Below are positions 1 to 64,000 of a DNA stretch of 64,000 nt, piece by piece. Made by a program: the position numbers and the translations under genes. The stretch spans positions 62,001 through 126,000 of the forward strand of contig VXQZ01000014.1 in NCBI GenBank assembly GCA_009838735.1, written 5' to 3'. Under the pieces are notes generated by a model. It saw only the letters and a list, made by a program, of their open reading frames with translations, did not search any database and was not told the origin of the DNA. The DNA comes from Chloroflexota bacterium. GTDB taxonomy: Bacteria; Chloroflexota; Dehalococcoidia; Bin125. Position 1 is the first letter of the stretch, and each line of letters begins with the position of its first letter.

Positions 1-1199
1 CTGTCGCGCCGGTCCGATTTTCGTAGACCGAACGCTGCGATCGCCTCCTCATCCTTCCCGTTTCCAGCCAAGACCCTGCGATACAACTCGGAATCCAGCA
101 TCCGCAAGACGAGCAGGACAACCACGGTCTCCAGGTAGAGAAAGTGGTCTTCCCGAACCGATGCAAGTAGCAGGCTCAACCTATTGAGCGTCTGCTGCAG
201 GTCGCGCAGGCTGAGAGGCGAAGCATCGAGCACATTGACAACGAACCTCAGCGATGCGGGATCGTCGATCCGACTGTAGATCCGACCATTGGAAGCCAGG
301 AGCTGCAGTTGCTCTGCGATTTGCAAGTCTTTGCCGATCGCATTCAGGAAGGCAGATCTACTGGGCTCTGGCAGTCGAAGGTCGATGTCGAAGAACCGAC
401 GCAGATAGCCATCGGAGTTGAAGTCTGATCCATAGATCGCCCTGACGGAGTGGCCAAGTTGGAGTCGGTCCAAGCAGAGGACAAAGACGATGTGATCGAC
501 GCTCAAGAAGTGCTTGGCGGTCTCGAGCAGTTCAATCGCATAGTTGGGCCGACAGCGGTCAAGTTCGTCAACGAGTATGACCAGAGGACGGCCGCCATTG
601 GCGTCGGCAAGCGACCGAGCCGACCCCCCCAAGGTGGTCCGGAACTCGTCAATCAGGTCCTTGGCTTGCCGGTATGAAGCCTCAGCGAACGGAGTCTGCT
701 CCACTTCTTCAGCCGCGCTTTCTGAGCCATTGTCGATGTCCCGCAGAAACTCGGAGCCGGCAGCAACTGCGCTGGCAAGTTCAGGTTGTCCCACTGCGGA
801 CAACGCGGTCCCTGCTACGAGGCTGCCTCTTCGCAGGACCTGGATAAGACTGCGCGCGCGATCGTCAAGGACTGGGGAATAGTCGCCGTCGGATGGCCAG
901 CCTAGCTGCATCATCAGCTCGGACCACAGCGCAAAGAACGGATCCCACGTGAAGTCCGTTTGCCAGGCATTGAATTCGACGACCAAGAACTGCTCATTGC
1001 GGAGGTGCTGGGCCCACATTCGTAGGAACGTCGTTTTGCCCATACCCCAGCCTGCGTCGACCGCCATCACGCACGGGCCCTCAATCTGGCCGACGACGCC
1101 GGTCAGGCCGACGATGGAGTCCTTCCGCTCTAGTCTGTCGTTGGCGAATGGATCATCCGGTGGCACTACGACCTCGGCGGCCTGGGCACGAAGAGACAT
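1..1199 (-). CDS. KAP-family P-loop NTPase, C-terminus beyond window
   Basis: The frame is open from an ATG at 1199 to the left edge, giving about 399 residues without a stop. It has the KAP NTPase layout: a Walker A of the form GWGMGKTT near residues 49-56, an FNAW motif shortly after, a Walker B VDELDRCRP near residues 203-215, and the downstream FVLCLDR and YLRRFFDIDL blocks. KAP NTPases are STAND-like ATPases, often with membrane segments inserted in the NTPase domain; some are linked to plasmid or phage exclusion (PifA type). No membrane insert is obvious in the visible part. The start is chosen because AGGAGG lies 9 nt upstream; another in-frame ATG at 1208 abuts that site and is too close. 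It lies downstream of, and in the same direction as, three uncharacterised genes (1408-3188), so it may be the last gene of that group. The role in defence is inference from context. Confidence 0.9.
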   Translation of the reverse strand, partial: MSLRAQAAEVVVPPDDPFANDRLERKDSIVGLTGVVGQIEGPCVMAVDAGWGMGKTTFLRMWAQHLRNEQFLVVEFNAWQTDFTWDPFFALWSELMMQLGWPSDGDYSPVLDDRARSLIQVLRRGSLVAGTALSAVGQPELASAVAAGSEFLRDIDNGSESAAEEVEQTPFAEASYRQAKDLIDEFRTTLGGSARSLADANGGRPLVILVDELDRCRPNYAIELLETAKHFLSVDHIVFVLCLDRLQLGHSVRAIYGSDFNSDGYLRRFFDIDLRLPEPSRSAFLNAIGKDLQIAEQLQLLASNGRIYSRIDDPASLRFVVNVLDASPLSLRDLQQTLNRLSLLLASVREDHFLYLETVVVLLVLRMLDSELYRRVLAGNGKDEEAIAAFGLRKSDRRD

Positions 1200-1407
1200 C
1201 TGGCACATCCTCCTGACCGTGCGAGCCTATCGGGCGGCTGACAGAGGCGCCGCTCGTCGACAAAGCGGCAGGCGAATACACCAGTGGAGTTCCCCGCACG
1301 TCCCGATCGTGGGGCAGTGATCCGAGCGGTACGCCTTCCTTCAGCCCGTGTCGTGACTGTCAGCAGACCCAAAGGGGCTGCGTTCCGAGCATCAACAGGG
1401 GTCAAGG

Positions 1408-1848
1408 TCATAAGGTGGGGATAGGCCCATTCTCCAAGTAGCTGTCAGCCTCAAGCCACGAAGAGTTGTCGGCGAGGAGCTGAGCGTGCCCCTTTTGGCA
1501 CTCACGCTCGTCTGCGCAGTTTTGTTCGACAATCATGTCTGCGTGGAAGGGATTGCCATCGACAGAGGACTTGACAAAGTCCCGGCCGTATCCTTCCACT
1601 TCGCCGGCCTCAACAACGACCCAACCCAACAACTCAACCTCATTGACATGCTGAGATCTTGTCCTGGCTATCTCGACCATTTCTGAGCGCTCGGCGGCGC
1701 TCACGCGGTCAAAGGAGGTTTTGCGCTCTCCACGCCTCTCAAGGAAGTCGTTGAGATATCCGCGGCGATTTCTTCGTGCGCGTCTCATCCCCGTGTTCGA
1801 CGAGGGCGCACGACCAAGCCACTCGTGCCCGTCAATGCCATCAAGCAT
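1408..1848 (-). CDS. Hypothetical protein, 146 aa (third of a three-gene group)
   Basis: An open frame of 146 codons beginning with ATG 11 nt after the stop of the upstream gene. The N-terminal 45 residues are rich in Arg; the rest is mixed alpha/beta with a GWVVVEAGEV strand and an NPFHADM motif near residue 100. A Pro/Tyr/Phe-HAD motif of this kind occurs in short uncharacterised proteins that travel with mobile islands, but I cannot name the family. The ribosome site is weak (CCGGAA), consistent with translational coupling to the gene before it. It could be a small accessory subunit of the group. The same-strand order and tight spacing support a real gene rather than a chance frame. Confidence 0.6.
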   Translation of the reverse strand: MLDGIDGHEWLGRAPSSNTGMRRARRNRRGYLNDFLERRGERKTSFDRVSAAERSEMVEIARTRSQHVNEVELLGWVVVEAGEVEGYGRDFVKSSVDGNPFHADMIVEQNCADERECQKGHAQLLADNSSWLEADSYLENGPIPTL

Positions 1849-1859
1849 TTCCGGATGAG

Positions 1860-2339
1860 CTATTCGGATTTCTCAGGGAGAGAACCCAAACTCCGTCGAA
1901 GAAAATCATCGGGAAGATTCGAGGCATTCCGATATCGCTTCGTTCTTTGGCGTCCCTCGATGTTCACCAAGCAGAGCGCCGTGGCATCCGAAGCGCAGAG
2001 CACTAAGACGGAACTGCCCGCTCCCTTCGCGAAGTCCAAACAGACTTCCCCATCTTCTGTCGGGTAAACCTCTGCCCTATATCTCCAGCCTTGTCCGAGC
2101 CTCGTGAGAACTCGATAAGCGTGGTCGAATGCGAGTTCAGTTGGGACCCTGTAGTTCTCTTGCTTGGCTTCCTCAATCACATCAGCTCGGATCTTGTGAA
2201 ACTTGAAGCCCCCTTTGTTCAGATATGCCAATGACATCCACTGGAGGTCTACGCCGTGATCGGGAAGGGAGATCGTCCGCCGTCGCTCGCCCTCCATGGA
2301 GAGCAGTTCCTCCGCCTTTGCCAGCGATTCGATTGCCAT
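1860..2339 (-). CDS. Hypothetical protein, 159 aa (second of a three-gene group)
   Basis: Starts at an ATG with GGAAGG about 10 nt upstream, 15 nt after the preceding gene's stop, and ends 11 nt before the next gene. The N-terminal 20 residues look helical (alternating Leu/Ala/Glu). The centre carries a YPTEDGEVCLDF strand followed by two hydrophobic strands (SSVLVLCA and TALCLVNI), as in small beta-rich proteins that often sit beside other uncharacterised island genes. No catalytic motif, signal peptide or membrane segment is visible. Function unknown; it probably works with its two neighbours since the three are close-packed on one strand. Confidence 0.7.
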   Translation of the reverse strand: MAIESLAKAEELLSMEGERRRTISLPDHGVDLQWMSLAYLNKGGFKFHKIRADVIEEAKQENYRVPTELAFDHAYRVLTRLGQGWRYRAEVYPTEDGEVCLDFAKGAGSSVLVLCASDATALCLVNIEGRQRTKRYRNASNLPDDFLRRSLGSLPEKSE

Positions 2340-2354
2340 TTGGCCGCAGCCTTC

Positions 2355-3188
2355 CTACCCAGCCAGCCTCGAGAGAATCTGTTGAACATCGCCAGTTACT
2401 GCCGCGCCTTCTGTCAACAGTCCCTCCGTAGCAGGTAGCTGGTCGCGAAAAGTGGCGAAGACCTCAACGGTTGTGTCGGGCGGAGGGGTTTCCGAGTAGT
2501 CAATGTCGATGTCAATCGAGTAAAAGCTCCCCGGTAGGGCATCCGAGACGAAGTCGATAGACAAGTCGGTCACCTGCCATCGAGGCTCGCGACTTCCGCC
2601 AAGGACTTGGTCAACGGCCGGAACATTGAACAGCTTGCCTACTCCCTCGGAAGGCCAAGTCTCCTTGAGCTTGCATTCGACTGACCACATGCGCGATCGA
2701 ACGACGAGGGACTTGCGTCGAAACACCTCCAGAAGCCCGAAGACAAGGTCCACGAACTCTGTTCGGGCTGGCCAGGCGCCGGAAGAGTCTCGCACCTCGA
2801 CCGAGCGAGACCCAACGTAGATAGCCAGATTGTCCTTCGCGAGCTCAAATCTGCCGATTTCGTGCCCGTCGTCGTCTCGGCGCCATCCACTGGGGAGTGC
2901 CTGACTCACGGCAGTTGCCACTTCGTCGAAGCTGGAGAGGTCACTTCCACCGTGGAAAAGCATGAGACCGAAGTCCGCGATCTCGGCACCGCGTGTCAAG
3001 AACTCCCGCCTCTCTTGGTCTGCCAGATGTTTCGGACACGCGAGCAGAAGGCCTACCTCAAGGCAGGCGTTCTCTTGTTGCCCGAAAGGTCTGTGGTTCG
3101 GTGGTCAGGAAGACTTTTGGTTGGAGAACGCCATTGGGAGACACATGGCCTCGAGACAACTCTCGTCTCGGAGAATGAAGAGTTCCAT
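2355..3188 (-). pseudogene. Hypothetical gene interrupted by an in-frame TGA (first of a three-gene group)
   Basis: The best start is an ATG at 3188 preceded by GAGGAA. The frame runs 27 codons to a TGA at 3105-3107 and continues open, in the same frame, to 2355 (277 sense codons if the TGA is skipped). The stretch just after the TGA reads as ordinary protein (RPFGQQENACLEVG, then LLACPKHLADQERREFL) but has no ATG or GTG, so the gene appears to be one unit broken by a stop. A TTG at 2999 with GGGAG six nt upstream could re-initiate a 214-residue protein. Beta-rich C-terminal half with an acidic SIDIDIDY strand; no known motif recognised. A single TGG-to-TGA change would explain the break. The family is unknown to me. 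Confidence 0.6.
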
Positions 3189-3885
3189 GTTGCGCTTCCT
3201 CGCCCTCTCGTCTCGTGTCGATCGTCACTGTATCAAGTTCAGGCGAGATTATCCGGCATCCTGTTCCTCGGTGTCAACTCGCCCTCTTCGCGGCAGCGCA
3301 TCGCCGGGTCCACCCCGACCCAGATTATGTAGGTGGTCCCACACTGTCGCGGTTCCTTCAGTTCCCGGTCCTCGGCTCGCTCCCGGCCATGCCTGCTTCA
3401 ACGGCTGCCATGCACTCTGGCACAGACCTATCGCGCCAATTCTGGCATCTCACGCTTTAGGCCACGTCCGGTTCCGATTGGCCACGGCCCTGCAAGCAGC
3501 AGTCACCGTCCTAGGAGCGGTTGAGTTCAGCCTGGAGCTCTCAACGCCGTTCAGGCGAACCTTGTACCCGGCGTGCGCCGCCTCGCGAGTGCGCTACGTT
3601 CTCAATCGTCCTGGTAGCCGCTCTTTGGGCCTTGAGCTTGTCGGCGTAGATTTCGGTCCTAATGCACGCGCTCAATCTGACGGGGCAAATCACGTGTACC
3701 GTCGTAGCGGCTGGGAACGACTCCGAGAATACGCGACCTTTCTCCTACTCATTTGGCCCGCCACCTGGACGTTGCCTCTGGCGCTACCGCCAGCACGAAA
3801 ACTGGCCCTTACGTGCCTCGAGTTCTCCTTGTCGTCGATGTAGCTCGCTTCCACTTCGTCCGTGCCAAGCACTTTCCCGGTGTGA
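3189..3885. other. Gene-poor stretch between the hypothetical group and the truncated nuclease
   Basis: About 700 bases with no frame I can support on either strand. Several frames are open for 60-90 codons, but their translations are rich in Arg, Ser and Pro in the way out-of-frame readings of GC-rich DNA are, and none has a convincing ribosome site plus a recognisable motif. The right end abuts the broken 5' end of the DUF1016-type gene, so part of this stretch may be foreign DNA joined by the event that cut that gene. Confidence 0.4.
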
Positions 3886-4908
3886 CCGATCGAGCTGATC
3901 GGACAGCGCATCGTCGATTATGAGCAGTCCGGTCAGGATCGAGCCGCCTATGGCGACGCGCTAATCGGGCGGCTCGCGCACGACCTGACGACCCGCTTCG
4001 AACGGGGCTTCTACCGCCAGGTTCTGCAGCACATGCGCCAATTCCATTTGACCTACCCGTCCAGTCGGATTCGCCAGTCGGTGTCTGGCGAATCGCCCCC
4101 GGCCGCAAGCGTCGCCGAGTTGCAGGACGCATTCCCGCTGCCGTGGTCCGCCTACGTGCGGCTCTTGTCTGTAACGAACCAGCAGGCGCGGGAGTTCTAC
4201 GAAACTGAGGCTTTGCGCGGCGGCTGGAGCGTGCGTCAGCTCAACCGCCAAATTTCATCTCAGTTCTACGAGCGCACGGCCCTCTCGAAGGACAAGGCCG
4301 CGATGTTGCAGAAGGGACAGCAGGCGCTGCCCGAAGACACCATGCAGCCTGAAGAGGCGATCAAAGATCCGTTCGTATTGGAGTTCCTCGACCTCAAGGA
4401 CGAGTACTCCGAGAGCGAACTGGAAGAGGCCCTGGCTCAACACCTCCAAGCCTTTCTCCTGGAGCTCGGCGACGATTTCTGCTTTGTCGGGAAGCAAAGA
4501 CGACTGCGGGTCGGGGACCAGTGGTTCCGGGTGGACCTGCTGTTCTTCCATCGAAGCCTGCGCTGCCTCGTCGTGATCGACCTCAAGATCGGGAGTTTCT
4601 CGCATGCCGATGCCGGGCAGATGCACTTCTACTTGAACTACGCGCGCGAGCACTGGACGCGCGAGGGTGAAAATCCGCCGGTTGGGCTCATCTTGTGCTC
4701 CGAGAAGGATGAGACAGTCGTTCGCTACGCCCTTGACGGGCTGCCGAACAAGGTCATGGCAGCCGAGTACCAACTGACCTTGCCCGATGCAGACACGCTT
4801 GCAGCAGAACTCGAGCGCACCCGAGAGGTGATTGAACTCCGAGCCGCGTTCAGTTCCGGCCCTCCGACCTTGCGCGCCGCCTTGAGCGTCGACAACCCAG
4901 ATCAGTGA
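3886..4908 (+). pseudogene. DUF1016/YhcG-type PD-(D/E)XK nuclease, 5'-truncated
   Basis: Both halves of a YhcG-like protein are visible: the DUF1016 N-terminal helical domain (IVDYEQSGQDRAAYG, then LAHDLTTRFERGF and a region ending FHLTYPS) and the C-terminal PD-(D/E)XK fold (FRVDLLFFHR, VVIDLKIG, PVGLILCSEKDE). YhcG-type proteins are frequently found in defence islands and next to restriction loci. Homology starts directly after a TGA at 3883-3885, and there is no ATG, GTG or TTG before the ATG at 4033, which lies well inside the conserved domain. The usual 30-40 N-terminal residues are absent and no other upstream frame supplies them. Either the gene is a remnant or it is translated from 4033 (291 aa) or from a rare CTG at 3895. 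It converges on the helicase gene. Confidence 0.8.
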
Positions 4909-5083
4909 CCTGGCGTTGAAGTAGAATCCGTATTCGTGCCGCAGGCGAACATTGACGCTTGGGCTATGCGAGCACCAGGATTCTCGTTACAGCATCCATA
5001 AGTTGCTGCGTTTGAGGTCCACTCCCTACACGACCCAAGCCGGAGCGAGCACTGGGTTTCCCCGTCCCTTGCCCAAGGGCTCG

Positions 5084-8000
5084 CTACCCTGCTGGGAGAA
5101 CGACCTGGTAGCAGACCACGCCGATGTCGTCGGGCTGGATCGGTGTCGGGGGCGAGGGCGGGGAGACAGCGGTTAGCCGCAGCTCCTCGATCAACTTCAC
5201 GATTCGCGATGCACACTCGCCCACGCTCATGCCACCTTCCGAGTACTCGCGACGCAGCGCCGACAATGCTCGCCTCACCCGGGCGGTTTGCGGCATTGCG
5301 AGAACATCAGCAGCTTGGTTGTACTCCTCGCCGACCGGGGCATCAGGAGCGCCGAGAATGTCCCTCAGTGCCCAACGTTGACTGCGCTGAAGGTTCGGAC
5401 TCGGCGGCGGCTCGTTGTGAAGCTCACAGATGTCTGCCGCGGCGACAGCGAATAGCCCCTCCAGATCGAGGTCTTCGGGGGCCGGCGCGGGTCGCTGCCC
5501 GTCTGGATCAATGAGCTGCAACATCGGCAAATCGTCGCGGAGCAGAATCTCGCCTGACGCGGAGACCGTCCGCCAGTAGCGGCGATCCTCCCGCGTTCTG
5601 CACGCGAAGAAGACGGCTGGCTCCTCGAGCCTCGAATCGGACCTTGCGATCCCCGCACCAATTCCCCAGGGCATTCGATTGAGCCGTTCAACCTCGCCTT
5701 CCTGGACGGCGCGCCGGTAGATCGCACGGTAGTGCTCGCCAGCAAAGGCTGCTCCTGCTGCGCCCTGATCTTCATCAAGCAGAGTCGCATCCCCACGCGC
5801 GAGCCTGTCCGCAAACTCCCTTATTTCCTCATAAGCCCCCGCATAGACTCGCTGGATACTTACCTCCCCTTCGAGCACTGGATTCTCCATGCCCATCGAA
5901 GCGTTCGCCGCCCTGATCTTCGCTCGTAGTCGAGCCTCTAAACCGAGCAGTTCGTCCAACTCGTCGTCCTGTGGCATCAGGGTGTAGAGGAACACCATGT
6001 CGTGCGGGCTGCGCAATCTGATGACGCGGCCGTTTCGCTGGACCACTCGCTGCGGATTCCAAGGCATGTCGTATGACAGCACCGCCTGCGCCTGTTGCAA
6101 GTTCTGTCCCTCCGAGAGGACATCAGTGCTCAGCAGTACATCGATCTCTCCGCCATGCTGGTCAGCGTCGAATACACCTTCGGCCAAATCAGGACAGAAT
6201 CGGTTGATCGCACGCTGCCGTTCGGCTTCGCTCGCCTCAGCGCCAACGACCGCCGCCCACTTGCGATCACCCAGCAAGCCGGGGTCACTCTCGATTGCCC
6301 GCTGCAGATATTCGGCCGTGTCCCGGAACGAGGTGAAGATGGCCACTTTCTGAGCGGTCGTCGAAGCCATGACTTCTCGCAACTGCTCTAGCTTCGGGTC
6401 CGGCCAATCTTCTAACTGCTCAATCTGCTCCGCAATCTCTCCGAGGATTTCCGCGTCCTTCTTCAGGTCCACCAGCAGCTCGGGGCGAAACCCGTCAGGA
6501 TCGGACCAATCTCCTGGTTCCTCGAGTAGCTCATCGGTGAGTCCTTCGATCTCGGACAAATCCTCGTCGTCAATCTCTACATCGGCATCTGTGGTCTGGC
6601 TGAGATAGTTGGCGCGCGCCAGCGCGTTCCTTCTCATTCTGCGGACCGTCTGCAGTGCCGAGTACCACGACGACTCGAAACGCTTGAGCAAGAGCGACTG
6701 CATCAACCCCGCCAGCGCTTCTTGTCGAGCCGCGTCCGGGCTCGGTTCGTAACGGTAGGAACCGGGACGATATTGAGCCATTGACAAGGCATCCGGCGGC
6801 CTTGGCTGTTCGTCCGGCTGTGGGCCTATCCGTCTGCCGATCGTACGAGCCAAGCCTCGATACGCATCGTTCAGCGAGTAGCGGCGCTCTCTGAGCTCAG
6901 GTTCGGGAAACCGCACCTCAGTGCCGTCCGTAAACCGTTCGCCGCCGTAGTGCTCCTTGATGAACGCGCGATCGCGCCGAACAGTGAGGGCATCGAGCAG
7001 CGGGAACAGCCTCGCAGGCGACGGTCCGCCTGCCGCATCCTTGTCATCTGCGCCGGCCTCGCGGAAGAACTCCTGGAGGCTCGGGATGTTGAGCGGTTCC
7101 CACGAGAAAGCGGCGTCATGCCTGCCGAAGAGCAGGAACAGGCTGTGCAAATCCCAGAGCGTGTTGTTCACGGGTGTCGCTGTGAGCATCGCCAACTGCT
7201 TGTCGCGCCCGCCCATCAGCTTGGAGAGCGATGCATACCAGGACGTATCGCTGTTGCGATAGGCGTGCGCCTCGTCGACCACCACGAGCTTGTATGCGTC
7301 GATTGGCAGCCGTAGGACCGGTTCCGTGCCGCCCAGTTGGGCATCCTGCGCAAGCTGCTGGTATGAGACGACTCGCGCCGCGAGGTTGGCCGACTCGAGT
7401 CGTGGCTCCCACATGCTGTCTCGGAGTTGGGCCGAAGCCACTACGAGCACGTGATGCCCGTGCTCCTCGACGTGCTCGCGAATGAAGTCGACCGCAATCT
7501 CCGTCTTGCCCATTCCGACGCCGTCCGCGTAGAGCACGCCGCCGTAGCGCTCCATGATCGCCCGCGCCCTCGCGGCGCCGTCGCGCTGGAACGCGGTCAA
7601 CTCGTCGGCGTAGGACTCCGGCTCGGGCTCGTCGCCGTAGAGCTCGATCAAGGCTCGCAGGAAGACATCCCCCGGCGTCGCGTCGAGCGGCGGGGGTTGG
7701 AGCAGTTCCAGCAGTCCGTCTCGGAAGTCGTCCGCCTGATCCCAGAGCCTCCGATGCCAGCCAAGCGTCATAGCCACGACGTTGGGTTGGTAGTGGACCA
7801 TTCCGAGCTCGAGATTGCTGGCCAGGCCGCCGTAGGTCAGATTGGCTGAACTCACCAGCACCGCGCCTGGACCGGTCAGGCCGCCGTCGTCGTTGAGCGT
7901 GCCCAAGGCGTATGCCTTGCCGTGCAGGAATCGCCGCGTGTAGCGGCGCACTTCAGCTTGCTCGGAGGCGACGAAGGCGCTGACCCGTTCAAGCACGACT

Positions 8001-8320
8001 CGTCGAGAAGCGGGAAATCCGGAAAAATCACGCTCTCGGCGCAGCGCGTTGACCGACTGTCTGAAGCGATCGCGGACGGCGCTCAGGGAGGGAGTTCCCG
8101 ACAATGCGCCTTCGGCTGGAGCCGCGCCGATCAGGAGGTTGACCGCCTTCTGTTGAGTGTCCGCCGCCTTGACCAGCGCATCTAGGCCGTCCAGGCCGAC
8201 GTAGGCTGTGGCCACGCTGAGCGGTCCGTCATACTGCGCCGCCAGCCAGAGCAGCGCCTCGCCGTGCCGGCCGTATTCGTCGTTGTCGATGACCTCGTAG
8301 ATGCCCGGCCCGGTGGTCAA
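5084..8320 (-). CDS. PLD-nuclease/SNF2 helicase fusion of a DNA-modification defence module
   Basis: A 1078-residue protein. An N-terminal phospholipase-D-like domain carries an HGK motif near residue 132, followed by SSANLTYGG, the usual continuation in PLD nucleases. A superfamily 2 SNF2 ATPase follows: Walker A GVGMGKTE near residue 267, DEAH (VVVDEAHAY) near residue 347, LTATPVNN as motif III, and a C-terminal helicase lobe with VLSEGQNLQ and QRNGRVIRL (motifs V and VI). It starts with TTG overlapping the methyltransferase stop (TTGA), so the two are translationally coupled. Helicases of this class accompany large adenine methyltransferases in DISARM class 1 (DrmD with DrmMI) and in other helicase-methylase systems. 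The fused PLD domain could be the nuclease. No DrmA, DrmB or DrmC homologue is seen here. Domain calls are confident; the named system is not. Confidence 0.92.
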   Translation of the reverse strand: MTTGPGIYEVIDNDEYGRHGEALLWLAAQYDGPLSVATAYVGLDGLDALVKAADTQQKAVNLLIGAAPAEGALSGTPSLSAVRDRFRQSVNALRRERDFSGFPASRRVVLERVSAFVASEQAEVRRYTRRFLHGKAYALGTLNDDGGLTGPGAVLVSSANLTYGGLASNLELGMVHYQPNVVAMTLGWHRRLWDQADDFRDGLLELLQPPPLDATPGDVFLRALIELYGDEPEPESYADELTAFQRDGAARARAIMERYGGVLYADGVGMGKTEIAVDFIREHVEEHGHHVLVVASAQLRDSMWEPRLESANLAARVVSYQQLAQDAQLGGTEPVLRLPIDAYKLVVVDEAHAYRNSDTSWYASLSKLMGGRDKQLAMLTATPVNNTLWDLHSLFLLFGRHDAAFSWEPLNIPSLQEFFREAGADDKDAAGGPSPARLFPLLDALTVRRDRAFIKEHYGGERFTDGTEVRFPEPELRERRYSLNDAYRGLARTIGRRIGPQPDEQPRPPDALSMAQYRPGSYRYEPSPDAARQEALAGLMQSLLLKRFESSWYSALQTVRRMRRNALARANYLSQTTDADVEIDDEDLSEIEGLTDELLEEPGDWSDPDGFRPELLVDLKKDAEILGEIAEQIEQLEDWPDPKLEQLREVMASTTAQKVAIFTSFRDTAEYLQRAIESDPGLLGDRKWAAVVGAEASEAERQRAINRFCPDLAEGVFDADQHGGEIDVLLSTDVLSEGQNLQQAQAVLSYDMPWNPQRVVQRNGRVIRLRSPHDMVFLYTLMPQDDELDELLGLEARLRAKIRAANASMGMENPVLEGEVSIQRVYAGAYEEIREFADRLARGDATLLDEDQGAAGAAFAGEHYRAIYRRAVQEGEVERLNRMPWGIGAGIARSDSRLEEPAVFFACRTREDRRYWRTVSASGEILLRDDLPMLQLIDPDGQRPAPAPEDLDLEGLFAVAAADICELHNEPPPSPNLQRSQRWALRDILGAPDAPVGEEYNQAADVLAMPQTARVRRALSALRREYSEGGMSVGECASRIVKLIEELRLTAVSPPSPPTPIQPDDIGVVCYQVVLPAG

Positions 8321-11300
8321 GAGAGCGCCTCGAACTTGGCGACGACCACTTCGCGGTAGTGCTCGGGCACGGCGTCGAGTGTGAAGTCAGTGAAGATGAA
8401 GCGCAGTTCGTCGACATCGAGTCCGTAACCCTGCGCGACGAGCGCGTCAATCTCGGCCCGCATGTCGTCGCGGTCTGAGTCACTCAGTGGGCCATAATCC
8501 ACACCCGCCTCGGCGGCGAAGTCGGCGAATCGATCATCAACGCAGGAGAGCCGCGCGGCAAGGTGTCCGATGCGCTGCCAATCGGTGTATTCCTGTTTGG
8601 GGAAATGAAGCATGTTGACGATGAAGAACACCACGTTTGTCTCAACGTACCTTCTCGCGATCCAGTCGAATGGCAAGCTGTTCATTATGCCTATGTGGGC
8701 TGCAGCGCGACTAGGTCGCCACAGAACGCTGTTAACGTAGTACGGGGTTGCATGAGTCAATGGCGTGCGCGGCGGCACCAAACACGCAATGATGGTCCGC
8801 GAGTTTGTTCGCGACGCAACTGCCCGATAGGCGATGCGTGCCTTTTGAATGGGATGCGCATTGGGGGTGTTGAGCATCTCCGCCGGAAACACGTCACGGA
8901 ACGCCCTGCTGCCTTGCGCTCGGCTGTGGACGAATTTGAGCAAAGCCTTCCAGTCGGCATATCCGGCAGGATCGCGGCCATGGGGGTCGTACTGATCGAA
9001 GGAGCGCCCCTTCCAGACGGGAACCCTGCCTGATCCTGGAGGGTTTGAGTACAGCTTCTTGTGATTGGTTTCATTCATATCGCCTTGAAGCGGCACGGGG
9101 CTCGTTGCCTCTGCAGTTTCTACTGCTACGGGGTATTGAAGCCCATCGAATCTGACTCCTTGCTGGAGCTTGGCGAGGATATCGACGTGGTGCTGTGTGG
9201 CGACCAACGGTACCTCGTAACTCGGTTCGGGCACGCCACTATCGCCGATCAAGGTGGTGCTGTCGGCAAGTTGGCGCATCGAGATATCAACCGGCTCACC
9301 GTCGGCCGCTTCAAGGAAATCCGAAAGGCTGCGCGACGGGCCGGAGACGCTGACCGAGCCCTCGACCGGCACACCAACTTCCGCGGTCAGCAGAGCGACC
9401 GTGTAACGCGGCTCCATATCGAACGCCCAACGCCCGTCGTTTAGCAACTGATCGACTCGCGTCGGACGCGACGTCATGAACAACCACTGGCGGAACCCAC
9501 GGCTACCGTCATTGAGGAATGCGACGCGCGGCAGCACAACGCCAATCTGTCCACGTGGGCGCGTCAACGATGCGTAGCGCTCGCAGAAGAGCTTGTACAG
9601 GTCTGTATGCCCTGATCCCTGCATGGAATAGCCGTTAGCAGGCTTGAAAAAGCTCCTTTGCAAGTCATCACGCTCTCGTTCATTCGCGACTTGTTCTTGA
9701 AGCTGGGGATAGCTCGCGAAGAGTTGCTCAATTCGTGCGTCGCGGTCTTTGATATTGCGTATACCCCGTACGCCGGGATCGTGCAGTGCTACAAACTTGG
9801 GGAGCTCGAACATCACCTTCTTCCACGGAGGATTGCCGACGACCACGTCGAAACCCGGCCGGTCCCGATGGAAGATGCTGGGAAACTCCAGCGGCCAATG
9901 GAAAAACCTGTGATCGTCCGCGTAACCGCGCGAGCCGTCGACCAGGCCCTGTTCTCGAGCTTTGAGTGCCTTCTCCTCCAACACCAAGATCGGGTCGACC
10001 ATCCGTGCCTTCTCCAGGCCCAGTGGCTCGGCCGCCCACAAGTCGAAGACCGTGCGCAGACAGGAGGTAATCTCCGAGAGCTCGGCCGCGACCTCCCGCG
10101 AGCGCCGCACGTCGTCGGGCGTCTGGTCGAGAATGCTCGCCAGCTCATGGTGCTTGGCCGCCGCCGCGTCCATCGCCTCGCGCACCGGGTCGCTGAACAT
10201 GAAGCCCTGGCTCGCGTCGTCATCGCGCTCGACGACTGACGCGTCGGCGACGCCGATCAACGAGTTGCCGCACTTGAGGTTGCCGTCCAGCCAGGACAAA
10301 GCCAGACCCGGCACGAATGACGCCAGCCACAGCGTGATGTTCGCGACCTCCACCGCCATGGGCGAGATGTCAACGCCGTAAATGCAGCGCTTGAGGATCA
10401 GGCGGCGCATCAGGTCGCCATCCTCCGGCGGCCGAACGCCGGGCAGATCGTCGCGGCGCAGTTCTTCGAGTTGCACCTTGATTCCCGGGAACCCATCGAC
10501 CTCAGCCAGGAATCTGGCGTACCGATCAGCCATGACATCAAGCGCGACAGTGAGGAAGTGAGCGCTGCCCATCGCCGGGTCAAGCACGGAGAAGTCGAAC
10601 AGCATCCGCGCGGCTGCGTCGGGATCGCGCTTCAGTGTGCCGCGCACTGCTTCCAAGTGATCGTCAAGCGCCGGCTCCAGGGAGTGCTTGAGCAGGTGTC
10701 GGACAAACTCGTGCCGCGTGTAGAAGACGCCTCCCGCCTTGCGGTCGCCTTTCTCTGACTGGTAGAACAGGTCGCGTCGGGTGACTTCCGACTCCTCTCC
10801 AACTCTGGCCGGGCGAAACACCTTGCGCTTCTTGTCGTAGATCAGGTCTTCGGGCGCGCTCGACAGCTTCATGGAAAGCAGCGCTTCATAGATCGCGCCC
10901 AGGTGGCCAACCTGCAGACCCGCGTAGTCGAGTCCCGGAGCGTCAGCGCGATCGGTGTCATAGGCGATGGCGTCCAGCGCCGGCGCCAGCTTCGCGTTCG
11001 TGACTGAGGCCTGTTCGAGCAACTCGCTGCCGGGGAAACCGTCCGCTGCGAACAACTGCCCGTTGTAGGCCGGAACGCCGGCATCGGCGTCGCCGGTGCG
11101 GATCATGCCGACCAGCGTGCGCAGGTCATCCCAGACGCGAGTAGAAGTGTTGTCGGCTGGTCCCGAGGCCACCGTCTCATGGCACTCCCGCGCCAGGCTG
11201 ATCGCGCTCCTCCGGCTGTAGACCGGCGAGTTGACGGGCAGAAAGCCGCGAGCCTCGACGTGCAGCAGGAACATGAACCGGAATACCAGGGTCAGCGCCG

Positions 11301-12330
11301 CCTCGCTGATGCGTTCCAGTTGCTCTGGCTCGGCGGGGTCGACGCCTTCGGACTCGAGGAACTCGCCAAGCCCCTGCGCGATGGAAGGCAGAGCATCGCG
11401 AATCAGGCGATCCTCAAGTCCCTTGCGCAGCTCCACGCCGAAGTCGCGCGCCTTCCGCGCCCACTCCTCTAGCCAGCCTTCACTTTGAAGCGATTGCGGC
11501 GAGAGCAGGCCGAGGCAGTAGCGGCTGTCACGCGTCAGATCTCTCGCGTCGATCTCCAGGTACTGACCGCCAGCCGCACCCGACTCGGGTCGTCGCTGGA
11601 ACAGGCGGTATCGCCCGCCCGCTGCTAGCAAGCCCCAGTCGGCGCCGTACCGCTCGCAATCGTCGAGCAGCACGCCTTCCGGCAGCTTGCCGTCTCTGGT
11701 GAGCTGTCCAAACGACTCTGGATCACTCGAGGGATGGACGATCGCGATCGGCACCTCTGTGTCGTCGCGCAACAGGTAGCCGCGCCGCTGCTGCTCCGGC
11801 GAGTAGCCAAGCTTGCGGAACAGCGTCCGCCATTCGCGCGAATCGGCAGGAGTGATGTCGGCGATCGCCTCTTCCAGCTTCGGTTTGCTGGCTCGGAGTC
11901 GCTCCCGGACGAAGTGTGGCGTCAGCAGTTCCTTCACCCTGAGTCCTGGAATCGCGGCCTCTTCGAGCCGGATGAACTCGCGCGCCAGCGTCTGGCCGGC
12001 CTCATTGAAGTGCCTCCCAGCGGACTCCCGTAGTAGGTTCAGCACCGGCTCAAACGGAAGCTCGCGAATCGGCCGGTCATGGTGCGGACCGCAGACGCGG
12101 ACCTTCGAGCCGCCGGACGAGGGCGACAACAGGACCAGTGGTTTGCCCGTCTGACCCTTCTGCTTGTTCCACGCGCGGCGCAGCGCTGTATCCGTGCCAG
12201 CCTCCCGCCAGAGCAAGTCAAACCCGGTGGTAGACCAGGTCAATACTCCGGCGTCGTCGGCCGATGTCCGAGGCGTGCCCTCGCCGAGCTCAGAGGTCAG
12301 GCGATCCAAGAGCGATTGAGAGGTTGTCAC
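8317..12330 (-). CDS. Large N6-adenine DNA methyltransferase (PglX/DrmMI/type IIG-like)
   Basis: A 1337-residue protein with the gamma-class N6-adenine methyltransferase motifs: motif I DPAMGSAHF near residue 585 (SAM binding), the MAVEVANITLWL helix with KCGNSLIG, and the catalytic motif IV NPPW near residue 834 preceded by FDVVVG. The length, long N-terminal helical region and C-terminal target-recognition-like half match COG1002-type enzymes (PglX of BREX, DrmMI of DISARM, type IIG enzymes). No PD-(D/E)XK motif is evident in the N-terminal part, so it may methylate only. It starts at a GTG with AGGAGA about 10 nt upstream. It overlaps the helicase gene by 4 nt, so the two form one operon. 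Likely role: self-marking of host DNA, with the helicase/PLD partner attacking unmarked DNA (inference). Confidence 0.93.
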   Translation of the reverse strand: MTTSQSLLDRLTSELGEGTPRTSADDAGVLTWSTTGFDLLWREAGTDTALRRAWNKQKGQTGKPLVLLSPSSGGSKVRVCGPHHDRPIRELPFEPVLNLLRESAGRHFNEAGQTLAREFIRLEEAAIPGLRVKELLTPHFVRERLRASKPKLEEAIADITPADSREWRTLFRKLGYSPEQQRRGYLLRDDTEVPIAIVHPSSDPESFGQLTRDGKLPEGVLLDDCERYGADWGLLAAGGRYRLFQRRPESGAAGGQYLEIDARDLTRDSRYCLGLLSPQSLQSEGWLEEWARKARDFGVELRKGLEDRLIRDALPSIAQGLGEFLESEGVDPAEPEQLERISEAALTLVFRFMFLLHVEARGFLPVNSPVYSRRSAISLARECHETVASGPADNTSTRVWDDLRTLVGMIRTGDADAGVPAYNGQLFAADGFPGSELLEQASVTNAKLAPALDAIAYDTDRADAPGLDYAGLQVGHLGAIYEALLSMKLSSAPEDLIYDKKRKVFRPARVGEESEVTRRDLFYQSEKGDRKAGGVFYTRHEFVRHLLKHSLEPALDDHLEAVRGTLKRDPDAAARMLFDFSVLDPAMGSAHFLTVALDVMADRYARFLAEVDGFPGIKVQLEELRRDDLPGVRPPEDGDLMRRLILKRCIYGVDISPMAVEVANITLWLASFVPGLALSWLDGNLKCGNSLIGVADASVVERDDDASQGFMFSDPVREAMDAAAAKHHELASILDQTPDDVRRSREVAAELSEITSCLRTVFDLWAAEPLGLEKARMVDPILVLEEKALKAREQGLVDGSRGYADDHRFFHWPLEFPSIFHRDRPGFDVVVGNPPWKKVMFELPKFVALHDPGVRGIRNIKDRDARIEQLFASYPQLQEQVANERERDDLQRSFFKPANGYSMQGSGHTDLYKLFCERYASLTRPRGQIGVVLPRVAFLNDGSRGFRQWLFMTSRPTRVDQLLNDGRWAFDMEPRYTVALLTAEVGVPVEGSVSVSGPSRSLSDFLEAADGEPVDISMRQLADSTTLIGDSGVPEPSYEVPLVATQHHVDILAKLQQGVRFDGLQYPVAVETAEATSPVPLQGDMNETNHKKLYSNPPGSGRVPVWKGRSFDQYDPHGRDPAGYADWKALLKFVHSRAQGSRAFRDVFPAEMLNTPNAHPIQKARIAYRAVASRTNSRTIIACLVPPRTPLTHATPYYVNSVLWRPSRAAAHIGIMNSLPFDWIARRYVETNVVFFIVNMLHFPKQEYTDWQRIGHLAARLSCVDDRFADFAAEAGVDYGPLSDSDRDDMRAEIDALVAQGYGLDVDELRFIFTDFTLDAVPEHYREVVVAKFEALS

Positions 12331-12659
12331 TGTCGAAGAGTCTCCTGTAGGGGTGAGAGGCAGGTTCGAACTCGCCCATGAAGGATACGAGCACCTGCCA
12401 CAGCAGCCCGTTCATCATGAAGGAGAAGGTTGGGGGTCTCCTTGTTCGGCACCCCGGTGCGTAAGAGCTGCCCTAACGCCAGCTATCGCGATGTCCGCTC
12501 TGCAGCTCTCTCCGCAACAGCACCGTCAGGTCGCGCGCGAGTTGCGACGCTTGGAGGCCTACCTCCGCCCGACCGCGAACAGCCGGCGTCAGATGCGCCG
12601 TCGCCGGTCCTGGTGGTTGACAAGCGCGCCCGATCGGACCAACATTCCAGTAAGACTCA
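12331..12659. other. Intergenic stretch between the methyltransferase and the toxin-antitoxin pair
   Basis: About 330 bases separating two divergent transcription units, so promoters for both should lie here; I see no clear -35/-10 pair. A plus-strand frame from an ATG at 12491 opens with a plausible helical start (LSPQQHRQVARELRRLEAYL) but then becomes Arg-rich and runs across the antitoxin start, so it is at best a gene remnant. Confidence 0.35.
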
Positions 12660-12935
12660 GTGACATCGGACAACTTCGTGCCGCGAACCACCAAGACGAT
12701 TACCGTGTCTCTTCAGCCGGAGATGTCAGATCGTGTCGACGACGCCAGGCGACGGCAAGGGCGGTCTCGGAGTGAGTTCGTGAGGGAAGCATTGGACCGC
12801 TACCTCGTGGAGTGTGAGTGGGGAGAACTGGTCCAATATGGAGAGAAGCAGGCCCGAGAGCAGGGAATCGGTCCTGAGGATGTAGCGAGGTTGGTGGAAG
12901 AATATCGGGTCGAGGCGCAGTCTTCGCAAGCATGA
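12660..12935 (+). CDS. Ribbon-helix-helix (CopG-type) antitoxin
   Basis: A 91-residue protein whose first half is a ribbon-helix-helix fold: a KTITVSLQPEM strand followed by two helices with the RSRSEFVREAL pattern. Such proteins bind operator DNA as dimers and repress their own operon while neutralising a toxin. It starts with GTG. Its last codons overlap the start of the PIN gene by 4 nt (ATGA), the usual arrangement for an antitoxin-toxin pair. The C-terminal acidic helix is the likely toxin-binding part. Together they form a type II toxin-antitoxin locus inside the island, probably a stabiliser of the mobile region. Confidence 0.85.
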   Translation: MTSDNFVPRTTKTITVSLQPEMSDRVDDARRRQGRSRSEFVREALDRYLVECEWGELVQYGEKQAREQGIGPEDVARLVEEYRVEAQSSQA

Positions 12936-13339
12936 GAGTCGTTCTTGACACGAATGTCATCATCTCCGGCTTGAACTTCCCCGGCAACGAGCGCCGCGTG
13001 CTAGAACTAGCGCGTCGCGGACGGTTTGAGCTGTACCTCTCGCCTTTCATCTTGGCTGAGGTCGCTGGCGTTCTGGAGCGCAAGTTCGGGTGGAGTCGCG
13101 AGCGGTCGTCGCAAGCCTTGCGAGCACTCGAAGACGCGGCGACAGTCCTTCAGCCATCGGGCACGATCACAGTGATCGACGGCGATCATCCGGACAATCG
13201 CATCTTGGAGTGCGCAGTCGAGATTTCAGCGGACTATCTGGTCACTGGTGATCGTCAGCATCTCCTGCCGCTTGAGGAGTACGAAGGCGTGGAAATCCTG
13301 AGAGCGCCCAGCTTCCTGTCGATCTTGGAGATGCGTTAG
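12932..13339 (+). CDS. PIN-domain toxin (COG1569/TIGR00305 type)
   Basis: A 135-residue PIN-domain protein. The acidic catalytic residues are present: VLDTNV (Asp6), the Glu of LAEVAGVLE, and the Asp residues of DHPDNRILE and YLVTGDRQHLL. The pattern after TGDRQHL is that of the 'putative toxin-antitoxin system toxin component, PIN family'. PIN toxins are Mg-dependent ribonucleases that cleave tRNA or rRNA. Translationally coupled to the ribbon-helix-helix antitoxin by an ATGA overlap. Confidence 0.88.
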   Translation: MRVVLDTNVIISGLNFPGNERRVLELARRGRFELYLSPFILAEVAGVLERKFGWSRERSSQALRALEDAATVLQPSGTITVIDGDHPDNRILECAVEISADYLVTGDRQHLLPLEEYEGVEILRAPSFLSILEMR

Positions 13340-13544
13340 CGGTCGTCGAGGTCAACGTCCGGGCGCTGGACCGCTCACGAGTGGTTGTCAACTCTTGCAG
13401 GAGATGTCTCGTATGCGCCATATGATGCGCCTCACTCTCGCTAAGATGTTTCGAACATATATCTGGGCCAGCACGAGAAGAATCTCGTAGCCACACCTCG
13501 AAGTCGAGCGGACGAACACGACAAAGAGATTGAGGGGACCATCA

Positions 13545-15266
13545 ATGGAAACCAGCACTGTTCGAACCCCGGTCGCGCTCTATGCGCGAGTCTCCAGCGA
13601 GCGGCAGGATGTCGATCTCTCCGTCGCTGCACAGCTTCGCGCCCTGCGCGACTTCGCAGACCGGCACGGCTACGTCGTCGCCCGCGAGTACATCGACGAA
13701 GCCGAGAGCGGTCGAGTGGCCGACCGGCCGCAATTCCGGAAGATGCTAGACGAGGCCTCCGAAGCCAACGCGCCCTTCCAAGAAATCTTGGTGTGGAAGT
13801 TCTCGCGCTTCACCCGCAAGCGCGAGCACGCGGTCGCCTTCAAGTCGATGCTGAGGCGGCGAGGCATCCGAGTCACTTCCATCACCGAGCACGCAGACGA
13901 CTCTCCCACGGGGAGGTTGATGGAGGCGATCATCGAGAGCGTGGACGAGTTCTACTCGGAGAACCTCGCCCAGGAGGTCCGCCGCGGGATGCGCGAGGCC
14001 GCTTCCCGGGGGTTCTTCATGGCGCCGGTCGCGCCCTTCGGATACCGGCGCGTGAAGGTCCAGGACGGCGCCAAGGAGAGACCCAAACTGGAAATCGACG
14101 GAGCCGCCGCTCCGGTCGTGAAGGAGATCTTCGACAAAGCACTCCGAGGTCACGGCCTTAAGGACATTTGCCGCGACCTGAACGAACGCGGGATCACCAA
14201 CAGAGGCAGGCGCTGGCAGCGGGCGAGCCTTCACAAGCTCCTGGTCAACGAGGCGTACACCGGAACGGCAGTCTGGGGAAAGACCAATAGGGGAAAGAAG
14301 GCATCCGACCCAGTACGTGTCGAGGGAGCGTGGCCCGGCATCGTCTCGCGCGAACTGTTTGACGCCGTCGGTCAGGCAATGCGTGAGCGGGCCCCCGCGA
14401 TGCGACCGCCGGCGCGCGTGGGCAGCAAGTTCCTCTTGAGCGGATTGCTGCGCTGCGGAGCTTGCGGCAGTCCCTTCAGCATTCAGAGTGCGAGAAGCAG
14501 CAAGTTCGCCTACTACGTCTGCAGCAAGCTGATGCGCGAGGGCGCCGGCGCGTGCGAGTCGCGCTATCTCAACGCGCCCAGGGTCGAAGGCCTCGTGGTC
14601 GACAAGATCAAGGAGCGCATCCTCACCGACGAGACGATCACGGAGCTCGTGACCCTCGTCGCCGAAGAGGTCGATCAGGTGGCCGGTGAGTTGGGCGGCA
14701 AGCTCGAGGCGATCGAAGGCGAACTGGCGGACGTGCGAAAGCGGCTGTCCCGGCTCTACGAGGCGCTGGAGACCAGCGACCTGACAATGGAAGTGCTGTC
14801 GCCGCGCATCTACTCGATACGCCACCGTGAGGAACAGCTCATGGCCGCGCAAGAAGACCTGAGCCGCCAGCTTGAGAAGCGGCGCGTCGATCTGCCGAGC
14901 ACCGAGGAAATCAAGGCCTACGTAGCGGACTTCCGGGAGTTCCTCCAGCAGGGAACTTTCCCGGAGCGCAAGGCATTGATTCGCAACTTCGTCGAGGGAA
15001 TCGAGGTAGTCGGCGATCAGGCCACGCTGACCTACACGATTCCCATGCCGTCGGACGGCGCGACGAAGGAAGAAACGTCCGTTCTCTATTTCGCCAACTC
15101 TGGCCTACCAAACGGCACCATACTGCGAACTCCTTCGGACTGTTCAACTCTGGCGGCGCCTGCGCTGGTCAGGGGTGGTTCCCTGGTGGCGGGGACGAGT
15201 GGGACGCACCAGCGCTTGGCCGACCGCGACTCGCTTCGACTCAGACCGGCTGGAATGACAGTCTGA
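13545..15266 (+). CDS. Large serine recombinase / integrase of the island
   Basis: A 573-residue protein starting at an ATG with AGGGGA about 6 nt upstream. An N-terminal resolvase domain has the YARVS motif with catalytic Ser17 and downstream arginines (KFSRFTRKREHA). A Recombinase domain follows (GFFMAPVAPFGYRR to INRGRRW-like residues), then a zinc ribbon (LRCGACG with YYVCSKLMREGAGAC) and a coiled coil near residues 380-450. These enzymes insert and excise islands, prophages and transposon-like elements at short att sites. It is the last gene of the accessory region, facing plsY, so it probably marks the right edge. The last 50 or so residues (after TIPMPSDG) are not typical of the family and may be read from the DNA flanking the integration site. 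A short dyad-like segment lies upstream around 13445-13460. Confidence 0.93.
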   Translation: METSTVRTPVALYARVSSERQDVDLSVAAQLRALRDFADRHGYVVAREYIDEAESGRVADRPQFRKMLDEASEANAPFQEILVWKFSRFTRKREHAVAFKSMLRRRGIRVTSITEHADDSPTGRLMEAIIESVDEFYSENLAQEVRRGMREAASRGFFMAPVAPFGYRRVKVQDGAKERPKLEIDGAAAPVVKEIFDKALRGHGLKDICRDLNERGITNRGRRWQRASLHKLLVNEAYTGTAVWGKTNRGKKASDPVRVEGAWPGIVSRELFDAVGQAMRERAPAMRPPARVGSKFLLSGLLRCGACGSPFSIQSARSSKFAYYVCSKLMREGAGACESRYLNAPRVEGLVVDKIKERILTDETITELVTLVAEEVDQVAGELGGKLEAIEGELADVRKRLSRLYEALETSDLTMEVLSPRIYSIRHREEQLMAAQEDLSRQLEKRRVDLPSTEEIKAYVADFREFLQQGTFPERKALIRNFVEGIEVVGDQATLTYTIPMPSDGATKEETSVLYFANSGLPNGTILRTPSDCSTLAAPALVRGGSLVAGTSGTHQRLADRDSLRLRPAGMTV

Positions 15267-15285
15267 TCCAACAGATCTCCGCCGG

Positions 15286-15969
15286 CTATTCCGATTGCGT
15301 CGCGGAATTCGCCGCGTCCGAATGCCGCTCGGGCTGAGTTCGAGGCTCTGCGGCATCGAGCCGGCGGCGGACGATCATACTTCTGACTAGCACCAATCCC
15401 GCCATGATCGTCACTCCCCCGACCAGTTCGATCTCGCTGCCGGGGGAGACGAGGGGTTCGATATCGAACGCGAGACCCAGGCCCAGCATGAGCAGATATC
15501 CGGTGCAGATGCCCCAGGCAGATCGAAGCCGGTGGTGACGCAACAGGAGGACCGTACCAACGCCAACGACGGCTGCCAACGCTGTCAGGACCGGGACCAG
15601 CGCCAGACTCACTCCGATGAGAGGCGTCATCCCGTCGCCGCCCTTGAAAGACGAGAAGACCGACGCCCAGTGTCCGATGATGGCGGCCGCTCCGGCGACC
15701 AGGGTCAAGGGAGCATCAACCCCCAACGCCCAGGCCACGGCGACAGCCGCAGTGCCCTTGCCGACGTCGCCGGCGAAGACGACCAATCCGCTGCGCCTGC
15801 CCACGTTCCAAAACACGTTGGCCGTTCCGCCCAGCGTGGTGCCTGTGCGGTAGATGTCGACGCCCTCGATCCGGCGGCTGACCAGTTGGGCAAAGGGAAG
15901 CGCGCCCAGCATGTAACCGATTACGCCGGAGGCGATCAGTAGCAACACGTCCTGTGGTCCGTCAAGCAT
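15286..15969 (-). CDS. plsY: Glycerol-3-phosphate acyltransferase PlsY-like, divergent
   Basis: A 227-residue membrane protein with five or more hydrophobic segments and the three PlsY signature regions: GALPFAQLVSR in loop 1 with GVDIYRTGTTLGGTANVF, the DVGKG block, and GHWASVFSSFKGGDGM in the third loop. PlsY transfers an acyl group from acyl-phosphate to sn-glycerol 3-phosphate at the inner face of the membrane, the first step of phospholipid synthesis. The third motif is GGDGMTPLIG where the family usually has GGKGVAT, and a GTTLGGTANVF replaces the usual SGNIGATNV, so this may be a paralogue with altered specificity. Starts at an ATG with AGGAAGAG upstream. It converges on the recombinase, 19 bases apart. 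Confidence 0.8.
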   Translation of the reverse strand: MLDGPQDVLLLIASGVIGYMLGALPFAQLVSRRIEGVDIYRTGTTLGGTANVFWNVGRRSGLVVFAGDVGKGTAAVAVAWALGVDAPLTLVAGAAAIIGHWASVFSSFKGGDGMTPLIGVSLALVPVLTALAAVVGVGTVLLLRHHRLRSAWGICTGYLLMLGLGLAFDIEPLVSPGSEIELVGGVTIMAGLVLVRSMIVRRRLDAAEPRTQPERHSDAANSATQSE

Positions 15970-16051
15970 GCCGCTCTTCCTGTCCCGCCGAGACTATGCG
16001 GCAACGCGGCGGCACGGGTCGAGGCTATACAACGACAGACAGGTTCGAGCG

Positions 16052-17473
16052 CTACTGCGGTTCTGGACCGGCAAGTGGCAGCTCGATGGTGACGGTCGCA
16101 CCCTGACCGAGCCCCTTGCTTGATGCGCTGACCCTGCCTCCGTGCGCCTCGACGATGGCGCGCGTAATCGCGAGCCCCAGGCCGGTGCCGGGGGCGCCAC
16201 GACTTCGAGCCTGGTCAGCGCGATAGAAGCGGTCGAATATGTGCGGCAGGTCCGAAGGGTCGATGCCGTTCCCGTCATCGACGATCGAGATGGACAGGAC
16301 GGCATCATCCTCGCTGCGGGCGCTGAGCCTGACATTCCCGCCAGGTTCGACACTATTGAAGGCGTTGCCAAGCAGGTTCCCCAGCGCCTGGCTCAACCGG
16401 CTGCGGTCGAGTTGGACGTTTGCCAGGTCGACCGCAATCTGAGGAGACAGCTGAACCTGTTGGGCCTGCGCTTGCGGCTGCCAGCGTTCCAGCTCCGCCG
16501 TCAGCAGATCCTCGACCGATGTCGGTTCGAGGTTGAGCCGGAGCTCGCCATGGTCCGTTTCAGCCAGCCAGTCGAGGTCGGTGACCAGACCGCGCAGCCG
16601 CTCGACCTCATGAATGATGTGGTCGGACGCGGCCTCGGGGGACTGCAGTCGATCGCGCAGCCCGGCCGCCTCGAGTTGGATCACACTGAGCGGCGTATTC
16701 AGCTCGTGCGACACGTCATTGACCAACCGGCGGCGGAGGTCGCGCTGTCTCTCCAGTGTCGAACTCATCTGATTGAACGCTTCGCTCATCTGGCCCAGCT
16801 CATCGGAGGTTGTGACCTCCAGTCTGGTCGTATCGCCCTGGGCAACGGCCTGTGTGGCTTCGGTCAATGCCTGTACCGGTGCCGTGATTCGCCGAGACAA
16901 CCAGACGGCGAGCAGGAACGCAAGGCCGACCGTGATCAAGCCGCCAACCAGGATGATGTAGATCAGCGTGCTCAGAAACCCATGCGACTCGCTCGACAGG
17001 AGCTCGTGGTTCACATCGACGTAGACGTGGCCGACGGCCTGGCCGGTAGTTGGCACGACCACCGGCTCACGATGCCCGTCCAGACTCGAGGCGCGGCTGC
17101 CAGGGGCCACCTGGTCAAAATTGTCCAGGACCACGCTCCCGTCGGCGTCAACGATGACGATTCGAATCGGGTCCTGGTGGAAGAGCTCGACGTGGTTCTC
17201 CTCACCAGTCTCTGACTGTTGTTCCGGACCGATCCCTGTGTAGGCGAAGCCGGCCTCGGCCAAGACGGCTCCAGAGTGTTGCCAGCCACCGGCGTCCTCG
17301 TAGGCGCGGCCCAGCCTCTGAGCCAATCTGCCCGCTTCGTCGTTGCCGATCTGATCGACGAACACATTCAGCCGAGACTCGCTCGCGAAGTAGGCGAGCA
17401 GGGAACTGACCAGAACGGTGAGGATAACCACGAGGATGGTGGCGGCCATGATCCGCTTGCGCAGTGACATCAT
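16052..17473 (-). CDS. Sensor histidine kinase of a two-component system
   Basis: A 473-residue kinase. Membrane segment near residues 9-29, an extracytoplasmic sensor region to about residue 163, a second membrane segment near 167-192, and a HAMP domain. The H box VSHELNTPLS has His256, and a C-terminal ATPase domain carries DDGNGIDPSDLPHIFDRFYR and GTGLGLAI. It senses an unknown envelope signal and phosphorylates its partner. The ATG overlaps the response-regulator stop by 4 nt, so both are made from one transcript. The phospho-switch pairing with the upstream regulator is inferred from this overlap. Confidence 0.95.
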   Translation of the reverse strand: MMSLRKRIMAATILVVILTVLVSSLLAYFASESRLNVFVDQIGNDEAGRLAQRLGRAYEDAGGWQHSGAVLAEAGFAYTGIGPEQQSETGEENHVELFHQDPIRIVIVDADGSVVLDNFDQVAPGSRASSLDGHREPVVVPTTGQAVGHVYVDVNHELLSSESHGFLSTLIYIILVGGLITVGLAFLLAVWLSRRITAPVQALTEATQAVAQGDTTRLEVTTSDELGQMSEAFNQMSSTLERQRDLRRRLVNDVSHELNTPLSVIQLEAAGLRDRLQSPEAASDHIIHEVERLRGLVTDLDWLAETDHGELRLNLEPTSVEDLLTAELERWQPQAQAQQVQLSPQIAVDLANVQLDRSRLSQALGNLLGNAFNSVEPGGNVRLSARSEDDAVLSISIVDDGNGIDPSDLPHIFDRFYRADQARSRGAPGTGLGLAITRAIVEAHGGRVSASSKGLGQGATVTIELPLAGPEPQ

Positions 17474-18147
17474 TCGTCCTCCACGACAAACCGATAGCCG
17501 GCGCCGTACACGGTTTCGATCGGCTGGTTGCCTCCATGGCTGATCCGTTTGCGCAGCCGCGCGACCTGGCTGTCGATCGCCCGATCGAAGCCCTCAAACT
17601 CGTGCTGGAAGGTCAAAGAGATCAACTGATCGCGCGTCAACACCTGGTTGGGATGCCGCATGAAGGTGGCAAGCAGGGCCATCTGCGACTGGCTCAGGTC
17701 GACGCGCACGTGGTTGACGGTGACGGCTCCCGTCGTCTCGTTGAGACTGATCGCGCCGCTGGTGAGCAGCTGCTGGACCTTGCCCTGCACCCGGCGAAGC
17801 ACGGCCTCGGATCGAGCGATGACTTCCCTGGGATCGAAGGGCTTGACGATGTAATCGTCGGCGCCGCTCTCCAGCCCGATGATTCGTTGGGCCGGAGCTT
17901 CCCTTGCGGTCAGCATGATGATGGGCACGTCCGACTCCTGCCGCAGAATCCTGCACAGTTCAACACCGTCGAGACGGGGCAGCGTGAGGTCGAGGATGAT
18001 CAGGTCGGGAGCCAGACGTCGGGCCAGGTTCAGCCCGGTCTGACCGTCGTGCGCCACCTCGGCGGTGTAGCCGGCTCGCTCGAAGTAGATCCGCACCCAG
18101 TCGGCGATCCTGAGGTCGTCTTCAATGATGAGAACGTGAGCGCTCAT
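17470..18147 (-). CDS. OmpR/PhoB-type response regulator
   Basis: A 225-residue protein. The receiver domain has the acidic pair near residues 9-11, phospho-acceptor Asp53 (LIILDLTLP), the MLTA block and Lys in VKPFDP. A winged-helix DNA-binding domain follows (TRDQLISLTF, then RAIDSQVARLRKRI and ETVYGAGYRF). The ATG at 18147 is chosen over longer frames because GAGGAACG lies upstream and the receiver starts directly after it. Coupled to the kinase gene by overlap. It may also control the upstream lipoprotein gene, which is transcribed in the same direction 123 bases ahead. Confidence 0.95.
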   Translation of the reverse strand: MSAHVLIIEDDLRIADWVRIYFERAGYTAEVAHDGQTGLNLARRLAPDLIILDLTLPRLDGVELCRILRQESDVPIIMLTAREAPAQRIIGLESGADDYIVKPFDPREVIARSEAVLRRVQGKVQQLLTSGAISLNETTGAVTVNHVRVDLSQSQMALLATFMRHPNQVLTRDQLISLTFQHEFEGFDRAIDSQVARLRKRISHGGNQPIETVYGAGYRFVVEDE

Positions 18148-18270
18148 CGTCGTTCCTCGAACACATCCGACCGAACGCGACGCCTTCATGGGGCGCCGCG
18201 TCCGGTGAGTGGGAACTGCGCGGATTGTATTCCTTGCAGGTCCTGCTCATATGCCAGCCCCAAGCCGCTT

Positions 18271-19518
18271 CTATTCGTGGCCGCCGCCTTCGCCGCCGGA
18301 GCCGTGCTCTCCGCCGGACTCGCCGTTGTCGCCGTGTTGCTCAGCGGACTCGTGCCCTCTGGAGGACTCTCGGCCCTCGCGGGCCTCGCCAGACTCGCCG
18401 CCCTCACCTGAGTGAGGTTGCGGGCCGGGGCCGCCGCATTCGAACACCTCGAGGTGCACCACGTAGCCGTCGAACGAGACCCCCGCGAGCCCCGGTTCGC
18501 TGGCCACCGAGATGCTGGTGGTCACCTCTTGTCCCGGCGCCAGGTCGCCGATCACGTCGGGTCCCAATTCACCTACGGTGTTGGCGCCTGACTTCAAGTG
18601 CGGCTCGGACTGGACGAAGCACAGCGTTTCGCCCGTTGTGTTGCGGACGGTGGTGTGCATCGTTCCGGTGGCCTGGTCGAAGCTGGCGTCCACGGCGATT
18701 CCGCCGAGCACGCCGCTCCAGCGTTCGTCGAGCGGCGTGATTGGGCTCGACATCTCAGCCTCGCGGCTCTCGTCGCCGCCTTCGCCGCCGGATTCACCAG
18801 ACTCGCCGCCGTGCTCGCTGCCGCCTTCGCCGCTGCCGACTTCGGCGTGCGTCGTCCATAACGTGAATGACTCGGCGGTAGAGGGCAACACGATGTCGAG
18901 CGTCTCTCCCGGGGCGAGGTCGGTCGGGGTCGTCGGTCCGAGCTCCGCGCCGTTGTCCAGATGCACCTCGACCCGAACCCGGGTCAGGACGCGGTCGCCG
19001 GTATTTTCGACGGTGCCTCGGAATGAGTTGGACTCGTCGTCAAACTTGAGCACCAGTCGGGCGCCGCCGCGGACCTCGTCGAACGTGGCGTCGCGTGCGA
19101 GCGCATTGGCGCTGCTCGCCTCGCCGCGGTCAGAGTCACCTGACTCTCCACTGCGTTCGCGCGCCTCGTTGTGTTGGCCGGATTCGCTGCCGGAATCGCC
19201 AGCCTCGCCACCGCGTTCACGCACTTCGCTGTGCTGGCCGCGTTCGCGCGTTTCGTTGTGTTGGCTGCCTTCGCCACCAGAGTCGCCCCGGCTGCCATGT
19301 TCGCCGCCGGACTCGCGGCCCTGTTCCTGGTTTCGTTCATGTTCTCCTCTCGAACGGTCGTCTGCGCGTTCGGACGCTTCTTGCCTGGTCACGGCGGGTT
19401 CTGCGCCTGACCCATCGTTGGAACCCGACGCACAGCCGAGCAGGACTGCTCCGCCAATCATGGCTCCCAGGATCGGTCCGACCAGGACGGTCTTCTTCAG
19501 CAGCTTCGCGAGTGTCAT
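18271..19518 (-). CDS. Low-complexity lipoprotein with two similar beta domains
   Basis: A 415-residue secreted lipoprotein. The start at 19518 has AAAGGAG 7 nt upstream and gives a signal peptide ending in a lipobox LLGC. Three low-complexity blocks rich in Gly, Glu, Ser, Arg and His (with repeated SGE, HNE and RERG units) separate two domains of about 90 residues that resemble each other. Each has a T/V-rich strand, then a hydrophilic turn, then a DLAPG(E/Q) motif, like FxLYD/CARDB-type beta sandwiches (TVENTGDRVLTR in one, TVRNTTGETLCF in the other). Not assigned to a named family. It precedes the response regulator and kinase on the same strand, so it may be a sensed or regulated envelope component. 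The charged blocks could bind metals or form a flexible tether. Confidence 0.85.
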   Translation of the reverse strand: MTLAKLLKKTVLVGPILGAMIGGAVLLGCASGSNDGSGAEPAVTRQEASERADDRSRGEHERNQEQGRESGGEHGSRGDSGGEGSQHNETRERGQHSEVRERGGEAGDSGSESGQHNEARERSGESGDSDRGEASSANALARDATFDEVRGGARLVLKFDDESNSFRGTVENTGDRVLTRVRVEVHLDNGAELGPTTPTDLAPGETLDIVLPSTAESFTLWTTHAEVGSGEGGSEHGGESGESGGEGGDESREAEMSSPITPLDERWSGVLGGIAVDASFDQATGTMHTTVRNTTGETLCFVQSEPHLKSGANTVGELGPDVIGDLAPGQEVTTSISVASEPGLAGVSFDGYVVHLEVFECGGPGPQPHSGEGGESGEAREGRESSRGHESAEQHGDNGESGGEHGSGGEGGGHE

Positions 19519-19862
19519 TGCGCTCTCCTTTCGTGAGATTGCTGCGTTGGCACTCACGATTGCGAGGAAATGTTGCCGAAATGTGTCGGTCTGCGAAGGA
19601 GCTCCAGATTGAGAGCTCGGCATTCGGACGGGCTGGCAAGCGCGGACGGTTTCGCAGCGAGCGGAGCGAGCCCGAATTGCCCGCTACTTGACCGCTTCTC
19701 TTGCCCCACACGTTCCATGCACGCCGATTGCCAACATTCAGTGCGTCACTTGCACAGCAGCTAGAGGACACTGGTTGGCGAATCCGAGTGCGTGGCTGCC
19801 AGGCCGGGCGCCCCCGAGGGCGTAGCCAGGAAGAGACGCTCCGTTCTTACTCGAGCCGGACC
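19519..19862. other. Intergenic stretch upstream of the lipoprotein and first small membrane gene
   Basis: About 340 bases between divergent genes. It must carry the promoter of the lipoprotein-regulator-kinase unit. I see a short GC-rich inverted arrangement (GCAGCGAGCGGAGCGAGC around 19658-19675) but no promoter I would defend. Confidence 0.3.
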
Positions 19863-20036
19863 ATGTTTGAGCTGTTCCTCATTCTTCTCGTCGTGATCTG
19901 GCTGGCGTTCGGAGCTGCAGCGCTGCTTCGTCTGAATGGGCACATGCATGTTCTGCGCTCTGTGGACATTGCCGTTCTGACGCTTGGGCCGATGGGCCTG
20001 ATGCTGGCCTTGGTGGCCAGGCCCCGCTTTCAATGA
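19863..20036 (+). CDS. Small two-segment membrane protein, 57 aa
   Basis: Begins at an ATG and encodes a protein made almost entirely of two hydrophobic stretches (FLILLVVIWLAFGAAALL and IAVLTLGPMGLMLALVA) joined by a short polar loop and ending ARPRFQ. The pattern W-(I/L)-x3-GAA followed by VLxLGPxGL is shared with the 54-residue product at 20404, so the two look like diverged copies. The ribosome site is poor, so the exact start is uncertain. Function unknown; a small bitopic membrane protein beside signalling genes could modulate a kinase (speculative). Confidence 0.5.
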   Translation: MFELFLILLVVIWLAFGAAALLRLNGHMHVLRSVDIAVLTLGPMGLMLALVARPRFQ

Positions 20037-20403
20037 CTCTGAGCGACTGGGCAGCGATCGCGAGACGAGCGTCGTGGGCATTTGAGCTTCGTCCGCTGGG
20101 CCGTAGCGACATTCATCCCTCGTCGGACGTTGGATTGCACCAGAACTACATGTCGCTGGACGACCTCGACTACGGAAGTTACATAACTGGACTGATAGTA
20201 TTGCGCAGACGACGTCCGGCCACCCGCAACACGCCGTTCGGCTTCGTAGATGGCCTGTCGTCGCAGGGAGTAAGGCGCGCCACCCGCAGTCGTTCGGCCT
20301 GTGACAGGTCCACGCGTCACTGCGGGCTAGAACCGGCAGAAAGTGAGATTGATTTGCATCGAGCAGGCGGCAGCGACTCCCGCAACGCGTAGGCAGTTGT
20401 GAC
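20037..20403. other. Intergenic stretch between two small membrane-protein genes
   Basis: About 370 bases. Frames on both strands are open but read as Arg/Ser-rich shadows. No gene, repeat or RNA structure supported. Confidence 0.3.
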
Positions 20404-20568
20404 ATGCCCGATGTGGTGCTTGTTGCGGTCGCGATCTGGATCGGCGCCGCTCTGGGCGCGGCGCTGATCGCCGGACGTCAGGCGCTGAGCATTTCCATCC
20501 TTGTCATGCTGCTGGTGCTCGGTCCCCTCGGATTGATCTTCGTCATGAATTTGCGCTTTCGACGATGA
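20404..20568 (+). CDS. Small two-segment membrane protein, 54 aa
   Basis: An ATG-started frame of 54 codons giving two hydrophobic segments (VVLVAVAIWIGAALGAALIA and ISILVMLLVLGPLGLIFVM) and a basic tail LRFRR. It shares spacing and the VLGPLGL motif with the 57-residue product at 19863. Its stop overlaps the ATG of a 24-codon frame (ATGA), suggesting coupled translation of a run of tiny genes. Unknown function. Confidence 0.55.
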   Translation: MPDVVLVAVAIWIGAALGAALIAGRQALSISILVMLLVLGPLGLIFVMNLRFRR

Positions 20569-20639
20569 TCAGACTCTTCACGCTCCTGGTGGTGATCATC
20601 GTTGCGGCGGCCGCCGCCCTGTTGCTTCGAACGTGTTGA
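20565..20639 (+). CDS. Putative 24-residue membrane micropeptide
   Basis: A 24-codon frame whose ATG overlaps the previous stop (ATGA) and whose product is a single hydrophobic helix (LFTLLVVIIVAAAAALLL) between an Arg near the N-terminus and RTC at the end. Its stop lies 7 bases before the next gene's ATG. The overlap, the positive-inside pattern and the packing make a real micropeptide possible, but a frame this short can arise by chance. Confidence 0.35.
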   Translation: MIRLFTLLVVIIVAAAAALLLRTC

Positions 20640-20646
20640 GCACTTG

Positions 20647-20931
20647 ATGGCTGACAAAGACATCGACACCGTTGCGGAGACCGAGCAAGCGGGCGAGTAC
20701 CGCTCCCGACTGGTGTCCCGATTACCTTCCACGCTGGGCGACAATGACCGACGCGTGTACATCGCAGTCATCGACGTGCTGCTGCCTGAGCTGATTGAAA
20801 TGCGCACCGAATTGACCGCGCTGCGCGAGGAGATTCAAGGGACGCGTCGGGGCATGTCGTCGATGGAGGTTCGCTTCGGGCTGGTCGAAGAGAAGTTCAA
20901 CGACTTCCTCGACCGCTTTACGCCCGAGTGA
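20647..20931 (+). CDS. Small acidic coiled-coil protein, 94 aa
   Basis: Starts at an ATG just after the micropeptide frame. An acidic N-terminal region, then DNDRRVYIAVIDVLLPELIEMRTELTALREEI-like helical sequence (positions about 30-65) with heptad-spaced leucines and a C-terminal helix ending in DFLDRF. No signal peptide or membrane segment. It lies in a close-packed plus-strand run with two tiny membrane proteins, so it may be their soluble partner. No family recognised. Confidence 0.6.
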   Translation: MADKDIDTVAETEQAGEYRSRLVSRLPSTLGDNDRRVYIAVIDVLLPELIEMRTELTALREEIQGTRRGMSSMEVRFGLVEEKFNDFLDRFTPE

Positions 20932-21030
20932 CGTGCCAACCTCAAACGAAGACAATCTGTCGGGGATACTCACGGACGTCGTTGCGCGCCAGTGACGAGA
21001 TTGCGTTGGGTGCCTTGTCAACGCGTCCGC

Positions 21031-23421
21031 CTAATGGTGTATCGCGTCGAGAGGCTCCGGCTGGGCCATGCGATACCCAACACGCGGTTCGCTAAAGATG
21101 TAGCTGGGCTGATCGGCATTGTCGCCGAGCTTGCGGCGCAACTGTTTGATGACCGTGCGCACCGCGCCAGAGCGGCCGGGATGAGCTGGTCCCCAGGCAG
21201 ATCGCAACAGCTCCGCGTGGGTACGCACGCGACCGGCGTGTTTGCAGAGATCGACCAGCAGGCGGTACTCAAGCTGGGTCAGTCGCACAGGATTATCGGC
21301 GAGCGAAACACGCCGCGCGGCGAAGTCGACGACCAGGTCGTCTTTGACAAACGGCTCGTTCGGTTCGGCTGCCGTGCTCATCGTCCAGCGGCGCAGCACT
21401 GTGTGAATCCGAGCGACGAGCTCCGTCGGCGAGAACGGCTTGACGATGTAATCGTCGGCTCCATGTTCGAGGGCTCGGGCAATCCGCCGATCGCCGCCGT
21501 AGGCCGACAAAAAGATCACCGGCAGCTCCCGCAACTCGGGGACGAGGTCCAAGAGCTCAATGCCGTCAACTTCTGGCAACATCAGGTCAAGCAGGACGAG
21601 ATGGGGCCGGCGCTCAGTGATTAGCCGCCCGACGGCATCGGGATCGCCGGTCAGGATTGGTTCGTAGCCGGCCCTGGTCAATGCATCCCGAACGTGCAGT
21701 AACGTCTGCGGGTCGTCGTCCACGGCCAGGATCCGGACGCGCCGCTTTGTGCCGCGTTCGATCTCGGACACGACCTGGGGCAGCACGACCGGCTCAGGCG
21801 TACCGGGCGCCTCCGTAGCTGGCAACGTGAAGCTGAACGTCGCGCCGCGGCCCAGTCCGGCGCTCTCGGCTCTAATGCGTCCCCCGTGCGCCTCGACAAT
21901 ACCCTTGCATATGGCGAGGCCGAGACCCGATCCGGGGAGCGATCCGCCGGAAGCTGCCGGCGACTGAGAGAACTTGCGAAACAGCTGCGACAGTTGTTCT
22001 TCCGGAATTCCGTCACCCTCGTCCTTCACCCGGATCTCCACCTGGACGCCGACTGTCTGCGCCGACAGGTGGATGGGCGACGCATCGGGCGAGTGGCGAA
22101 CAGCGTTGGACAGCAGGTTGACCAGCACCTGGCTGATACGACGGCGATCGGCCATCACGAGGGGCAAGTCGGGGGGCAGGTCGATCGTCATGTCACCGCC
22201 CGCAACGAGGCTCTGGAGGGAGCTACGCGCGGCCTCGATCAATTGCCCGATTTCGACCGGCTGGGGAGCGACGGCCAGCGTACCGGCCTCAATCCTGGCG
22301 ACATCGAGCAGATCCGTAATCAGGTCCTGCATGTGGTCGGCTTGCTCTTCGATGATCCGGTGGAACTGCGTGGCGGCCGCTGGGTCCAGGGTGACTCCCG
22401 ACTGAACCAGTGTGGCGGCGGACCCTTTGATCGAACTGAGCGGAGCGCGGAGCTCGTGGCTGACCATGGCCAGAAAATCGGCGCGCATCTGCTCCAACTG
22501 CTGCAGCGAGGCAAGGTCTTGCAGCGTCACCACGACCGATACCACCTGGCCGTCGTCGGAATGAATCGGCGTGGCGTTAATGATCGTGCTGACCTCTCGC
22601 CCGTCCGGCGATTGCAACACGATCTCTTCCCCCCGTACCGTCTCGCCAGTAGTCAGGGAGCGGGTGAGCGGGAACTCGGCCACGCTCAGCTGCCTCCCGT
22701 CGCCACGCCGATAGGAGATCAGATACAACAGTTCCTCTGGGGTCTGATCCGGGTCGCGCAGACGGTCGATGATTCTTCGCGCCTCACGGTTGATTGAGAG
22801 TGGCTTACCGCCCTGGGCGTCGAACAGCACGACGCCGACCGGAGAGGTGTCGATCAATGTCTCCAGGTCGGCCCGGGCGCGCTGCTCGTCCTACAACCGG
22901 CGCGCGTTAGAGATCGCCATTGCCGCCTGAGATGCGAACAGGCTGAGCGTCTCCTCGTCGTCGGCGGTGAATGGGGACTCGCCGAGCTTGTTTCCGAGAT
23001 AGATATTGCCGACTTGTCTGCCATGTTGGCGGATTGGCGCGTACAGAAAACTGTCCACGGAGAACGGCAGCTCTCCAATTCCCAGCGATTGCAAATCGGT
23101 GGATGCGTCGACCACTCGCAGCGGCTCGGTCATTGCCGTGAGGTACTCGAAGAATTCGGGCCCGCTGGGCAAGTTGACCACGGTCTGGTGCTCTTCCTCG
23201 GTGAGCCCCGAGGAGATGAACTCGAGCGAGTTTCCCGAGTCGTCAAGCAATGTCATGCCGCCACGAGTTGCCGCCGTCAAGGAACAGGCGGCATCCAGAA
23301 CCTCACGCAACACGGCATCAAGTTCAAGGTCTTCGCCTATCCGCAGAGTTGCTTCCGTCAGCCTCGACAGCCGCTCCCGCAACACCACGTTTTCTCGTCT
23401 GAGCACATCTTCAGTCTGCAA
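21031..23421 (-). pseudogene. GAF-PAS-histidine kinase-receiver-winged helix hybrid regulator split by in-frame TAG
   Basis: One continuous frame of 797 codons except for a TAG at 22891-22893. Before it: a TTG start with GGAG 7 nt upstream, a short coiled coil, and a GAF domain ending AAMAISNARRL. After it, in the same frame: DEQRARADLETL, a PAS domain (TSPVGVVLFD), a kinase H box MVSHELRAPLSS, an ATPase domain (GSGLGLAICKGIVEAHGG), a receiver with LLDLMLPEVDG, and an OmpR-type winged helix (LTQLEYRLLVDL to RVGYRM). The family normally reads NARLYDEQR here, so a Tyr codon TAC/TAT to TAG change is the simplest explanation. The remaining frame is undamaged, so the stop is recent, read through, or a sequencing error. 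A kinase and a DNA-binding response regulator on one chain is an unusual layout. The 608-codon downstream part could be made separately if it re-initiates near 22857. Confidence 0.88.
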
Positions 23422-23832
23422 GTTTGCACTCCACTCCGAGCTGAAGCCAGGTACGTCGAGAACGTCCTGAGAGCGTTCGACTCCGATAGCTTCCTATGTG
23501 CCTTGAGTCCGGTATTCGATCGCCACACGCCATCTGCATATGTCTGTTGCCGATTTCGCACGAATCGTGCACACCTGATGATAGAAGACCTGGTGCTATG
23601 CACGAATGCGTCAACGATGTTTGCCTGGCTCGTCTCTCCGTGAGTGCACCCGGGCGGTCGACGAACTGTCGTCTGAGGATCAACGGAACTCGACTCTGTC
23701 AATTGCGGCGCCTTTCACCTGGTGCGAGTACAGAAGGTGACGGACCGACCAGTGGTGTCGCGGCGATCATCTGGCGTCTTGCGCGCCAGTGCAGAACTCT
23801 GTCGCTAACCAGTCCTAACGTTTGAATGCGCC
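23422..23832. other. Divergent intergenic region before cobD
   Basis: About 410 bases between the hybrid regulator (minus) and the cobalamin operon (plus). I looked for a cobalamin riboswitch on the plus strand (B12 box, GCCACTG core) and did not find one, in contrast to the one ahead of btuF. No gene is supportable. Confidence 0.35.
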
Positions 23833-24807
23833 ATGTCGATGTTTCCCATGATCTACTCGGACTGGTGGGCCAATCTGGCGGTCGATGTCGGCGTCATTCT
23901 GCTTGCGGTCACACTGGATTGGCTCTTACCCGAGCCCCCGGCGCGCGTTCATCCGGTGGTTTGGATGGGGCGGATGATCAACGGACTCGAGCGAATCGCG
24001 CCGCAGAGCCCGACGATGGCGCTGGTGTTTGGCGCCGGCGTTGTCGCCTTCATTGTCGCGATCTGGGGTGCGCTGGCCTGGCTGGCGATGGTTGGATTGA
24101 CCGAGTTGGGGACTGTGGCATACCTGCTGGGCGGAGCAGTCTTGCTCCGCACCTCATTCACCGTGCAGGGATTGATCATGGCCGGCGCTGCGACGCAGCA
24201 GGCACTGGAAACAGAAGGACTGGAGCGGGCGCAGCACAGTCTCCGAAGCCTGGTCAGCCGCGATCGTGCCGCGCTGAGCGCGCCGCTGGTCGCCGCTTCG
24301 GCTATCGAGTCGGTAGCGGAAAACACGACTGACAGCTACGTAGCTCCCTGGCTGGCGTTCGCGATGCTCGGCGTGCCGTTTGCGGTCGCCTACCGAGCGA
24401 TCAATACGCTGGACAGCATGTGGGGCAAGCGTGGACGCTACGAGCACCTGGGCAAGTGCGCGGCAAGGCTGGACGACCTGGTCAATCTCGTCCCGGCGAG
24501 ATTGAGCGCCGGACTGATGCTGCTCAGCGGGGCGCTGCTCGGGCTGCCAGCTCGTCAGGGCTGGCGGATAATGACTCGCGACCAGCGCACCACCGAGAGT
24601 CCCAATGCGGGCTGGACGATGTCGGCGATGGCGGGCCTGCTCGGTCGGCGGTTGGAGAAACCGGACCACTACGACCTCGGCGCGGAGTTCGCGCGGCCCG
24701 GATCCGAGGATATTGGGCACGGCAATCGAGTCGCACGGGGGACCGCCCTGCTCGGCGTTGTCGTGGCTCTGGGGGTTCTCACCCTGAGGCACTGGATTGC
24801 GGCATGA
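23833..24807 (+). CDS. cobD: Adenosylcobinamide-phosphate synthase CobD/CbiB
   Basis: A 324-residue membrane protein with several hydrophobic segments and the CbiB signatures: LDWLLPEPPARVHPVVWMGR near the N-terminus, SAIESVAENTTDSYVAPW, AYRAINTLDSMWGKR near the centre, and TESPNAGWTMSAMAG followed by GRRLEKPDHYDLG. It attaches the aminopropanol (or its phosphate) arm to adenosylcobyric acid in the membrane. The ribosome site is weak; the ATG at 23833 is the first of several closely spaced Met codons. Its stop overlaps the next ATG (ATGA), so cobD, the cobC remnant and cobQ are one translationally coupled operon. Confidence 0.95.
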   Translation: MSMFPMIYSDWWANLAVDVGVILLAVTLDWLLPEPPARVHPVVWMGRMINGLERIAPQSPTMALVFGAGVVAFIVAIWGALAWLAMVGLTELGTVAYLLGGAVLLRTSFTVQGLIMAGAATQQALETEGLERAQHSLRSLVSRDRAALSAPLVAASAIESVAENTTDSYVAPWLAFAMLGVPFAVAYRAINTLDSMWGKRGRYEHLGKCAARLDDLVNLVPARLSAGLMLLSGALLGLPARQGWRIMTRDQRTTESPNAGWTMSAMAGLLGRRLEKPDHYDLGAEFARPGSEDIGHGNRVARGTALLGVVVALGVLTLRHWIAA

Positions 24808-25391
24808 CGACGATTCACGGAGGTCTCGACACCGCCGAATTGCGCAGGTTGGGCCTCCTGGCTGAAGAGGTGATCGACTACAGCGCGAGGATCAGTCCTC
24901 TGGGAACTTCGGGACATGTGCGGCGGGCGGGCGCGAGTGTCGATCTCTCGTCCTATCCCGATCGGGACTGCCTGGACCTGCGAGGGAGGTTGGCCGAATG
25001 GCTGGGCGTCGGAACAGACCATCTCCTGATCGGCAATGGCTCGGCCGAGCAAGCCATCCGGCAGGTATGTCTCGATCTCGTCCTCCTCTGCAATCCGAAC
25101 AACCCAACCGGCCTCTACCTCGACCGCGCAAGTGTGAATCGAATCCGAGCTGCAATCCCACCAGGGAGGCTGCTGGTACTAGATGACGGCTATCGCCCGC
25201 TGTCGGACGACCTATGGGATTCGACGCCGCTGCTGGACGCCGACACGGTCAGAACAGTGCTGCTTCGCTTGGGCATCACGGTACGCAACTGCGCCTCGTT
25301 CGGCCTGCCCGGGCAAATCCGCGTGGCCGTCCGTGTTGCGGAAGAATGCGCTCAACTGGTCAGCGCGCCGCGACAGGTGCTGGGCCGATGA
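24804..25391 (+). CDS. cobC: CobC/CobD-type threonine-phosphate decarboxylase with two internal deletions
   Basis: A 195-residue frame coupled to both neighbours by ATGA overlaps. It aligns in order to the N-terminus (HGGLDTAEL, then VIDYSARISPLG and SSYPDRD), the CNPNNPTGLYL loop and the C-terminus (LLRLGITVRNCASFGLPGQIRVAVR) of PLP-dependent L-threonine-O-3-phosphate decarboxylases, which are normally about 330-360 residues. Roughly 55 residues are missing at the join near codon 92 (about 25080). Roughly 110 are missing near codon 145 (about 25239), including the S-x-x-K segment holding the PLP lysine. The reading frame survived both losses, which keeps translation coupled to cobQ, but the product cannot be a normal PLP enzyme. 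The enzyme family is clear; activity is very unlikely. Confidence 0.85.
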   Translation: MTTIHGGLDTAELRRLGLLAEEVIDYSARISPLGTSGHVRRAGASVDLSSYPDRDCLDLRGRLAEWLGVGTDHLLIGNGSAEQAIRQVCLDLVLLCNPNNPTGLYLDRASVNRIRAAIPPGRLLVLDDGYRPLSDDLWDSTPLLDADTVRTVLLRLGITVRNCASFGLPGQIRVAVRVAEECAQLVSAPRQVLGR

Positions 25392-26911
25392 ACGAACCGG
25401 CAAACGTCATCATGGTCCAGGGAACGTCATCGCACGCCGGCAAGTCGATCCTGGCGACCGCGCTCTGCCGGATCTTCGCTCAGGATGGTTATCAGGTTGC
25501 GCCGTTCAAGGCGCAAAATATGTCGCTGAACTCTTTTGTCACTCCCGACGGCGGTGAAATCGGACGCTCGCAGGCAGTCCAGGCAGCAGCGGCGATGGTC
25601 GAACCACGAGTCGAGATGAACCCGGTCCTGCTCAAACCGGAGGCCGAAGCGCGCTCCCAGGTCGTGGTCATGGGCCGGCCCCAGGTCAGGAAGTCGGCTC
25701 GCGAATACTACGAGCTCAAACAAGAACTCTGGCCGACCATCACTTCGTCGCTGGATGCCCTGCGCCGGGAGTACGACATTGTCGTGATCGAGGGGGCAGG
25801 CAGTCCGGCCGAGATCAACCTGAAACAGCACGACATCGTCAACATGCGCGTCGCTCGCTATGCACGTTCCCCAGTACTTCTGGTTGGGGATATTGATCGT
25901 GGGGGTGTCTTCGCGCAGATCGTCGGCACGATGGTGCTGCTGGAACCCGAAGAACGAGCGCTGGTGACGGGGCACGTGATCAACAAGTTCCGCGGCGACC
26001 CTTCGCTGCTCACCTCCGGGCTGCATCTGCTCGAAGAACACACCGGCGTGCCGGCGATCGGAGTGTTGCCGTACTTCTTCGACATCCACGTTCCCGAGGA
26101 GGACTCGCTGGGGCTTGTGGCGCAAAGGTTGAGCGACAAGGAAACGATCGTCGATGTCGCCGTGATGCGACTGCCCCATGTCGCCAACTTCGACGACTTT
26201 GATCCGCTGCGTCACGAGCACGGCGTTCGGGTTCGATTCGTCCGCGGCGTAGACGAATTCGGGCAACCCGATCTGGTCGTCATCCCGGGAAGCAAAACGA
26301 CCGTGGATGACCTCGACTGGCTGCGCTCACAAGGTCTGGCCGACCGGATCAGCAGTGCTCGGCAGGCAGGGACTCCGGTGATTGGCATCTGCGCCGGATT
26401 TCAGATGCTCGGCAAGGAACTTCGCGATCCTGACGGGGTGGAGTCCGATCGACCAGGTACGCCTGGCCTGGGGCTGCTGCCGACATCGACGGCATTCCAG
26501 TCGGAAAAGGTCACGCACCAGGTGACGGCGCGCGTCACAGGCGGTCGCGGCCTGCTCGCTGGCTGTCGCGGTGCGGCACTGACCGGTTACGAGATTCATA
26601 TGGGCGTCTCGCCCGAGCAGTCGCCAATGAGTCCGTTTGCAATCGAGACCCGTTCAGGTCTCTCCGCTGAGTCGTCGGACGGCGCGATCGACGACGAGGG
26701 AATGACGCTCGGCACCTACATGCACGGTCTGTTCCACAATCGCGAGTTGAGGCGTTCCGTGCTCGAGTTCGCCGCGAGTCGCCGAGGCGTGGCCCTCCCT
26801 CCGTCCGGTGACGGCGTCGATCTCGACACCGAGTACGACAAGCTGGCCGCTCTCGTGCGAGAGCACCTGGACATGGCCCACGTGCGGCGCGCAATGGGTC
26901 TCCCGGTCTGA
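25388..26911 (+). CDS. cobQ: Cobyric acid synthase CobQ
   Basis: A 507-residue glutamine-dependent amidotransferase. The N-terminal dethiobiotin-synthetase-like domain has a P-loop VQGTSSHAGKS, then FKAQNMSLNSFVT and VIEGAGSPAEINL, with LVGDIDRGGVFAQ following. The C-terminal class I glutaminase domain carries IPGSKTTVDDL, GICAGFQMLG with the nucleophile Cys, and the GYEIHMG and MHGLFHN blocks with the catalytic His. It amidates the b, d, e and g side chains of adenosylcobyrinic acid a,c-diamide. The start at 25388 overlaps the previous stop (ATGA). It converges on btuF, with a small inverted repeat (AGCCGC/GCGGCT, 26911-26928) between them. Confidence 0.97.
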   Translation: MNEPANVIMVQGTSSHAGKSILATALCRIFAQDGYQVAPFKAQNMSLNSFVTPDGGEIGRSQAVQAAAAMVEPRVEMNPVLLKPEAEARSQVVVMGRPQVRKSAREYYELKQELWPTITSSLDALRREYDIVVIEGAGSPAEINLKQHDIVNMRVARYARSPVLLVGDIDRGGVFAQIVGTMVLLEPEERALVTGHVINKFRGDPSLLTSGLHLLEEHTGVPAIGVLPYFFDIHVPEEDSLGLVAQRLSDKETIVDVAVMRLPHVANFDDFDPLRHEHGVRVRFVRGVDEFGQPDLVVIPGSKTTVDDLDWLRSQGLADRISSARQAGTPVIGICAGFQMLGKELRDPDGVESDRPGTPGLGLLPTSTAFQSEKVTHQVTARVTGGRGLLAGCRGAALTGYEIHMGVSPEQSPMSPFAIETRSGLSAESSDGAIDDEGMTLGTYMHGLFHNRELRRSVLEFAASRRGVALPPSGDGVDLDTEYDKLAALVREHLDMAHVRRAMGLPV

Positions 26912-26940
26912 GCCGCCTCGGCGCGGCTACCGCCTTCCGC

Positions 26941-28284
26941 TCATTCTGCCTGTTCCGCCAGACTGAACGACTCGGCAGGTGGCTCGGGGAAGTCCTCGGG
27001 CCACAGCAGCCGGGCCAGGTCTTCCGCCCCGCGGATGTTCCAGTATGAGAGCGTTGTGAAGTGCTTGCTCTCGACCACATGCACGGCGCCATTCCTGATG
27101 GCGGGAACTTCGGCCAGCGCGTCGTTGTCCAACAGACTCTGGCGAAACTCCTCGGCGCCGAACTCAATCGGTTGGGCGATGATGATGATTTCAGGGGCCA
27201 TGGCGATCACGCCTTCAAGACTGGTCGTCTGGTTGCCCTGGATTCCAGCCACTTCTGCCGCGTTGACGCCGCCCGCCGCGAGGATCACCCCTCCCTCCGT
27301 CGAGTTACCGCCGGCAACCCAGAGGGTGTCGGAGTACTGAGTCAGCGCCAACACACTCGGCTGCGGCGACTTCGCGCTCGTGATCGAGATGAGGGTCTCG
27401 TAGCGCGCCTGCACTTCGTCGGCAAACTCGAAGGCTCGAGCCTCTTCGCCAAAGATGTAGCCCATCAGCAGGATGCTGTTGATTCGCGCTTCCGGACTCT
27501 GGATCAGCTCGGTTTGAATCACTACGACCCCGACACGCTCCAGCGCATCAATCGCCTCGACCGGGAAGAACGGGCTCGTCACGACGACGTCGGGCGACTG
27601 GGCGATGATTACCTCCGGATCGCGCGTGATTTCGGCCTTCTCCTGCACCAGAGCGGCGACGTTTGAGTAGGTGGAGTTCTTGGTCGCCGCACCGACCGCT
27701 ACGAGTCGTTCACTGGGCACCAGCGCGAGTGTCATCTCATCGTGACCGACTGAAGCCGTAATGATCCGCAGCGGCTTGGCCGGAATGCTGACAATGCCGT
27801 TGAGGCCCTCGACCTCGCGCGGCCAACCATCGTTGCTGGGGTCGACGATGCCCCGGACCCCGTCGAGCGTTCTCGTGCTTGCCTGTGAGGTCTGGGAGGA
27901 TTGCGCCTGCTGCGCTGCCGACTCCTGCTGAGCCTGCGATTCGCTCTCGGTCTGTTGCTGCTGCTCCTGCGAGGCAGCGGCAGACGATTGCTCCTGTTGC
28001 GGATCCGGGTCCGCTTGATCCGATTCATGAGCCTCGGCTTGTTGCTCGGATTGCGGGGCGTCAGTGACGGCAGCGTCAGACTGCTGCTCTTGGCGCTGTG
28101 CCTGCGGCTGTTCTTGCGCTACGGCCTCGGGCTGTTGCTCGGTCTGTTGAACCTCAGCCTGGGCCGCGGCGTTCTGTCGATCCGCCTGCGGTTGCGGTGG
28201 CTTGTCCGACGAACAAGCGACGAACGAGGCGGCAATGACCAGCACCGCGATCCAAACCAACCAGCGCATTCTGGAACCCGACAT
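26941..28284 (-). CDS. btuF: BtuF-like cobalamin-binding lipoprotein with Gln-rich linker
   Basis: A 447-residue lipoprotein. The ATG at 28284 has AAAGGAG 7 nt upstream and gives a signal peptide with lipobox FVAC. A linker of about 110 residues is dominated by Gln, Glu, Ala and Ser. The substrate-binding half is a helical-backbone (BtuF/FhuD type) binding protein: RIITASVGHDEMTLALV, then VGAATKN, ITRDPEVIIAQSPDVVVTS and GEEARAFEFADEV. These proteins capture cobalamin or corrinoids outside the membrane. No btuC or btuD gene is adjacent, so the permease must be elsewhere or shared. The riboswitch in its leader supports a corrinoid role. It is convergent with cobQ. Confidence 0.85.
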   Translation of the reverse strand: MSGSRMRWLVWIAVLVIAASFVACSSDKPPQPQADRQNAAAQAEVQQTEQQPEAVAQEQPQAQRQEQQSDAAVTDAPQSEQQAEAHESDQADPDPQQEQSSAAASQEQQQQTESESQAQQESAAQQAQSSQTSQASTRTLDGVRGIVDPSNDGWPREVEGLNGIVSIPAKPLRIITASVGHDEMTLALVPSERLVAVGAATKNSTYSNVAALVQEKAEITRDPEVIIAQSPDVVVTSPFFPVEAIDALERVGVVVIQTELIQSPEARINSILLMGYIFGEEARAFEFADEVQARYETLISITSAKSPQPSVLALTQYSDTLWVAGGNSTEGGVILAAGGVNAAEVAGIQGNQTTSLEGVIAMAPEIIIIAQPIEFGAEEFRQSLLDNDALAEVPAIRNGAVHVVESKHFTTLSYWNIRGAEDLARLLWPEDFPEPPAESFSLAEQAE

Positions 28285-28455
28285 GGCAACTCCTTTCGAC
28301 GGCCACCCGGTTACGACAGGTGGACCGGTCTGCGGCGCCAACGCTGCAGTAGAACGGAGGGAGCAACCGGGCTCCGCGCGCTGAGATCGTCGGGCTCAGC
28401 CTTGGCTACCCGGCGGACACGGCGATGCGGCTGGAAGAGCGTCAGCAAAGAGAAT

Positions 28456-28479
28456 CCCTCCAGCGGCTCCGCTGGAGGG
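28456..28479 (-). terminator. Riboswitch-linked terminator hairpin
   Basis: A near-perfect 11-bp stem (CCCTCCAGCGG with CCGCTGGAGGG) with almost no loop lies between the riboswitch and the btuF start. On the minus strand it is followed by ATTCTCTTT, a loose T-rich tail. It sits about 80 nt after the B12 box, which suits premature termination when cobalamin binds. Confidence 0.6.
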
Positions 28480-28558
28480 TTGGTGATCGATCTGGCCGGA
28501 ACGTGTGCCCGGAGATCGAGGGACCTCTCTGAAGCGGAGAGTTGTCACCTCTCGTCCA

Positions 28559-28755
28559 GGCAGGTCTCCTGGCTTGCGGGTGGAGGTCCTGGCCGAGCCC
28601 TTCCCATCGACGCTTGGGCGGTCGACAGTGGGCGTCGGCTCTCCATGCTGCTCACTCAATCGAGCGAGCCCCGCTTACAGTGGCGCTACCGCGTCGGAAT
28701 CTCACCGACTTCCCTATTCTCCCGGGACGGGCACCTGGACGAATACTGCTGCGAG
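28559..28755 (-). ncRNA. Cobalamin riboswitch
   Basis: On the minus strand this leader contains the conserved AGGTGCCC entry, then GGGAAGTCGGTGAGATTCCG, the GCCACTGTAAGC core, and at the 3' end the B12 box AAGCCAGGAGACCTGCC (28559-28576 on the plus strand, complemented). These are the diagnostic elements of the AdoCbl-class riboswitch. It precedes btuF by roughly 270 nt. With cobalamin bound it should lower btuF expression, probably through the downstream hairpin. Confidence 0.93.
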
Positions 28756-28757
28756 TG

Positions 28758-28787
28758 AGCCTAGCAGCCGCGTTCACGAAGCGACAA
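28758..28787 (-). promoter_or_regulatory. Possible promoter of the riboswitch-btuF leader
   Basis: Minus-strand TTGTCG (-35 like), an 18-nt spacer, then TAGGCT (-10 like) preceded by TGC as an extended -10. It lies immediately upstream of the riboswitch. The match to consensus is only partial. Confidence 0.35.
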
Positions 28788-28857
28788 TTGAGGCGGGAGA
28801 CAATCGGGGTAATGTGTCCGAGTTCCCATCGAACCAACCGGCGGCGGTCCGATCGAC

Positions 28858-30363
28858 TCAGCTCCGAAAAGCACGATTCAACGCCTGTCTCATCTGCAGC
28901 GTCTGCGAGGCGGCGACGGCGTTGGACTTGCGGTACTGGTCCCAGCGTTCGCGTTCGCGGCGGGACAGCTGGGGCTCGAGCGATGTCGGGACTCTGAGGC
29001 CGAGCAGCATCGAGGCGTAACCGGCATAGCCAAAGATGGTGGCGTTCGAAGTCAGTCGCGCCAGGAGCCGAGAGGGGCCGACCTCGGCGTAGCACTCGAC
29101 CATGTCCTGGATCTGGCCGAGCGGCGACTCTGCCCGGCAATGACGCCAGAACGGCGTGTCCTGGTGTTCGTTGAACTTGTAGTGCAGGGCAAGGAAATCG
29201 CGCACATCGTCCCAGGTCGAAGCGAAACGCTCGTTGAGTAGATATCGGAGGGAGTCGGTCATGACGCCGTCGGAGTCGGTCAGCGCCCTGGCCAGGTTGT
29301 AGAGCTGTTCGATGATCAGGTGCAGCGAGGTCGCTTCCAACGGCTCGACGAAGCCGGAGGCGTTGCCGACCGCGACGACGTTCTCGACGACGTAGCGTTC
29401 ACGGCGGCCCGAGGGGAACTTGAGCAGGCGCAGGTCGGCGCCGGCGAGTTGCGGTTGCAGCGCGCGCAACTCGAACTCCGCCTCCTCCTCGGAGCAGAAC
29501 TGCGACGAGTAGACGTAGCCGCGCGTGACCTGATCCTCGAAGTCGATCCGCCAGCACCAGCCGTGCTTCATCGTCGTCATCGTCGTGTAGGGACGAATCG
29601 TGTCGTCCTCGGGGAAGTCGGCGCGCGACCACGAGCCGACGACGGCTCGGTCGCAGTAGAGCACGTCGCGGTAGGAGAGGTATGGCTCGTCCAGCGTCTT
29701 GCCCAGCAGCAGCGAACCGAAGCCCGAGCAATCGACGAACAGGTCCGCTTCGAGCTCGCGGCCGCCGGCAAGCCTGAGTGACTTGACGCCGCCGGATTCG
29801 TTGCGTTCGACGCTGACGACCTGGTCGGCGATCAGCTCCGCTCCCGAGGCGACCGACTTGCGTTCCAGGTAGTCAATGAACGAGGCGTTGGGGATGTGAT
29901 AGGTCGCGCGCGGATCGAGCGAGAGACGGCCGTTGCGGATGTTCGCCGGGGAACGGTCGCGGTCCATGATCGCGTTGAAGGGGCTGGCGTCGCGCATGTC
30001 GTGGAGGCAGTAGAAGGCGTTCCAGCGGGAGAGGCCTTCGATGCGCTGATCGAGGTACTTGTCGAAGGTGTAGTTGAAGTGTGGCACGTCCCTGGCGCCC
30101 CACTCGAAGCGCAGACCCAGCTTCCAGCTGGGACGGACCTCGCGGTGGAACTCGTTGCGGTCGATGCCCAGGTGCTCGTGCAGGTGGACGGGTACGGCAG
30201 GGGTGGTCGACTCACCGACGCCGATGATCGGGATGTCGGGTGAGTGGACGACCGTCAGTTTGACCCGAGGCAGCATCCGCCGAAACGTCAACGCTGCGAG
30301 GAATCCGGCGCTGCCGCCGCCGACCACGACGGCGCTGCGAATCGGCTCCGGCGCAGGGCTCAT
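28858..30363 (-). CDS. Flavin-dependent tryptophan-halogenase-like protein
   Basis: A 501-residue flavoprotein. The dinucleotide-binding motif GGGSAG is at residues 15-20, followed by the IIGVGESTTP block. A Lys at position 81 in SWKLGL matches the catalytic lysine of FAD-dependent halogenases (Lys79 of PrnA by family knowledge). The second signature appears as HGWCWRID then GYVYSSQF, where the family has WxWxIP; here the Pro is replaced by Asp. FVDCSGFGSLL and GNASGFVEPLEATSLHL complete the fold. It would chlorinate or brominate an aromatic substrate using FADH2 supplied by a separate reductase. No reductase or peptide-synthetase gene is nearby. No strong ribosome site before the ATG. Confidence 0.88.
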   Translation of the reverse strand: MSPAPEPIRSAVVVGGGSAGFLAALTFRRMLPRVKLTVVHSPDIPIIGVGESTTPAVPVHLHEHLGIDRNEFHREVRPSWKLGLRFEWGARDVPHFNYTFDKYLDQRIEGLSRWNAFYCLHDMRDASPFNAIMDRDRSPANIRNGRLSLDPRATYHIPNASFIDYLERKSVASGAELIADQVVSVERNESGGVKSLRLAGGRELEADLFVDCSGFGSLLLGKTLDEPYLSYRDVLYCDRAVVGSWSRADFPEDDTIRPYTTMTTMKHGWCWRIDFEDQVTRGYVYSSQFCSEEEAEFELRALQPQLAGADLRLLKFPSGRRERYVVENVVAVGNASGFVEPLEATSLHLIIEQLYNLARALTDSDGVMTDSLRYLLNERFASTWDDVRDFLALHYKFNEHQDTPFWRHCRAESPLGQIQDMVECYAEVGPSRLLARLTSNATIFGYAGYASMLLGLRVPTSLEPQLSRRERERWDQYRKSNAVAASQTLQMRQALNRAFRS

Positions 30364-30520
30364 GACGCGCGCACCGTTTCGAAGCTGGAACTCGGAGCCA
30401 GAGCGGATTCCGACCCCCGATCACTCCCGCGACGAGCTGCGGGAATGGGATTGGGGCTGGTAACGGGGAAATTTTCGCAGGCTGTGGCGCGATCTCCTGT
30501 CGAGGACTGAGGATCGTGCG

Positions 30521-30590
30521 TATTGGTGTCCGGGTTTGTCCAGATTTGTCCAGATTGTTCTGGATTGGTCCAGAAATGGCTCAATTTGGT
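30521..30590. repeat. Degenerate 10-bp tandem repeat array
   Basis: Seven consecutive 10-base blocks follow one pattern: tattggtgtc, cgggtttgtc, cagatttgtc, cagattgttc, tggattggtc, cagaaatggc, tcaatttggt. The central units are nearly identical to CAGATTTGTC. A 10-bp period places equivalent faces on the same side of the helix. Confidence 0.65.
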
Positions 30591-30702
30591 CAGCTTTTGA
30601 GCGGGAATATCCACGAAATTGCAGGAATGTGCCGTTTCCAGAGGAAACTGACCGAAGTCGACTGTCGTGTCCGGACTGAGTGAGCGCATATGTTCTGATG
30701 GT

Positions 30703-30716
30703 AACCGGATCCGGTT
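30703..30716. promoter_or_regulatory. Perfect 14-bp palindrome, candidate operator
   Basis: AACCGGATCCGGTT reads identically on both strands. It is upstream of the nine-gene transport and catabolic operon. Candidate binding site for a dimeric repressor; no adjacent regulator gene was found. Confidence 0.45.
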
Positions 30717-30932
30717 GATGGCGAGAAGGTCGGATTCTGGCCAGCGACGCCGCCAGAATAGTCGGCGCCTAATGCGCTCGTCCCGCCGCGAGTGCCTGCG
30801 TCGGAGTCCAATCGGCGGAGCGGTTGAGACCTCAATGTCAAAGGACTAGCCTCACGGCGTCCGATTTCGAGCAGCCTGGTGACTAGATCGTGTCTCCGAC
30901 CGCCCGAAACGGACGGAAGGAGACGGCGCTCA

Positions 30933-32039
30933 ATGCCACGAATACGAACCTCTCACCTTGTCTATCTGATCGCTTCCCTGTTCATCGTCCTCGGAGGACT
31001 GCTGGCCGCCTGCGGCGGCGACGATGAGCCGGAAGGCCCGGCCGACGACGTCAAGATCGTGCTCCAGTGGGTCGTCCAGGCCCAGTTCGCCGGCTACTAC
31101 GTGGCGCTGGAGAAGGGCTTCTACGAGGACGAGAATCTGAACGTCGAGATTCAGCCCGGCGGCCCCGACATTCTGCCGGTGCAGCTGGTTGCGGCGGGCG
31201 CCGCCGAACTGGCGGTTCAGCCGTTCGCGGTGGTGTTGTCGGCGCGTGACCAGGGCATCGACGTGGTGGCCGTGGCGCAGGTCTTCGAGCGCTCCGGTTA
31301 CCGGCTCGTCTCCTGGGCCGACGACGGGATCACCTCTCCCGAACAGTGGGGAGGCAAGAAGCTCGGCGTGTGGGCCGGACATGAAATGGTCTCAGCCACG
31401 ATCAACAAGTACGGCCTGACAGAGGGTTCGGGCGACGACCAGGTCGAACTGGTCGGTCAGGGCTTCGACATGCAGCTCCTACTGGAGCGGCAGGTCGATC
31501 TCGCCTCGGCGATGATCTACAACGAGTTCGCGCAGTTGATTGCAGCCGGCAACCCGGTCAGCGACTTCCACGTGGTCGACTTTGGCGACCACGACACGAA
31601 CACGCTTGAGGATGCGCTCCTGGCTCGCGGCGAATGGCTCGATGATGAAGACAACCAGGACATCGTGACGCGATTCCTGCGCGCCTCGGCCAAGGGCTGG
31701 GCGGTATGCGCCGACGACCCCGAGGAGTGCGTCGAGATCGTGCTCAAGTACGGTCCGGCGCTGCCGCGCGCTCACCAGACCTGGATGATGAACGAAATCA
31801 ACAAGCTGATGTGGCCGTCGTCCAAGGGCTGGGGCGTGATCGACCAGGAGTCGGCGTCGCGCACAGCAGGGATCATGCTGGAGTACAACGTGATCTCCGA
31901 GGCCGCCGATCTGGACGCCGCCTACACCAATGAATACGTGGAGGCTGCGCTGGAGGACTTCTCCGACGACGATCGGTTCCGCAACGACTATGAGCCATTG
32001 GATCTCGACGTCGAGGACCTGCTGCCCGACGACGGCTAA
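30933..32039 (+). CDS. NMT1/THI5-like ABC solute-binding lipoprotein
   Basis: A 368-residue lipoprotein starting at an ATG with AGGAGA upstream. Signal peptide with lipobox LLAAC. The mature part has the NMT1/SsuA-like fold: VKIVLQWVVQAQFAGYYVA, then EKGFYEDENLNVEIQPGG and AAELAVQPFAVVLSARDQG. Proteins of this family bind thiamine precursors, sulfonates, pyrimidines or hydantoins. Here it heads an operon with pyrimidine/hydantoin-type enzymes and its own two permeases and ATPase, so a ring-opened or intact pyrimidine-like solute is likely (inference). Confidence 0.9.
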   Translation: MPRIRTSHLVYLIASLFIVLGGLLAACGGDDEPEGPADDVKIVLQWVVQAQFAGYYVALEKGFYEDENLNVEIQPGGPDILPVQLVAAGAAELAVQPFAVVLSARDQGIDVVAVAQVFERSGYRLVSWADDGITSPEQWGGKKLGVWAGHEMVSATINKYGLTEGSGDDQVELVGQGFDMQLLLERQVDLASAMIYNEFAQLIAAGNPVSDFHVVDFGDHDTNTLEDALLARGEWLDDEDNQDIVTRFLRASAKGWAVCADDPEECVEIVLKYGPALPRAHQTWMMNEINKLMWPSSKGWGVIDQESASRTAGIMLEYNVISEAADLDAAYTNEYVEAALEDFSDDDRFRNDYEPLDLDVEDLLPDDG

Positions 32040-32049
32040 ATCGAACCGA

Positions 32050-32076
32050 CGGCGGCCGAGACTCGCTCGGCCGCCG
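32050..32076 (+). terminator. GC-rich hairpin between binding protein and amidohydrolase
   Basis: A perfect 11-bp stem (CGGCGGCCGAG with CTCGGCCGCCG) and a 5-nt loop directly after the binding-protein stop. No T-run follows, so it more likely lowers read-through or protects the 3' end of an abundant binding-protein mRNA than stops transcription fully. Confidence 0.55.
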
Positions 32077-32102
32077 CTTCAACCTGACCGAGGCGGTGAA
32101 CC

Positions 32103-32936
32103 ATGTCCCGAATTGTCCGAGCCGCGCTGATCCAGACCGAGGGTCTGACGCCTGTCGACAAGATGGTCGAACGTCAGATTGCGCTGATCCATCAGGCCGC
32201 CGAACAGGGGGCGCAGATCACATGTCTGCAGGAATTGGCAACCGGCCCCTACTTCTGCCAGGAGGAGGACAAACGCTGGTACGGCCTGGCCGAGCCGGTG
32301 CCGGACGGCCCGACCGTGCAGCGCATGCAGGAGGTCGCCGCCGAGACTGGCATGGTGCTGATCGTGCCGGTCTACGAGATTGAATCGCCGGGCTTCCTTT
32401 ACAACTGCGCAGCGGTGATCGACTCCGACGGTAGTTACCTGGGCAAGTACCGCAAGACGCACATCCCGCACTCTGACAACTTCCTCGAGAAGTACTACTT
32501 CCGACCGGGGAATCTGGGCTATCCGACCTTCGATACGAGCGTGGGCCGGATTGGCGTCTATATCTGCTACGACCGGCACTTCCCCGAGGGGGCGCGGGCG
32601 CTGGGCCTGAACGGCGCGGAGATTGTGTTCATCCCATCGGCCACGGCGGGTCATTCACGCGTGTTGTGGGACGTGGAGCAACGCTTCCACGCGATCGCCA
32701 ACGGCTACTTCGTCGGCACGATCAATCGGGTCGGCACGGCGCTGAAACCCGACGTGCATTTCTACGGTCATAGCTATTTCTGCAACCCGAGCGGCGAAGT
32801 GCTGGCGCAGGCCGACGACCAGGAAGCGGTGATCGTGGCCGACCTGGACCTGGACCAGCTCTCGGAGGCGCGCGCCGAGTGGCCCTTCTATCGCGACCGG
32901 CGTCCCGACATGTACGAACCACTGGTCAAGCCCTAG
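32103..32936 (+). CDS. Nitrilase-family amidohydrolase, N-carbamoyl-beta-alanine type
   Basis: A 277-residue carbon-nitrogen hydrolase with the complete Glu44-Lys118-Cys155 triad: LQELATGPYFC, KYRKTHIP and YICYDRHFPEGARALGL. The FPEG/GARALG block after the Cys and the HSYF region are as in N-carbamoyl-amide hydrolases (beta-ureidopropionase and N-carbamoylputrescine amidase). Its next-door neighbour is a dihydropyrimidinase, which makes N-carbamoyl-beta-amino acids, so hydrolysis to a beta-amino acid plus ammonia and CO2 is the likely reaction. Confidence 0.93.
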   Translation: MSRIVRAALIQTEGLTPVDKMVERQIALIHQAAEQGAQITCLQELATGPYFCQEEDKRWYGLAEPVPDGPTVQRMQEVAAETGMVLIVPVYEIESPGFLYNCAAVIDSDGSYLGKYRKTHIPHSDNFLEKYYFRPGNLGYPTFDTSVGRIGVYICYDRHFPEGARALGLNGAEIVFIPSATAGHSRVLWDVEQRFHAIANGYFVGTINRVGTALKPDVHFYGHSYFCNPSGEVLAQADDQEAVIVADLDLDQLSEARAEWPFYRDRRPDMYEPLVKP

Positions 32937-32965
32937 ACGCCTGGAAACATTCACGGAGGTGTGAG

Positions 32966-34402
32966 ATGGCCTCAGTTCTGATCACCGGCGGAATCGTCAC
33001 GACTGCGAGCGAACAGTACGTCGCCGATGTTTTCCTCGACGACGGCGTGATTGTGCAGATCGGAGCCAATCTCCAGGTTGCTGCAGACACGGTCGTTCAA
33101 GCGGAGGGCCAGTACGTGATCCCGGGCGGGATTGACGTGCATACCCACCTCGGGGAAACGGTGTTCCGGACGATCACAGCCGATAGCTGGGAATCGGGCA
33201 CCGTGGCGGCCGCGTTTGGCGGGACGACAACGGTGGTCGATTTCGCGCGGCAGGAGCGCGAGGGGATGTCGCCGATCGAGGCGATTGAGCACCGCCGCCG
33301 CCAGGCCGAGTCGCAGGCGGTGATTGACTACGGCTTCCACCTGATGGCGACCAACCTGGATTCGCAGGAATATCTGGAGGAACTAGCCGCTCTGCCTGGG
33401 GAAGGCGTGACCAGTTTCAAGCTGTTGATGGCATATCCCGGGACGATGATGGTCGACGACCTGACCATCTTCCGCGCCATGCAGGTCGCAGCGGACACCA
33501 ATGCGATCGTCACGCTGCACGCCGAGAACGGTCACGTGATCCAGCAGATCACCGATCAGTTCGCCGAGCAGGGCAAGGTGCAGGAGCACATGCACATGCA
33601 CGCGCACCCGCACCTGGTCGAGGGCGAGGCGACGCACCGCGGGATCGCGATGGCGGAAATGGCGGGCTCGGCGGTCTACATCGTGCATCTGTCGAGCCGC
33701 ACGGCGTTGACCGAGGTCGAGGCGGCCAAGGCGCGCGGTCAGGCGGTGTACGCGGAGACCTGTCCGCAATACCTGTTCGCGGCGTACGAGGACTACGAGA
33801 ACGCCGGCTTCGAGGCGGCCAAGTACATCTGCTCGCCGCCGATTCGTGAACGGGCCAACCAGGACGAACTCTGGCGTGGGATCGAGAACGGCGCGATCAC
33901 CGTGATCGCGACCGACCATTGCACCTTCCGCATGCAGGACGATCTGGCCGAGCTGCCGCCGCAAAAGCCGATGGGCAAGGGCGATTTCCGCTACATCCCC
34001 AACGGCGTGCCCGGGGTCGAGAACCGGATGCACCTGATGTACGAGGGCGGCGTCATGGGGGGCCGCTTCGACATGATGCGCTTCGTCGATCTCAATTGCA
34101 CGATGCCGGCCAAGATGTTCGGTCTCTATCCAAGGAAGGGCATCATCGCCATCGGCGCTGACGCCGACGTGGTCGTCTGGGACCCCAACGCGAACTACAC
34201 CATTGAAGCGGCGACGCACCATATGCGCGTCGACTACAACCTGTACGAGGGGATGAAGGTCAGCGGACGTCCGAGCACGGTGATTTCGCGCGGTGAGATC
34301 ATCGTCAGCGGCGAGCAGTTCCTGGGGGAGATCGGTCGAGGTCAGTACATCCGCCGGTCGACGCCGTATGTGATCGACCACCCTCAGAGCGTTACGGCCT
34401 GA
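32966..34402 (+). CDS. hydA: Dihydropyrimidinase/hydantoinase
   Basis: A 478-residue cyclic amidohydrolase, starting at an ATG with GGAGG upstream. Metal ligands His59 and His61 (GGIDVHTHLG), carboxylated Lys152 (SFKLLMAYPG), His185 (TLHAEN), His241 (YIVHLSS) and the late Asp in IATDHC are all present. It opens dihydrouracil-, dihydrothymine- or hydantoin-type rings to N-carbamoyl acids in the cytoplasm. The Lys loop reads MAYPGTMMVDD where many relatives have MAYKG, so substrate preference could differ. Followed directly by an aminotransferase (1-base gap). Confidence 0.95.
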   Translation: MASVLITGGIVTTASEQYVADVFLDDGVIVQIGANLQVAADTVVQAEGQYVIPGGIDVHTHLGETVFRTITADSWESGTVAAAFGGTTTVVDFARQEREGMSPIEAIEHRRRQAESQAVIDYGFHLMATNLDSQEYLEELAALPGEGVTSFKLLMAYPGTMMVDDLTIFRAMQVAADTNAIVTLHAENGHVIQQITDQFAEQGKVQEHMHMHAHPHLVEGEATHRGIAMAEMAGSAVYIVHLSSRTALTEVEAAKARGQAVYAETCPQYLFAAYEDYENAGFEAAKYICSPPIRERANQDELWRGIENGAITVIATDHCTFRMQDDLAELPPQKPMGKGDFRYIPNGVPGVENRMHLMYEGGVMGGRFDMMRFVDLNCTMPAKMFGLYPRKGIIAIGADADVVVWDPNANYTIEAATHHMRVDYNLYEGMKVSGRPSTVISRGEIIVSGEQFLGEIGRGQYIRRSTPYVIDHPQSVTA

Positions 34403-34403
34403 C

Positions 34404-35747
34404 ATGACCAGCGAACAGGCGGTCTCCGGCGCGAGCGCCGGTGAGATCCTGGACCTCTGCCGCGAATACACGCTGTATGAGTGGGGCACGCAGGAGCAGA
34501 TCAATCCGATCCCGTTCTCGCGCGCCAAGGGCATCTATCTCTGGGACGCGAACGGCAAGCGCTACCTGGACTTCAACTCGCAGGCGATGTGCGTCAACAT
34601 CGGGCATGCCGATGATCGGGTGGTACAGGCGATCGCTGAGCAGGTCGCGGAGCTGCCCTATGTCGTACCGGCGCACGCCACCGAGGCGCGGGGCCGGCTG
34701 GGCCAGGAACTGGCGCGGATCTCGCCCGAGGGACTGAACAAGTCGTACATCACGCTGGCCGGCGCCGACGCGAATGAGGCTGCCGTCCGGATCGCGCGGC
34801 TCTACACGGGCAGGCACAAGATCCTGACTCGCTACCGCTCGTATCACGGCAGCAGCCAGGGAGTGATGTACGCCTCGGGCGACTTTCGGCGGATGCCCTC
34901 GGAGGAAGGGATGACCGGCGTTGTCCGCATCCTCGATCCCTACCTGTATCGCAGTCCGCTGGCCGTGAACGAGGAGGACTTCGTCCCGGCTTACATGCAA
35001 TACATGGAGGATGTGATCCAGCGCGAGGGTCCGGAGACGATCGCGGCCATTTTGCTGGAGCCGATCACCGGCACGAACGGGATCATCGTGCCGCCGGAAG
35101 GCTGGTATCGGGGGGTCCGCGAGCTGTGCGACCGCTACGGCATCCTGCTAATCGACGATGAGGTGATGGCCGGGTTCGGTCGGACCGGCAAATGGTTCGC
35201 GATCGAGCATGAGGACGTGGTCCCCGACATGATGACCATGGCCAAGGGATTGACCAGCGCGATCGTGCCGCTGGGCGCGGTGATGGTCAACGACCGGATC
35301 GCCGAGCACTTCGAGCAGAATCCGCTCGGTCACGGGATCACGTATGGCAGCCACACGGTCGGCTGCGCGGCTGCGATTGCGACGCTCAAGGTCTACGAAG
35401 AAGACAACCTGATTGAGAACGCGGTCCGGATGGGTGAGGTCATCCAGGCCGAGTACGCCTCGATGAAGGAGCGGCACCCGTCAATTGGCGAGGCGCGCGG
35501 CCGGGGACTCTTCACCGTCCTTGAGCTGACGGCCGACCGCGCCACCAAGGCGCCGCTGATGTCGGTCGATCCCGAGCTCACCGGTCGCGTCGATCAGTTC
35601 TTCCGCGACGAGGGCATGTTCGTCAATGTGCGCGGCGACTTCATTTTCGGCAACCCGCCGCTCTCGATTACCGAGGAAGAGCTGCGATGGGCGTTGTCGA
35701 TCGTCGATCGGGCGCTCGACATTACAGACGCGGCCGTCCGGTCTTAG
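34404..35747 (+). CDS. Class III aminotransferase, probably for a beta-amino acid
   Basis: A 447-residue PLP enzyme of fold type I. The phosphate loop region is AGADANEAAVRIARLYTGR, the Asp contacting the PLP ring is in IDDEVMAGFGRTG (251-254) and the Schiff-base lysine is Lys281 in MAKGLTSA. Relatives include beta-alanine:pyruvate, taurine and omega-amino acid aminotransferases. The ANEAA motif carries an Ala-Asp where GxEANE is usual. Within this operon it would take over the beta-amino acid released by the amidohydrolase and make a semialdehyde. Confidence 0.93.
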   Translation: MTSEQAVSGASAGEILDLCREYTLYEWGTQEQINPIPFSRAKGIYLWDANGKRYLDFNSQAMCVNIGHADDRVVQAIAEQVAELPYVVPAHATEARGRLGQELARISPEGLNKSYITLAGADANEAAVRIARLYTGRHKILTRYRSYHGSSQGVMYASGDFRRMPSEEGMTGVVRILDPYLYRSPLAVNEEDFVPAYMQYMEDVIQREGPETIAAILLEPITGTNGIIVPPEGWYRGVRELCDRYGILLIDDEVMAGFGRTGKWFAIEHEDVVPDMMTMAKGLTSAIVPLGAVMVNDRIAEHFEQNPLGHGITYGSHTVGCAAAIATLKVYEEDNLIENAVRMGEVIQAEYASMKERHPSIGEARGRGLFTVLELTADRATKAPLMSVDPELTGRVDQFFRDEGMFVNVRGDFIFGNPPLSITEEELRWALSIVDRALDITDAAVRS

Positions 35748-35800
35748 GGCGGCCGAGGGATCGTGAAACAGACCGGCTGGAGTGAGAAGGGATATTCATC

Positions 35801-36205
35801 ATGACGGACTACCACGACAGTGACCGCTACCAGCAGGGAGTCGGGCTGATGGAGAGCATCAGCATGAACCCGGCAGGGATGGACGCGATCGCCGCCGCGA
35901 ATGGCGAGGTGGGCGAGGATGTCGCTCGGATGCTGGGCGAGTTCTGCTTCGGCGATGTCTGGACGCACGGCCCGCTCGATCTGCGAACCAAGCGGGTGAT
36001 CACGCTGGCCACGATCTCGGCGCTGGGCCGCGAGCGTCAACTGCGTGGGCACATTGCCGGCGCGTTGGCGCAGGGGTTCACCCGAGAAGAGATTCAGAGC
36101 ATTTTCGTGCATCAATTCGCCTACGGCGGCTTCCCAATGGGTCTCTCGGGACTGCAGGTCGCGCAGGAGGTCTTCGCTGAACTCGACGCTCAGGACGGCG
36201 ACTAG
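35801..36205 (+). CDS. Carboxymuconolactone-decarboxylase-like (AhpD fold) protein
   Basis: A 134-residue all-helical protein starting at an ATG with GAAGGGA upstream. The pattern LDLRTKRVITLATISALGR, then RGHIAGALAQGFTREEIQSIFVHQFAYGGFPMG is that of the CMD domain. No CxxC is present, so it is not an AhpD-type peroxidase and is closer to the decarboxylase branch. Its role in this operon is unclear; it could act on a ring-cleavage product of the neighbouring monooxygenase. Confidence 0.85.
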   Translation: MTDYHDSDRYQQGVGLMESISMNPAGMDAIAAANGEVGEDVARMLGEFCFGDVWTHGPLDLRTKRVITLATISALGRERQLRGHIAGALAQGFTREEIQSIFVHQFAYGGFPMGLSGLQVAQEVFAELDAQDGD

Positions 36206-36252
36206 CGATTGGCAACCGCAACGGATCTGGATCGGGGGATGGAGCAGGAATC

Positions 36253-37260
36253 ATGAAACTCGGTTTGATGTCGGGTATCGACCATCCACGGGACATCATC
36301 GACCAGGCGCAATGGGCTGAGGAACAGGGATTCGAAACTGTTTGGGTCGGTGAAGGCCGGCTGACCCGGAATGCCGTTGTGCATATGACGCTCGCGGCGG
36401 CCAATACCGAGCGAATCACGATCGGCAGCGGCATTTTCCCATTCCGCACGCGGAGCGTTGGACTGTTGGGCATGACCGCCCGATCGCTCGACGACATGGC
36501 GCCGGGCCGGATCAAGCTCGGCCTCGGGGCGTGGTGGGAGCCGCTGGCGACGCGCAACGGCCTGCACACGGCCAAGCCGCGCACAGCGATGAAGGAGATC
36601 ATCCTCGCGCTCAAGGATCTGTTGGACGGCAAGTCGGTGACGTACCAGGGTGAGTACGTCGACGTTGATCAGATCAAGTTCGACACGCCCGAGGATGACG
36701 ACAATCCGTCATATCCGGTCCCGATTTACATCGGCGCGGTCAGATTGCGGATGATGGAGCTGGTCGGCGAGGTCGCCGACGGCGCGTTGATGGATTTCCT
36801 CGTACCGCCGGAGTACACGGCGCTCTCGGTCGAGCACATCAAGATCGGCGCAGACCGGACCGGCCGTTCAATGGATGCGATCGACTGTCCGCAACTGCTG
36901 GGGGTGGCCGTCGACGATGACGATCCGCAGGCGGCGGTCGACGCTTGCAAGAAGTTCCTGACCCAATACATCGGCCAACAGCCGCACATCACCGAGAACT
37001 GCGGCGCGACGGAGGAGCAGATTGCCGGCGTCAAGAGCGTCATGGGTTGGCCCGCCACGCAGGAACAGATCGAGGCAGCGATGCAGTTTATCCCCGACGA
37101 ACTGGTCCGGGACGTCTGCTGCTGCGGTACGACCTCGGAGACGCTCGAACGGATCGAGGCATTCGTCGCCGCGGGCTGCACTGAGCCGGTGCTGACTCCG
37201 CTGGGCGACTACCAGGGGACTGTCGAGAAGATCGCCGGCGCGGTTCGGCAACGCGGATGA
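36253..37260 (+). CDS. LLM-class flavin/F420-dependent oxidoreductase
   Basis: A 335-residue luciferase-like (beta/alpha)8 protein: WAEEQGFETVWVGEGR, then ITIGSGIFPFRTRS, a DMAPGRIKLGLGAWWEPLA loop and a conserved IYIGAVRLRMMELVGEVADG. Family members are FMNH2- or F420H2-dependent monooxygenases and dehydrogenases. Within this operon it could carry out the first oxidation of the imported ring, as RutA does for uracil, but the sequence does not look RutA-specific, so the substrate is not assigned. Confidence 0.88.
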   Translation: MKLGLMSGIDHPRDIIDQAQWAEEQGFETVWVGEGRLTRNAVVHMTLAAANTERITIGSGIFPFRTRSVGLLGMTARSLDDMAPGRIKLGLGAWWEPLATRNGLHTAKPRTAMKEIILALKDLLDGKSVTYQGEYVDVDQIKFDTPEDDDNPSYPVPIYIGAVRLRMMELVGEVADGALMDFLVPPEYTALSVEHIKIGADRTGRSMDAIDCPQLLGVAVDDDDPQAAVDACKKFLTQYIGQQPHITENCGATEEQIAGVKSVMGWPATQEQIEAAMQFIPDELVRDVCCCGTTSETLERIEAFVAAGCTEPVLTPLGDYQGTVEKIAGAVRQRG

Positions 37261-37310
37261 GCGGCTGGACGGCTGAGCGGGATTCACACCGAAAGTGAGT
37301 TCGTCGACCG

Positions 37311-38186
37311 ATGAGCGCCAGCGCCGGACCGGAGGTTGCAGCCCAGTTCTCCGCGCGTGAACGCTGGCTGACGGACGAACGCGCGGAACGGCTCCGTTCG
37401 GCGTCGGCCAGGATCACACTGGTCCTGATCCTCGTTGCCCTGTTCCTCGGCGGTTGGGAGTTTCTCAAGTGGGCGACCGAGGCGCCGCGCACGACGCTGC
37501 CGCATTTCCATGAGGTCGTCGACTATCTGTTCAGCATCAACTCGCAGGGCGATGTGGTCTGGTTGGCGATCGGGCGCAACCTGCGGCTCACGTTCATCGA
37601 GGCGCTGAGCGGCCTGTCGGTCGCGATCGTGGCCGGATTCGCCGCGGGCACGTTGATGGCGCTCAGCCGCTGGACGGGCCGCGGAATCATGCCGTTCGTT
37701 ATTGGCGCGCAAACCGTGCCGATCGTCGCGATTGCGCCTGCGCTTGTGATCTGGCTGGGCACCGGCTGGGAAACCAAGGCGCTGATCGCCGGGTTCCTCG
37801 CCTTCTTCCCGATCGCGGTCACCAGTGCGCGGGGCATCGGCGATGTCTCGCAGGACAGCCTCGACCTGATGGCCTCGTATGGCGCATCGCGCACCGAGGT
37901 GTTCTTCAAGCTGCGACTGCCCAGCGCGCTGCCCTACATCTTCACCGGACTCGAGGTCGCCGCGGCGTTCAGCGTGATCGGGGCGATCGTGGCCGAATTG
38001 CCGGTCGGGTCGCAAGAAGGAATCGGCGTGGTGATTCTCACTTCGCAGCAGTACTTCAGTCTGCAACCCGAGTCGTTGTTCGCCGCGATCGGCGGCGCCT
38101 GCCTGCTCGGCGGCGCCATGGTCGGGATGGTCCGCATCGTCCAGATCGTGGTACTGCGCGGCCACCGCGCACAGGAACTGAGTTAG
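37311..38186 (+). CDS. ABC transporter permease (first of two)
   Basis: A 291-residue permease of the binding-protein-dependent type (SsuC/TauC/ThiX-like) with about six membrane segments. The EAA loop appears as DLMASYGASRTEVFFKLRLPSALPYIFTG-type sequence near residues 185-210. Expected to pair with the second permease, the ATPase that lies between them and the NMT1-like binding protein to form one importer. Confidence 0.93.
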   Translation: MSASAGPEVAAQFSARERWLTDERAERLRSASARITLVLILVALFLGGWEFLKWATEAPRTTLPHFHEVVDYLFSINSQGDVVWLAIGRNLRLTFIEALSGLSVAIVAGFAAGTLMALSRWTGRGIMPFVIGAQTVPIVAIAPALVIWLGTGWETKALIAGFLAFFPIAVTSARGIGDVSQDSLDLMASYGASRTEVFFKLRLPSALPYIFTGLEVAAAFSVIGAIVAELPVGSQEGIGVVILTSQQYFSLQPESLFAAIGGACLLGGAMVGMVRIVQIVVLRGHRAQELS

Positions 38187-38197
38187 GAAGGCGGGCC

Positions 38198-39028
38198 ATG
38201 ACCACACCAGATACCTCGCGTCAGCCGGCCCCGAGCGGGACGCAGACCGCGATTGCATTCCAGGGCGTGCGCAAGGAGTTCGGCAACGGAGCGAACGCGA
38301 CGCTCGCCATCGAGTCGGTGGACCTTGACATCGCCGAGCGTGAGTTCGTCTCGCTGATCGGTCCCTCGGGCTGCGGCAAATCGACGCTGCTTCGCCTCGC
38401 TGCTGATCTGATTGAACCCAGCGGCGGATCGGTCCTGGTCAACAGCAAGACGCCCCGGCAGGCTCGGCTCGACCGCGACTACGGGTTCATCTTCCAGGCG
38501 CCGACGCTGTTTGACTGGCGAACGGTCTGGAAAAACGTCGCGTTGCCGCTTGAGATTATGAAGATTTCCGGCATGTCCAGAGAGAAGAAGGACGAAGAGA
38601 TCGAGCGATTGCTGAGCATGGTCGGGCTGGACGGATTCGAGAGTCACCATCCATATCAGCTCTCCGGGGGCATGCAGCAGCGGGTGTCGCTAGCGCGCGC
38701 GCTCGTTTTCCGACCGTCGATCCTGCTGATGGACGAGCCGTTCGGCGCGCTCGACGAGATCACGCGTGACCGGATGAACCTCGAGCTGCACCGGATCTGG
38801 GAGGAGACGAACACGACGATCCTGTTCGTCACGCACAGCATTCCCGAGGCTGTGTTGCTGTCCGGGAGGGTCGTGGTGATGACGGCCCGACCAGGGCGCG
38901 TGCAGGAGGTCATCCCGATCGACCTGCCCTATCCGAGGACGACCGAGGTCGAGGAGTCGACTCGCTACTACGAGCTGGTGACGGAAGTCAGGGAGTCGCT
39001 GGGACGGGCGATGGCAGGCGGGCTGTGA
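38198..39028 (+). CDS. ABC transporter ATPase (SsuB/TauB type)
   Basis: A 276-residue ATPase with Walker [10 protein letters not shown], the Q loop [11 protein letters not shown], signature [15 protein letters not shown], Walker [13 protein letters not shown] and the H-loop His in VTHSIPEA. Length and the [10 protein letters not shown] pattern match the nitrate/sulfonate/taurine subfamily. Its stop overlaps the GTG of the second permease (GTGA). Confidence 0.96.
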
Positions 39029-39843
39029 CAACTGCGGACCCAACCCTCGAAGCCGGCGCCGAACCGGCGCGTCAGTGGAGCCGACATGCCGGCGTGGTTG
39101 TCCCGCCGTTCCTCGTCTTCGTCGCCGCGATCGGACTGTGGGAGCTGATCGTCGAGGCATTCGATATCCAGCGCTTCCTGCTGCCCCGCCCCAGCGAGAT
39201 CGCCAGCCTGTTCGTCGAGGATTTCGGCCGACTCATCCGCCAGGGGCGCAACACGCTGGGCGTCGCCGGACGCGGGCTGCTGTTGGGCGGCGGCATCGGC
39301 GTTGGCCTGGCCGCGATCACGTTCCGCACGCGCTGGATGGCGGAGGGGATCGGCATCTACGCCGCGGTGCTCAAGGCCGTGCCCGTCATTTCTCTGGCTC
39401 CGCTGACCGTCGTCTGGTTCGGGATCGAGGCCGGCTCGAAGATCGCCACGGTGAGCATCGCGACCGCGCCGATCCTGTTCACATACACGCTGGTCGGTCT
39501 GCGCAGCGCCGACGCCAACGCGCAGGAGCTGATGCGCTCGTACGCGGCCGGACACTTTCGCACCTTCTGGAACCTGCACGTCCCCTACGCGCTGCCGTTC
39601 TTCTTCTCCGGCCTGAAGATCGCCGTCACGATTGCGATGATCGTGGCGATCATCTCCGAGTATTTCGGCGGCAGCTTCGAGAACCTGGGCGGTTACATCC
39701 GCAACGAGGCGAACAACGTCCACACGGTCGAGGTCTGGACGGCGATCGTGATGGCCTGTCTGCTGGGCATCAGCCAGTACATGATCGTGGCCGGGATCGA
39801 CCGCTACGTCCTCCGCTGGCATCCTTCCAAGCGCGGCAACTGA
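39025..39843 (+). CDS. ABC transporter permease (second of two)
   Basis: A 272-residue permease starting with GTG inside the ATPase stop. Six hydrophobic segments and an EAA loop (ELMRSYAAGHFRTFWNLHVPYALPFFFSG region). Two different permease genes flank the ATPase, so the transporter is probably heterodimeric in the membrane. Confidence 0.93.
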   Translation: MTTADPTLEAGAEPARQWSRHAGVVVPPFLVFVAAIGLWELIVEAFDIQRFLLPRPSEIASLFVEDFGRLIRQGRNTLGVAGRGLLLGGGIGVGLAAITFRTRWMAEGIGIYAAVLKAVPVISLAPLTVVWFGIEAGSKIATVSIATAPILFTYTLVGLRSADANAQELMRSYAAGHFRTFWNLHVPYALPFFFSGLKIAVTIAMIVAIISEYFGGSFENLGGYIRNEANNVHTVEVWTAIVMACLLGISQYMIVAGIDRYVLRWHPSKRGN

Positions 39844-39871
39844 CTCCGCTAGCCGACGGGGCTGACCAGAG

Positions 39872-39900
39872 TTGCAAACGCAATGTCGCGTAGGCATACT
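39872..39900 (+). promoter_or_regulatory. Promoter-like motif upstream of the first peptide-type binding protein
   Basis: TTGCAA, a 17-nt spacer, then CATACT(TCC). The same layout with the same flanking bases is found ahead of the second paralogous binding-protein gene (63548-63576, minus strand), which supports a real promoter. Hexamer matches to sigma-70 consensus are 4 of 6 each. Confidence 0.55.
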
Positions 39901-39947
39901 TCCTGCACTCACATAGCGCCCAGACGGGTTAGCTGGAAGGGGTTGCT

Positions 39948-41723
39948 ATGAGCGACCGAAACTATTGGCAACGGATGAAGAAGCGGCAGTACAGCAGGCG
40001 GTCGCTGCTGCGTGCCTCGGCTCGCGCGGGGCTCGGCGCCAGCGCGATTGCCCTGATCGGCTGCGGAGACGATGACGACGACGGCCAGCAGCAGGCCGCG
40101 GCGCAGGCTCAGGCGCAACAACAACAGCAGCAACAGGCGATGCAGCAGCAGGCTCAGGAACAGCCCGAGCAGCAGGCCATGCAGCAAGAGCAACAGCAGC
40201 AAGCCGCCGTTGCTCAAGCGCAACAAGCCGACGACGGACCGAAGCGCGGCGGCAGAATGATCATGGGCGACCTGCATTCCTTCGAGGATGATGTGACGCT
40301 GCCCTACGCGATCGGCGACGGCCGCTCCACTCAGCCGCCAGACGCTGGCGTCTGGGACTGGCTGATGCAACGCGGGGACACCCTGGATCCGGAACCTCGG
40401 CTCGCGGAGTCGTGGGAGCAAAACGGTGACGCTACCGCCACGATCGTCAAGCTGCGCCCGGGCCTCGAGTTCCACAACGGCAAGCCGCTCAATGCCGAGG
40501 CAGTCAAGCTCAGCTACGAGGCGATGAACTGGGAGGACACGCCGAACAGTCAGGTGCGGGCGTTGGCAGCCGCCTACCTTGATTCAATCGACGTGATCGA
40601 CGACATCACGGTGCAGTTCAACCACGCAAACTGGCCCGGGCCGGTCATCTACGACCTGATCACATTCGCGCCAATTGCTGACGCTGACACGATCCCGGCA
40701 TTGGCTGCCATGGAGGAGATCAACGGTAGCGGCCCGTTCAAGTTCGACTTCGACCAATGGGAGCCTGGTGCGACGTGGGTGGCGGTGCCGCACGAGAATG
40801 GCTACCTCACCCCGTACCTCGACTCGATCGAGTATCGCACCATCGCGGATGAGGACACCCAGGTCCTGGCTCTCGAGAGCGGGGAACTCGACGTAACCCA
40901 TATTCCCGCCACGCAATTCGCGCGGCTGGGCGCATTGGACCACATCAGCACGTCTGTCTTCCCGCCACTCGGGTACTGGGTGGTTGGGCCGACAGGGACG
41001 GGGCTCGGCGGCGGTCATCCGGCGAACGACGACCCACGCTTCCGCCTGGCGCTGCAAAAGGCGATAGACCGTGAGCGCCTGCATGAGGACATTTTCGAAG
41101 GCATCTATCCCATCTCCAACCAGATGTGGCTGCCGACTTCCCCGGCCTATGACCCACAGTACGACGTCGTCCACTATGACCCGGAAGGGGCCAGGGCGTT
41201 GTTGGAGGAGGCCGGTCTCGTCGGCACGCAAATTGGCATCCATTTCTTTGAGGGCCAGGTTCCCAGTGGCGCCCCCGAAATCGTTCAGGCGAACTTCCAG
41301 GCCGTCGGAATCGACGCCACGCTCGAAGTGATCGACCGGGCACTCTGGATTGAGTACTTCTTGTCCGGCACGATGCCCGGCCTCTACATGGCGAGCACCG
41401 GCTTCTTCTGGATGAACCCCGAAACGCTGCCGAACATGAACTACCAATTCCGCAAGGACAACGCACTTGCCTTCGGGAACGGCACCGGTCCGGATCACGC
41501 GGAGTACAACGCCATCGTCGAGGGCTTCGCGTCACAGCCGACGGCCGCCGAGCGTCAAGAGCTATTCGACCGCTGGAACAAGCTCTATTCCGAAGCTCCG
41601 TGGCTGCTCCCGTACTCCGGCTTGGGCCACACTGCGGCATACAACAACACCCGCGTTGGCGGGTTCCGGTACGCCCAGGCATCGGCGAAGTTGCACAAGG
41701 AAGACCTCTGGCTTATCACGTAG
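39948..41723 (+). CDS. Peptide/nickel-type ABC solute-binding protein, Tat lipoprotein
   Basis: A 591-residue SBP_bac_5 protein. The N-terminus has a twin-arginine-type RRSLLRAS followed by a hydrophobic stretch and lipobox LIGC, then GDDDDD and a Gln-rich linker of about 55 residues. The mature part shows LAESWEQNGD, then VKLRPGLEFHNGKPLNAEAVKLS and QKAIDRERL. These proteins bring peptides, opines, or nickel and other small solutes to the dppBC-type permease genes that follow. Start ATG with AAGGGG upstream. Its first 40 residues are nearly identical to the binding protein at 61505-63493. Confidence 0.93.
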   Translation: MSDRNYWQRMKKRQYSRRSLLRASARAGLGASAIALIGCGDDDDDGQQQAAAQAQAQQQQQQQAMQQQAQEQPEQQAMQQEQQQQAAVAQAQQADDGPKRGGRMIMGDLHSFEDDVTLPYAIGDGRSTQPPDAGVWDWLMQRGDTLDPEPRLAESWEQNGDATATIVKLRPGLEFHNGKPLNAEAVKLSYEAMNWEDTPNSQVRALAAAYLDSIDVIDDITVQFNHANWPGPVIYDLITFAPIADADTIPALAAMEEINGSGPFKFDFDQWEPGATWVAVPHENGYLTPYLDSIEYRTIADEDTQVLALESGELDVTHIPATQFARLGALDHISTSVFPPLGYWVVGPTGTGLGGGHPANDDPRFRLALQKAIDRERLHEDIFEGIYPISNQMWLPTSPAYDPQYDVVHYDPEGARALLEEAGLVGTQIGIHFFEGQVPSGAPEIVQANFQAVGIDATLEVIDRALWIEYFLSGTMPGLYMASTGFFWMNPETLPNMNYQFRKDNALAFGNGTGPDHAEYNAIVEGFASQPTAAERQELFDRWNKLYSEAPWLLPYSGLGHTAAYNNTRVGGFRYAQASAKLHKEDLWLIT

Positions 41724-41750
41724 CCGACACGCATGAAATGGGCAGTTCGA

Positions 41751-41784
41751 GGGGCAGTGCCCGGTAACGGCCGAGCACTGCCCC
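41751..41784 (+). terminator. Hairpin after the peptide-type binding protein
   Basis: A 10-bp stem GGGGCAGTGC with GCACTGCCCC around a 14-nt loop that itself holds CCG/CGG. No T-run follows. It likely limits read-through into the permease genes, as for many binding-protein operons. Confidence 0.6.
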
Positions 41785-41879
41785 GCTGAAGGCAACCGCG
41801 TGATGGTTGGGAACCACCGCGCGGTAAGCCTCTGGTCCCGCTTGATTCGGTATGGTCAGCCTTCAGAGGAGCGTCGTGC

Positions 41880-42824
41880 ATGGGTTCGTTCCTAGTCCGC
41901 CGCTTCACACAAGGCGTGTTGACGGTGGTCCTGGCCAGCATCTTGGTCTTCCTCGTCATGCGCTTGATTCCAGGCGACCCGGCTCTGCTGTTGGTTGGAA
42001 CAGATGCGAGTCCCGAAGACGTTGAGCGGGTGCGAGAGCAACTCGGACTGAACGAACCGCTGATCGAGCAATATGTCGATTGGTTGACCGGCGCGCTGCA
42101 GGCGGACTTCGGACCCTCGATTAGCAAGGGCACTGAGGTGGGCGCACTGATGAAGGGCGCACTCCTCCCAAGTGCAGAACTCGCAGTGGCCGGCTACGTG
42201 TTTGCCCTGGCGTTCGGTATCCCACTCGGGATCGTCGCCGGCCTGAAGCCAGGTGGGCCAGGAGACTATGCCGCAACTGGCTTCACCATGTTCACCCTGG
42301 GCATTCCAAATTTTGTGCTTGGGATCCTGCTGATCTGGGTGCTCGCGGTCTTGTTGGGCTGGCTACCGATCACTGGACGAGTGGCGATCAATGAGGACTT
42401 CTTCGAAGCGCTCAAATTCCTCGTCATGCCGATGATTGCCGTCGGTGCCGGGACGGCGGCCGTGCTTGCGCGATTCGTGCGGGCCTCAATCATGGAGACG
42501 CTGAACCAGGACTATGTGCGGACGGCCCGCGCGAAAGGACTGCGCGAGCGGACGGTGGTGCTGCGTCATGCGATGCGCAATGCGCTGATCCCAGTGATCA
42601 CCGTTGCCGCGCTGCAGATTGGCTTCCTGATCTCTGGCGCGGTGATCGTTGAGGTCGTCTTCGCGCGACCTGGCTTCGGCTCACTGATCATTGCGGCCGT
42701 GATTGGGAGGGACTATCAGCTCATTCAGGGCATGCTCGTTGTGCTGGTCGCGGTATTCGTTGTAGTCAACAGCCTCGCTGATGTGGCTTACGGGCTCGCT
42801 GATCCCCGGATTCGAGTGAGCTGA
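41880..42824 (+). CDS. DppB-like ABC permease
   Basis: A 314-residue permease starting at an ATG with AGAGGAG upstream. The N-terminal membrane segment and RLIPGDPALLLVG, the long outer loop to the next segment, and the EAA loop (RTARAKGLRERTVVLRHAMRNALIP) are as in DppB. It overlaps the next gene by one base (TGATG). No dppD/dppF ATPase follows, so ATPase subunits must come from another locus. Confidence 0.95.
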   Translation: MGSFLVRRFTQGVLTVVLASILVFLVMRLIPGDPALLLVGTDASPEDVERVREQLGLNEPLIEQYVDWLTGALQADFGPSISKGTEVGALMKGALLPSAELAVAGYVFALAFGIPLGIVAGLKPGGPGDYAATGFTMFTLGIPNFVLGILLIWVLAVLLGWLPITGRVAINEDFFEALKFLVMPMIAVGAGTAAVLARFVRASIMETLNQDYVRTARAKGLRERTVVLRHAMRNALIPVITVAALQIGFLISGAVIVEVVFARPGFGSLIIAAVIGRDYQLIQGMLVVLVAVFVVVNSLADVAYGLADPRIRVS

Positions 42825-43744
42825 TGGCCACGCTGCAGACTCCGGAGCCTCTTTTCCGTCGCGAGACGATTGGTGCTCGGGTCCTGTCCTGGAGGCAGCA
42901 GTCGCAGTGGTTCGATGTCAGCTACCGCGTGGCCCGCGAGCGGCGCGGGCAGATCGCCATTGTGATCCTCGGTGTGCTATTGATCTGCGCCCTGTTTGCG
43001 CCGCAGATCGCTCCGTACGAGTTCGCGGAGCAATTCCGTGGCGCCAAGCTCTTGTCGCCGTCCTGGACTCATCCCTTCGGCACAGATGAGATCAGCCGAG
43101 ACCTGTTCAGCCGCATGATCCATGGGGTCCGAATCTCACTCTTCGTCAGCGCCGGCGCGGTCGCGATCGGGATGCCAATCGGTGTAGCCATCGGTTACGC
43201 GGCGGGCTACTTCGGCCGCTGGGCGGACGGAATCTCGATGCGGTTCATTGACACGATGCTGGCGTTCCCGGGAATTCTCACGGCGCTCGTCGTTCTGGCG
43301 GTGCTCGGGACCGGCACGCGAGAGGTGGCGATCACGCTCGGTATCACCGCAATCCCGATCTTCGCACGGCTGGCGCGCGGGCAGATGCTGCAGGAAAAAG
43401 AGCGCGACTACGTGATGGCGGCGCGCACCCTTGGCGCTGGGCCGATTCGAATCATCATGCGCCACGTATCGATCAACACCTTGCCGCCATTGATGATTCA
43501 GGCGGCGCTGTACATGGCGTTCGCGGTCATTGCCGAGGCATCGCTGAGCTTTCTCGGCCTGGGCGCGGCGCCTCCGACGCCGACGATTGGGTTGATCCTG
43601 AACGGGGCGAGAGGGTATCTCACGCTGGGCGCGTGGTGGTACATCATTGCTCCGATCGGAGCACTCGCGCTGATGCTGATCGCGCTCAACTTCCTCGCCG
43701 ACGCGATCCTCGAGGCGACCAGTCCCTACGTGCGGAACAAGTAG
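42824..43744 (+). CDS. DppC-like ABC permease
   Basis: A 306-residue permease with the DppC N-terminal segment, HPFGTDEISRDLFSRMIHG, and the EAA loop AARTLGAGPIRIIMRHVSINTLP. The C-terminal SLSFLGLGAAPPTPTIG block is family-typical. Translationally coupled to the DppB-like gene. Converges on the Anbu operon 34 bases downstream. Confidence 0.95.
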   Translation: MATLQTPEPLFRRETIGARVLSWRQQSQWFDVSYRVARERRGQIAIVILGVLLICALFAPQIAPYEFAEQFRGAKLLSPSWTHPFGTDEISRDLFSRMIHGVRISLFVSAGAVAIGMPIGVAIGYAAGYFGRWADGISMRFIDTMLAFPGILTALVVLAVLGTGTREVAITLGITAIPIFARLARGQMLQEKERDYVMAARTLGAGPIRIIMRHVSINTLPPLMIQAALYMAFAVIAEASLSFLGLGAAPPTPTIGLILNGARGYLTLGAWWYIIAPIGALALMLIALNFLADAILEATSPYVRNK

Positions 43745-43778
43745 CTGAAATCTCGAACGGGCACGGGGCCGGGGGACG

Positions 43779-44516
43779 CTACTTCGCCGAATCGATTCCG
43801 AGCGACTGGGCCAGAGTGGAAACGGGCGCCGCCGCCTGTTCGACGGCCGATTCCATGGCGTGTTGCCAGAACTGTGCGACCGGCTGCAACTGATCTTCGT
43901 TGAAGCGGCTCTCGCGGACGGCGAACGAGTCGGAGGGGTAGACCACGGCGTCGACCGGCGGACCGACGTCGGCCGAGCTCGCTTCGGTTGAGTGGAACGA
44001 GAGCACTCCCAGTCGCAGGGCTTCCTCCAGGGAGGCCTCGTAGCGCAGCGCGCGGTCGAGGATTGGCTTGCCGAACCGTGTCTCGCCGATGATCAGGTAC
44101 GGCGTCCCCCTTGAGACCTCAACCCAGTTGCCCTGCGGATAGAGCAGGTAGAGATGGGGCGCATCGTCTTCAGGCAATTGGCTGCCGACGATGCAGTGCA
44201 GGTCGAAATGCAACCCAGCCTTGATCAGCCAGTCGTTGTCCTCCGTGTAGACCCGACGGATTTCTTCCGCCAGCGCATTGACGGCCTGGTACGAACGCGA
44301 GAGATTCGTTCCGTTCAGCCGGAGGCGCTCCTCGAAGTAGGTGATCGCCTTGTCGCGCACCGATCGCAGGCCGCTGGAGAGCACAAACATCGAGTGACGT
44401 TCGCCCTGGTGAACGGCGATCTTCTTGGCGGTCGAGACCTCGGAGCCGCTCGTGATCCTCGTGTCGGCGATCGCGACGAGGCCATCCTGGCACTTGATGC
44501 CCACGCAGAACGTCAT
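43779..44516 (-). CDS. Anbu, bacterial proteasome-like peptidase
   Basis: A 245-residue Ntn-hydrolase. It begins MTFCVGIK so that Thr2 becomes the nucleophile after Met removal; Asp18 (IADTRI) and Lys32 (TAKKI) complete the expected active site. This is the Anbu (COG3484) family, which assembles into open helical rings rather than closed proteasome barrels. It closes an operon with an alpha-E protein and a circularly permuted ATP-grasp protein, the usual Anbu neighbours. A transglutaminase-like gene, often present in such operons, is not here. Its substrate is unknown. Confidence 0.92.
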   Translation of the reverse strand: MTFCVGIKCQDGLVAIADTRITSGSEVSTAKKIAVHQGERHSMFVLSSGLRSVRDKAITYFEERLRLNGTNLSRSYQAVNALAEEIRRVYTEDNDWLIKAGLHFDLHCIVGSQLPEDDAPHLYLLYPQGNWVEVSRGTPYLIIGETRFGKPILDRALRYEASLEEALRLGVLSFHSTEASSADVGPPVDAVVYPSDSFAVRESRFNEDQLQPVAQFWQHAMESAVEQAAAPVSTLAQSLGIDSAK

Positions 44517-44517
44517 C

Positions 44518-45507
44518 TCAGTCCTGACCGATCGTCGTCTGATGTTGCGTTTGATGCTGCACGGGGGCGGCGTTGGGTTCTGCGCGGAAGATCTCGTCGT
44601 TGATCGCGCGGTCGATGTCGATCAGTCGCTGCTGGAACTCGTCGAGGAACTCGTGTAGGCCGTCATCGATCAGTTGATCGATGTCCAGTGCGCCAACATC
44701 GAGGTGGAGCAACGCGATGCCGCGTTCGGCCGCGGCGCGCCGACGCTTGGGCGTTTCGTCGGTCGCGAGCTGGCAGTGACGCTGAAGGGCCTGCACGCAG
44801 AAGGCCAGGCTGCGAGGGAACTCCTGCGAGAAGATCAACAGCTGCGCCACATTGACGCCGTCGACCTCGTTGTTGCCCATTCGGCGGTACGCCTCGCGCG
44901 CGGAAGCGGAGCGAAGCACGGCGGTCCACTGGAAGCGGTCGAACGGTCCGCCGACCGAATCATCGCTGGGTAGGAGGATGTGATACTTCGCGTCGATGAT
45001 CCGACTGGTCATGTCGGCCCGCTCGAGGTACATGCCGCAGCGGAACCACTCGCGACCCTCGTCGCGGAGCACGGTGTTGTCATAGAGCCCCAGGATCGTC
45101 TGCGTGCGGCGTTGCGTCTCGGTGCAGAACTCGTGAATGTCCCGGGCGATGTACTCCTTGCGCAGCGCGAGAAAGAGATAGAGGGCGTTGATCTCCTCCC
45201 AGACCTCGCGTGAAATGTGCTCGCGCAGACCGCGAGCCAGTTCCCGCGCTCGGACCAGCGTTGAGCGCAGAGACGCAGGATTGTTCATGGAGTAAATCAG
45301 AAACTCAGAGTGGGTCAGCTCGGGCGATTCGATCAGGGTGTCCCAGAAGAGTTGATTCGAGGCCGTCGTGCTGACCAGGCTGTGCCAGATTTCCTGGCCG
45401 CTCTCCAGCATGACCTCGTGCTCGACCCGAGCCATCCGCGCGATGTTCTCGGCGCGCTCCAGATAGCGTCCGAGCCAATAGAGGTTTTCCGCCACGCGGC
45501 TCAACAT
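44518..45507 (-). CDS. Alpha-E domain protein (DUF403)
   Basis: A 329-residue all-helical protein beginning MLSRVAENLYWLGRYLERAENIARM, the family signature. FCVQALQRHCQLA is in the C-terminal half. Function is not established; it nearly always sits between the ATP-grasp and Anbu genes, as here, with a 1-base overlap at one end and a 1-base gap at the other. It may act with the ATP-grasp enzyme in making a peptide-like bond. Confidence 0.93.
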   Translation of the reverse strand: MLSRVAENLYWLGRYLERAENIARMARVEHEVMLESGQEIWHSLVSTTASNQLFWDTLIESPELTHSEFLIYSMNNPASLRSTLVRARELARGLREHISREVWEEINALYLFLALRKEYIARDIHEFCTETQRRTQTILGLYDNTVLRDEGREWFRCGMYLERADMTSRIIDAKYHILLPSDDSVGGPFDRFQWTAVLRSASAREAYRRMGNNEVDGVNVAQLLIFSQEFPRSLAFCVQALQRHCQLATDETPKRRRAAAERGIALLHLDVGALDIDQLIDDGLHEFLDEFQQRLIDIDRAINDEIFRAEPNAAPVQHQTQHQTTIGQD

Positions 45508-46967
45508 CAGCCGGGCTCCTCGTTCAGCACCCAGGTGTCTTTACTGCCGCCTCCCTGGGAGGAGTTGACGATATACGACCCTTCGCGCAAGGCAACTCGC
45601 GTCAGGCCGCCCGGAATCACCCAGGTGTCTTGTCCCGAGAGGACGAAGGGGCGCAGGTCCGCGCGTCGGGGTTTCAACTGGTCGCCGTCAAAGGTGGGAA
45701 TCGTGCTGAACTGGAGCAACGGCTGAGCGATCCAGTTGCGCGGCTCTTGCTTGACCTGGGCGAGTGTGTCCTCGAGCTCGGCGGTCGACGCTTGCTCGCC
45801 GATCAGCACGCCGTAGCCGCCGGATTCGTTGGCGGGTTTGATCACCAGTTCACGGGCGTGGGCGCAAATGTGGTCGAGTTCCGACGGAACCAGGGGCGAG
45901 AACGTCTCGACGTTGGGCAGGATGGGATCTTCGTCCAGGTAGTAGCGGATGATGTCGGGCACCCAGCGATAGACGACCTTATCGTCGGCGACGCCTGCCC
46001 CGGGGGCATTGACCAACGTCACATGCCCGTTGAGATAGGAACGCATCAGGCCGGGCACGCCCAGCATGGAATCGGGACGGTACACGGTCGGATCGAGGAA
46101 GTCATCGTCGATCCTTCGGTAGACGACATCGATCCGCTCAAGACCGCTGGTCGAGCGGAGATAGACGTAGTCATCGTCGCCGACGGTCAGGTCGGAGCCT
46201 TCGACCAGCGGAATCCCCATCTGGTTGCTGAGGAATGAGTGCTCGAAATAGGCCGAGTTGTAGATCCCGGGCGTCAGCAGTACGGCTCGAGGCGGGTCGC
46301 CTCCGTCACCGGGCCGCACCGACAGCAACATGGCCAGCAGCTGATTGGGATAGTCCGCGACCGCTCGTACGCCCCAGCGAGGGAACAGATCGGGGACCAC
46401 TCTCAGCATCACCATGCGGTTTTCGAGCACGTAGGAGACGCCGGACGGAGTTCTGAGATTGTCCTCCAGGACCACGATGCCCTGCTGCTCGTCTCGAACC
46501 AGGTCGCACCCGGCGATGTGCGCGTAGATGCCCAGGGGCGGCCGAAACCCGGACATCTCGGGCCGGAATCCGGGGGAACTCAGGACGATTTCTTCAGGCA
46601 CCACGCCTTCCTTAATGATGCGTTGATCGCCGTACACGTCCAGCAGGAACTGGTTGAGGGCTTGCAGCCGCTGCTTGAGTCCAGCCTCGACGCGAGCCCA
46701 CTCCTGCGCTCCGACGATCCGCGGGATCAGGGAAAACGGGAAGATTCGCTCGGTGCCCTCTTCCTCGGAATAGACATTGAAGGTGATGCCGGCGCTGAGC
46801 AGGGCCAGGTCGGCGCGCTCTTCGCGCTGCAGGTGGTCGTCGAGCGTCCAGCGCTGCAGAATCTCGCCGAGCTCTCGGTAGTCGTCGCGGAAGGCGCCTG
46901 ACTCGTCGAACATCTCGTCGTCCGACGAACCACCACCGGGATACTCGTGCAGAAAATCGTTCGTCAT
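45507..46967 (-). CDS. Circularly permuted ATP-grasp protein (DUF404/DUF407 type)
   Basis: A 486-residue protein starting at an ATG with GAAGG upstream. Segments VVPEEIVLSSPGFRPEM, then PLGIYAHIAGCDLVRD and VLEDNLRTPSGVSYVLENR, and VIKPANESGGYGVLIG are the signatures of the circularly permuted ATP-grasp family (COG2308). Family enzymes activate a carboxylate with ATP and join it to an amine. First gene of the Anbu operon; the product may be a peptide-like compound processed by Anbu (inference). Confidence 0.93.
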   Translation of the reverse strand: MTNDFLHEYPGGGSSDDEMFDESGAFRDDYRELGEILQRWTLDDHLQREERADLALLSAGITFNVYSEEEGTERIFPFSLIPRIVGAQEWARVEAGLKQRLQALNQFLLDVYGDQRIIKEGVVPEEIVLSSPGFRPEMSGFRPPLGIYAHIAGCDLVRDEQQGIVVLEDNLRTPSGVSYVLENRMVMLRVVPDLFPRWGVRAVADYPNQLLAMLLSVRPGDGGDPPRAVLLTPGIYNSAYFEHSFLSNQMGIPLVEGSDLTVGDDDYVYLRSTSGLERIDVVYRRIDDDFLDPTVYRPDSMLGVPGLMRSYLNGHVTLVNAPGAGVADDKVVYRWVPDIIRYYLDEDPILPNVETFSPLVPSELDHICAHARELVIKPANESGGYGVLIGEQASTAELEDTLAQVKQEPRNWIAQPLLQFSTIPTFDGDQLKPRRADLRPFVLSGQDTWVIPGGLTRVALREGSYIVNSSQGGGSKDTWVLNEEPG

Positions 46968-47022
46968 GGACCAACCTTCGTGGCGAAAGGGTAGCTCAGG
47001 GGATGGTTTACACCGTTGCTAC

Positions 47023-48765
47023 TCAGGAGCTGCCTTCGACCTGCACAGTCACAATGTCGACCCCGTGGAACTTCTGGTGCCGCACGGCGGATGCGTGGTA
47101 CCAGAGCAGGCGTAGCGAGAGGTCGTCGGCTGTGGGAACTGGCGCTTCATCAGTCAAGTAGGCAAGTTGATCCTCGATGTTCTCCTGGCGCGTCGTGGCG
47201 ACGAATTCCAGTTCAACCATCCCGGTCTGGGGCCGGGCGACGATGACCAAGCGCGGCCGTTGGGCGTCTTCGCCGGCTGCATCCTCCTGTCTCAACAGGG
47301 TGGCCAGCGTCTCTTCGCCGGCCGAGCGCAAACGGAGCGTGGAGGCATCGTCCCAGCCCAGCCTGATCGCCAGCGCGGCGAGAAAGTTGTCAATCGCCGG
47401 AAGCGAGGCCATGTCCAGCGCCACCTCAAGACGCGAGCGTCGTGAACCCATCACTTCCAGCATCAGCGTCATGACGATCGCAACGATGGCGCCGATTGTC
47501 ACGCCGTTGCCGATCAAAGCGCCGATCTCCTCGCCGAAGAGATCGCTCATGAGCGGGTGGCCATGCAAGCCGAGGCCCAGAGCGCTGGCGAGCGCGACCA
47601 CCAGCACTCGCCGGGGGTCGAGTCCGTCGCGCAAGATTGTTTGCCAGCCGCTGACGAACAGCATCCCCATCGCAAGCATCAGGAAGGCGCCTACCACCGG
47701 TCCCGGGATCGTGAGCAGGATTGCGGCAAACTTCGAGAAGAACGCCAGGAACAGGATCACAACCGCCACGCCGATCCCGACCCGTCGGGCGGCGACGCCG
47801 GTGAGATTGATCAGCGAGAGGCTATAGGAGGAATTGGCCATCGGCGGGAGCGTGCTCGAGAGACCGGCCATCAGCATTCCGATGCCGTTGACGCTGACGA
47901 TGCCCTGGATCCGGCGGAAGTCGATTGCCCGGGGCCGTCGCCGAGAATTCTGTTGGATCACGATCCCGTCGCTAATCGTTTTCAGACCCAGTACGAGGGT
48001 GAGAATCGCAAACGACGGTAAGAGCGCCCAGAATTCGACATCAGGACTGAGTTCAAAGCGGAGATCGGGCAGGTCGGGAACGCCGAACCAAGCGGCGTTG
48101 GCAATTCGATCGCCGTCGAGCACGCCGAATGCGGCCGCAACCGCGCAGCCGATCGCCAGGCTGATGAACGGCGCGATCAATCGCCAGCGACCCGTTGCCC
48201 GGAGGGTCACGATGACTGAAGCGAGTAAGGTTGTGACAGCGATGGCTGGTCCGGCGCCGACCGACGCGCCATCGGGCAGATCCTGGACGCTATCGAAGGC
48301 AATCGGCAGGACGCTGACCGCGATCAGCATCGTGACCGTCCCGGATACGACCGGCGTGATGATGCGGCGCAGGATTGGCAACCACCAGGCAAGCGCGATT
48401 TGGACCAGGCTGCAGATCACCAGCAGGCTGGCGAAGATCTCTGGACCGCCAGCCGAAACGGCCGAGACCGTAATCGCGATGAACATCGCGGCTGGCCAGG
48501 TGAGCACAATGTGGCCGGCGCCGAATCGGTGGAACTGAAACGCCTGCAGCGCTGTAACCGCGGCGCAGATCAGCATGGCGGCGAAGACACCCCAGGTGAG
48601 CCAGGTGTCGTCAAGCCCGGAGGCGCGAAACGCGATGACTACATTCAGCACCGTCGGCGCGAGAACCAGTACGGCACCCTGAAATCCAACCGTCAGGGCG
48701 ACGGTCGGAGGACAGGCCTCCTCGGGCTCGTATTGGATCGGCTGGTCGGCGTTACGGGCAGTCAT
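47023..48765 (-). CDS. NCS2 (uracil/xanthine) permease with C-terminal RsbW-like domain
   Basis: A 580-residue protein. Residues to about 425 form an NCS2 permease with 12-14 membrane segments: GAGHIVLTWPAAM, FALGLKTISDG-like sequence and the MANSSYSLSLINLTGVAARRVG and FLMLAMGMLFVSG regions. The last 140 residues are soluble: a helix with RLRSAGEETLATLLRQ, a strand GMVELEFVAT, and a C-terminal LLWYHASAVRHQKFHGVDIVTVQ. The spacing of the first helix and final strand resembles a degenerate RsbW/HATPase_c_2 anti-sigma-type domain. Substrate is probably a purine or pyrimidine base. A nucleobase permease with such a tail is unusual and could be regulated through it. No ribosome site is obvious. 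Confidence 0.85.
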   Translation of the reverse strand: MTARNADQPIQYEPEEACPPTVALTVGFQGAVLVLAPTVLNVVIAFRASGLDDTWLTWGVFAAMLICAAVTALQAFQFHRFGAGHIVLTWPAAMFIAITVSAVSAGGPEIFASLLVICSLVQIALAWWLPILRRIITPVVSGTVTMLIAVSVLPIAFDSVQDLPDGASVGAGPAIAVTTLLASVIVTLRATGRWRLIAPFISLAIGCAVAAAFGVLDGDRIANAAWFGVPDLPDLRFELSPDVEFWALLPSFAILTLVLGLKTISDGIVIQQNSRRRPRAIDFRRIQGIVSVNGIGMLMAGLSSTLPPMANSSYSLSLINLTGVAARRVGIGVAVVILFLAFFSKFAAILLTIPGPVVGAFLMLAMGMLFVSGWQTILRDGLDPRRVLVVALASALGLGLHGHPLMSDLFGEEIGALIGNGVTIGAIVAIVMTLMLEVMGSRRSRLEVALDMASLPAIDNFLAALAIRLGWDDASTLRLRSAGEETLATLLRQEDAAGEDAQRPRLVIVARPQTGMVELEFVATTRQENIEDQLAYLTDEAPVPTADDLSLRLLWYHASAVRHQKFHGVDIVTVQVEGSS

Positions 48766-48880
48766 CTGATGAAGAGCGTACGGCTAGGCGGCCGTCTCAA
48801 GGTGAGTACGAGAGGCAACTGTCTACGCTTGTGGCTGACGGACCTCGCCCACAGCCTCCGGACAAGGGATTGGCCACGAC

Positions 48881-49765
48881 ATGGACCCTGCAGACAGCTC
48901 GCTCTTCAACCTCGAAGGAAAATCGGCGCTGATTGTCGGGGGTGGTGAGGGCATCAGCCTGAGCACAGCGCGACTGCTGGCCCAGGAAGGCTGCGGCATC
49001 GCGGTGGCCGATATCGACGCCGGGCGAGCGATTCACGTGGCCGCCGAGGTCGATCTGCTCGGCCAGCCGTCGGTGTCATTCGCCGCTGACATGCTGGACG
49101 ACGTGCAGGTCGCAACCGTCTTCGAACGCGCCGAACAGGAACTCGGAGGGATCGACCTGCTGATTACGATCATCGGCCAGGGGTCCTTCAATCCGATCAC
49201 CGACATGACGACGGCGCAGTGGGACCGCGATCACCGAATGAACCTGCGCTACTTCTTCCTCAACGCTCAACTGGTCGCCCGATCGATGATCGCGCGCGGC
49301 GCGCCGGGCAGCATCGTCTGCATCTCATCGGTCGAAGGGATGCAGTCGGCGCCCAATCACGCGTCGTACGGCGCCGCGAAGGCGGGCCTGATCAACCTCG
49401 TACGCAGCATGGCCGTCGAGCTGGCGCCGCATCATATTCGCGTCAACTCGGTCGCGCCGGGCAGCATCGCGACGCCGCGAATTCCGGCTTCGCCCGAGCG
49501 TGTGAAGCGAACCGCGGAAGGACTGATCCCGTTCAAGCGCCTGGGTACGACGGATGAGGTCGCCAAGGCAGTGCTGTTCCTGCTCTCCGACATGGCCAGC
49601 TACGTCACCGGACACACATTGCTGGTCGACGGCGGTTGGATGTCCGCCAATACGATTGGCGTGCCGCCGATTCCAGAGGGAGGCGTGCTGGACGCGCGAA
49701 AGCGGCCGTCCTGGTCGGGTCTCGGTCGGGAGGGCGAGATGAAGGGCCAGATGAAGACCGGTTAG
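48881..49765 (+). CDS. Short-chain dehydrogenase/reductase
   Basis: A 294-residue SDR starting at an ATG with AAGGGA upstream. Rossmann region SALIVGGGEGISLSTARLL, active-site SSVEGMQSAPNHASYGAAKAG with Ser-Tyr-Lys, and NSVAPGSIATPR. The glycine motif reads GGGEGIS in place of TGxxxGIG, so cofactor binding may be altered. The C-terminal tail of about 40 residues is longer than usual. Divergent from the NCS2 permease, and followed by a small convergent gene. Confidence 0.92.
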   Translation: MDPADSSLFNLEGKSALIVGGGEGISLSTARLLAQEGCGIAVADIDAGRAIHVAAEVDLLGQPSVSFAADMLDDVQVATVFERAEQELGGIDLLITIIGQGSFNPITDMTTAQWDRDHRMNLRYFFLNAQLVARSMIARGAPGSIVCISSVEGMQSAPNHASYGAAKAGLINLVRSMAVELAPHHIRVNSVAPGSIATPRIPASPERVKRTAEGLIPFKRLGTTDEVAKAVLFLLSDMASYVTGHTLLVDGGWMSANTIGVPPIPEGGVLDARKRPSWSGLGREGEMKGQMKTG

Positions 49766-49769
49766 CGGG

Positions 49770-50168
49770 CTAGTGCGAGGGAGAGCCGAGGTAGCTGGAG
49801 CGGAACTTAACGCCCCAGTGGCCATCCTGGTTTGTCACGATCCAGAGCGTGTCGAACTTGTGATACACCGTTCCGTCGGCGCGGCAGCGATGATTGACGA
49901 GCGCGCAATGCGCCTTGTCAGGTCCCTGCTGCACGACTTCCATCGACACCGTGTCGGTGTGATCCCAGCCCTCAGCCTCAAGTCGTGATTGTCCGCGCCG
50001 GCTGATCTCCGCGAACTCCTCGGGCGTCTCAATCGTCGTGAAGACGCCGCTCCAGAGCCGAACGTGCGGATAGTTCAGCGCAGCCGCCAACCGTTCGTGG
50101 TCCTGAGCGTTGAACGCATCCTGGAACGCGTCCACCGCCGCCCTGGCGTGTTCAGTGATGTCGGACAT
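49770..50168 (-). CDS. SnoaL/NTF2-like small protein
   Basis: A 132-residue protein starting at an ATG with GGGGAGG upstream. The order of helices then a curved sheet (DAFQDAFNAQDHERLAAALNYPHVRLWSG, then EEFAEISRRG, SMEVVQQGPDKAHCALVNHR and TLWIVTNQDGHWGVKFRSSYLG) is that of NTF2-like cone proteins, often small isomerases, cyclases, dehydratases or binding proteins. No specific catalytic residues assigned. It lies between a divergent hydrolase gene and a convergent SDR. Confidence 0.85.
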   Translation of the reverse strand: MSDITEHARAAVDAFQDAFNAQDHERLAAALNYPHVRLWSGVFTTIETPEEFAEISRRGQSRLEAEGWDHTDTVSMEVVQQGPDKAHCALVNHRCRADGTVYHKFDTLWIVTNQDGHWGVKFRSSYLGSPSH

Positions 50169-50266
50169 CTGGGCCTCCCCTGGGGAACACTGGCGCCTGG
50201 TCGACGCGCCGCATACCAACAGTAGTCTGCGAATGAACCGACGCGATTCAACAAGGAGACAGTCCG

Positions 50267-51241
50267 ATGGCTATTCCCGCACTCGACATCGAGGCGCATT
50301 TGGACGCCGAGCATCTGGCAGTGCTCGAGGCCATGCCGTTGCGCCTGGATTTGTCCGACATCCCAGCCACACGCGCCAGCCTGGCTGAGCTCGGCGCGGC
50401 GCTGCTGGGCGCCCCGATGCCCGACGGCGTCACCGTCGAGGATCACATGGCCCCGGGACCGGAGGGCGCGCCGGCCGTGATGGTTCGCACCTATCGTCCT
50501 GCCTCGCTGCCCGCCAATGCGCCCGCGTTGTATTGGATCCATGGCGGCGGCATGGTGCTCGGCGATGTGGCGATGAACGACCCGTATTGCGCGGGCATCG
50601 CCGACGAACTGAATGTGCTGGTCGCCTCCGTCGAGTACCGGCTGGCGCCTGAGCATCCATTTCCCGCGCCGATCGAGGACTGCTACGCCGGCTTGCGCTG
50701 GTTTGCCTCGGCCGCTGACAGGCTCGGCGTTGATCGCAGTCGCATCGCGATTGGCGGCGGCAGCGCCGGTGGCGGGCTGGCGGCCGGTCTGGCGCTCGTA
50801 GCGCGCGACCGTGGCGAGGTCGAAGTGTGCTTCCAGCTCTTGGTCTTTCCAATGTTGGACGACCGCAACGCGACACGCAGCAGTCACGCGATCGCAGATG
50901 CGCGTGTCTGGAACCGAGCCGCGAACCTCGCCGGATGGAACGCGTACCTCGAGGGCAATGCCGGCGGCGATGATGTTTCTCCGTATGCCGCGCCGTCCCG
51001 AGCGACCGATCTGACCGGACTGCCGCCCGCCTACATCAACGTTGGGACACTCGATCTCTTCCTCGACGAGGACATCGCGTATGCCCAAGCCCTGCTCGCT
51101 GCCAATGTGCCGACTGAGCTGCGCGTCTATCCGGGCGCATTTCATGGCTCAAATGCCATGGTTCCGGACGCAGAGATTTCCCGGCGCTGGAACAGTGACG
51201 AACGCTCGGCGCTCGACCGCGCGCTCAACGGACCCCGCTGA
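50267..51241 (+). CDS. Hormone-sensitive-lipase-family alpha/beta hydrolase
   Basis: A 324-residue esterase starting at an ATG with AAGGAG upstream. The oxyanion motif HGGGM, the nucleophile elbow GGGSAGG, and the late Asp (LDLFLDED) and His (GAFHGS) of the triad are present. The elbow has Gly where GDSAGG is common. Likely a carboxylesterase of the HSL (family IV) group acting on small ester substrates; the substrate is not known. Confidence 0.92.
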   Translation: MAIPALDIEAHLDAEHLAVLEAMPLRLDLSDIPATRASLAELGAALLGAPMPDGVTVEDHMAPGPEGAPAVMVRTYRPASLPANAPALYWIHGGGMVLGDVAMNDPYCAGIADELNVLVASVEYRLAPEHPFPAPIEDCYAGLRWFASAADRLGVDRSRIAIGGGSAGGGLAAGLALVARDRGEVEVCFQLLVFPMLDDRNATRSSHAIADARVWNRAANLAGWNAYLEGNAGGDDVSPYAAPSRATDLTGLPPAYINVGTLDLFLDEDIAYAQALLAANVPTELRVYPGAFHGSNAMVPDAEISRRWNSDERSALDRALNGPR

Positions 51242-51291
51242 GCGGACGCTGCAAGTCTCGTCATCGACAGCCACACACGGAGGCGGCACCC

Positions 51292-52329
51292 ATGGAATGT
51301 GGAACGTTCCTGTTGCTTCAATCCCCGGGCGGACAAGATCATGCCGAGGTGTTCGCGCGGGCCACGGAGATGACCCAGGCTGCGGACCGGCTCGGGTTCG
51401 ACAGCGTCTGGTGCGCGGAGCATCACTTCTCGACCTACGGCTACCTGTCGCGTCCGCTGATGTTCTCGCAGCACCTGGCCGCCCAGACTGAGCGGATCCG
51501 CGTGGGCTCCGCCGTCGTCGTATTGCCGCTGCATCATCCGCTGGTCGTCGCCGAGGAGATCGCCACCGCCGACCTGCTCAGCGGCGGGCGGCTCGATGTC
51601 GGCCTGGGTCGCGGCTACCAGAAGTACGAGTTCGAACGGCTCGGTCACACACTCGACGAGAGTCGCGAACGCTTCGACGAGTCGGTCGACATCCTGCTCA
51701 AGGCATTTGAGGGCAAGCCGTTTGCGCACGAGGGCAAGTACTACTGCTTCGACGAGACCAGCATCTTCCCGATGCCGGTGCAACGGCCGCACCCGCCATT
51801 CTGGATGGTTGGTCAGAGTCCTGAATCGATCGTGGCCACGGCGAAACGGGGATTCAATCTGATCTCCGGCGGCTTCGGCATTCCAATCGAGCGGTTGGCA
51901 GAGTTCCGCCAGACGTTCGACCGGGCGGTTCCGGATCCGGCGCAGCGAGACTCGATCAGAGTCAGCACCCAGCGTCCCGTCTACGTGACCCACGACGAAT
52001 CCGAGCTGCCCGATATTGTCGAGCAGGCCCGCTGGAACATGCGCGTCACCCTCAGCCTGCGGCAGGGTCTGGCGCGGGTCGAACACGGCCGAGCCGTGGC
52101 GATTCCCTTCGACGAAGAACCGAGCGTCGAGGACCTGCTGGACCGCTACTTCGTGGTCGGCACGCCCGACACCTGCATCGCTAAGATCAAGCAACTGCGC
52201 GAGGTCATGGGCATCGACCATTTCAACGCCAACTTCTGGTTCGGCGATCTCTCGCAGAGGCAGATTTTGAAGTCCATGAACCTGTTCGCCGAGGAGGTCT
52301 TGCCGCTGATGAAGTCGGGCGAGATCTAA
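51292..52329 (+). CDS. LLM-class flavin-dependent monooxygenase
   Basis: A 345-residue luciferase-like protein starting at an ATG with GGAGG upstream. DRLGFDSVWCAEHHFSTYGY, then IRVGSAVVVLPLHHPLVVAEE and LSGGRLDVGLGRGYQ are the conserved N-terminal blocks; HHP and GxGRGY contact FMN in relatives. It differs from the LLM protein at 36253 and is nearer to bacterial luciferase and alkane/organosulfur monooxygenases. It overlaps the convergent SDR gene by 4 bases. Confidence 0.93.
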   Translation: MECGTFLLLQSPGGQDHAEVFARATEMTQAADRLGFDSVWCAEHHFSTYGYLSRPLMFSQHLAAQTERIRVGSAVVVLPLHHPLVVAEEIATADLLSGGRLDVGLGRGYQKYEFERLGHTLDESRERFDESVDILLKAFEGKPFAHEGKYYCFDETSIFPMPVQRPHPPFWMVGQSPESIVATAKRGFNLISGGFGIPIERLAEFRQTFDRAVPDPAQRDSIRVSTQRPVYVTHDESELPDIVEQARWNMRVTLSLRQGLARVEHGRAVAIPFDEEPSVEDLLDRYFVVGTPDTCIAKIKQLREVMGIDHFNANFWFGDLSQRQILKSMNLFAEEVLPLMKSGEI

Positions 52330-53111
52330 GCGCCGCCGGTCACGTCGATCGTGACGCCGGTGACGAAGTCGGCGTGGGACGAGGCGAGGAAGCAGACCAC
52401 GTTGGCCTGGTCGATTGGTTCGGCGATCCGGCGCAGCGGGGTTCCCGCGAGCACCTGTTGGCGCTGCTCGGCGGAGCGATCCTGCCAATGTCGGCGGATG
52501 CGGTTGGTCAGGGTCGCCGACGGGGCGATCGCATTCACATTGATCCCGGACGGCCCGAGCTCCAGCGCCAGCTTGGTCGTCATGGCGATGATCCCACCCT
52601 TGGCCGCCGAGTAGGCGCTGGAACTGGTTGCGCTCTTGCCGCGCCCGGCGATCGAGGCGAAGTTGACGATCTTGCCGCTGCCCTGTCGCTTCATATGCGG
52701 AACCACCGCGTTGCAGAAGAGGAATGTGCCACTGAGGTTGAAGTCGAGCACCTGTTGCCATTCCTCCATGGTCAGCTCGTCAACGGTCGCACCTGCGTTG
52801 GCGATGATCGTCGAGCCGCCGACGCCGTTGATCAGGATGTCGATCCGACCGTACCGATCGACCACATCGGTGACGACCGCGTCAACATCCTCCTGCTTCA
52901 ATGAGTTAGCGCAGTAGGCGAGGTGCTCGCCGCCTCCGGCCTCGGCGAGCGCTGCCATGGCGCCGTCGAGCAATTCCTGGTTGATGTCGACGGCGGCGAC
53001 GGTGCCGCCCTCGGCGGCGATGATCTCGGCGCTGGCGCGGCAGATCCCGTCGGCGGCGCCGGAGATCAGCGCGATCTTGCCCCGGAAACGTGCGAATGAT
53101 TGATCGGGCAT
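52326..53111 (-). CDS. Short-chain dehydrogenase/reductase
   Basis: A 261-residue SDR; the ATG at 53111 has GGAGG seven bases upstream. Cofactor loop ISGAADGICRASAEII (Ala replacing the first motif Gly), NGVGGSTII, active-site ASIAGRGKSATSSSAYSAAKGG, and NAIAPSATLTNR. FabG-like, acting on a beta-hydroxy acyl or secondary alcohol. Lies next to an enoyl-CoA hydratase on the same strand (42 bases apart), so the pair could serve one beta-oxidation-like route. Confidence 0.93.
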   Translation of the reverse strand: MPDQSFARFRGKIALISGAADGICRASAEIIAAEGGTVAAVDINQELLDGAMAALAEAGGGEHLAYCANSLKQEDVDAVVTDVVDRYGRIDILINGVGGSTIIANAGATVDELTMEEWQQVLDFNLSGTFLFCNAVVPHMKRQGSGKIVNFASIAGRGKSATSSSAYSAAKGGIIAMTTKLALELGPSGINVNAIAPSATLTNRIRRHWQDRSAEQRQQVLAGTPLRRIAEPIDQANVVCFLASSHADFVTGVTIDVTGGA

Positions 53112-53152
53112 TGCAATTCCTCCAGTGGACATCGATCGAATGGCCTTGAGTG

Positions 53153-54010
53153 CTAGCGGCCCGCGAAGTCCGGTTCGCGGCGCTCGCGCAGCGCGGCGCG
53201 CGCCTCTTCGGCGTCCTCCGACGTGGCCAGTATCGGCGATGCGTTGGAGGTCAACACTGAGGTGGTCTCCAGGGTGCTGTCCATGGCGGCGCGGATGACG
53301 CGCTTGTTGATCCAGGTGACGAGAGGCGGATTGCGCATGATCCGCGCGCACAGCGCGCGGACCTCGTCTTCCAACTCGTCCGACGGCACGATTCGATTGA
53401 GTACGCCCCACTCAGCCGCAGTCGGACCGTCGAGATGGCCGGTGAATGAGAATTCCAGCGCGCGGCCAAGCCCGGCCAGTCGGGTCAGGTGGTAAGCGCC
53501 GCCGTTCTCAATGATCTGGCCGACCTGTTGATATGCGATAAAGCGAGTCTTCTCGCTGCCGTAGCGGATGTCGCACTGCAAGGCCATGTCCATGCCGAAG
53601 CCGGCCGCGACCCCATTGACCATCGCGACCGTCGGTTTGCGTACGTAGGAGATATCTCGCATCAGCTTGGTCAGGCCGCAATAGAACCGTTGCCGGGTCG
53701 CGTCGAGGCCGCCGGCCTCGTAGGGCGCGTTGCCGAGATAGTTGTCGTTCGGCTCGAAGTCCCCCAGATCGGAGCCGCGCACGTCGGCGCCGGCGCAGAA
53801 TCCCCGACCGACGCCGGTCAAGACGATCACCTTGACGTCGGGATCATCGTCTCCGGCGCGCATGTACTCGCCGACCTTGGCCAGCGTGCCGGTCCGCTCT
53901 GCGCCGCCGATGGCGGCGTTGAGCTTTTCGGGGCGGTTGAACTTGATCCAGAGGATTCCGTTGTCCTCCTTCTCGAACAGCAGGTAGGGGACCAGCTCGA
54001 GCTGCTGCAT
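53153..54010 (-). CDS. Enoyl-CoA hydratase/isomerase family protein
   Basis: A 285-residue crotonase-fold protein; the ATG at 54010 has AAGGAGG upstream. FNRPEKLNAAIGGAE, then GVGRGFCAGADVRGSDLGD (oxyanion-hole loop) and AMVNGVAAGFGMDMALQCD are present. At the usual ExG catalytic site it reads QVGQIIENGGAY, so the Glu positions of classical hydratases are not both kept. A CoA isomerase, lyase or hydratase with altered chemistry is possible. Upstream of and possibly co-transcribed with the SDR. Confidence 0.92.
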   Translation of the reverse strand: MQQLELVPYLLFEKEDNGILWIKFNRPEKLNAAIGGAERTGTLAKVGEYMRAGDDDPDVKVIVLTGVGRGFCAGADVRGSDLGDFEPNDNYLGNAPYEAGGLDATRQRFYCGLTKLMRDISYVRKPTVAMVNGVAAGFGMDMALQCDIRYGSEKTRFIAYQQVGQIIENGGAYHLTRLAGLGRALEFSFTGHLDGPTAAEWGVLNRIVPSDELEDEVRALCARIMRNPPLVTWINKRVIRAAMDSTLETTSVLTSNASPILATSEDAEEARAALRERREPDFAGR

Positions 54011-54119
54011 CGGATCCTCCTTCGGATGGGCGTCAACGTCTTGCGCTGGTGGTAGTGGACTCGCGACGAGACTAGCGCCCCGCAGAGGAGGAATGAGGAG
54101 GAGTCGGCAGAGTGTCTTG

Positions 54120-55466
54120 CTAGTCGAGCACCGCGACCGATGCGCCGCGGCCTTCGAGCGCTTCCCGCATTCGCCGTCGTTCGACCGCTTCGACACGTTT
54201 GGGGAACCGGACGAACAGGGCCAACGGGGCCAAGCAAACGACGACCATGCCCAGGTAGAGCAAGGCGTCCTCAACTGCCACGCCCTCGGCACGGAGCAGG
54301 AATCCGGCCGCGACCGCCCCGGCGTTACCGCCCGCACCCACGATCCCGGCAACGGCGCCCAATGCCTTCTTGTTGATGAACGGAACCACGCCGAAGGTCG
54401 CGCCCTCGGTCATCTGCACACAGATGCTGAACACGATCAGCATCGGAATGGCGAGGATCAGCACGTCCATCCGCGAGAAGGCGATCAGCGCAATGCCTTC
54501 GAGCAGCAGCACGCTACCCATGAACAGCGTGCGTCCGCGCAGCCCGGCACGGATGCCGAATCTGTCGGAGAGGATGCCGCCCGTCGTGCGAGCGAAGATG
54601 TTCATCAGACCGAACAGCGAGGCGATGACCCCGGCGAGGACGATGTCGAGCCCGAAGTTGTCCTGAAAGTAGAGCGCGGCCATGCCATTGATCGTGAGCT
54701 CGATCCCGAAGCAGCCGCCGTAGATGACGAAGAGCAACCAGACCCGCGGATCGCGTGCGGCCTTGGCGAATGCGCCCGGCTCTGTTTGCCTGGTCACCTT
54801 GCCCTGGGCGCGCAGATCCTTGAAGTCGCCCTCCGGGGCGTCCTGGGTGAATCGGTAGTAGACGATGCCCATCAGGAACAGCGCGACGCCGGGAATCGCC
54901 ATCGCGACCCGCCAGCCCAGCTCTTCGTTGGCGACAAAGAAGAGCACGCCGGTCATCACCAGCGGCATCACGAGCTGGGTGACGCCCCCGCCGAGGTTGC
55001 CCCAGCCCGCCGTCGTCGCGTTGGCGGTGCCGACCACGTTTGGCGCGAACATCACCGACGTGTGGTACTGAGTGATCACGAACGACGCGCCGATCACGCC
55101 AATCAGGAGGCGAAAGATGACGAAGGTCTCGAAGTTCTGGGAGAGGCCGATCAGCATGACCGGGAACGAGCCGAGGATCAGCAGTCCGGTGTAGGTGCGA
55201 CGCGGTCCAACCCGGTCCAGGACCCAACCGATAGCGATTCGAGCGAAGATCGTAATGAAGACCGAGGCAATCAGCGAGGTGAAGACCTGGGACTTGGTCA
55301 GGTCCAGATCCTGACGGACCTCACCCAGAAGTGGAGCGATCCCGAACCAGCCAAAGAAACAGAGGAAAAATGCCAGCCAGGTGAGATGGAAGGTGCGCAT
55401 GTGCGGCGAGGCGAAGCTCCTGAGCGTGATCGAGGTCGCCTTGCCGGCCAACTCATTCTGGTTCAC
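54120..55466 (-). CDS. narK: Nitrate/nitrite transporter NarK-type
   Basis: A 448-residue MFS protein. A GTG start with GGAGG 6 bases upstream is chosen over a longer frame. About 12 membrane segments and the nitrate-signature loops AGWGNLGGGVTQ and GAGGNAGAVAAG of the NNP family. The upstream genes encode nitrate and nitrite reductases on the same strand, fixing the substrate as nitrate (import) or nitrite. There are 165 bases between this gene and narB. Confidence 0.92.
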   Translation of the reverse strand: MNQNELAGKATSITLRSFASPHMRTFHLTWLAFFLCFFGWFGIAPLLGEVRQDLDLTKSQVFTSLIASVFITIFARIAIGWVLDRVGPRRTYTGLLILGSFPVMLIGLSQNFETFVIFRLLIGVIGASFVITQYHTSVMFAPNVVGTANATTAGWGNLGGGVTQLVMPLVMTGVLFFVANEELGWRVAMAIPGVALFLMGIVYYRFTQDAPEGDFKDLRAQGKVTRQTEPGAFAKAARDPRVWLLFVIYGGCFGIELTINGMAALYFQDNFGLDIVLAGVIASLFGLMNIFARTTGGILSDRFGIRAGLRGRTLFMGSVLLLEGIALIAFSRMDVLILAIPMLIVFSICVQMTEGATFGVVPFINKKALGAVAGIVGAGGNAGAVAAGFLLRAEGVAVEDALLYLGMVVVCLAPLALFVRFPKRVEAVERRRMREALEGRGASVAVLD

Positions 55467-55631
55467 GGTGCACCTCCGCCGTCGCTCACTCAATCCAACA
55501 CCGACGACGCTACGGAGGACCAGTTACACGTTGATTGCGGCATGTTTCGGCGGAATGACACGGACGTTGCCGCTGCATGTCGGAGCGGCGGTGATGTCAA
55601 CTGGGCGACGCGAAATGAATCCGCTGTCTGA

Positions 55632-57782
55632 TCAATCGACGCCGACGGGCTCCACTCGTACCGCCGCGAACTTGAGCTCGGGCTGCTTCGAGCGGAGATC
55701 GATTGCCTCGCCGGCGGACGTGTTGGAGGGGCCATCGTCTGACCACAATGCACCCCAGTGGAACGGAGCGAAGACCGAGCCAGCCCGGATCGTCTCACTG
55801 ACCCTCGCAGTCGACTGGAACGCCCCTCGTCGAGAGATAATCCGAACGCGGTCGCGATCGCCGATTCCCAGGCCCATCGCGTCGGAAGAGTTGATTTCCA
55901 CGAACGGCTGCTTCTCTGATCTGAGCAGCTTGGTCGATCGCCCTGTGCGCGTCATCGTGTGCCATTGATCCTTGACGCGGCCAGTGATCAGGGCAAAGGG
56001 ATAGTCGTCGTTGACTGCATCCGCGGGCGGGATCCAGCGTGGCACCTGCATCTGCGCACGACCGTCGGGAGTCTGGAACTGTCCGTCCTCAAACAACCGG
56101 CGGCCGTCCCTCGGCGGCCCCGAACGTGCAGTGGAGGGATACGGCCACTGAATGCCGGCGCGGTGCTGGGCCAGCAACGGATACGAGATACCGGTGATAT
56201 CCATGTCGCGCCCGCGCGAGAGTTCGCGGTACTCGTGGAAGATCTCTTCCAGACCGTCGTACTGGAACGCGTCGCCGAAGCCCAGGGCCTCAGCCATTCG
56301 GCAGATGATCTGCCAGTCCGGAAGTGCCTCACCCGGAGGCGGCGAGACCTGTTCGAGCAGACAGATGCGGCGCTCGGAGTTGGTCATCGTCCCGCCGCGC
56401 TCGGACCATTGCGCGGCCGGCAGGAGGATGTCGGCGATCCGGGTGGTCTCGGTCGGTTGATAGGCGTCCTGGACGATGACGGTCTCCGCCCGCTCGAACG
56501 CGGCGCGGACCCGGTCGCTGTTCGGCAATGAGGCGACCGGATTGGTCGCCGCGACCCAGACCACCTTGACTTCGCCCCGCTCCAGCCGCTCGACCATCTC
56601 AATCGCGGTGACGCCCGGTCGGTCGGAGATGCTTCCCGGAGGAATGCCCCAGGCCTGCTCGACCTCGGCGCGGTGTGTCGGGTTGGCGACCAGCCGGTGA
56701 CCCGGCAACGTCGTCGCGAGACCACCCTGCTCGCGTCCGCCCATTGCGTTCGGTTGACCGGTGAGCGACATGGGGCCGGCGCCCGGCTTGCCGATGTTGC
56801 CGGTCGCCAGCGAGAGATTGATCAGCGCGAGATTCTTGTCGACGCCCGATGTCGACTGGTTCGCGCCCATCGTCCAGAAGGTCAGCATCGGCCCGTTGTC
56901 GGCGATGATCCGCGCCGTGTTCAGGATGTCGACGGCGTTTAGTCCGGTAACTTCCACCGCTCGCTCCGCCGACCAGCCCGCCAGAGACTCCTCGACCTGC
57001 TCCCAGCCGGAAGTGTGATTGCGGAGATATGTGTGGTCGAGTCCACCTGCAAGCCGGACTTCAAACAGCAGCGATTGAAGCAGCGCGACATCCGTCCCTG
57101 GTCGGAGGGCGAGGTGAAGGTCGGCAATCTCCGTAGTCCTGGTCGCCCTCGGGTCGACCACGATCACCTCGACGCGGTCTTTGGCCGCCCGTTTCCTCGC
57201 CCTGATCCGCTCGAACAGGATCGGGTGACAGGCCTCCATGTTGGCGCCGACGATCAAGAACGTGTTCGCCTGTTCGATGTCGGCATAGCCGGCAGGCGGT
57301 GCGTCGGATCCAAACGTCATGTTGTACGCGGTCACGGCCGAGGCCATGCAGAGTCTCGAGTTGGTGTCCTGGTTGTTGGTTCCGATGTAGCCTTTGGCCA
57401 GTTTGCCGAAGAGGTAGTAGTCCTCGGTCACCAGCTGCCCCGAGCCGTACAACATGACGCTGTCCGGCCCGTGCTGATCGACGGCGCGACGAATGGCGCC
57501 GGCGGCCCGCTCGATCCCCTCGTCCCATGATGTTCGGCGCGGCTCGCTCCCCTTCACGTCCCGCACCTGCGGATGCAGCAACCGGGCTTCCTCGACGAAG
57601 ATGTCGGGCAGCAATGCCGCCTTGGCGCAGAGCTTGCCTTGATTGACCGGGTGATCCTCATCGCCCCGAACAGCCGAGACGACGCCGTTCCGCGTCTGCA
57701 CTTTCAGGCCGCAGCCGACGCCGCAATAGCAGCAGATGGAGCGCTTCCATCCATCTCGACGAAGCAACGAGGGACGACCCAT
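55632..57782 (-). CDS. narB: Assimilatory nitrate reductase, catalytic subunit
   Basis: A 716-residue molybdopterin oxidoreductase with an N-terminal [4Fe-4S] site (Cys17, Cys20, Cys24 and Cys52 in CCYCGVGC and KLCAKA), the Mo-MGD domains (NNQDTNSRLCMASAV with a Cys as likely Mo ligand, then TFWTMGANQSTSGV), and GMSLTGQPNAMGGREQGG-type sequence. It reduces nitrate to nitrite in the cytoplasm using ferredoxin or NAD(P)H-derived electrons. Only one subunit is present, as in cyanobacterial NarB. Starts 7 bases after nirA. Confidence 0.95.
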   Translation of the reverse strand: MGRPSLLRRDGWKRSICCYCGVGCGLKVQTRNGVVSAVRGDEDHPVNQGKLCAKAALLPDIFVEEARLLHPQVRDVKGSEPRRTSWDEGIERAAGAIRRAVDQHGPDSVMLYGSGQLVTEDYYLFGKLAKGYIGTNNQDTNSRLCMASAVTAYNMTFGSDAPPAGYADIEQANTFLIVGANMEACHPILFERIRARKRAAKDRVEVIVVDPRATRTTEIADLHLALRPGTDVALLQSLLFEVRLAGGLDHTYLRNHTSGWEQVEESLAGWSAERAVEVTGLNAVDILNTARIIADNGPMLTFWTMGANQSTSGVDKNLALINLSLATGNIGKPGAGPMSLTGQPNAMGGREQGGLATTLPGHRLVANPTHRAEVEQAWGIPPGSISDRPGVTAIEMVERLERGEVKVVWVAATNPVASLPNSDRVRAAFERAETVIVQDAYQPTETTRIADILLPAAQWSERGGTMTNSERRICLLEQVSPPPGEALPDWQIICRMAEALGFGDAFQYDGLEEIFHEYRELSRGRDMDITGISYPLLAQHRAGIQWPYPSTARSGPPRDGRRLFEDGQFQTPDGRAQMQVPRWIPPADAVNDDYPFALITGRVKDQWHTMTRTGRSTKLLRSEKQPFVEINSSDAMGLGIGDRDRVRIISRRGAFQSTARVSETIRAGSVFAPFHWGALWSDDGPSNTSAGEAIDLRSKQPELKFAAVRVEPVGVD

Positions 57783-57789
57783 TCGACGC

Positions 57790-59328
57790 TCAATCCGCGA
57801 GCGCCGACTCGCGTCGGCTGATCAGCGCGTCACTGCCTCGGACGGCGCGAATCTGCTCGGCGACCGCCTCGGGTAAGTCCACGGTTGGCACTGCCGGCGC
57901 AGCTACATCTGCCAGCCGGGGATCATCGCCCAGCCGGCCACCTGTGAAGATGTCGGCGACGTTGATGATCTGACCATCGACTCGTTTGCGACCGCCCAGC
58001 AACCCGACCTCGCCAGCCCGATGCTGCCCGCAAGCGTGGGGACAGGCCGACATCTGGATGCGCACCGGCTCAGCGTCGGGCGCGATCTCGTAGCGTTCTT
58101 CCAGTGCTGCTGCCAGCTTGCTCGCCTCGCCCTTGCTGTCGATCAGGGCAAACGCGCAGAAGTCGTTACCTGTGCAACTGACCATCGCCCGAATGAACGC
58201 CGAAGGCGTCGGCGAGTAGGTCTGCAGCGGCGGCTCCTGCAACAGCGAGTCGATCCGATCGCTCGGCACATTGGGAATCAGAATGTTCTGCTGGACCGTC
58301 AGTCGTAGCTCCGCAGTGCCGTACTCCCTGGCCAACCGACCGAACTCGATCAGCGCGTCACCCGTGATTCGCCCAACGGGGACCAGGCATCCGACAGTAC
58401 GCCGGTCCGGATCTCGTTGATTGGTGAGACCGATATGGTCTCCGCCGTGTCGGGACGTAAGCGATTCACCGGCCTGCGCAAGCGACCGGCCATACTGCGC
58501 CTCGACGGCGTCTCGGAAACGCTCCATGCCCCATTCGCGCAGCAGCCACTTGAGACGCGACTGCTTGCGCTTTGCCCGCAGCCCGTGGTCGCGATAGACC
58601 TCGAGAATGCTGACGGCCAGCTCCACGGCGTCGTCGACGCCGACGAACACATCCAGCGGGCGAGCGTATTCAGGCGTCATCCCGCCGAGCGCGCCGCCGA
58701 CGAGCACGTTGAAGCCGATCCCACCGTCGCGCTGGGCCGGCACGAAGGACAGGTCGTGAACCTGGGCGTGGCCGCAATCCTCTCGGCAGCCGGTGACGGA
58801 AAGATTGAACTTGCGCGGCAGATTCGAGAATCGTTTGCTGCCGATGATCGCCTGCTGCATCCGAGTCGCCAGGACGCGGGTGTCGATCACTTCGTCTTCG
58901 GTCAGTCCCGAGAGCGGACAGCTGACCACGTTGCGGACGTTGTCCATGCCCGATTGCTGAGTCGTGAGCCCTGCGGCCGAGAGACGCTGCAGCACCCAGG
59001 GCGCGTCGGCGATCGTGATCCAGCGCAACTGGATGTTCATCCGCGATGTAATGTCGGCCTGGCCGCGTCCGACCGCGTTGGAGATTTCACCTATCGCGGT
59101 GATCTGCTCGGCGTTGAGCACGCCGCCCGGGATCCGCATGCGCAGCATGAAATGGCCCGGTGTGCGCTTGCGATGGAAAAGCCCGTACCACTTCAGACGC
59201 TCGAAGTCCTCCGCCGGAATCTGCGGATCCTCGCCCGCCGCGGCCAGGGCCGCGTAGCGATGCAGGTCGGGTAGGACATCAAGGCCGTCCTTCGCGGACT
59301 TGAGCACTTCGATCTTGTTGACCGGCAT
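57790..59328 (-). CDS. nirA: Ferredoxin-nitrite reductase NirA
   Basis: A 512-residue siroheme enzyme; the ATG has AGGAGCGG upstream. Two sulfite/nitrite-reductase half-domains are seen, with FHRKRTPGHFMLRMRIPGG, then NIQLRWIT, VRNVVSCPLSGL, and NLSVTGCREDCGHAQVHDL in the first half. The [4Fe-4S]-siroheme ligands are in the second half: VSCTGNDFC and QMSACPHACGQH. It reduces nitrite to ammonia. First gene of the nirA-narB-narK operon. Confidence 0.95.
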   Translation of the reverse strand: MPVNKIEVLKSAKDGLDVLPDLHRYAALAAAGEDPQIPAEDFERLKWYGLFHRKRTPGHFMLRMRIPGGVLNAEQITAIGEISNAVGRGQADITSRMNIQLRWITIADAPWVLQRLSAAGLTTQQSGMDNVRNVVSCPLSGLTEDEVIDTRVLATRMQQAIIGSKRFSNLPRKFNLSVTGCREDCGHAQVHDLSFVPAQRDGGIGFNVLVGGALGGMTPEYARPLDVFVGVDDAVELAVSILEVYRDHGLRAKRKQSRLKWLLREWGMERFRDAVEAQYGRSLAQAGESLTSRHGGDHIGLTNQRDPDRRTVGCLVPVGRITGDALIEFGRLAREYGTAELRLTVQQNILIPNVPSDRIDSLLQEPPLQTYSPTPSAFIRAMVSCTGNDFCAFALIDSKGEASKLAAALEERYEIAPDAEPVRIQMSACPHACGQHRAGEVGLLGGRKRVDGQIINVADIFTGGRLGDDPRLADVAAPAVPTVDLPEAVAEQIRAVRGSDALISRRESALAD

Positions 59329-59444
59329 GGCCCCGCTCCTGTTTCAGCCACCGTATGAGCGACCGATTGCAGGCAGGTTGCCTTCAATGAACAGCATATG
59401 AACGCTGACCCGGCCTGTGTCGGCCGTGGCTGAGGGAGACGAAC

Positions 59445-60338
59445 CTAGCGAAGGTTGCGCAACCGCGGATCGAGCGCGTCGCGCAGCCAGTCGCCCATCA
59501 GGTTGCCGGTCAGCGAGATGATCAGCAGGGTCAATCCGGGCAGCCAGATTGGCCACCAGGCGACGTTCATCGTGTCGCGTCCCTCGGTGATCATCCTGCC
59601 CCAGGACGACGTTCCCGGTGGCACGCCGACGCTGAGGAAGCTCAGCGCGGCCTCGGCCAGAACCACCAGCGCGACCTCCAGGGTCATCACGATCACGATG
59701 GTGTTGAGCACGTTGGGCAAGAGATGCTTGCGCATGATCCACCAGGGGGCGGCGCCGACCGATCGCGAGGCGGTGACAAAGTCACGCTCGCGCAACGAGA
59801 GCACATCGGCGCGCACCAATCGGGAATAGGAGGGCCAAGTCCAGAACAACAGGATGACGATCACATTGGTCAAGCTGGGACCCACGAGGCTGGCCATGAG
59901 CACTGCGAAGAGGATCGCCGGCAGCGCCAGCTGCAGGTCGACCACGCGCATCAGGATCTGCCCGGTCATACCGCCGACCCAGCCGGAGACCAATCCGATC
60001 AAGGTGCCGAACAACGCTGCGCCCGGGACGACGATCCCAACGACGATCAACGAGACCCGCGCCCCATGCAGCAAGCGGCTGTAGATGTCGCGCCCGAGCT
60101 CGTCGGTGCCCAGCGGATGTGCCCAGGTGCCGCCGTCAAAGACTGGGGGCGACAGGCGCGCGCCGAGATCGATGAACTCGGGATCGTGCGTCTGGAGCAA
60201 CTCGGCGAACACTCCCGCAATGATCACGACCAGGGCGATCAGAGCCGGAATCGACAACCCGATGTATCGCCGCCAGCGAATCCGTCGACGCCGCATGCCC
60301 GGCTGGAACTCGACCGCGTCCGCGGCTCCGGCTGCCAT
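59445..60338 (-). CDS. DppC-like ABC permease
   Basis: A 297-residue permease: HPLGTDELGRDIYSRLLHG, EAA loop ASRSVGAAPWWIMRKHLLPNVLN, and AALSFLSVGVPPGTSSWG. The gene overlaps the DppB-like stop by one base. Second member of the transporter with the binding protein at 61505-63493; no ATPase genes are adjacent. Confidence 0.95.
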   Translation of the reverse strand: MAAGAADAVEFQPGMRRRRIRWRRYIGLSIPALIALVVIIAGVFAELLQTHDPEFIDLGARLSPPVFDGGTWAHPLGTDELGRDIYSRLLHGARVSLIVVGIVVPGAALFGTLIGLVSGWVGGMTGQILMRVVDLQLALPAILFAVLMASLVGPSLTNVIVILLFWTWPSYSRLVRADVLSLRERDFVTASRSVGAAPWWIMRKHLLPNVLNTIVIVMTLEVALVVLAEAALSFLSVGVPPGTSSWGRMITEGRDTMNVAWWPIWLPGLTLLIISLTGNLMGDWLRDALDPRLRNLR

Positions 60339-61276
60339 CAGGCCGCCCCAGTCCGAATCCGCGGGTCGATGAAGCGGTACGAGACATCCACGAAGAGATT
60401 GACCAGCGCAATCGACGCGGCCAGCACAATGATCGCCGCCTGCACCATGGGGAAGTCGTTCTTGAGGATCGAGTCAATGATCAAACGCCCGACGCCTGGC
60501 CAGGCGAAGACCATCTCGATGATCACCGTGCCGCCGATCAGTCGACCAAGCGAAAGACCGAGCATCGTCACGACCGGTAGCAGCGCATGACGCACACCGT
60601 GACGCCAGATCACGGTGCGTTCGCTGAGACCCTTGGCCCTCGCCGTGCGGACGAAATCGGTGTCCATCACCTCGATCATCCCCGAGCGAGTCAACCGCAT
60701 GATCGCGACCAGCTCGAACAGACCCAACGCGATCGCGGGCAGGATCAGCGATCGAAAGCCTTCCTTGGCGCCGCCGGTCGGGAACCAGCCGAGCTGGACG
60801 GAGAAGAAGAAAATCATCATCAACCCGAGCCAGAAGCTCGGCGTGGCCTGGCCGATCACGGCGACAAACCGCGCCAACCAATCGACCGAGGATCCGCGTC
60901 TGAGCGCGGCGATGATCCCTAATGGCACCGCCAGTGCGAGCGCAAAGACCACGCCCGCCACGCCCAGCTTGACGGTGTTGAGCGCTCGATCACCGATTGC
61001 GTCCAGCGTCGACGTGCCGCCGCCGCGCCAGGAAGTTCCGAAATCGCCCTGTGCGAGGTCGAGCAGGAAGTTGCCGTACTGCACGTGGAGGGCGTCGTTG
61101 AGGCCCAACAGCTCGCGGAATCGCGCTTTATCCTCCGTTGTCGTCGTCAACGGCGGCAGCATGGTCTCTTCGGGATTGCCGACGGTGCGCGAGACGAAGA
61201 AGACGATGGTCACGACCAAGAGCGTCACGAAGACGGCCTGGACGAACCGGATGATGAGGTAGCTCCAGAACTGCAT
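60338..61276 (-). CDS. DppB-like ABC permease
   Basis: A 312-residue permease. N-terminal FVTLLVVTIVFFVSRTVGNPEE, a long outer loop, and EAA loop RTARAKGLSERTVIWRHGVRHALLP. Followed directly by the DppC-like gene. It is separated from its binding-protein gene by 228 bases that contain a palindromic repeat. Confidence 0.95.
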   Translation of the reverse strand: MQFWSYLIIRFVQAVFVTLLVVTIVFFVSRTVGNPEETMLPPLTTTTEDKARFRELLGLNDALHVQYGNFLLDLAQGDFGTSWRGGGTSTLDAIGDRALNTVKLGVAGVVFALALAVPLGIIAALRRGSSVDWLARFVAVIGQATPSFWLGLMMIFFFSVQLGWFPTGGAKEGFRSLILPAIALGLFELVAIMRLTRSGMIEVMDTDFVRTARAKGLSERTVIWRHGVRHALLPVVTMLGLSLGRLIGGTVIIEMVFAWPGVGRLIIDSILKNDFPMVQAAIIVLAASIALVNLFVDVSYRFIDPRIRTGAA

Positions 61277-61319
61277 GCTCAGTCAGCCGCCCCAAAACTC
61301 GTCATTGCCGCGCTGCGCA

Positions 61320-61484
61320 GCAGCCTGCCCCGCACTTGCCTGCCCCTGGCTCGAACAGGGGATGCGGGGCGATCTCGCCGGTGCTGAACCGACATCCGTG
61401 CTCGACTCGGCGTGATACCCGCAGCCCGCCCCGCGCTTGCCCGCCCCTGGCTCGAACTGGGGATGCAGGGGCGAGCGCGGGTAT
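61320..61484. repeat. Two copies of a GC-rich palindromic intergenic repeat
   Basis: Two units 101 bases apart (61320-61369 and 61421-61470) match at 45 of 50 positions. Each contains an inner inverted repeat CCCCTG-gctcgaa-CAGGGG (one mismatch in the second unit) nested in an outer CCCCGCA/TGCGGGG-like stem. The second unit is also flanked by ATACCCGC and GCGGGTAT (61415-61422 and 61477-61484), making a 70-base palindrome. It lies between a binding-protein gene and its permease genes. Confidence 0.8.
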
Positions 61485-61504
61485 GACGAATCGAATCACA
61501 CGCC

Positions 61505-63493
61505 TCAGGTCTTGAGCCGCTGGATCGCGAAGGTCATCAGGAAATTGAGATTTCCGACCCGGCCTCCCTTGGGATAGTTGACGTCGGCCCGGGTAACCAC
61601 CGTGTCCGGCGGCTCGACGATGAAGATGAACGTCGCCTGACGGGTGTGCTCGAGCAACAACTCCGAAATGATCTCGAGTCGCCGGTCAGGATCCTGCTCC
61701 ACCCGCTGTGCGAGGTAGAGCTCCTGCAGGCGCGGATCCTGAGGCGGGGAGATGGTGAAGAAGCCATCGGCGCCGCCGCAGCATTCCCACATCGAGCCGA
61801 TGTCGGGGACGGCGTTCGCATAGAACCAGTAGAGGCCCCAGGGGGCTGCGTCTCTGCCCGAGGAGTATTGCGGAGTGAAGTACTCAGAGCCCAGCGTCGG
61901 CACCGGCGTGACGCGAATGCCAATCTGAGCGAGGTCCTGGGACGCCACCAGCACCAGATCGGCGACCACATCGCCGCCCCAGTCCGGCGTGTAGTAGAGC
62001 GGCACATCGAACCCGTCCTCATAGCCGGCCTCTGCCATGAGCTGCTTCGCCTTCTCCACGTTGTAGTCGAAGACCACTTCCGCCTTTTGCTCCGGGCTGG
62101 GATAGCCGGGCACGCCGCTGTAGACGAGCATCGACATATCACCAACGCCGAGGAACAGGTTGTCGATGATCGCGCGGCGGTTGATCGCATGGTTGGCGGC
62201 CTGGCGCACGCGGATATCGAGGAAGGGATTGGGATCGCCGTCGGGCGTGGTCTCCTGCCACAGGTTGGGGTAGATGTTGTGCACCGACCAGCCGGCGCCC
62301 GGCTGGAACTGGACCGTGTAGTTCGGATCGTCGATGTACGGCTTGGCGGCGTTGACGCCGACGCCCTCGTGGATCACGTCAATCTCGCCCGCTTCCAGGC
62401 CGGCGAGGCGCGACTGCAGTTCAGGCCGCACCAGGCCGGTCAACCTCCTGTGGTGGGGTACGTGCGAGACACGCACTGGGTAATCGATTGGGTTGTAGTG
62501 ATCGTCGAAGCGCTCGAAGATGAAGTTCTCGTCGTCCGTGTGGCCGACGAAACGGAAGGGACCCGTGCCCATTGGCTCCTGGTCCAGGGCCAGATCGCCG
62601 CGGCCTTCGGTGTCCGCCTGCGAGTGGATCGTCACCTCGCCGGAGCCGTCCATGTTGACGGTCAGGAAGCCCGCATCAGGCGCCGGCAACTCGATCGACC
62701 AGGTGCGGTCGTCGGGCGCTTCATTGCGGACCCAGTTCAGCGCGCTTCGGGCCGGGTAGGCCGGCACCCAGCCGCCGGGGTGATCCGAGGTTTCGCCGCC
62801 CTGGTGATATTCGGCCAGGCCGCCCATCCGGTCGTAGCTGAAAACCATGTCCCCGGCGACCAGGGTGGAGCCGTCATGGAACTTGGCCGGGATGATGTCG
62901 AGTCGCAGGGTGACGGGGTCGATCCACTCCGGCGTCGCCAGGCCGGCATACATGGAGTTGTCGCGCGGATCGCGATCGAGCGGACCGCTGTAGACGGCGC
63001 CGTGGCTGATGTAGTTCTGCGCGCTGCCAGTTCGGTGATGGTCCAGCCCGCCGGAGTCGGAGCCCACGGCGATCACAATCTCGGCGTCCAGATCGACCTC
63101 GTCGAGAGGACGCGGCATCGACCATTCTTCTTCGGCCTCGCCGACCCCCTCGGCGATCTCCTCGGCCACCTCTTCCTGTTGGGTAGCGGCCTGCGCCTGT
63201 TGATCGGCCTGTTGCTGCTGCTGCATGGCCTGCTGCTGTTGTTGCTGCTGAGCCTGCTGCTGCATGGCCTGCTGCTGTTGCTGCTGATCAGCCTGTTGCT
63301 GCATGGCCTGCTGCTGCTGTTGATCCTGCTGCTGCGCCTGAGCGACGCTCTGCTGACCGTCGTCATCGTCATCCCCGCAGCCGACCAGCGCGAGACCGGT
63401 CGCGCCCACACCGGCGCGAGCCGAAGCCCGTAGCAGTGTCCGCCTGCTCAGCTGTCGACGCTTCATCCGTTGCCAATAGTTTCGGTCGCTCAC
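61505..63493 (-). CDS. Peptide/nickel-type ABC solute-binding protein, Tat lipoprotein
   Basis: A 662-residue SBP_bac_5 protein. The GTG at 63493 is chosen because AAGG lies upstream and the product then begins VSDRNYWQRMKRRQLSRR, matching the paralogue at 39948. A twin-arginine-type SRRTLLRAS, lipobox LVGC, GDDDDD and a linker of about 75 residues built from repeated QQQQQAMQQQA units follow. The mature part has RLDIIPAKFHDGSTLVAGDMVFSYD and VRQAANHAINRRAIIDNL. It is longer than the other paralogue and diverged in the binding domain, so the solute may differ. A cluster of acidic residues follows the Gln-rich part. Confidence 0.93.
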   Translation of the reverse strand: MSDRNYWQRMKRRQLSRRTLLRASARAGVGATGLALVGCGDDDDDGQQSVAQAQQQDQQQQQAMQQQADQQQQQQAMQQQAQQQQQQQAMQQQQQADQQAQAATQQEEVAEEIAEGVGEAEEEWSMPRPLDEVDLDAEIVIAVGSDSGGLDHHRTGSAQNYISHGAVYSGPLDRDPRDNSMYAGLATPEWIDPVTLRLDIIPAKFHDGSTLVAGDMVFSYDRMGGLAEYHQGGETSDHPGGWVPAYPARSALNWVRNEAPDDRTWSIELPAPDAGFLTVNMDGSGEVTIHSQADTEGRGDLALDQEPMGTGPFRFVGHTDDENFIFERFDDHYNPIDYPVRVSHVPHHRRLTGLVRPELQSRLAGLEAGEIDVIHEGVGVNAAKPYIDDPNYTVQFQPGAGWSVHNIYPNLWQETTPDGDPNPFLDIRVRQAANHAINRRAIIDNLFLGVGDMSMLVYSGVPGYPSPEQKAEVVFDYNVEKAKQLMAEAGYEDGFDVPLYYTPDWGGDVVADLVLVASQDLAQIGIRVTPVPTLGSEYFTPQYSSGRDAAPWGLYWFYANAVPDIGSMWECCGGADGFFTISPPQDPRLQELYLAQRVEQDPDRRLEIISELLLEHTRQATFIFIVEPPDTVVTRADVNYPKGGRVGNLNFLMTFAIQRLKT

Positions 63494-63547
63494 AGCAACA
63501 CCTTCCTTCACGCACGAGTCCGTGCTACCTGACTTGGATCTTCTGGA

Positions 63548-63576
63548 AGTATGCCCAGCCGGCTGTGCTTTTGCAA
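63548..63576 (-). promoter_or_regulatory. Promoter-like motif upstream of the second peptide-type binding protein
   Basis: On the minus strand: TTGCAA, 17-nt spacer, CATACT, followed by TCC. It has the same hexamers, spacing and trailing bases as 39872-39900, about 55 bases ahead of the GTG start. Conservation between paralogues suggests a functional promoter, possibly with TTGCAA (itself palindromic) as a regulator contact. Confidence 0.55.
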
Positions 63577-63688
63577 CCACCATCTGCAAAACCTCCGTTC
63601 CGCTCGCCAGCGCCATTGAAATCCCGGACCGCCATACCTACGCTCTCCGCACAACTCGAATGACCGATCGCGAGCAGGAGTGGCCGCA

Positions 63689-64000
63689 ATGGAACTTCAG
63701 GGCAAGAACGCGGTCGTCACCGGCGCCGGACGAGGAATCGGCCGCGCCATCGCGCTGCAGCTAGCCGAGGCAGGCGCGCGCGTCGCCGCCGCCGACATCG
63801 ACCCCGACAACGCCGACGACACCAGCGCGGCCATTCAGGAGTCGGGAGGTGAGAGCCTCTCGATCCACGCCGACGTAGGCGACCTCTCAGCAATCGACCG
63901 GATGATCCTGGAAGCTCGCAACGCCTTTGGCCGCATCGATGTCATCGTCAACAACGCCGGCGTCACCCGCTACCTGGATGTGATGGATGTCGAGGAAGCG
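63689..64000 (+). CDS. Short-chain dehydrogenase/reductase, C-terminus beyond window
   Basis: The visible 104 codons start at an ATG with AGGAG about 9 bases upstream. The TGAGRGIGRAIALQL cofactor motif is intact (TGxxxGIG), followed by AAADIDPDN and the central NNAG sheet motif (VIVNNAGVTR). A typical SDR; catalytic Ser-Tyr-Lys lies past the right edge. Divergent from the second binding-protein gene, with about 195 bases in between. Confidence 0.9.
   Translation, partial: MELQGKNAVVTGAGRGIGRAIALQLAEAGARVAAADIDPDNADDTSAAIQESGGESLSIHADVGDLSAIDRMILEARNAFGRIDVIVNNAGVTRYLDVMDVEEA

Follow-up and report, generated by a model that had tools for sequence, protein, structure and literature searches.

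A two-gene adenine methyltransferase and PLD–SNF2 helicase module: a probable stand-alone restriction-like defence pair of Chloroflexota and other prokaryotes

An N6-adenine DNA methyltransferase (MTase) and an SNF2 helicase fused to a PLD nuclease domain are encoded side by side in the window, i.e. the whole stretch of 64,000 nucleotides analysed here, which is part of contig C14 in a 3.15 Mb assembly (96.6% complete), assigned to Chloroflexota because its named relatives are Chloroflexota/Dehalococcoidia. Both genes are intact, three active sites are conserved in their products, no nuclease motif was found in the MTase, and the pair is tightly co-inherited and occurs on its own. The two proteins probably constitute a self-sufficient, two-component, ATP-dependent defence module resembling a restriction-modification system. 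The best reading is that this module is related to, and not a member of, DISARM, BREX-Related (Hma) and ARMADA.

The gene pair and its genomic setting

The sequence-only reading had described a 1337-residue adenine methyltransferase and a 1078-residue helicase overlapping by 4 bases, which the open reading frames and their shared TTGA confirm (Table 1). Shine-Dalgarno-like sequences are found at both starts: the MTase begins with a GTG codon and has an AGGAG ribosome-binding site, and the TTG start codon of the helicase is preceded by GAGG. No gene lies between the two in the window, and a 4-base overlap of the MTase and helicase genes is also present at at least eight other loci.

Table 1. 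Features of the gene pair and its neighbours (positions in the window)
Feature	Position	Strand	Remarks
YhcG/DUF1016 PD-(D/E)XK nuclease	4033-4908	+	Convergent neighbour, N-terminally truncated; defence-island context, outside the module
Helicase ORF, 1078 aa	5084-8320	-	PLD(HKD)-SNF2 helicase; predicted translocase-nuclease effector
Helicase motif VI, QRNGRVIR	6017-6040	-	Q761, R762, G764, R765 in 119/119 homologues
DEAH box	7265-7276	-	D349, E350, H352 in 119/119 homologues
Walker A, DGVGMGKT	7502-7525	-	G269, G271, K272 in 119/119 homologues
PLD nuclease domain, N-terminal, residues about 30-200	7721-8233	-	PLDc_2 match at 46-193
PLD active-site stretch, H133xK135 ... S158xN160 ... E171	7808-7924	-	Homologue alignment
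TTGA overlap	8317-8320	-	4 bases: helicase TTG start / MTase TGA stop; translational coupling
MTase ORF, 1337 aa	8317-12330	-	N6-adenine DNA methyltransferase, Eco57I/BrxX/Type IIL-like; predicted recognition and modification subunit
MTase motif IV, NPPW (catalysis)	9823-9834	-	N833, P834, P835 invariant in alignment
MTase motif I, DPAMGSAHF (SAM binding)	10555-10581	-	
MTase residues 160-262, alpha/beta region	11545-11853	-	Type IIG/IIL nuclease position; fold assigned by secondary-structure inspection
Large serine recombinase, CcrB-like	13530-15266	+	Probable mobility gene of the island

The surroundings of the pair look like a mobile defence island. Besides the truncated YhcG (PDC-S02), the neighbours include an RHH-PIN toxin-antitoxin pair and a KAP NTPase (PDC-S20), and an AAA/STAND-like ATPase (PDC-M54A), a TPR-GreAB-C-PIN protein and two Replic_Relax proteins are located outside the window. 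The YhcG/DUF1016 neighbour is also seen beside a helicase remnant in genome G406. In the loci of near relatives, CRISPR-Cas, GmrSD, Uma2 and HerA form the defence context. An empty insertion site was sought in sister genomes and no conserved context was found; the surroundings of plsY differ in G388 and G407.

Active sites and a proposed mode of action

The MTase matches the Pfam family Eco57I (E = 1e-18), and its motifs X, I and IV are all intact. Motif I contains GSAHF where GSGHF is usual, a point against the defence reading, although the variant is common to close relatives. A search of the PDB with the MTase sequence returned no match, and the fold is therefore a predicted one. The AlphaFold model of residues 1–950 is confident (pLDDT 87.6, pTM 0.89), and in Foldseek it is matched best by the BREX protein BrxX/PglX and by DrdV, BsaXI and BpuSI, which are Type II enzymes. 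The least conserved stretches of the protein, which include residues 851–900, 1001–1100 and 1201–1250, would be compatible with a target-recognition region.

Does the MTase cut DNA by itself? The best PADLOC model for it is REase_MTase_IIG (PDLC03620) with 365 bits, DrmMI coming second with 214 bits, and its plasmid homologues reach up to 858 bits with the Type IIG model. Such scores would suit a complete, self-cutting Type IIG enzyme that happens to have the PLD-helicase as an unrelated neighbour. However, no conserved D...(D/E)xK was found in the N-terminal 345 residues of 19 related MTases of the clade, and the helicase partner is almost constant and is co-inherited with the MTase. Since the motif is lacking from this N-terminal part, the Type IIG label given by PADLOC looks wrong, and the alpha/beta region at residues 160–262 is read as a degenerate nuclease. 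The self-cutting enzyme was rejected as a candidate for its missing nuclease motif, and we regard it as very unlikely.

The sole recognisable nuclease of the pair is the predicted PLD domain of the helicase. Pfam matches in this protein comprise Helicase_C, SNF2-rel_dom and a PLDc_2 domain at residues 46–193, the last of which stays below threshold (E = 6e-5, 23.3 bits versus a cut-off of 27). The assignment is firm despite this score, because the five active-site residues are invariant or nearly so: among the 116 homologues aligned at the PLD stretch, the histidine is kept in 114, the lysine, serine and asparagine in 113 and the glutamate in 115. The earlier claim of a PLD nuclease fused to the N-terminus of the helicase is thus upheld by residues conserved in 113–115 of 116 homologues. 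The predicted model of the helicase is moderate only (pLDDT 66, pTM 0.34); its fold search returned mainly SWI2/SNF2 and Hef-type helicases, and the PLD domain was not separately resolved in it.

PLD-helicase fusions are also known without an MTase, as in SauUSI (cited in PMC12839542), and act there as modification-dependent restriction enzymes. An analogous effector here might respond to phage replication intermediates or to a foreign modification, in the manner of Type IV/SauUSI or Druantia, and methylation would then only modulate it. Against such a role stand the nearly constant partnership with an MTase that has kept its catalytic motifs and the absence, in both proteins, of a dedicated modification-reader domain among the Pfam matches. 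We consider a sensor of this kind highly improbable.

For a restriction-like pair, the course of events that we infer is the following. If the pair acts in defence, the MTase would recognise a short, probably non-palindromic sequence and, in the DNA of the host, methylate one of its adenines. Where invading DNA carries the site unmethylated, the MTase would bind it and, presumably by forming a complex, recruit or license the helicase, which would translocate along the double-stranded DNA driven by ATP. Cutting by the PLD domain would follow the encounter or dimerisation of two helicases. The active site of a PLD nuclease is generally built from two HKD motifs and the helicase has one, so that dimerisation or a head-on meeting would be the natural trigger of a collision-dependent cleavage. 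The pair would then work like a Type III (Mod/Res) or Type I system, with an HKD nuclease replacing PD-(D/E)XK.

Recurrence and co-inheritance of the two genes

Homologues of the helicase were gathered irrespective of the MTase; the sources were the phylum, 84,980 species genomes and plasmids. Among the 67 helicases flanked by at least 4.5 kb on each side, 59 have an MTase on the same strand within 3 kb and 62 have one within 7 kb, counts that are approximate because a few loci are duplicated between the collections (e.g. L036 and L099). The MTase and helicase trees, built on trimmed alignments, mirror each other with r = 0.61 over 79 pairs, the maximum after shuffling being 0.09. The pairing is not due to chance, since it is conserved across phyla.

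Two gene orders exist, with either the MTase first, as in the clade of the window, or the helicase first. The window clade comprises Chloroflexota, Acidimicrobiia and other Actinomycetota, Longimicrobiales, Thermoanaerobaculia, Pseudomonadales and haloarchaea, and a Nitrososphaera pair is placed just outside it. The best plasmid matches of both proteins fall on six plasmids, from Euzebya, Rhodococcus, Paenarthrobacter, Mycobacterium gallinarum and two haloarchaea (Halorubrum and Halalkalicoccus), where the genes lie side by side. These plasmids carry exactly the pair, with a 4-base overlap of the two genes in four of the six and the MTase annotated as 'hypothetical protein'. Phage records yielded no full homologue, and haloarchaeal methylome papers contained nothing on the homologue. 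In many relatives the pair is interrupted or extended by accessory genes (Uma2, HNH, toxin-antitoxin or McrB-like). Hence the term 'minimal', used in the sequence-only reading, holds for the window and the six plasmids but not for these relatives.

Five of the full-flank helicases have no MTase in their locus, and three of the five (L168, L177 and L178) have also lost the HxK while being complete homologues otherwise. The loss of HxK where the MTase is absent links the nuclease to the MTase, and we take it as the strongest hint that the PLD domain may be the effector matched to the MTase.

A different possibility is that only the MTase matters, as a functional orphan left over for gene-regulatory methylation while the helicase is on its way out. 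A precedent is found in DnmA-YeeB-YeeC of B. subtilis, in which a helicase and a T5orf172 protein come after an MmeI-like MTase without a nuclease; GACGAG is methylated there, and neither transformation nor three phages are restricted (PMC7261158, PMC9973331). Such loci can therefore be inactive relics, which counts against the defence reading. In Vibrio crassostreae, homologues of DnmA and YeeB are reported to protect against some phages (PMC9973331). The relic explanation sits poorly with the present pair: the helicase is intact and keeps its PLD and helicase motifs in different phyla, the two genes co-evolve, and their carriage on plasmids argues for a portable trait. We therefore judge it unlikely.

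The two genes have travelled together across bacteria, archaea and plasmids, and they most likely form a two-part immune system, as yet without a name, by which foreign DNA lacking the mark is destroyed. The pair is widespread, unnamed and probably mis-filed; with current tools, its MTase would be logged as a lone 'Type IIG' or hypothetical gene and its helicase as a stray one. More tentatively, as a proposal to which we give slightly less than an even chance, it might represent a pan-prokaryotic class of two-gene, ATP-dependent restriction systems carried on plasmids, whose Type IIG/BrxX-like MTase has lost its nuclease and leaves the cutting to the PLD-SNF2 motor. If the defence reading is right, the pair would be the simplest helicase-methylase-PLD defence unit, small enough for movement between species and for full testing, and a clean model of the licensing of a PLD-armed DNA translocase by methylation status (cf. 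DISARM, BREX-Related and ARMADA). A likely mistake in annotation would be put right as well, since MTases of this family, in bacteria and archaea alike, are entered as Type IIG enzymes that cut by themselves or as hypothetical proteins.

Relationship to known defence systems

The component families of the pair are related to those of larger systems, as matches to DrmMI, DrmD, HmaA and BrxHII indicate, and G406 carries a 221-residue helicase remnant near a DUF499 gene. From these observations the pair could be thought of as a decayed piece of DISARM, BREX-Related/Hma, ARMADA or BREX. However, searches of the 96.6%-complete genome gave no match for DUF499 (PF04465), DUF1998/MZB (PF09369) or PglZ (PF08665), and for DrmA only weak cross-hits, of 50 bits from the pair's own helicase and 25 bits elsewhere. 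Near the homologue loci examined there is no full-length DUF499; two weak DUF499 fragments of 46–47 bits were seen, one of them located at an annotated DUF3320 gene. Conversely, the neighbours of Chloroflexota DUF499 genes (5–10 kb) do not match the MTase and helicase models, except for one 14-bit hit and the G406 remnant. Intact stand-alone pairs, moreover, occur in many phyla. Because the markers are absent from the assembly, the pair is neither part of nor plausibly complemented by any of these systems. A decayed DISARM, BREX, ARMADA or DUF499 system was rejected on the genome-wide absence of its markers, and decay from a larger system, already largely refuted, has only a slight probability.

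The profile searches for DISARM, BREX and Hma thus place the pair outside the decayed parts of a larger system. They also bear out two claims of the sequence-only reading, namely that the pair has no DrmA/DrmB partner and that it stands alone, as it does elsewhere too. Its proposed likeness to the DrmMI-DrmD of DISARM survives as a distant one only: the DrmD model scores 115 bits on the helicase versus a curated cut-off of 610, and DrmMI is second-best to Type IIG on the MTase. The reverse relationship is conceivable as well, in that other lineages could have started from the pair as a minimal core and gained DUF499, DISARM-like or McrB-like parts on top of it.

HKD-SNF2 helicases accompanied by N6-MTases have already been described in Type-2 BREX-Related (DUF499) systems, 'Hma' being the name of part of this DUF499-centred group (PMC12839542). 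As in the present pair, an HKD endoDNase is fused there to the N-terminus of a Swi2/Snf2 helicase, and a restriction-modification-like action was proposed. BREX-Related systems, however, need the DUF499 ATPase, which is absent here; DUF3780 accompanies it in 98% of Type-2. In ARMADA, a YprA helicase is found together with a BrxHII-like helicase and a YeeA-like MTase (PMC12458937). This system shares with our pair the adjoining BrxHII/RapA-like helicase and PglX/YeeA-like MTase, but is defined by ArmC, a helicase of the YprA/DUF1998 family, and the DUF1998 domain is absent here. The B. subtilis DnmA-YeeB-YeeC locus is a close functional analogue of the pair, having the same succession of an MmeI-like MTase without a nuclease motif and a helicase, for which a Type I-like restriction-modification system was suggested. 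In its published description YeeB has no PLD domain, and the locus has YeeC (T5orf172) as a third gene, whereas here the PLD domain is fused to the helicase and there is no third gene. Neither this analogue nor the published HKD-SNF2 fusion had been noticed in the sequence-only reading. Class 1 DISARM (DrmD-DrmMI-DrmA-DrmB-DrmC) likewise unites an SNF2 helicase, an adenine MTase and a PLD activity in one locus, but the pair has no DrmA, DrmB or separate DrmC, and its match to DrmD is far below the cut-off. No description of a stand-alone, DUF499-free pair was found in the literature, and since subscription papers and REBASE lay outside the search, the term 'undescribed' is provisional.

Type III systems (Mod/Res), Type ISP enzymes and NgoAVII/CglI all couple a modification or recognition unit to an ATP-dependent SF2 translocase-nuclease, and NgoAVII/CglI use a PLD nuclease. 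The pair differs from them in MTase class and nuclease arrangement, and there is no membership at the sequence level. Compared with Type IIG systems, its MTase belongs to the Type IIG/IIL class but lacks a recognisable nuclease in the same chain. The predicted division of labour is that of ATP-dependent restriction-modification, Type III-like in function, with the SF2 ATPase and the nuclease in one chain and the MTase in the other. Defence pairs of a helicase and a methylase are already known, and the present pair is best filed as a variant of the helicase-methylase restriction-like systems.

Apparent module exchange beside the YhcG gene

The YhcG/DUF1016 nuclease gene next to the helicase gene is common to the window and the sister genome G406, the two copies being 78% identical. 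In G406, the helicase beside YhcG is reduced to a 221-aa C-terminal remnant, followed by a 439-aa gene and then a 1193-aa DUF499 gene. Since YhcG is retained there beside the remnant and these two genes, one defence module has apparently been swapped for another at the same island position. The window YhcG gene is ~80 N-terminal residues shorter than the G406 copy, and upstream of it the reading frame stays open as far back as ~3895.

Further upstream, the same island encodes an AAA/STAND-like ATPase of 1543 aa, which matches Avs2 weakly, and a conflict protein of the TPR-GreAB-C-PIN type, accompanied by two Replic_Relax proteins.

Coordinates of the features compared
Feature	Locus	Positions
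YhcG/DUF1016 region with upstream open frame	window	3895-4908
YhcG, helicase remnant, 439-aa and DUF499 genes	L094 (G406:C22)	6470-13876
Upstream island genes	L049 (G000:C14:43000-62000)	665-9428
Small genes inserted at the junction	L035	5669-6256
Same	L034, L036, L002	
Same	L047	5251-5703
Same	L061/L062	
Annotated phosphorothioated-DNA-binding restriction endonuclease	L191 (Euzebya plasmid)	15294-16142
Locus with two added genes	L041	4974-17043
Same	L042, L045, L040	

Genes added within and after the pair

Small genes (Uma2 nuclease, HNH, PIN, HEPN/nucleotidyltransferase) recur between the methyltransferase and helicase genes, as if accessory nuclease and toxin-antitoxin genes tended to settle at this junction. 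On a Euzebya plasmid, a gene annotated as a phosphorothioated-DNA-binding restriction endonuclease lies directly 3′ of the pair, with a 4-base overlap with the helicase gene.

In one Chloroflexota sub-lineage (L041, L042, L045 and L040), two extra genes lie 3′ of the helicase gene. One added protein, of ~780 aa, has no Pfam match; the other is a McrB-like ATPase with Mrr_N and AAA_5 domains, and the arrangement is possibly a four-gene variant of the pair.

Follow-up and report, generated by a model that had tools for sequence, protein, structure and literature searches.

As a class, hybrid histidine kinases combine kinase and receiver in one polypeptide (PMC12471899), and the gene family studied here resembles them, as they are characterized there, in that HisKA, HATPase_c and REC are found in one chain. 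Unlike hybrid kinases in general, the family adds an OmpR-type output domain (Trans_reg_C) as well as GAF and PAS input domains. Bacteroidetes HTCS proteins have different sensor domains and AraC-type output domains.

In-frame stop codons within conserved bacterial genes (dN/dS below 1), including a TAG/CAG site, are described by Belinky et al. 2021 as widespread and mostly short-lived (PMC7918605). The kinase gene reported here is like the alleles outlined in that work in that one in-frame TAG interrupts a gene that is conserved apart from it (dN/dS below 1). It is unlike the TAG/CAG example worked through there in that the codon of the sister gene is CGG and the TAG occurs in one assembly only. 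The case is one more in-frame nonsense allele of the described sort, with these kinases as host family. It is located in a 64,000-nucleotide stretch of a Chloroflexota genome, and this whole analysed stretch is called the window in the following.

Results

Layout of the interrupted kinase frame

The interrupted frame encodes a GAF-PAS-HisKA-HATPase-REC-wHTH hybrid kinase-regulator and covers window positions 21031-23421 on the minus strand (796 codons plus a terminal TAG). It starts with a TTG at 23421, which has a GGAG 7 nt upstream. The in-frame TAG is codon 177 (22891-22893, minus strand; context CGG TTG TAG GAC GAG) and is found in the GAF/PAS boundary region. It is preceded by a 176-residue GAF protein that ends with ISNARRL (22894-23421, minus strand, stop excluded). 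Past the TAG, the frame resumes with DEQRARADLETL and runs to codon 796 (619 codons), followed by the terminal TAG; no second internal stop occurs over these 619 codons. The first start codon downstream is a TTG 33 nt past the stop, and the ORF beginning there (21031-22857, minus strand) encodes 608 aa with PAS, HisKA, HATPase, REC and wHTH parts.

We searched the read-through product with Pfam, Tyr standing in for the TAG in this search alone. The N-terminal part shows GAF_2 (residues 32-170), PAS (185-302) and HisKA (313-380), and the C-terminal part HATPase_c (425-536), Response_reg (564-672) and Trans_reg_C (710-785). Since GAF_2 ends at 170 and PAS begins at 185, the stop at codon 177 sits between these two domains. 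That is, the read-through product has the complete domain order of the family (GAF-PAS-HisKA-HATPase-REC-Trans_reg_C), while the single uninterrupted reading frame, the other family trait, is lost to the TAG at codon 177. Translation and Pfam search thereby bear out the earlier note, which had described a GAF half ending in NARRL, a TAG at 22891-22893 and the same frame continuing into PAS, kinase, receiver and winged helix.

A chance adjacency of two ORFs is ruled out, as the continuous frame matches uninterrupted homologues end to end. There is also no insertion or frameshift at the break, where the frame aligns without gaps. A phage origin was rejected as well: the region 22600-23200 has no match in the phage collection, and viral contigs give one distant match (39%, residues 606-785).

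Homologues, paralogs and a second broken copy

The source genome (G000) is a 3.15-Mb draft of 56 contigs. Across 20 genomes of the order, kinase-family matches (E up to 1e-150) were found at 34 places, 32 of which are free of internal stops. The other two, i.e., the window copy and a copy in G001 (contig C11), hold one TAG each. Stop-bearing matches in G020, G030 and G027 were set aside, because their stops are located at the end of the protein or separate the kinase from the regulator part. A wider homologue search lists additional rows with stops, namely partial kinase matches in several genomes, G000 included, and many in G025.

Best homologue of the window copy is the uninterrupted gene G011:C2, which is 82% identical over residues 1-789. 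This ortholog also has the 3' neighbour (window 20392-20933) in common with the window copy, but differs from it by CGG instead of TAG at codon 177 and by the genes 5' of the start. In a tree of 38 rows, the two genes group together (support 100/99). Two further copies of the same genome, G000:C25 and G000:C45, are without internal stop and group with G009:C30 and G006:C8 (100/100), i.e., in other clades than the window copy.

The broken G001 copy (locus L104, G001:C11:65780-72140) stems from another species of the genus and belongs to a separate clade with G005:C63 (100/100). Its TAG is codon 301 (locus positions 3474-3476, minus strand) at the end of PAS, a position at which Gln is encoded by the other 35 of 36 rows (CAG 31, CAA 4). 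Both TAGs share the context TG-TAG-GAC. Given the different codons and different clades, the two stops arose independently.

Some relatives are without GAF. One of them (L122, G016:C26:21270-23120, minus strand) is a frame of 654 aa with its N-terminus near the same GAF-PAS linker, and a second row (G024:C21) spans query residues 157-788.

We used two unrelated window proteins as controls. For one of 716 aa, none of the 29 matches in the same 20 genomes contains a stop, which is a small difference to the 2 of 34 seen for the kinase. For the other (1337 aa), 7 matches were obtained, one with a TGA, such that this control is uninformative. To gauge the background of broken genes, 35 ORFs of G011 with a best window match of at least 60% identity were compared, and 12 of them stood out by an internal stop or a coverage of less than 0.8. 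Of these, we accepted the kinase alone as broken; by inspection, the other 11 were judged to be antisense or overlong mechanical frames, short or repeat-like matches or cases at the window edge. Elsewhere in the window (53096-54503, plus strand), a 455-aa frame of G011 has a match of about 66% identity whose first block contains four stops on the window side; either the frame is spurious or the gene has decayed.

Codon 177 in relatives

We compared codon 177 across 15 genomes, using 37 homologous rows, i.e., the 33 other order-wide places (E up to 1e-150) and four rows of G024, a genome outside the order; the partial match G018:C194 and weaker class-level matches were left out of this set. A stop is found in none of the 37 rows, sister and outgroup copies included, while GAF-less rows align only loosely at this codon. 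Arg is encoded by 33 rows (CGC 16, CGG 14, CGT 2, CGA 1), and the remaining four show CAG (Gln), CAT (His), GAA (Glu) and GGC (Gly) once each. The earlier note had expected relatives to read NARLYDEQR, with a Tyr codon turned into TAG. Neither expectation holds: the nearest relatives show RRL-R-DEQR or QRL-R-DEQR, and Tyr is encoded by no row. Its proposed look at the same locus for TAC or TAT in relatives thus returns a sense codon in all 37 rows and a Tyr codon in none.

The local codons are CTG CGG GAC in the sister G011, TTG TAG GAC in the window and TTG CAG GAC in G013. The sister's CGG is two base changes away from the window's TAG, and CAG, one change from TAG, is seen once (in G013). 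From this we infer that CGG most simply became TAG via CAG or via TGG.

Decoding of TAG in this genome

In 14 of the 15 genomes of the genus, this genome included, RF1 (prfA) exceeds the curated cut-off; the 15th (G012) shows two partial matches on two contigs. A CTA anticodon is absent from the 48 distinct tRNA genes that ARAGORN called in the stretches around Rfam tRNA matches, a census that covers these stretches rather than the whole genome. The Rfam search itself gave 48 matches, 47 of which were called by ARAGORN along with one extra tRNA-Thr. The weakest match (31 bits) was not called, such that the census is possibly incomplete. Among 43 mechanically chosen ORFs of the window, 24 stop with TGA, 18 with TAG and one with TAA.

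RF1 is present, the called tRNAs hold no CTA anticodon and TAG ends 18 of the 43 ORFs. TAG thus looks like a normal stop in this genome, and a general recoding is not indicated.

Selection on the broken copy

Relative to the sister gene of G011, pairwise dN/dS is 0.176 before the stop (GAF) and 0.123 after it. In a leave-one-out comparison, 100 columns are constant in the 29 other homologues, and the window copy keeps 99 of them; the exception is a change from Glu to Asp at 724. With respect to stops and conserved columns, the view of the earlier note that everything downstream of the TAG is undamaged is thus upheld.

Under neutral drift along the whole branch, about 20-28 nonsense changes are expected; for this figure, half of the pairwise dS, i.e., 253 synonymous changes, was multiplied by 0.078-0.110 (kappa 4 to 1). 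Only one is seen, so the kinase gene was constrained until late.

We also compared amino-acid changes of the window branch with those of the sister branch. Using G006 as outgroup, 56 changes fall on the window branch and 29 on the sister branch, while synonymous changes are balanced (77:77). For five neighbouring genes, the same comparison yields 30:36 amino-acid and 184:191 synonymous changes (Fisher p of 0.0135 for 56:29 against 30:36). The excess is strongest before the stop (21:8); after it, the ratio of 35:21 is not significant on its own (p of 0.08). With two outgroups, 46:26 amino-acid changes are counted (window to sister), and the end branch in the tree measures 0.17 for the window versus 0.077. 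The broken G001 copy is without such an excess (end branch 0.05 versus 0.066). That is, the branch that carries the lesion shows a raised amino-acid substitution of moderate degree. Relaxed constraint, be it before or after the stop, would fit this observation, as would adaptive change.

Surroundings

Window and G011 have the 3' gene order in common (window 20392-20933). On the 5' side, the alignment with the sister locus (L116) ends at 23445, i.e., 24 bases 5' of the kinase start, such that 23422-23445 (minus strand) is the last alignable stretch, and the gene order differs beyond. The upstream promoter region therefore differs from that of the sister.

The window genes upstream of the kinase encode CbiB, an aminotransferase fragment within a cobalamin cluster, a cobyric acid synthase and a periplasmic binding protein. 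The aminotransferase (24804-25391, plus strand, 195 aa) lies about 1.4 kb from the start of the broken kinase and is CobC/CobD-like by Pfam class and neighbours. Its relatives in G004, G005, G008 and G009 are frames of 385-389 aa that match in three blocks; compared to G004, two internal stretches of roughly 50 and 90 codons are absent. It is probably a decayed cobalamin gene, and given this shortening, decay is perhaps not limited to the kinase.

Farther away, a large serine recombinase (Resolvase, Recombinase and zinc ribbon; 13530-15266, plus strand) is found near a pair of HAMP kinase and OmpR-type regulator.

Discussion

We consider it probable that the TAG arose recently as a nonsense allele in one of three paralogous kinase genes. 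Were translation to terminate normally there, the 176-aa GAF protein would remain and the domains for kinase, receiver and DNA binding would be missing, which would render the window copy functionally lost or close to it. Judged from the sequence, translation most likely ends at codon 177 with a truncated product in the cell, and the kinase activity of the window copy is presumably gone. We thus deem it most likely that an ordinary mutation has inactivated a spare copy, rather than that a new decoding trick is at work. The direct basis comprises the stop itself, its absence in relatives, the intact paralogs, the presence of RF1, a set of called tRNAs without CTA anticodon and the absence of further lesions. 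Several observations weigh against a loss: the downstream part is untouched, such that a product of re-initiation or read-through is possible; the raised amino-acid change is moderate, falls short of significance in the downstream half alone and could be adaptive; and the broken G001 copy shows no comparable excess. Among the options listed in the earlier note (recent loss, read-through, split into two proteins, assembly error), recent loss fits best, and the others are kept as rivals.

A consensus error or a minority-strain allele, i.e., a wrong base or a population polymorphism with an intact gene in most cells, is unlikely. It would suit the draft state of the genome (56 contigs), the confinement of the codon-177 TAG to this one assembly (0 of the 37 other rows) and a frame that is otherwise free of internal stops and departs from the conserved columns in 1 of 100. 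However, the TAG deviates at two positions from the sister's CGG, so that a single wrong base is insufficient if the true codon equals that of the sister; a CAG ancestor, as seen once in G013, would need one base only. Moreover, a wrong base leaves the raised amino-acid change on the window branch unexplained. That change also bears on a split into two proteins, where translation would stop at the TAG and re-initiate at the TTG to yield a working GAF-less PAS-kinase-REC-wHTH regulator: downstream of the stop, amino-acid change leans upwards as well (35:21, not significant). The TTG, which is the first in-frame start (12 codons or 33 nt after the stop), has a GGAG 3 nt before it, natural GAF-less relatives begin near the linker (G016:C26 and the G024:C21 row) and the conserved columns after the stop are intact except for Glu to Asp at 724. 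On the other hand, the 3-nt spacing is poor, the start codon is a TTG and the letters GGAG-ACA-TTG are identical in the uninterrupted sister of G011, i.e., they were not made for re-initiation. We thus hold a split form of this kind to be quite improbable.

Doubtful to a still higher degree is an attenuation by read-through, in which near-cognate tRNAs would sometimes decode the TAG and thus provide mostly GAF fragment and little full-length kinase. In the E. coli reporter experiments of PMC11126739, read-through was favoured by a G as the base next to the stop, and the amino acids inserted at TAG were Tyr, Gln or Lys; the wider downstream composition had no significant effect. Here, the base directly after codon 177 is a G (no T follows for 25 nt), Gln is found at this position in G013, and the second case of the family (G001) shows an identical TG-TAG-GAC context. 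Downstream of the TAG, the RNA also folds strongly (z of -2.9), but predicted structure was uncorrelated with read-through in the reported experiments, and TAG was less leaky than TGA (PMC11126739). In 11 homologues without a stop at codon 177, z ranges from -4.0 to +1.2, with stronger folds than in the window for G014 (-4.0) and G009:C30a (-3.9, similar shape) and a value of -0.6 for the sister G011. Stop-free homologues thus fold as strongly, more weakly or differently, such that the fold appears unlinked to the stop and a stop-linked read-through stem-loop is doubtful. RF1 is present and none of the 48 called tRNAs reads TAG by a CTA anticodon, both of which speak against read-through, as does the raised amino-acid change with regard to a fully retained function. 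The cross-species conservation of the stop that a programmed read-through would need is absent from the 37 rows. We give even less credence to the idea of amber codons as reversible throttles. Here, the TAGs at 177 and 301, both near domain boundaries, would allow near-cognate tRNAs to produce a trickle of full-length regulator, while the bulk would be sensor fragment in free form, a possible competitor of the paralogs.

If the TAG is the recent nonsense allele that we favour, this uncultured Chloroflexota bacterium provides a clean example of how a multi-copy signalling gene looks soon after it has acquired a nonsense allele. The locus also calls for caution, since annotation at the level of domains would tally two proteins where a single gene is broken. 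Should expression reveal an active GAF-less kinase instead, the locus would be a case of sensor loss via a stop codon that is caught early and matches the GAF-less relatives.
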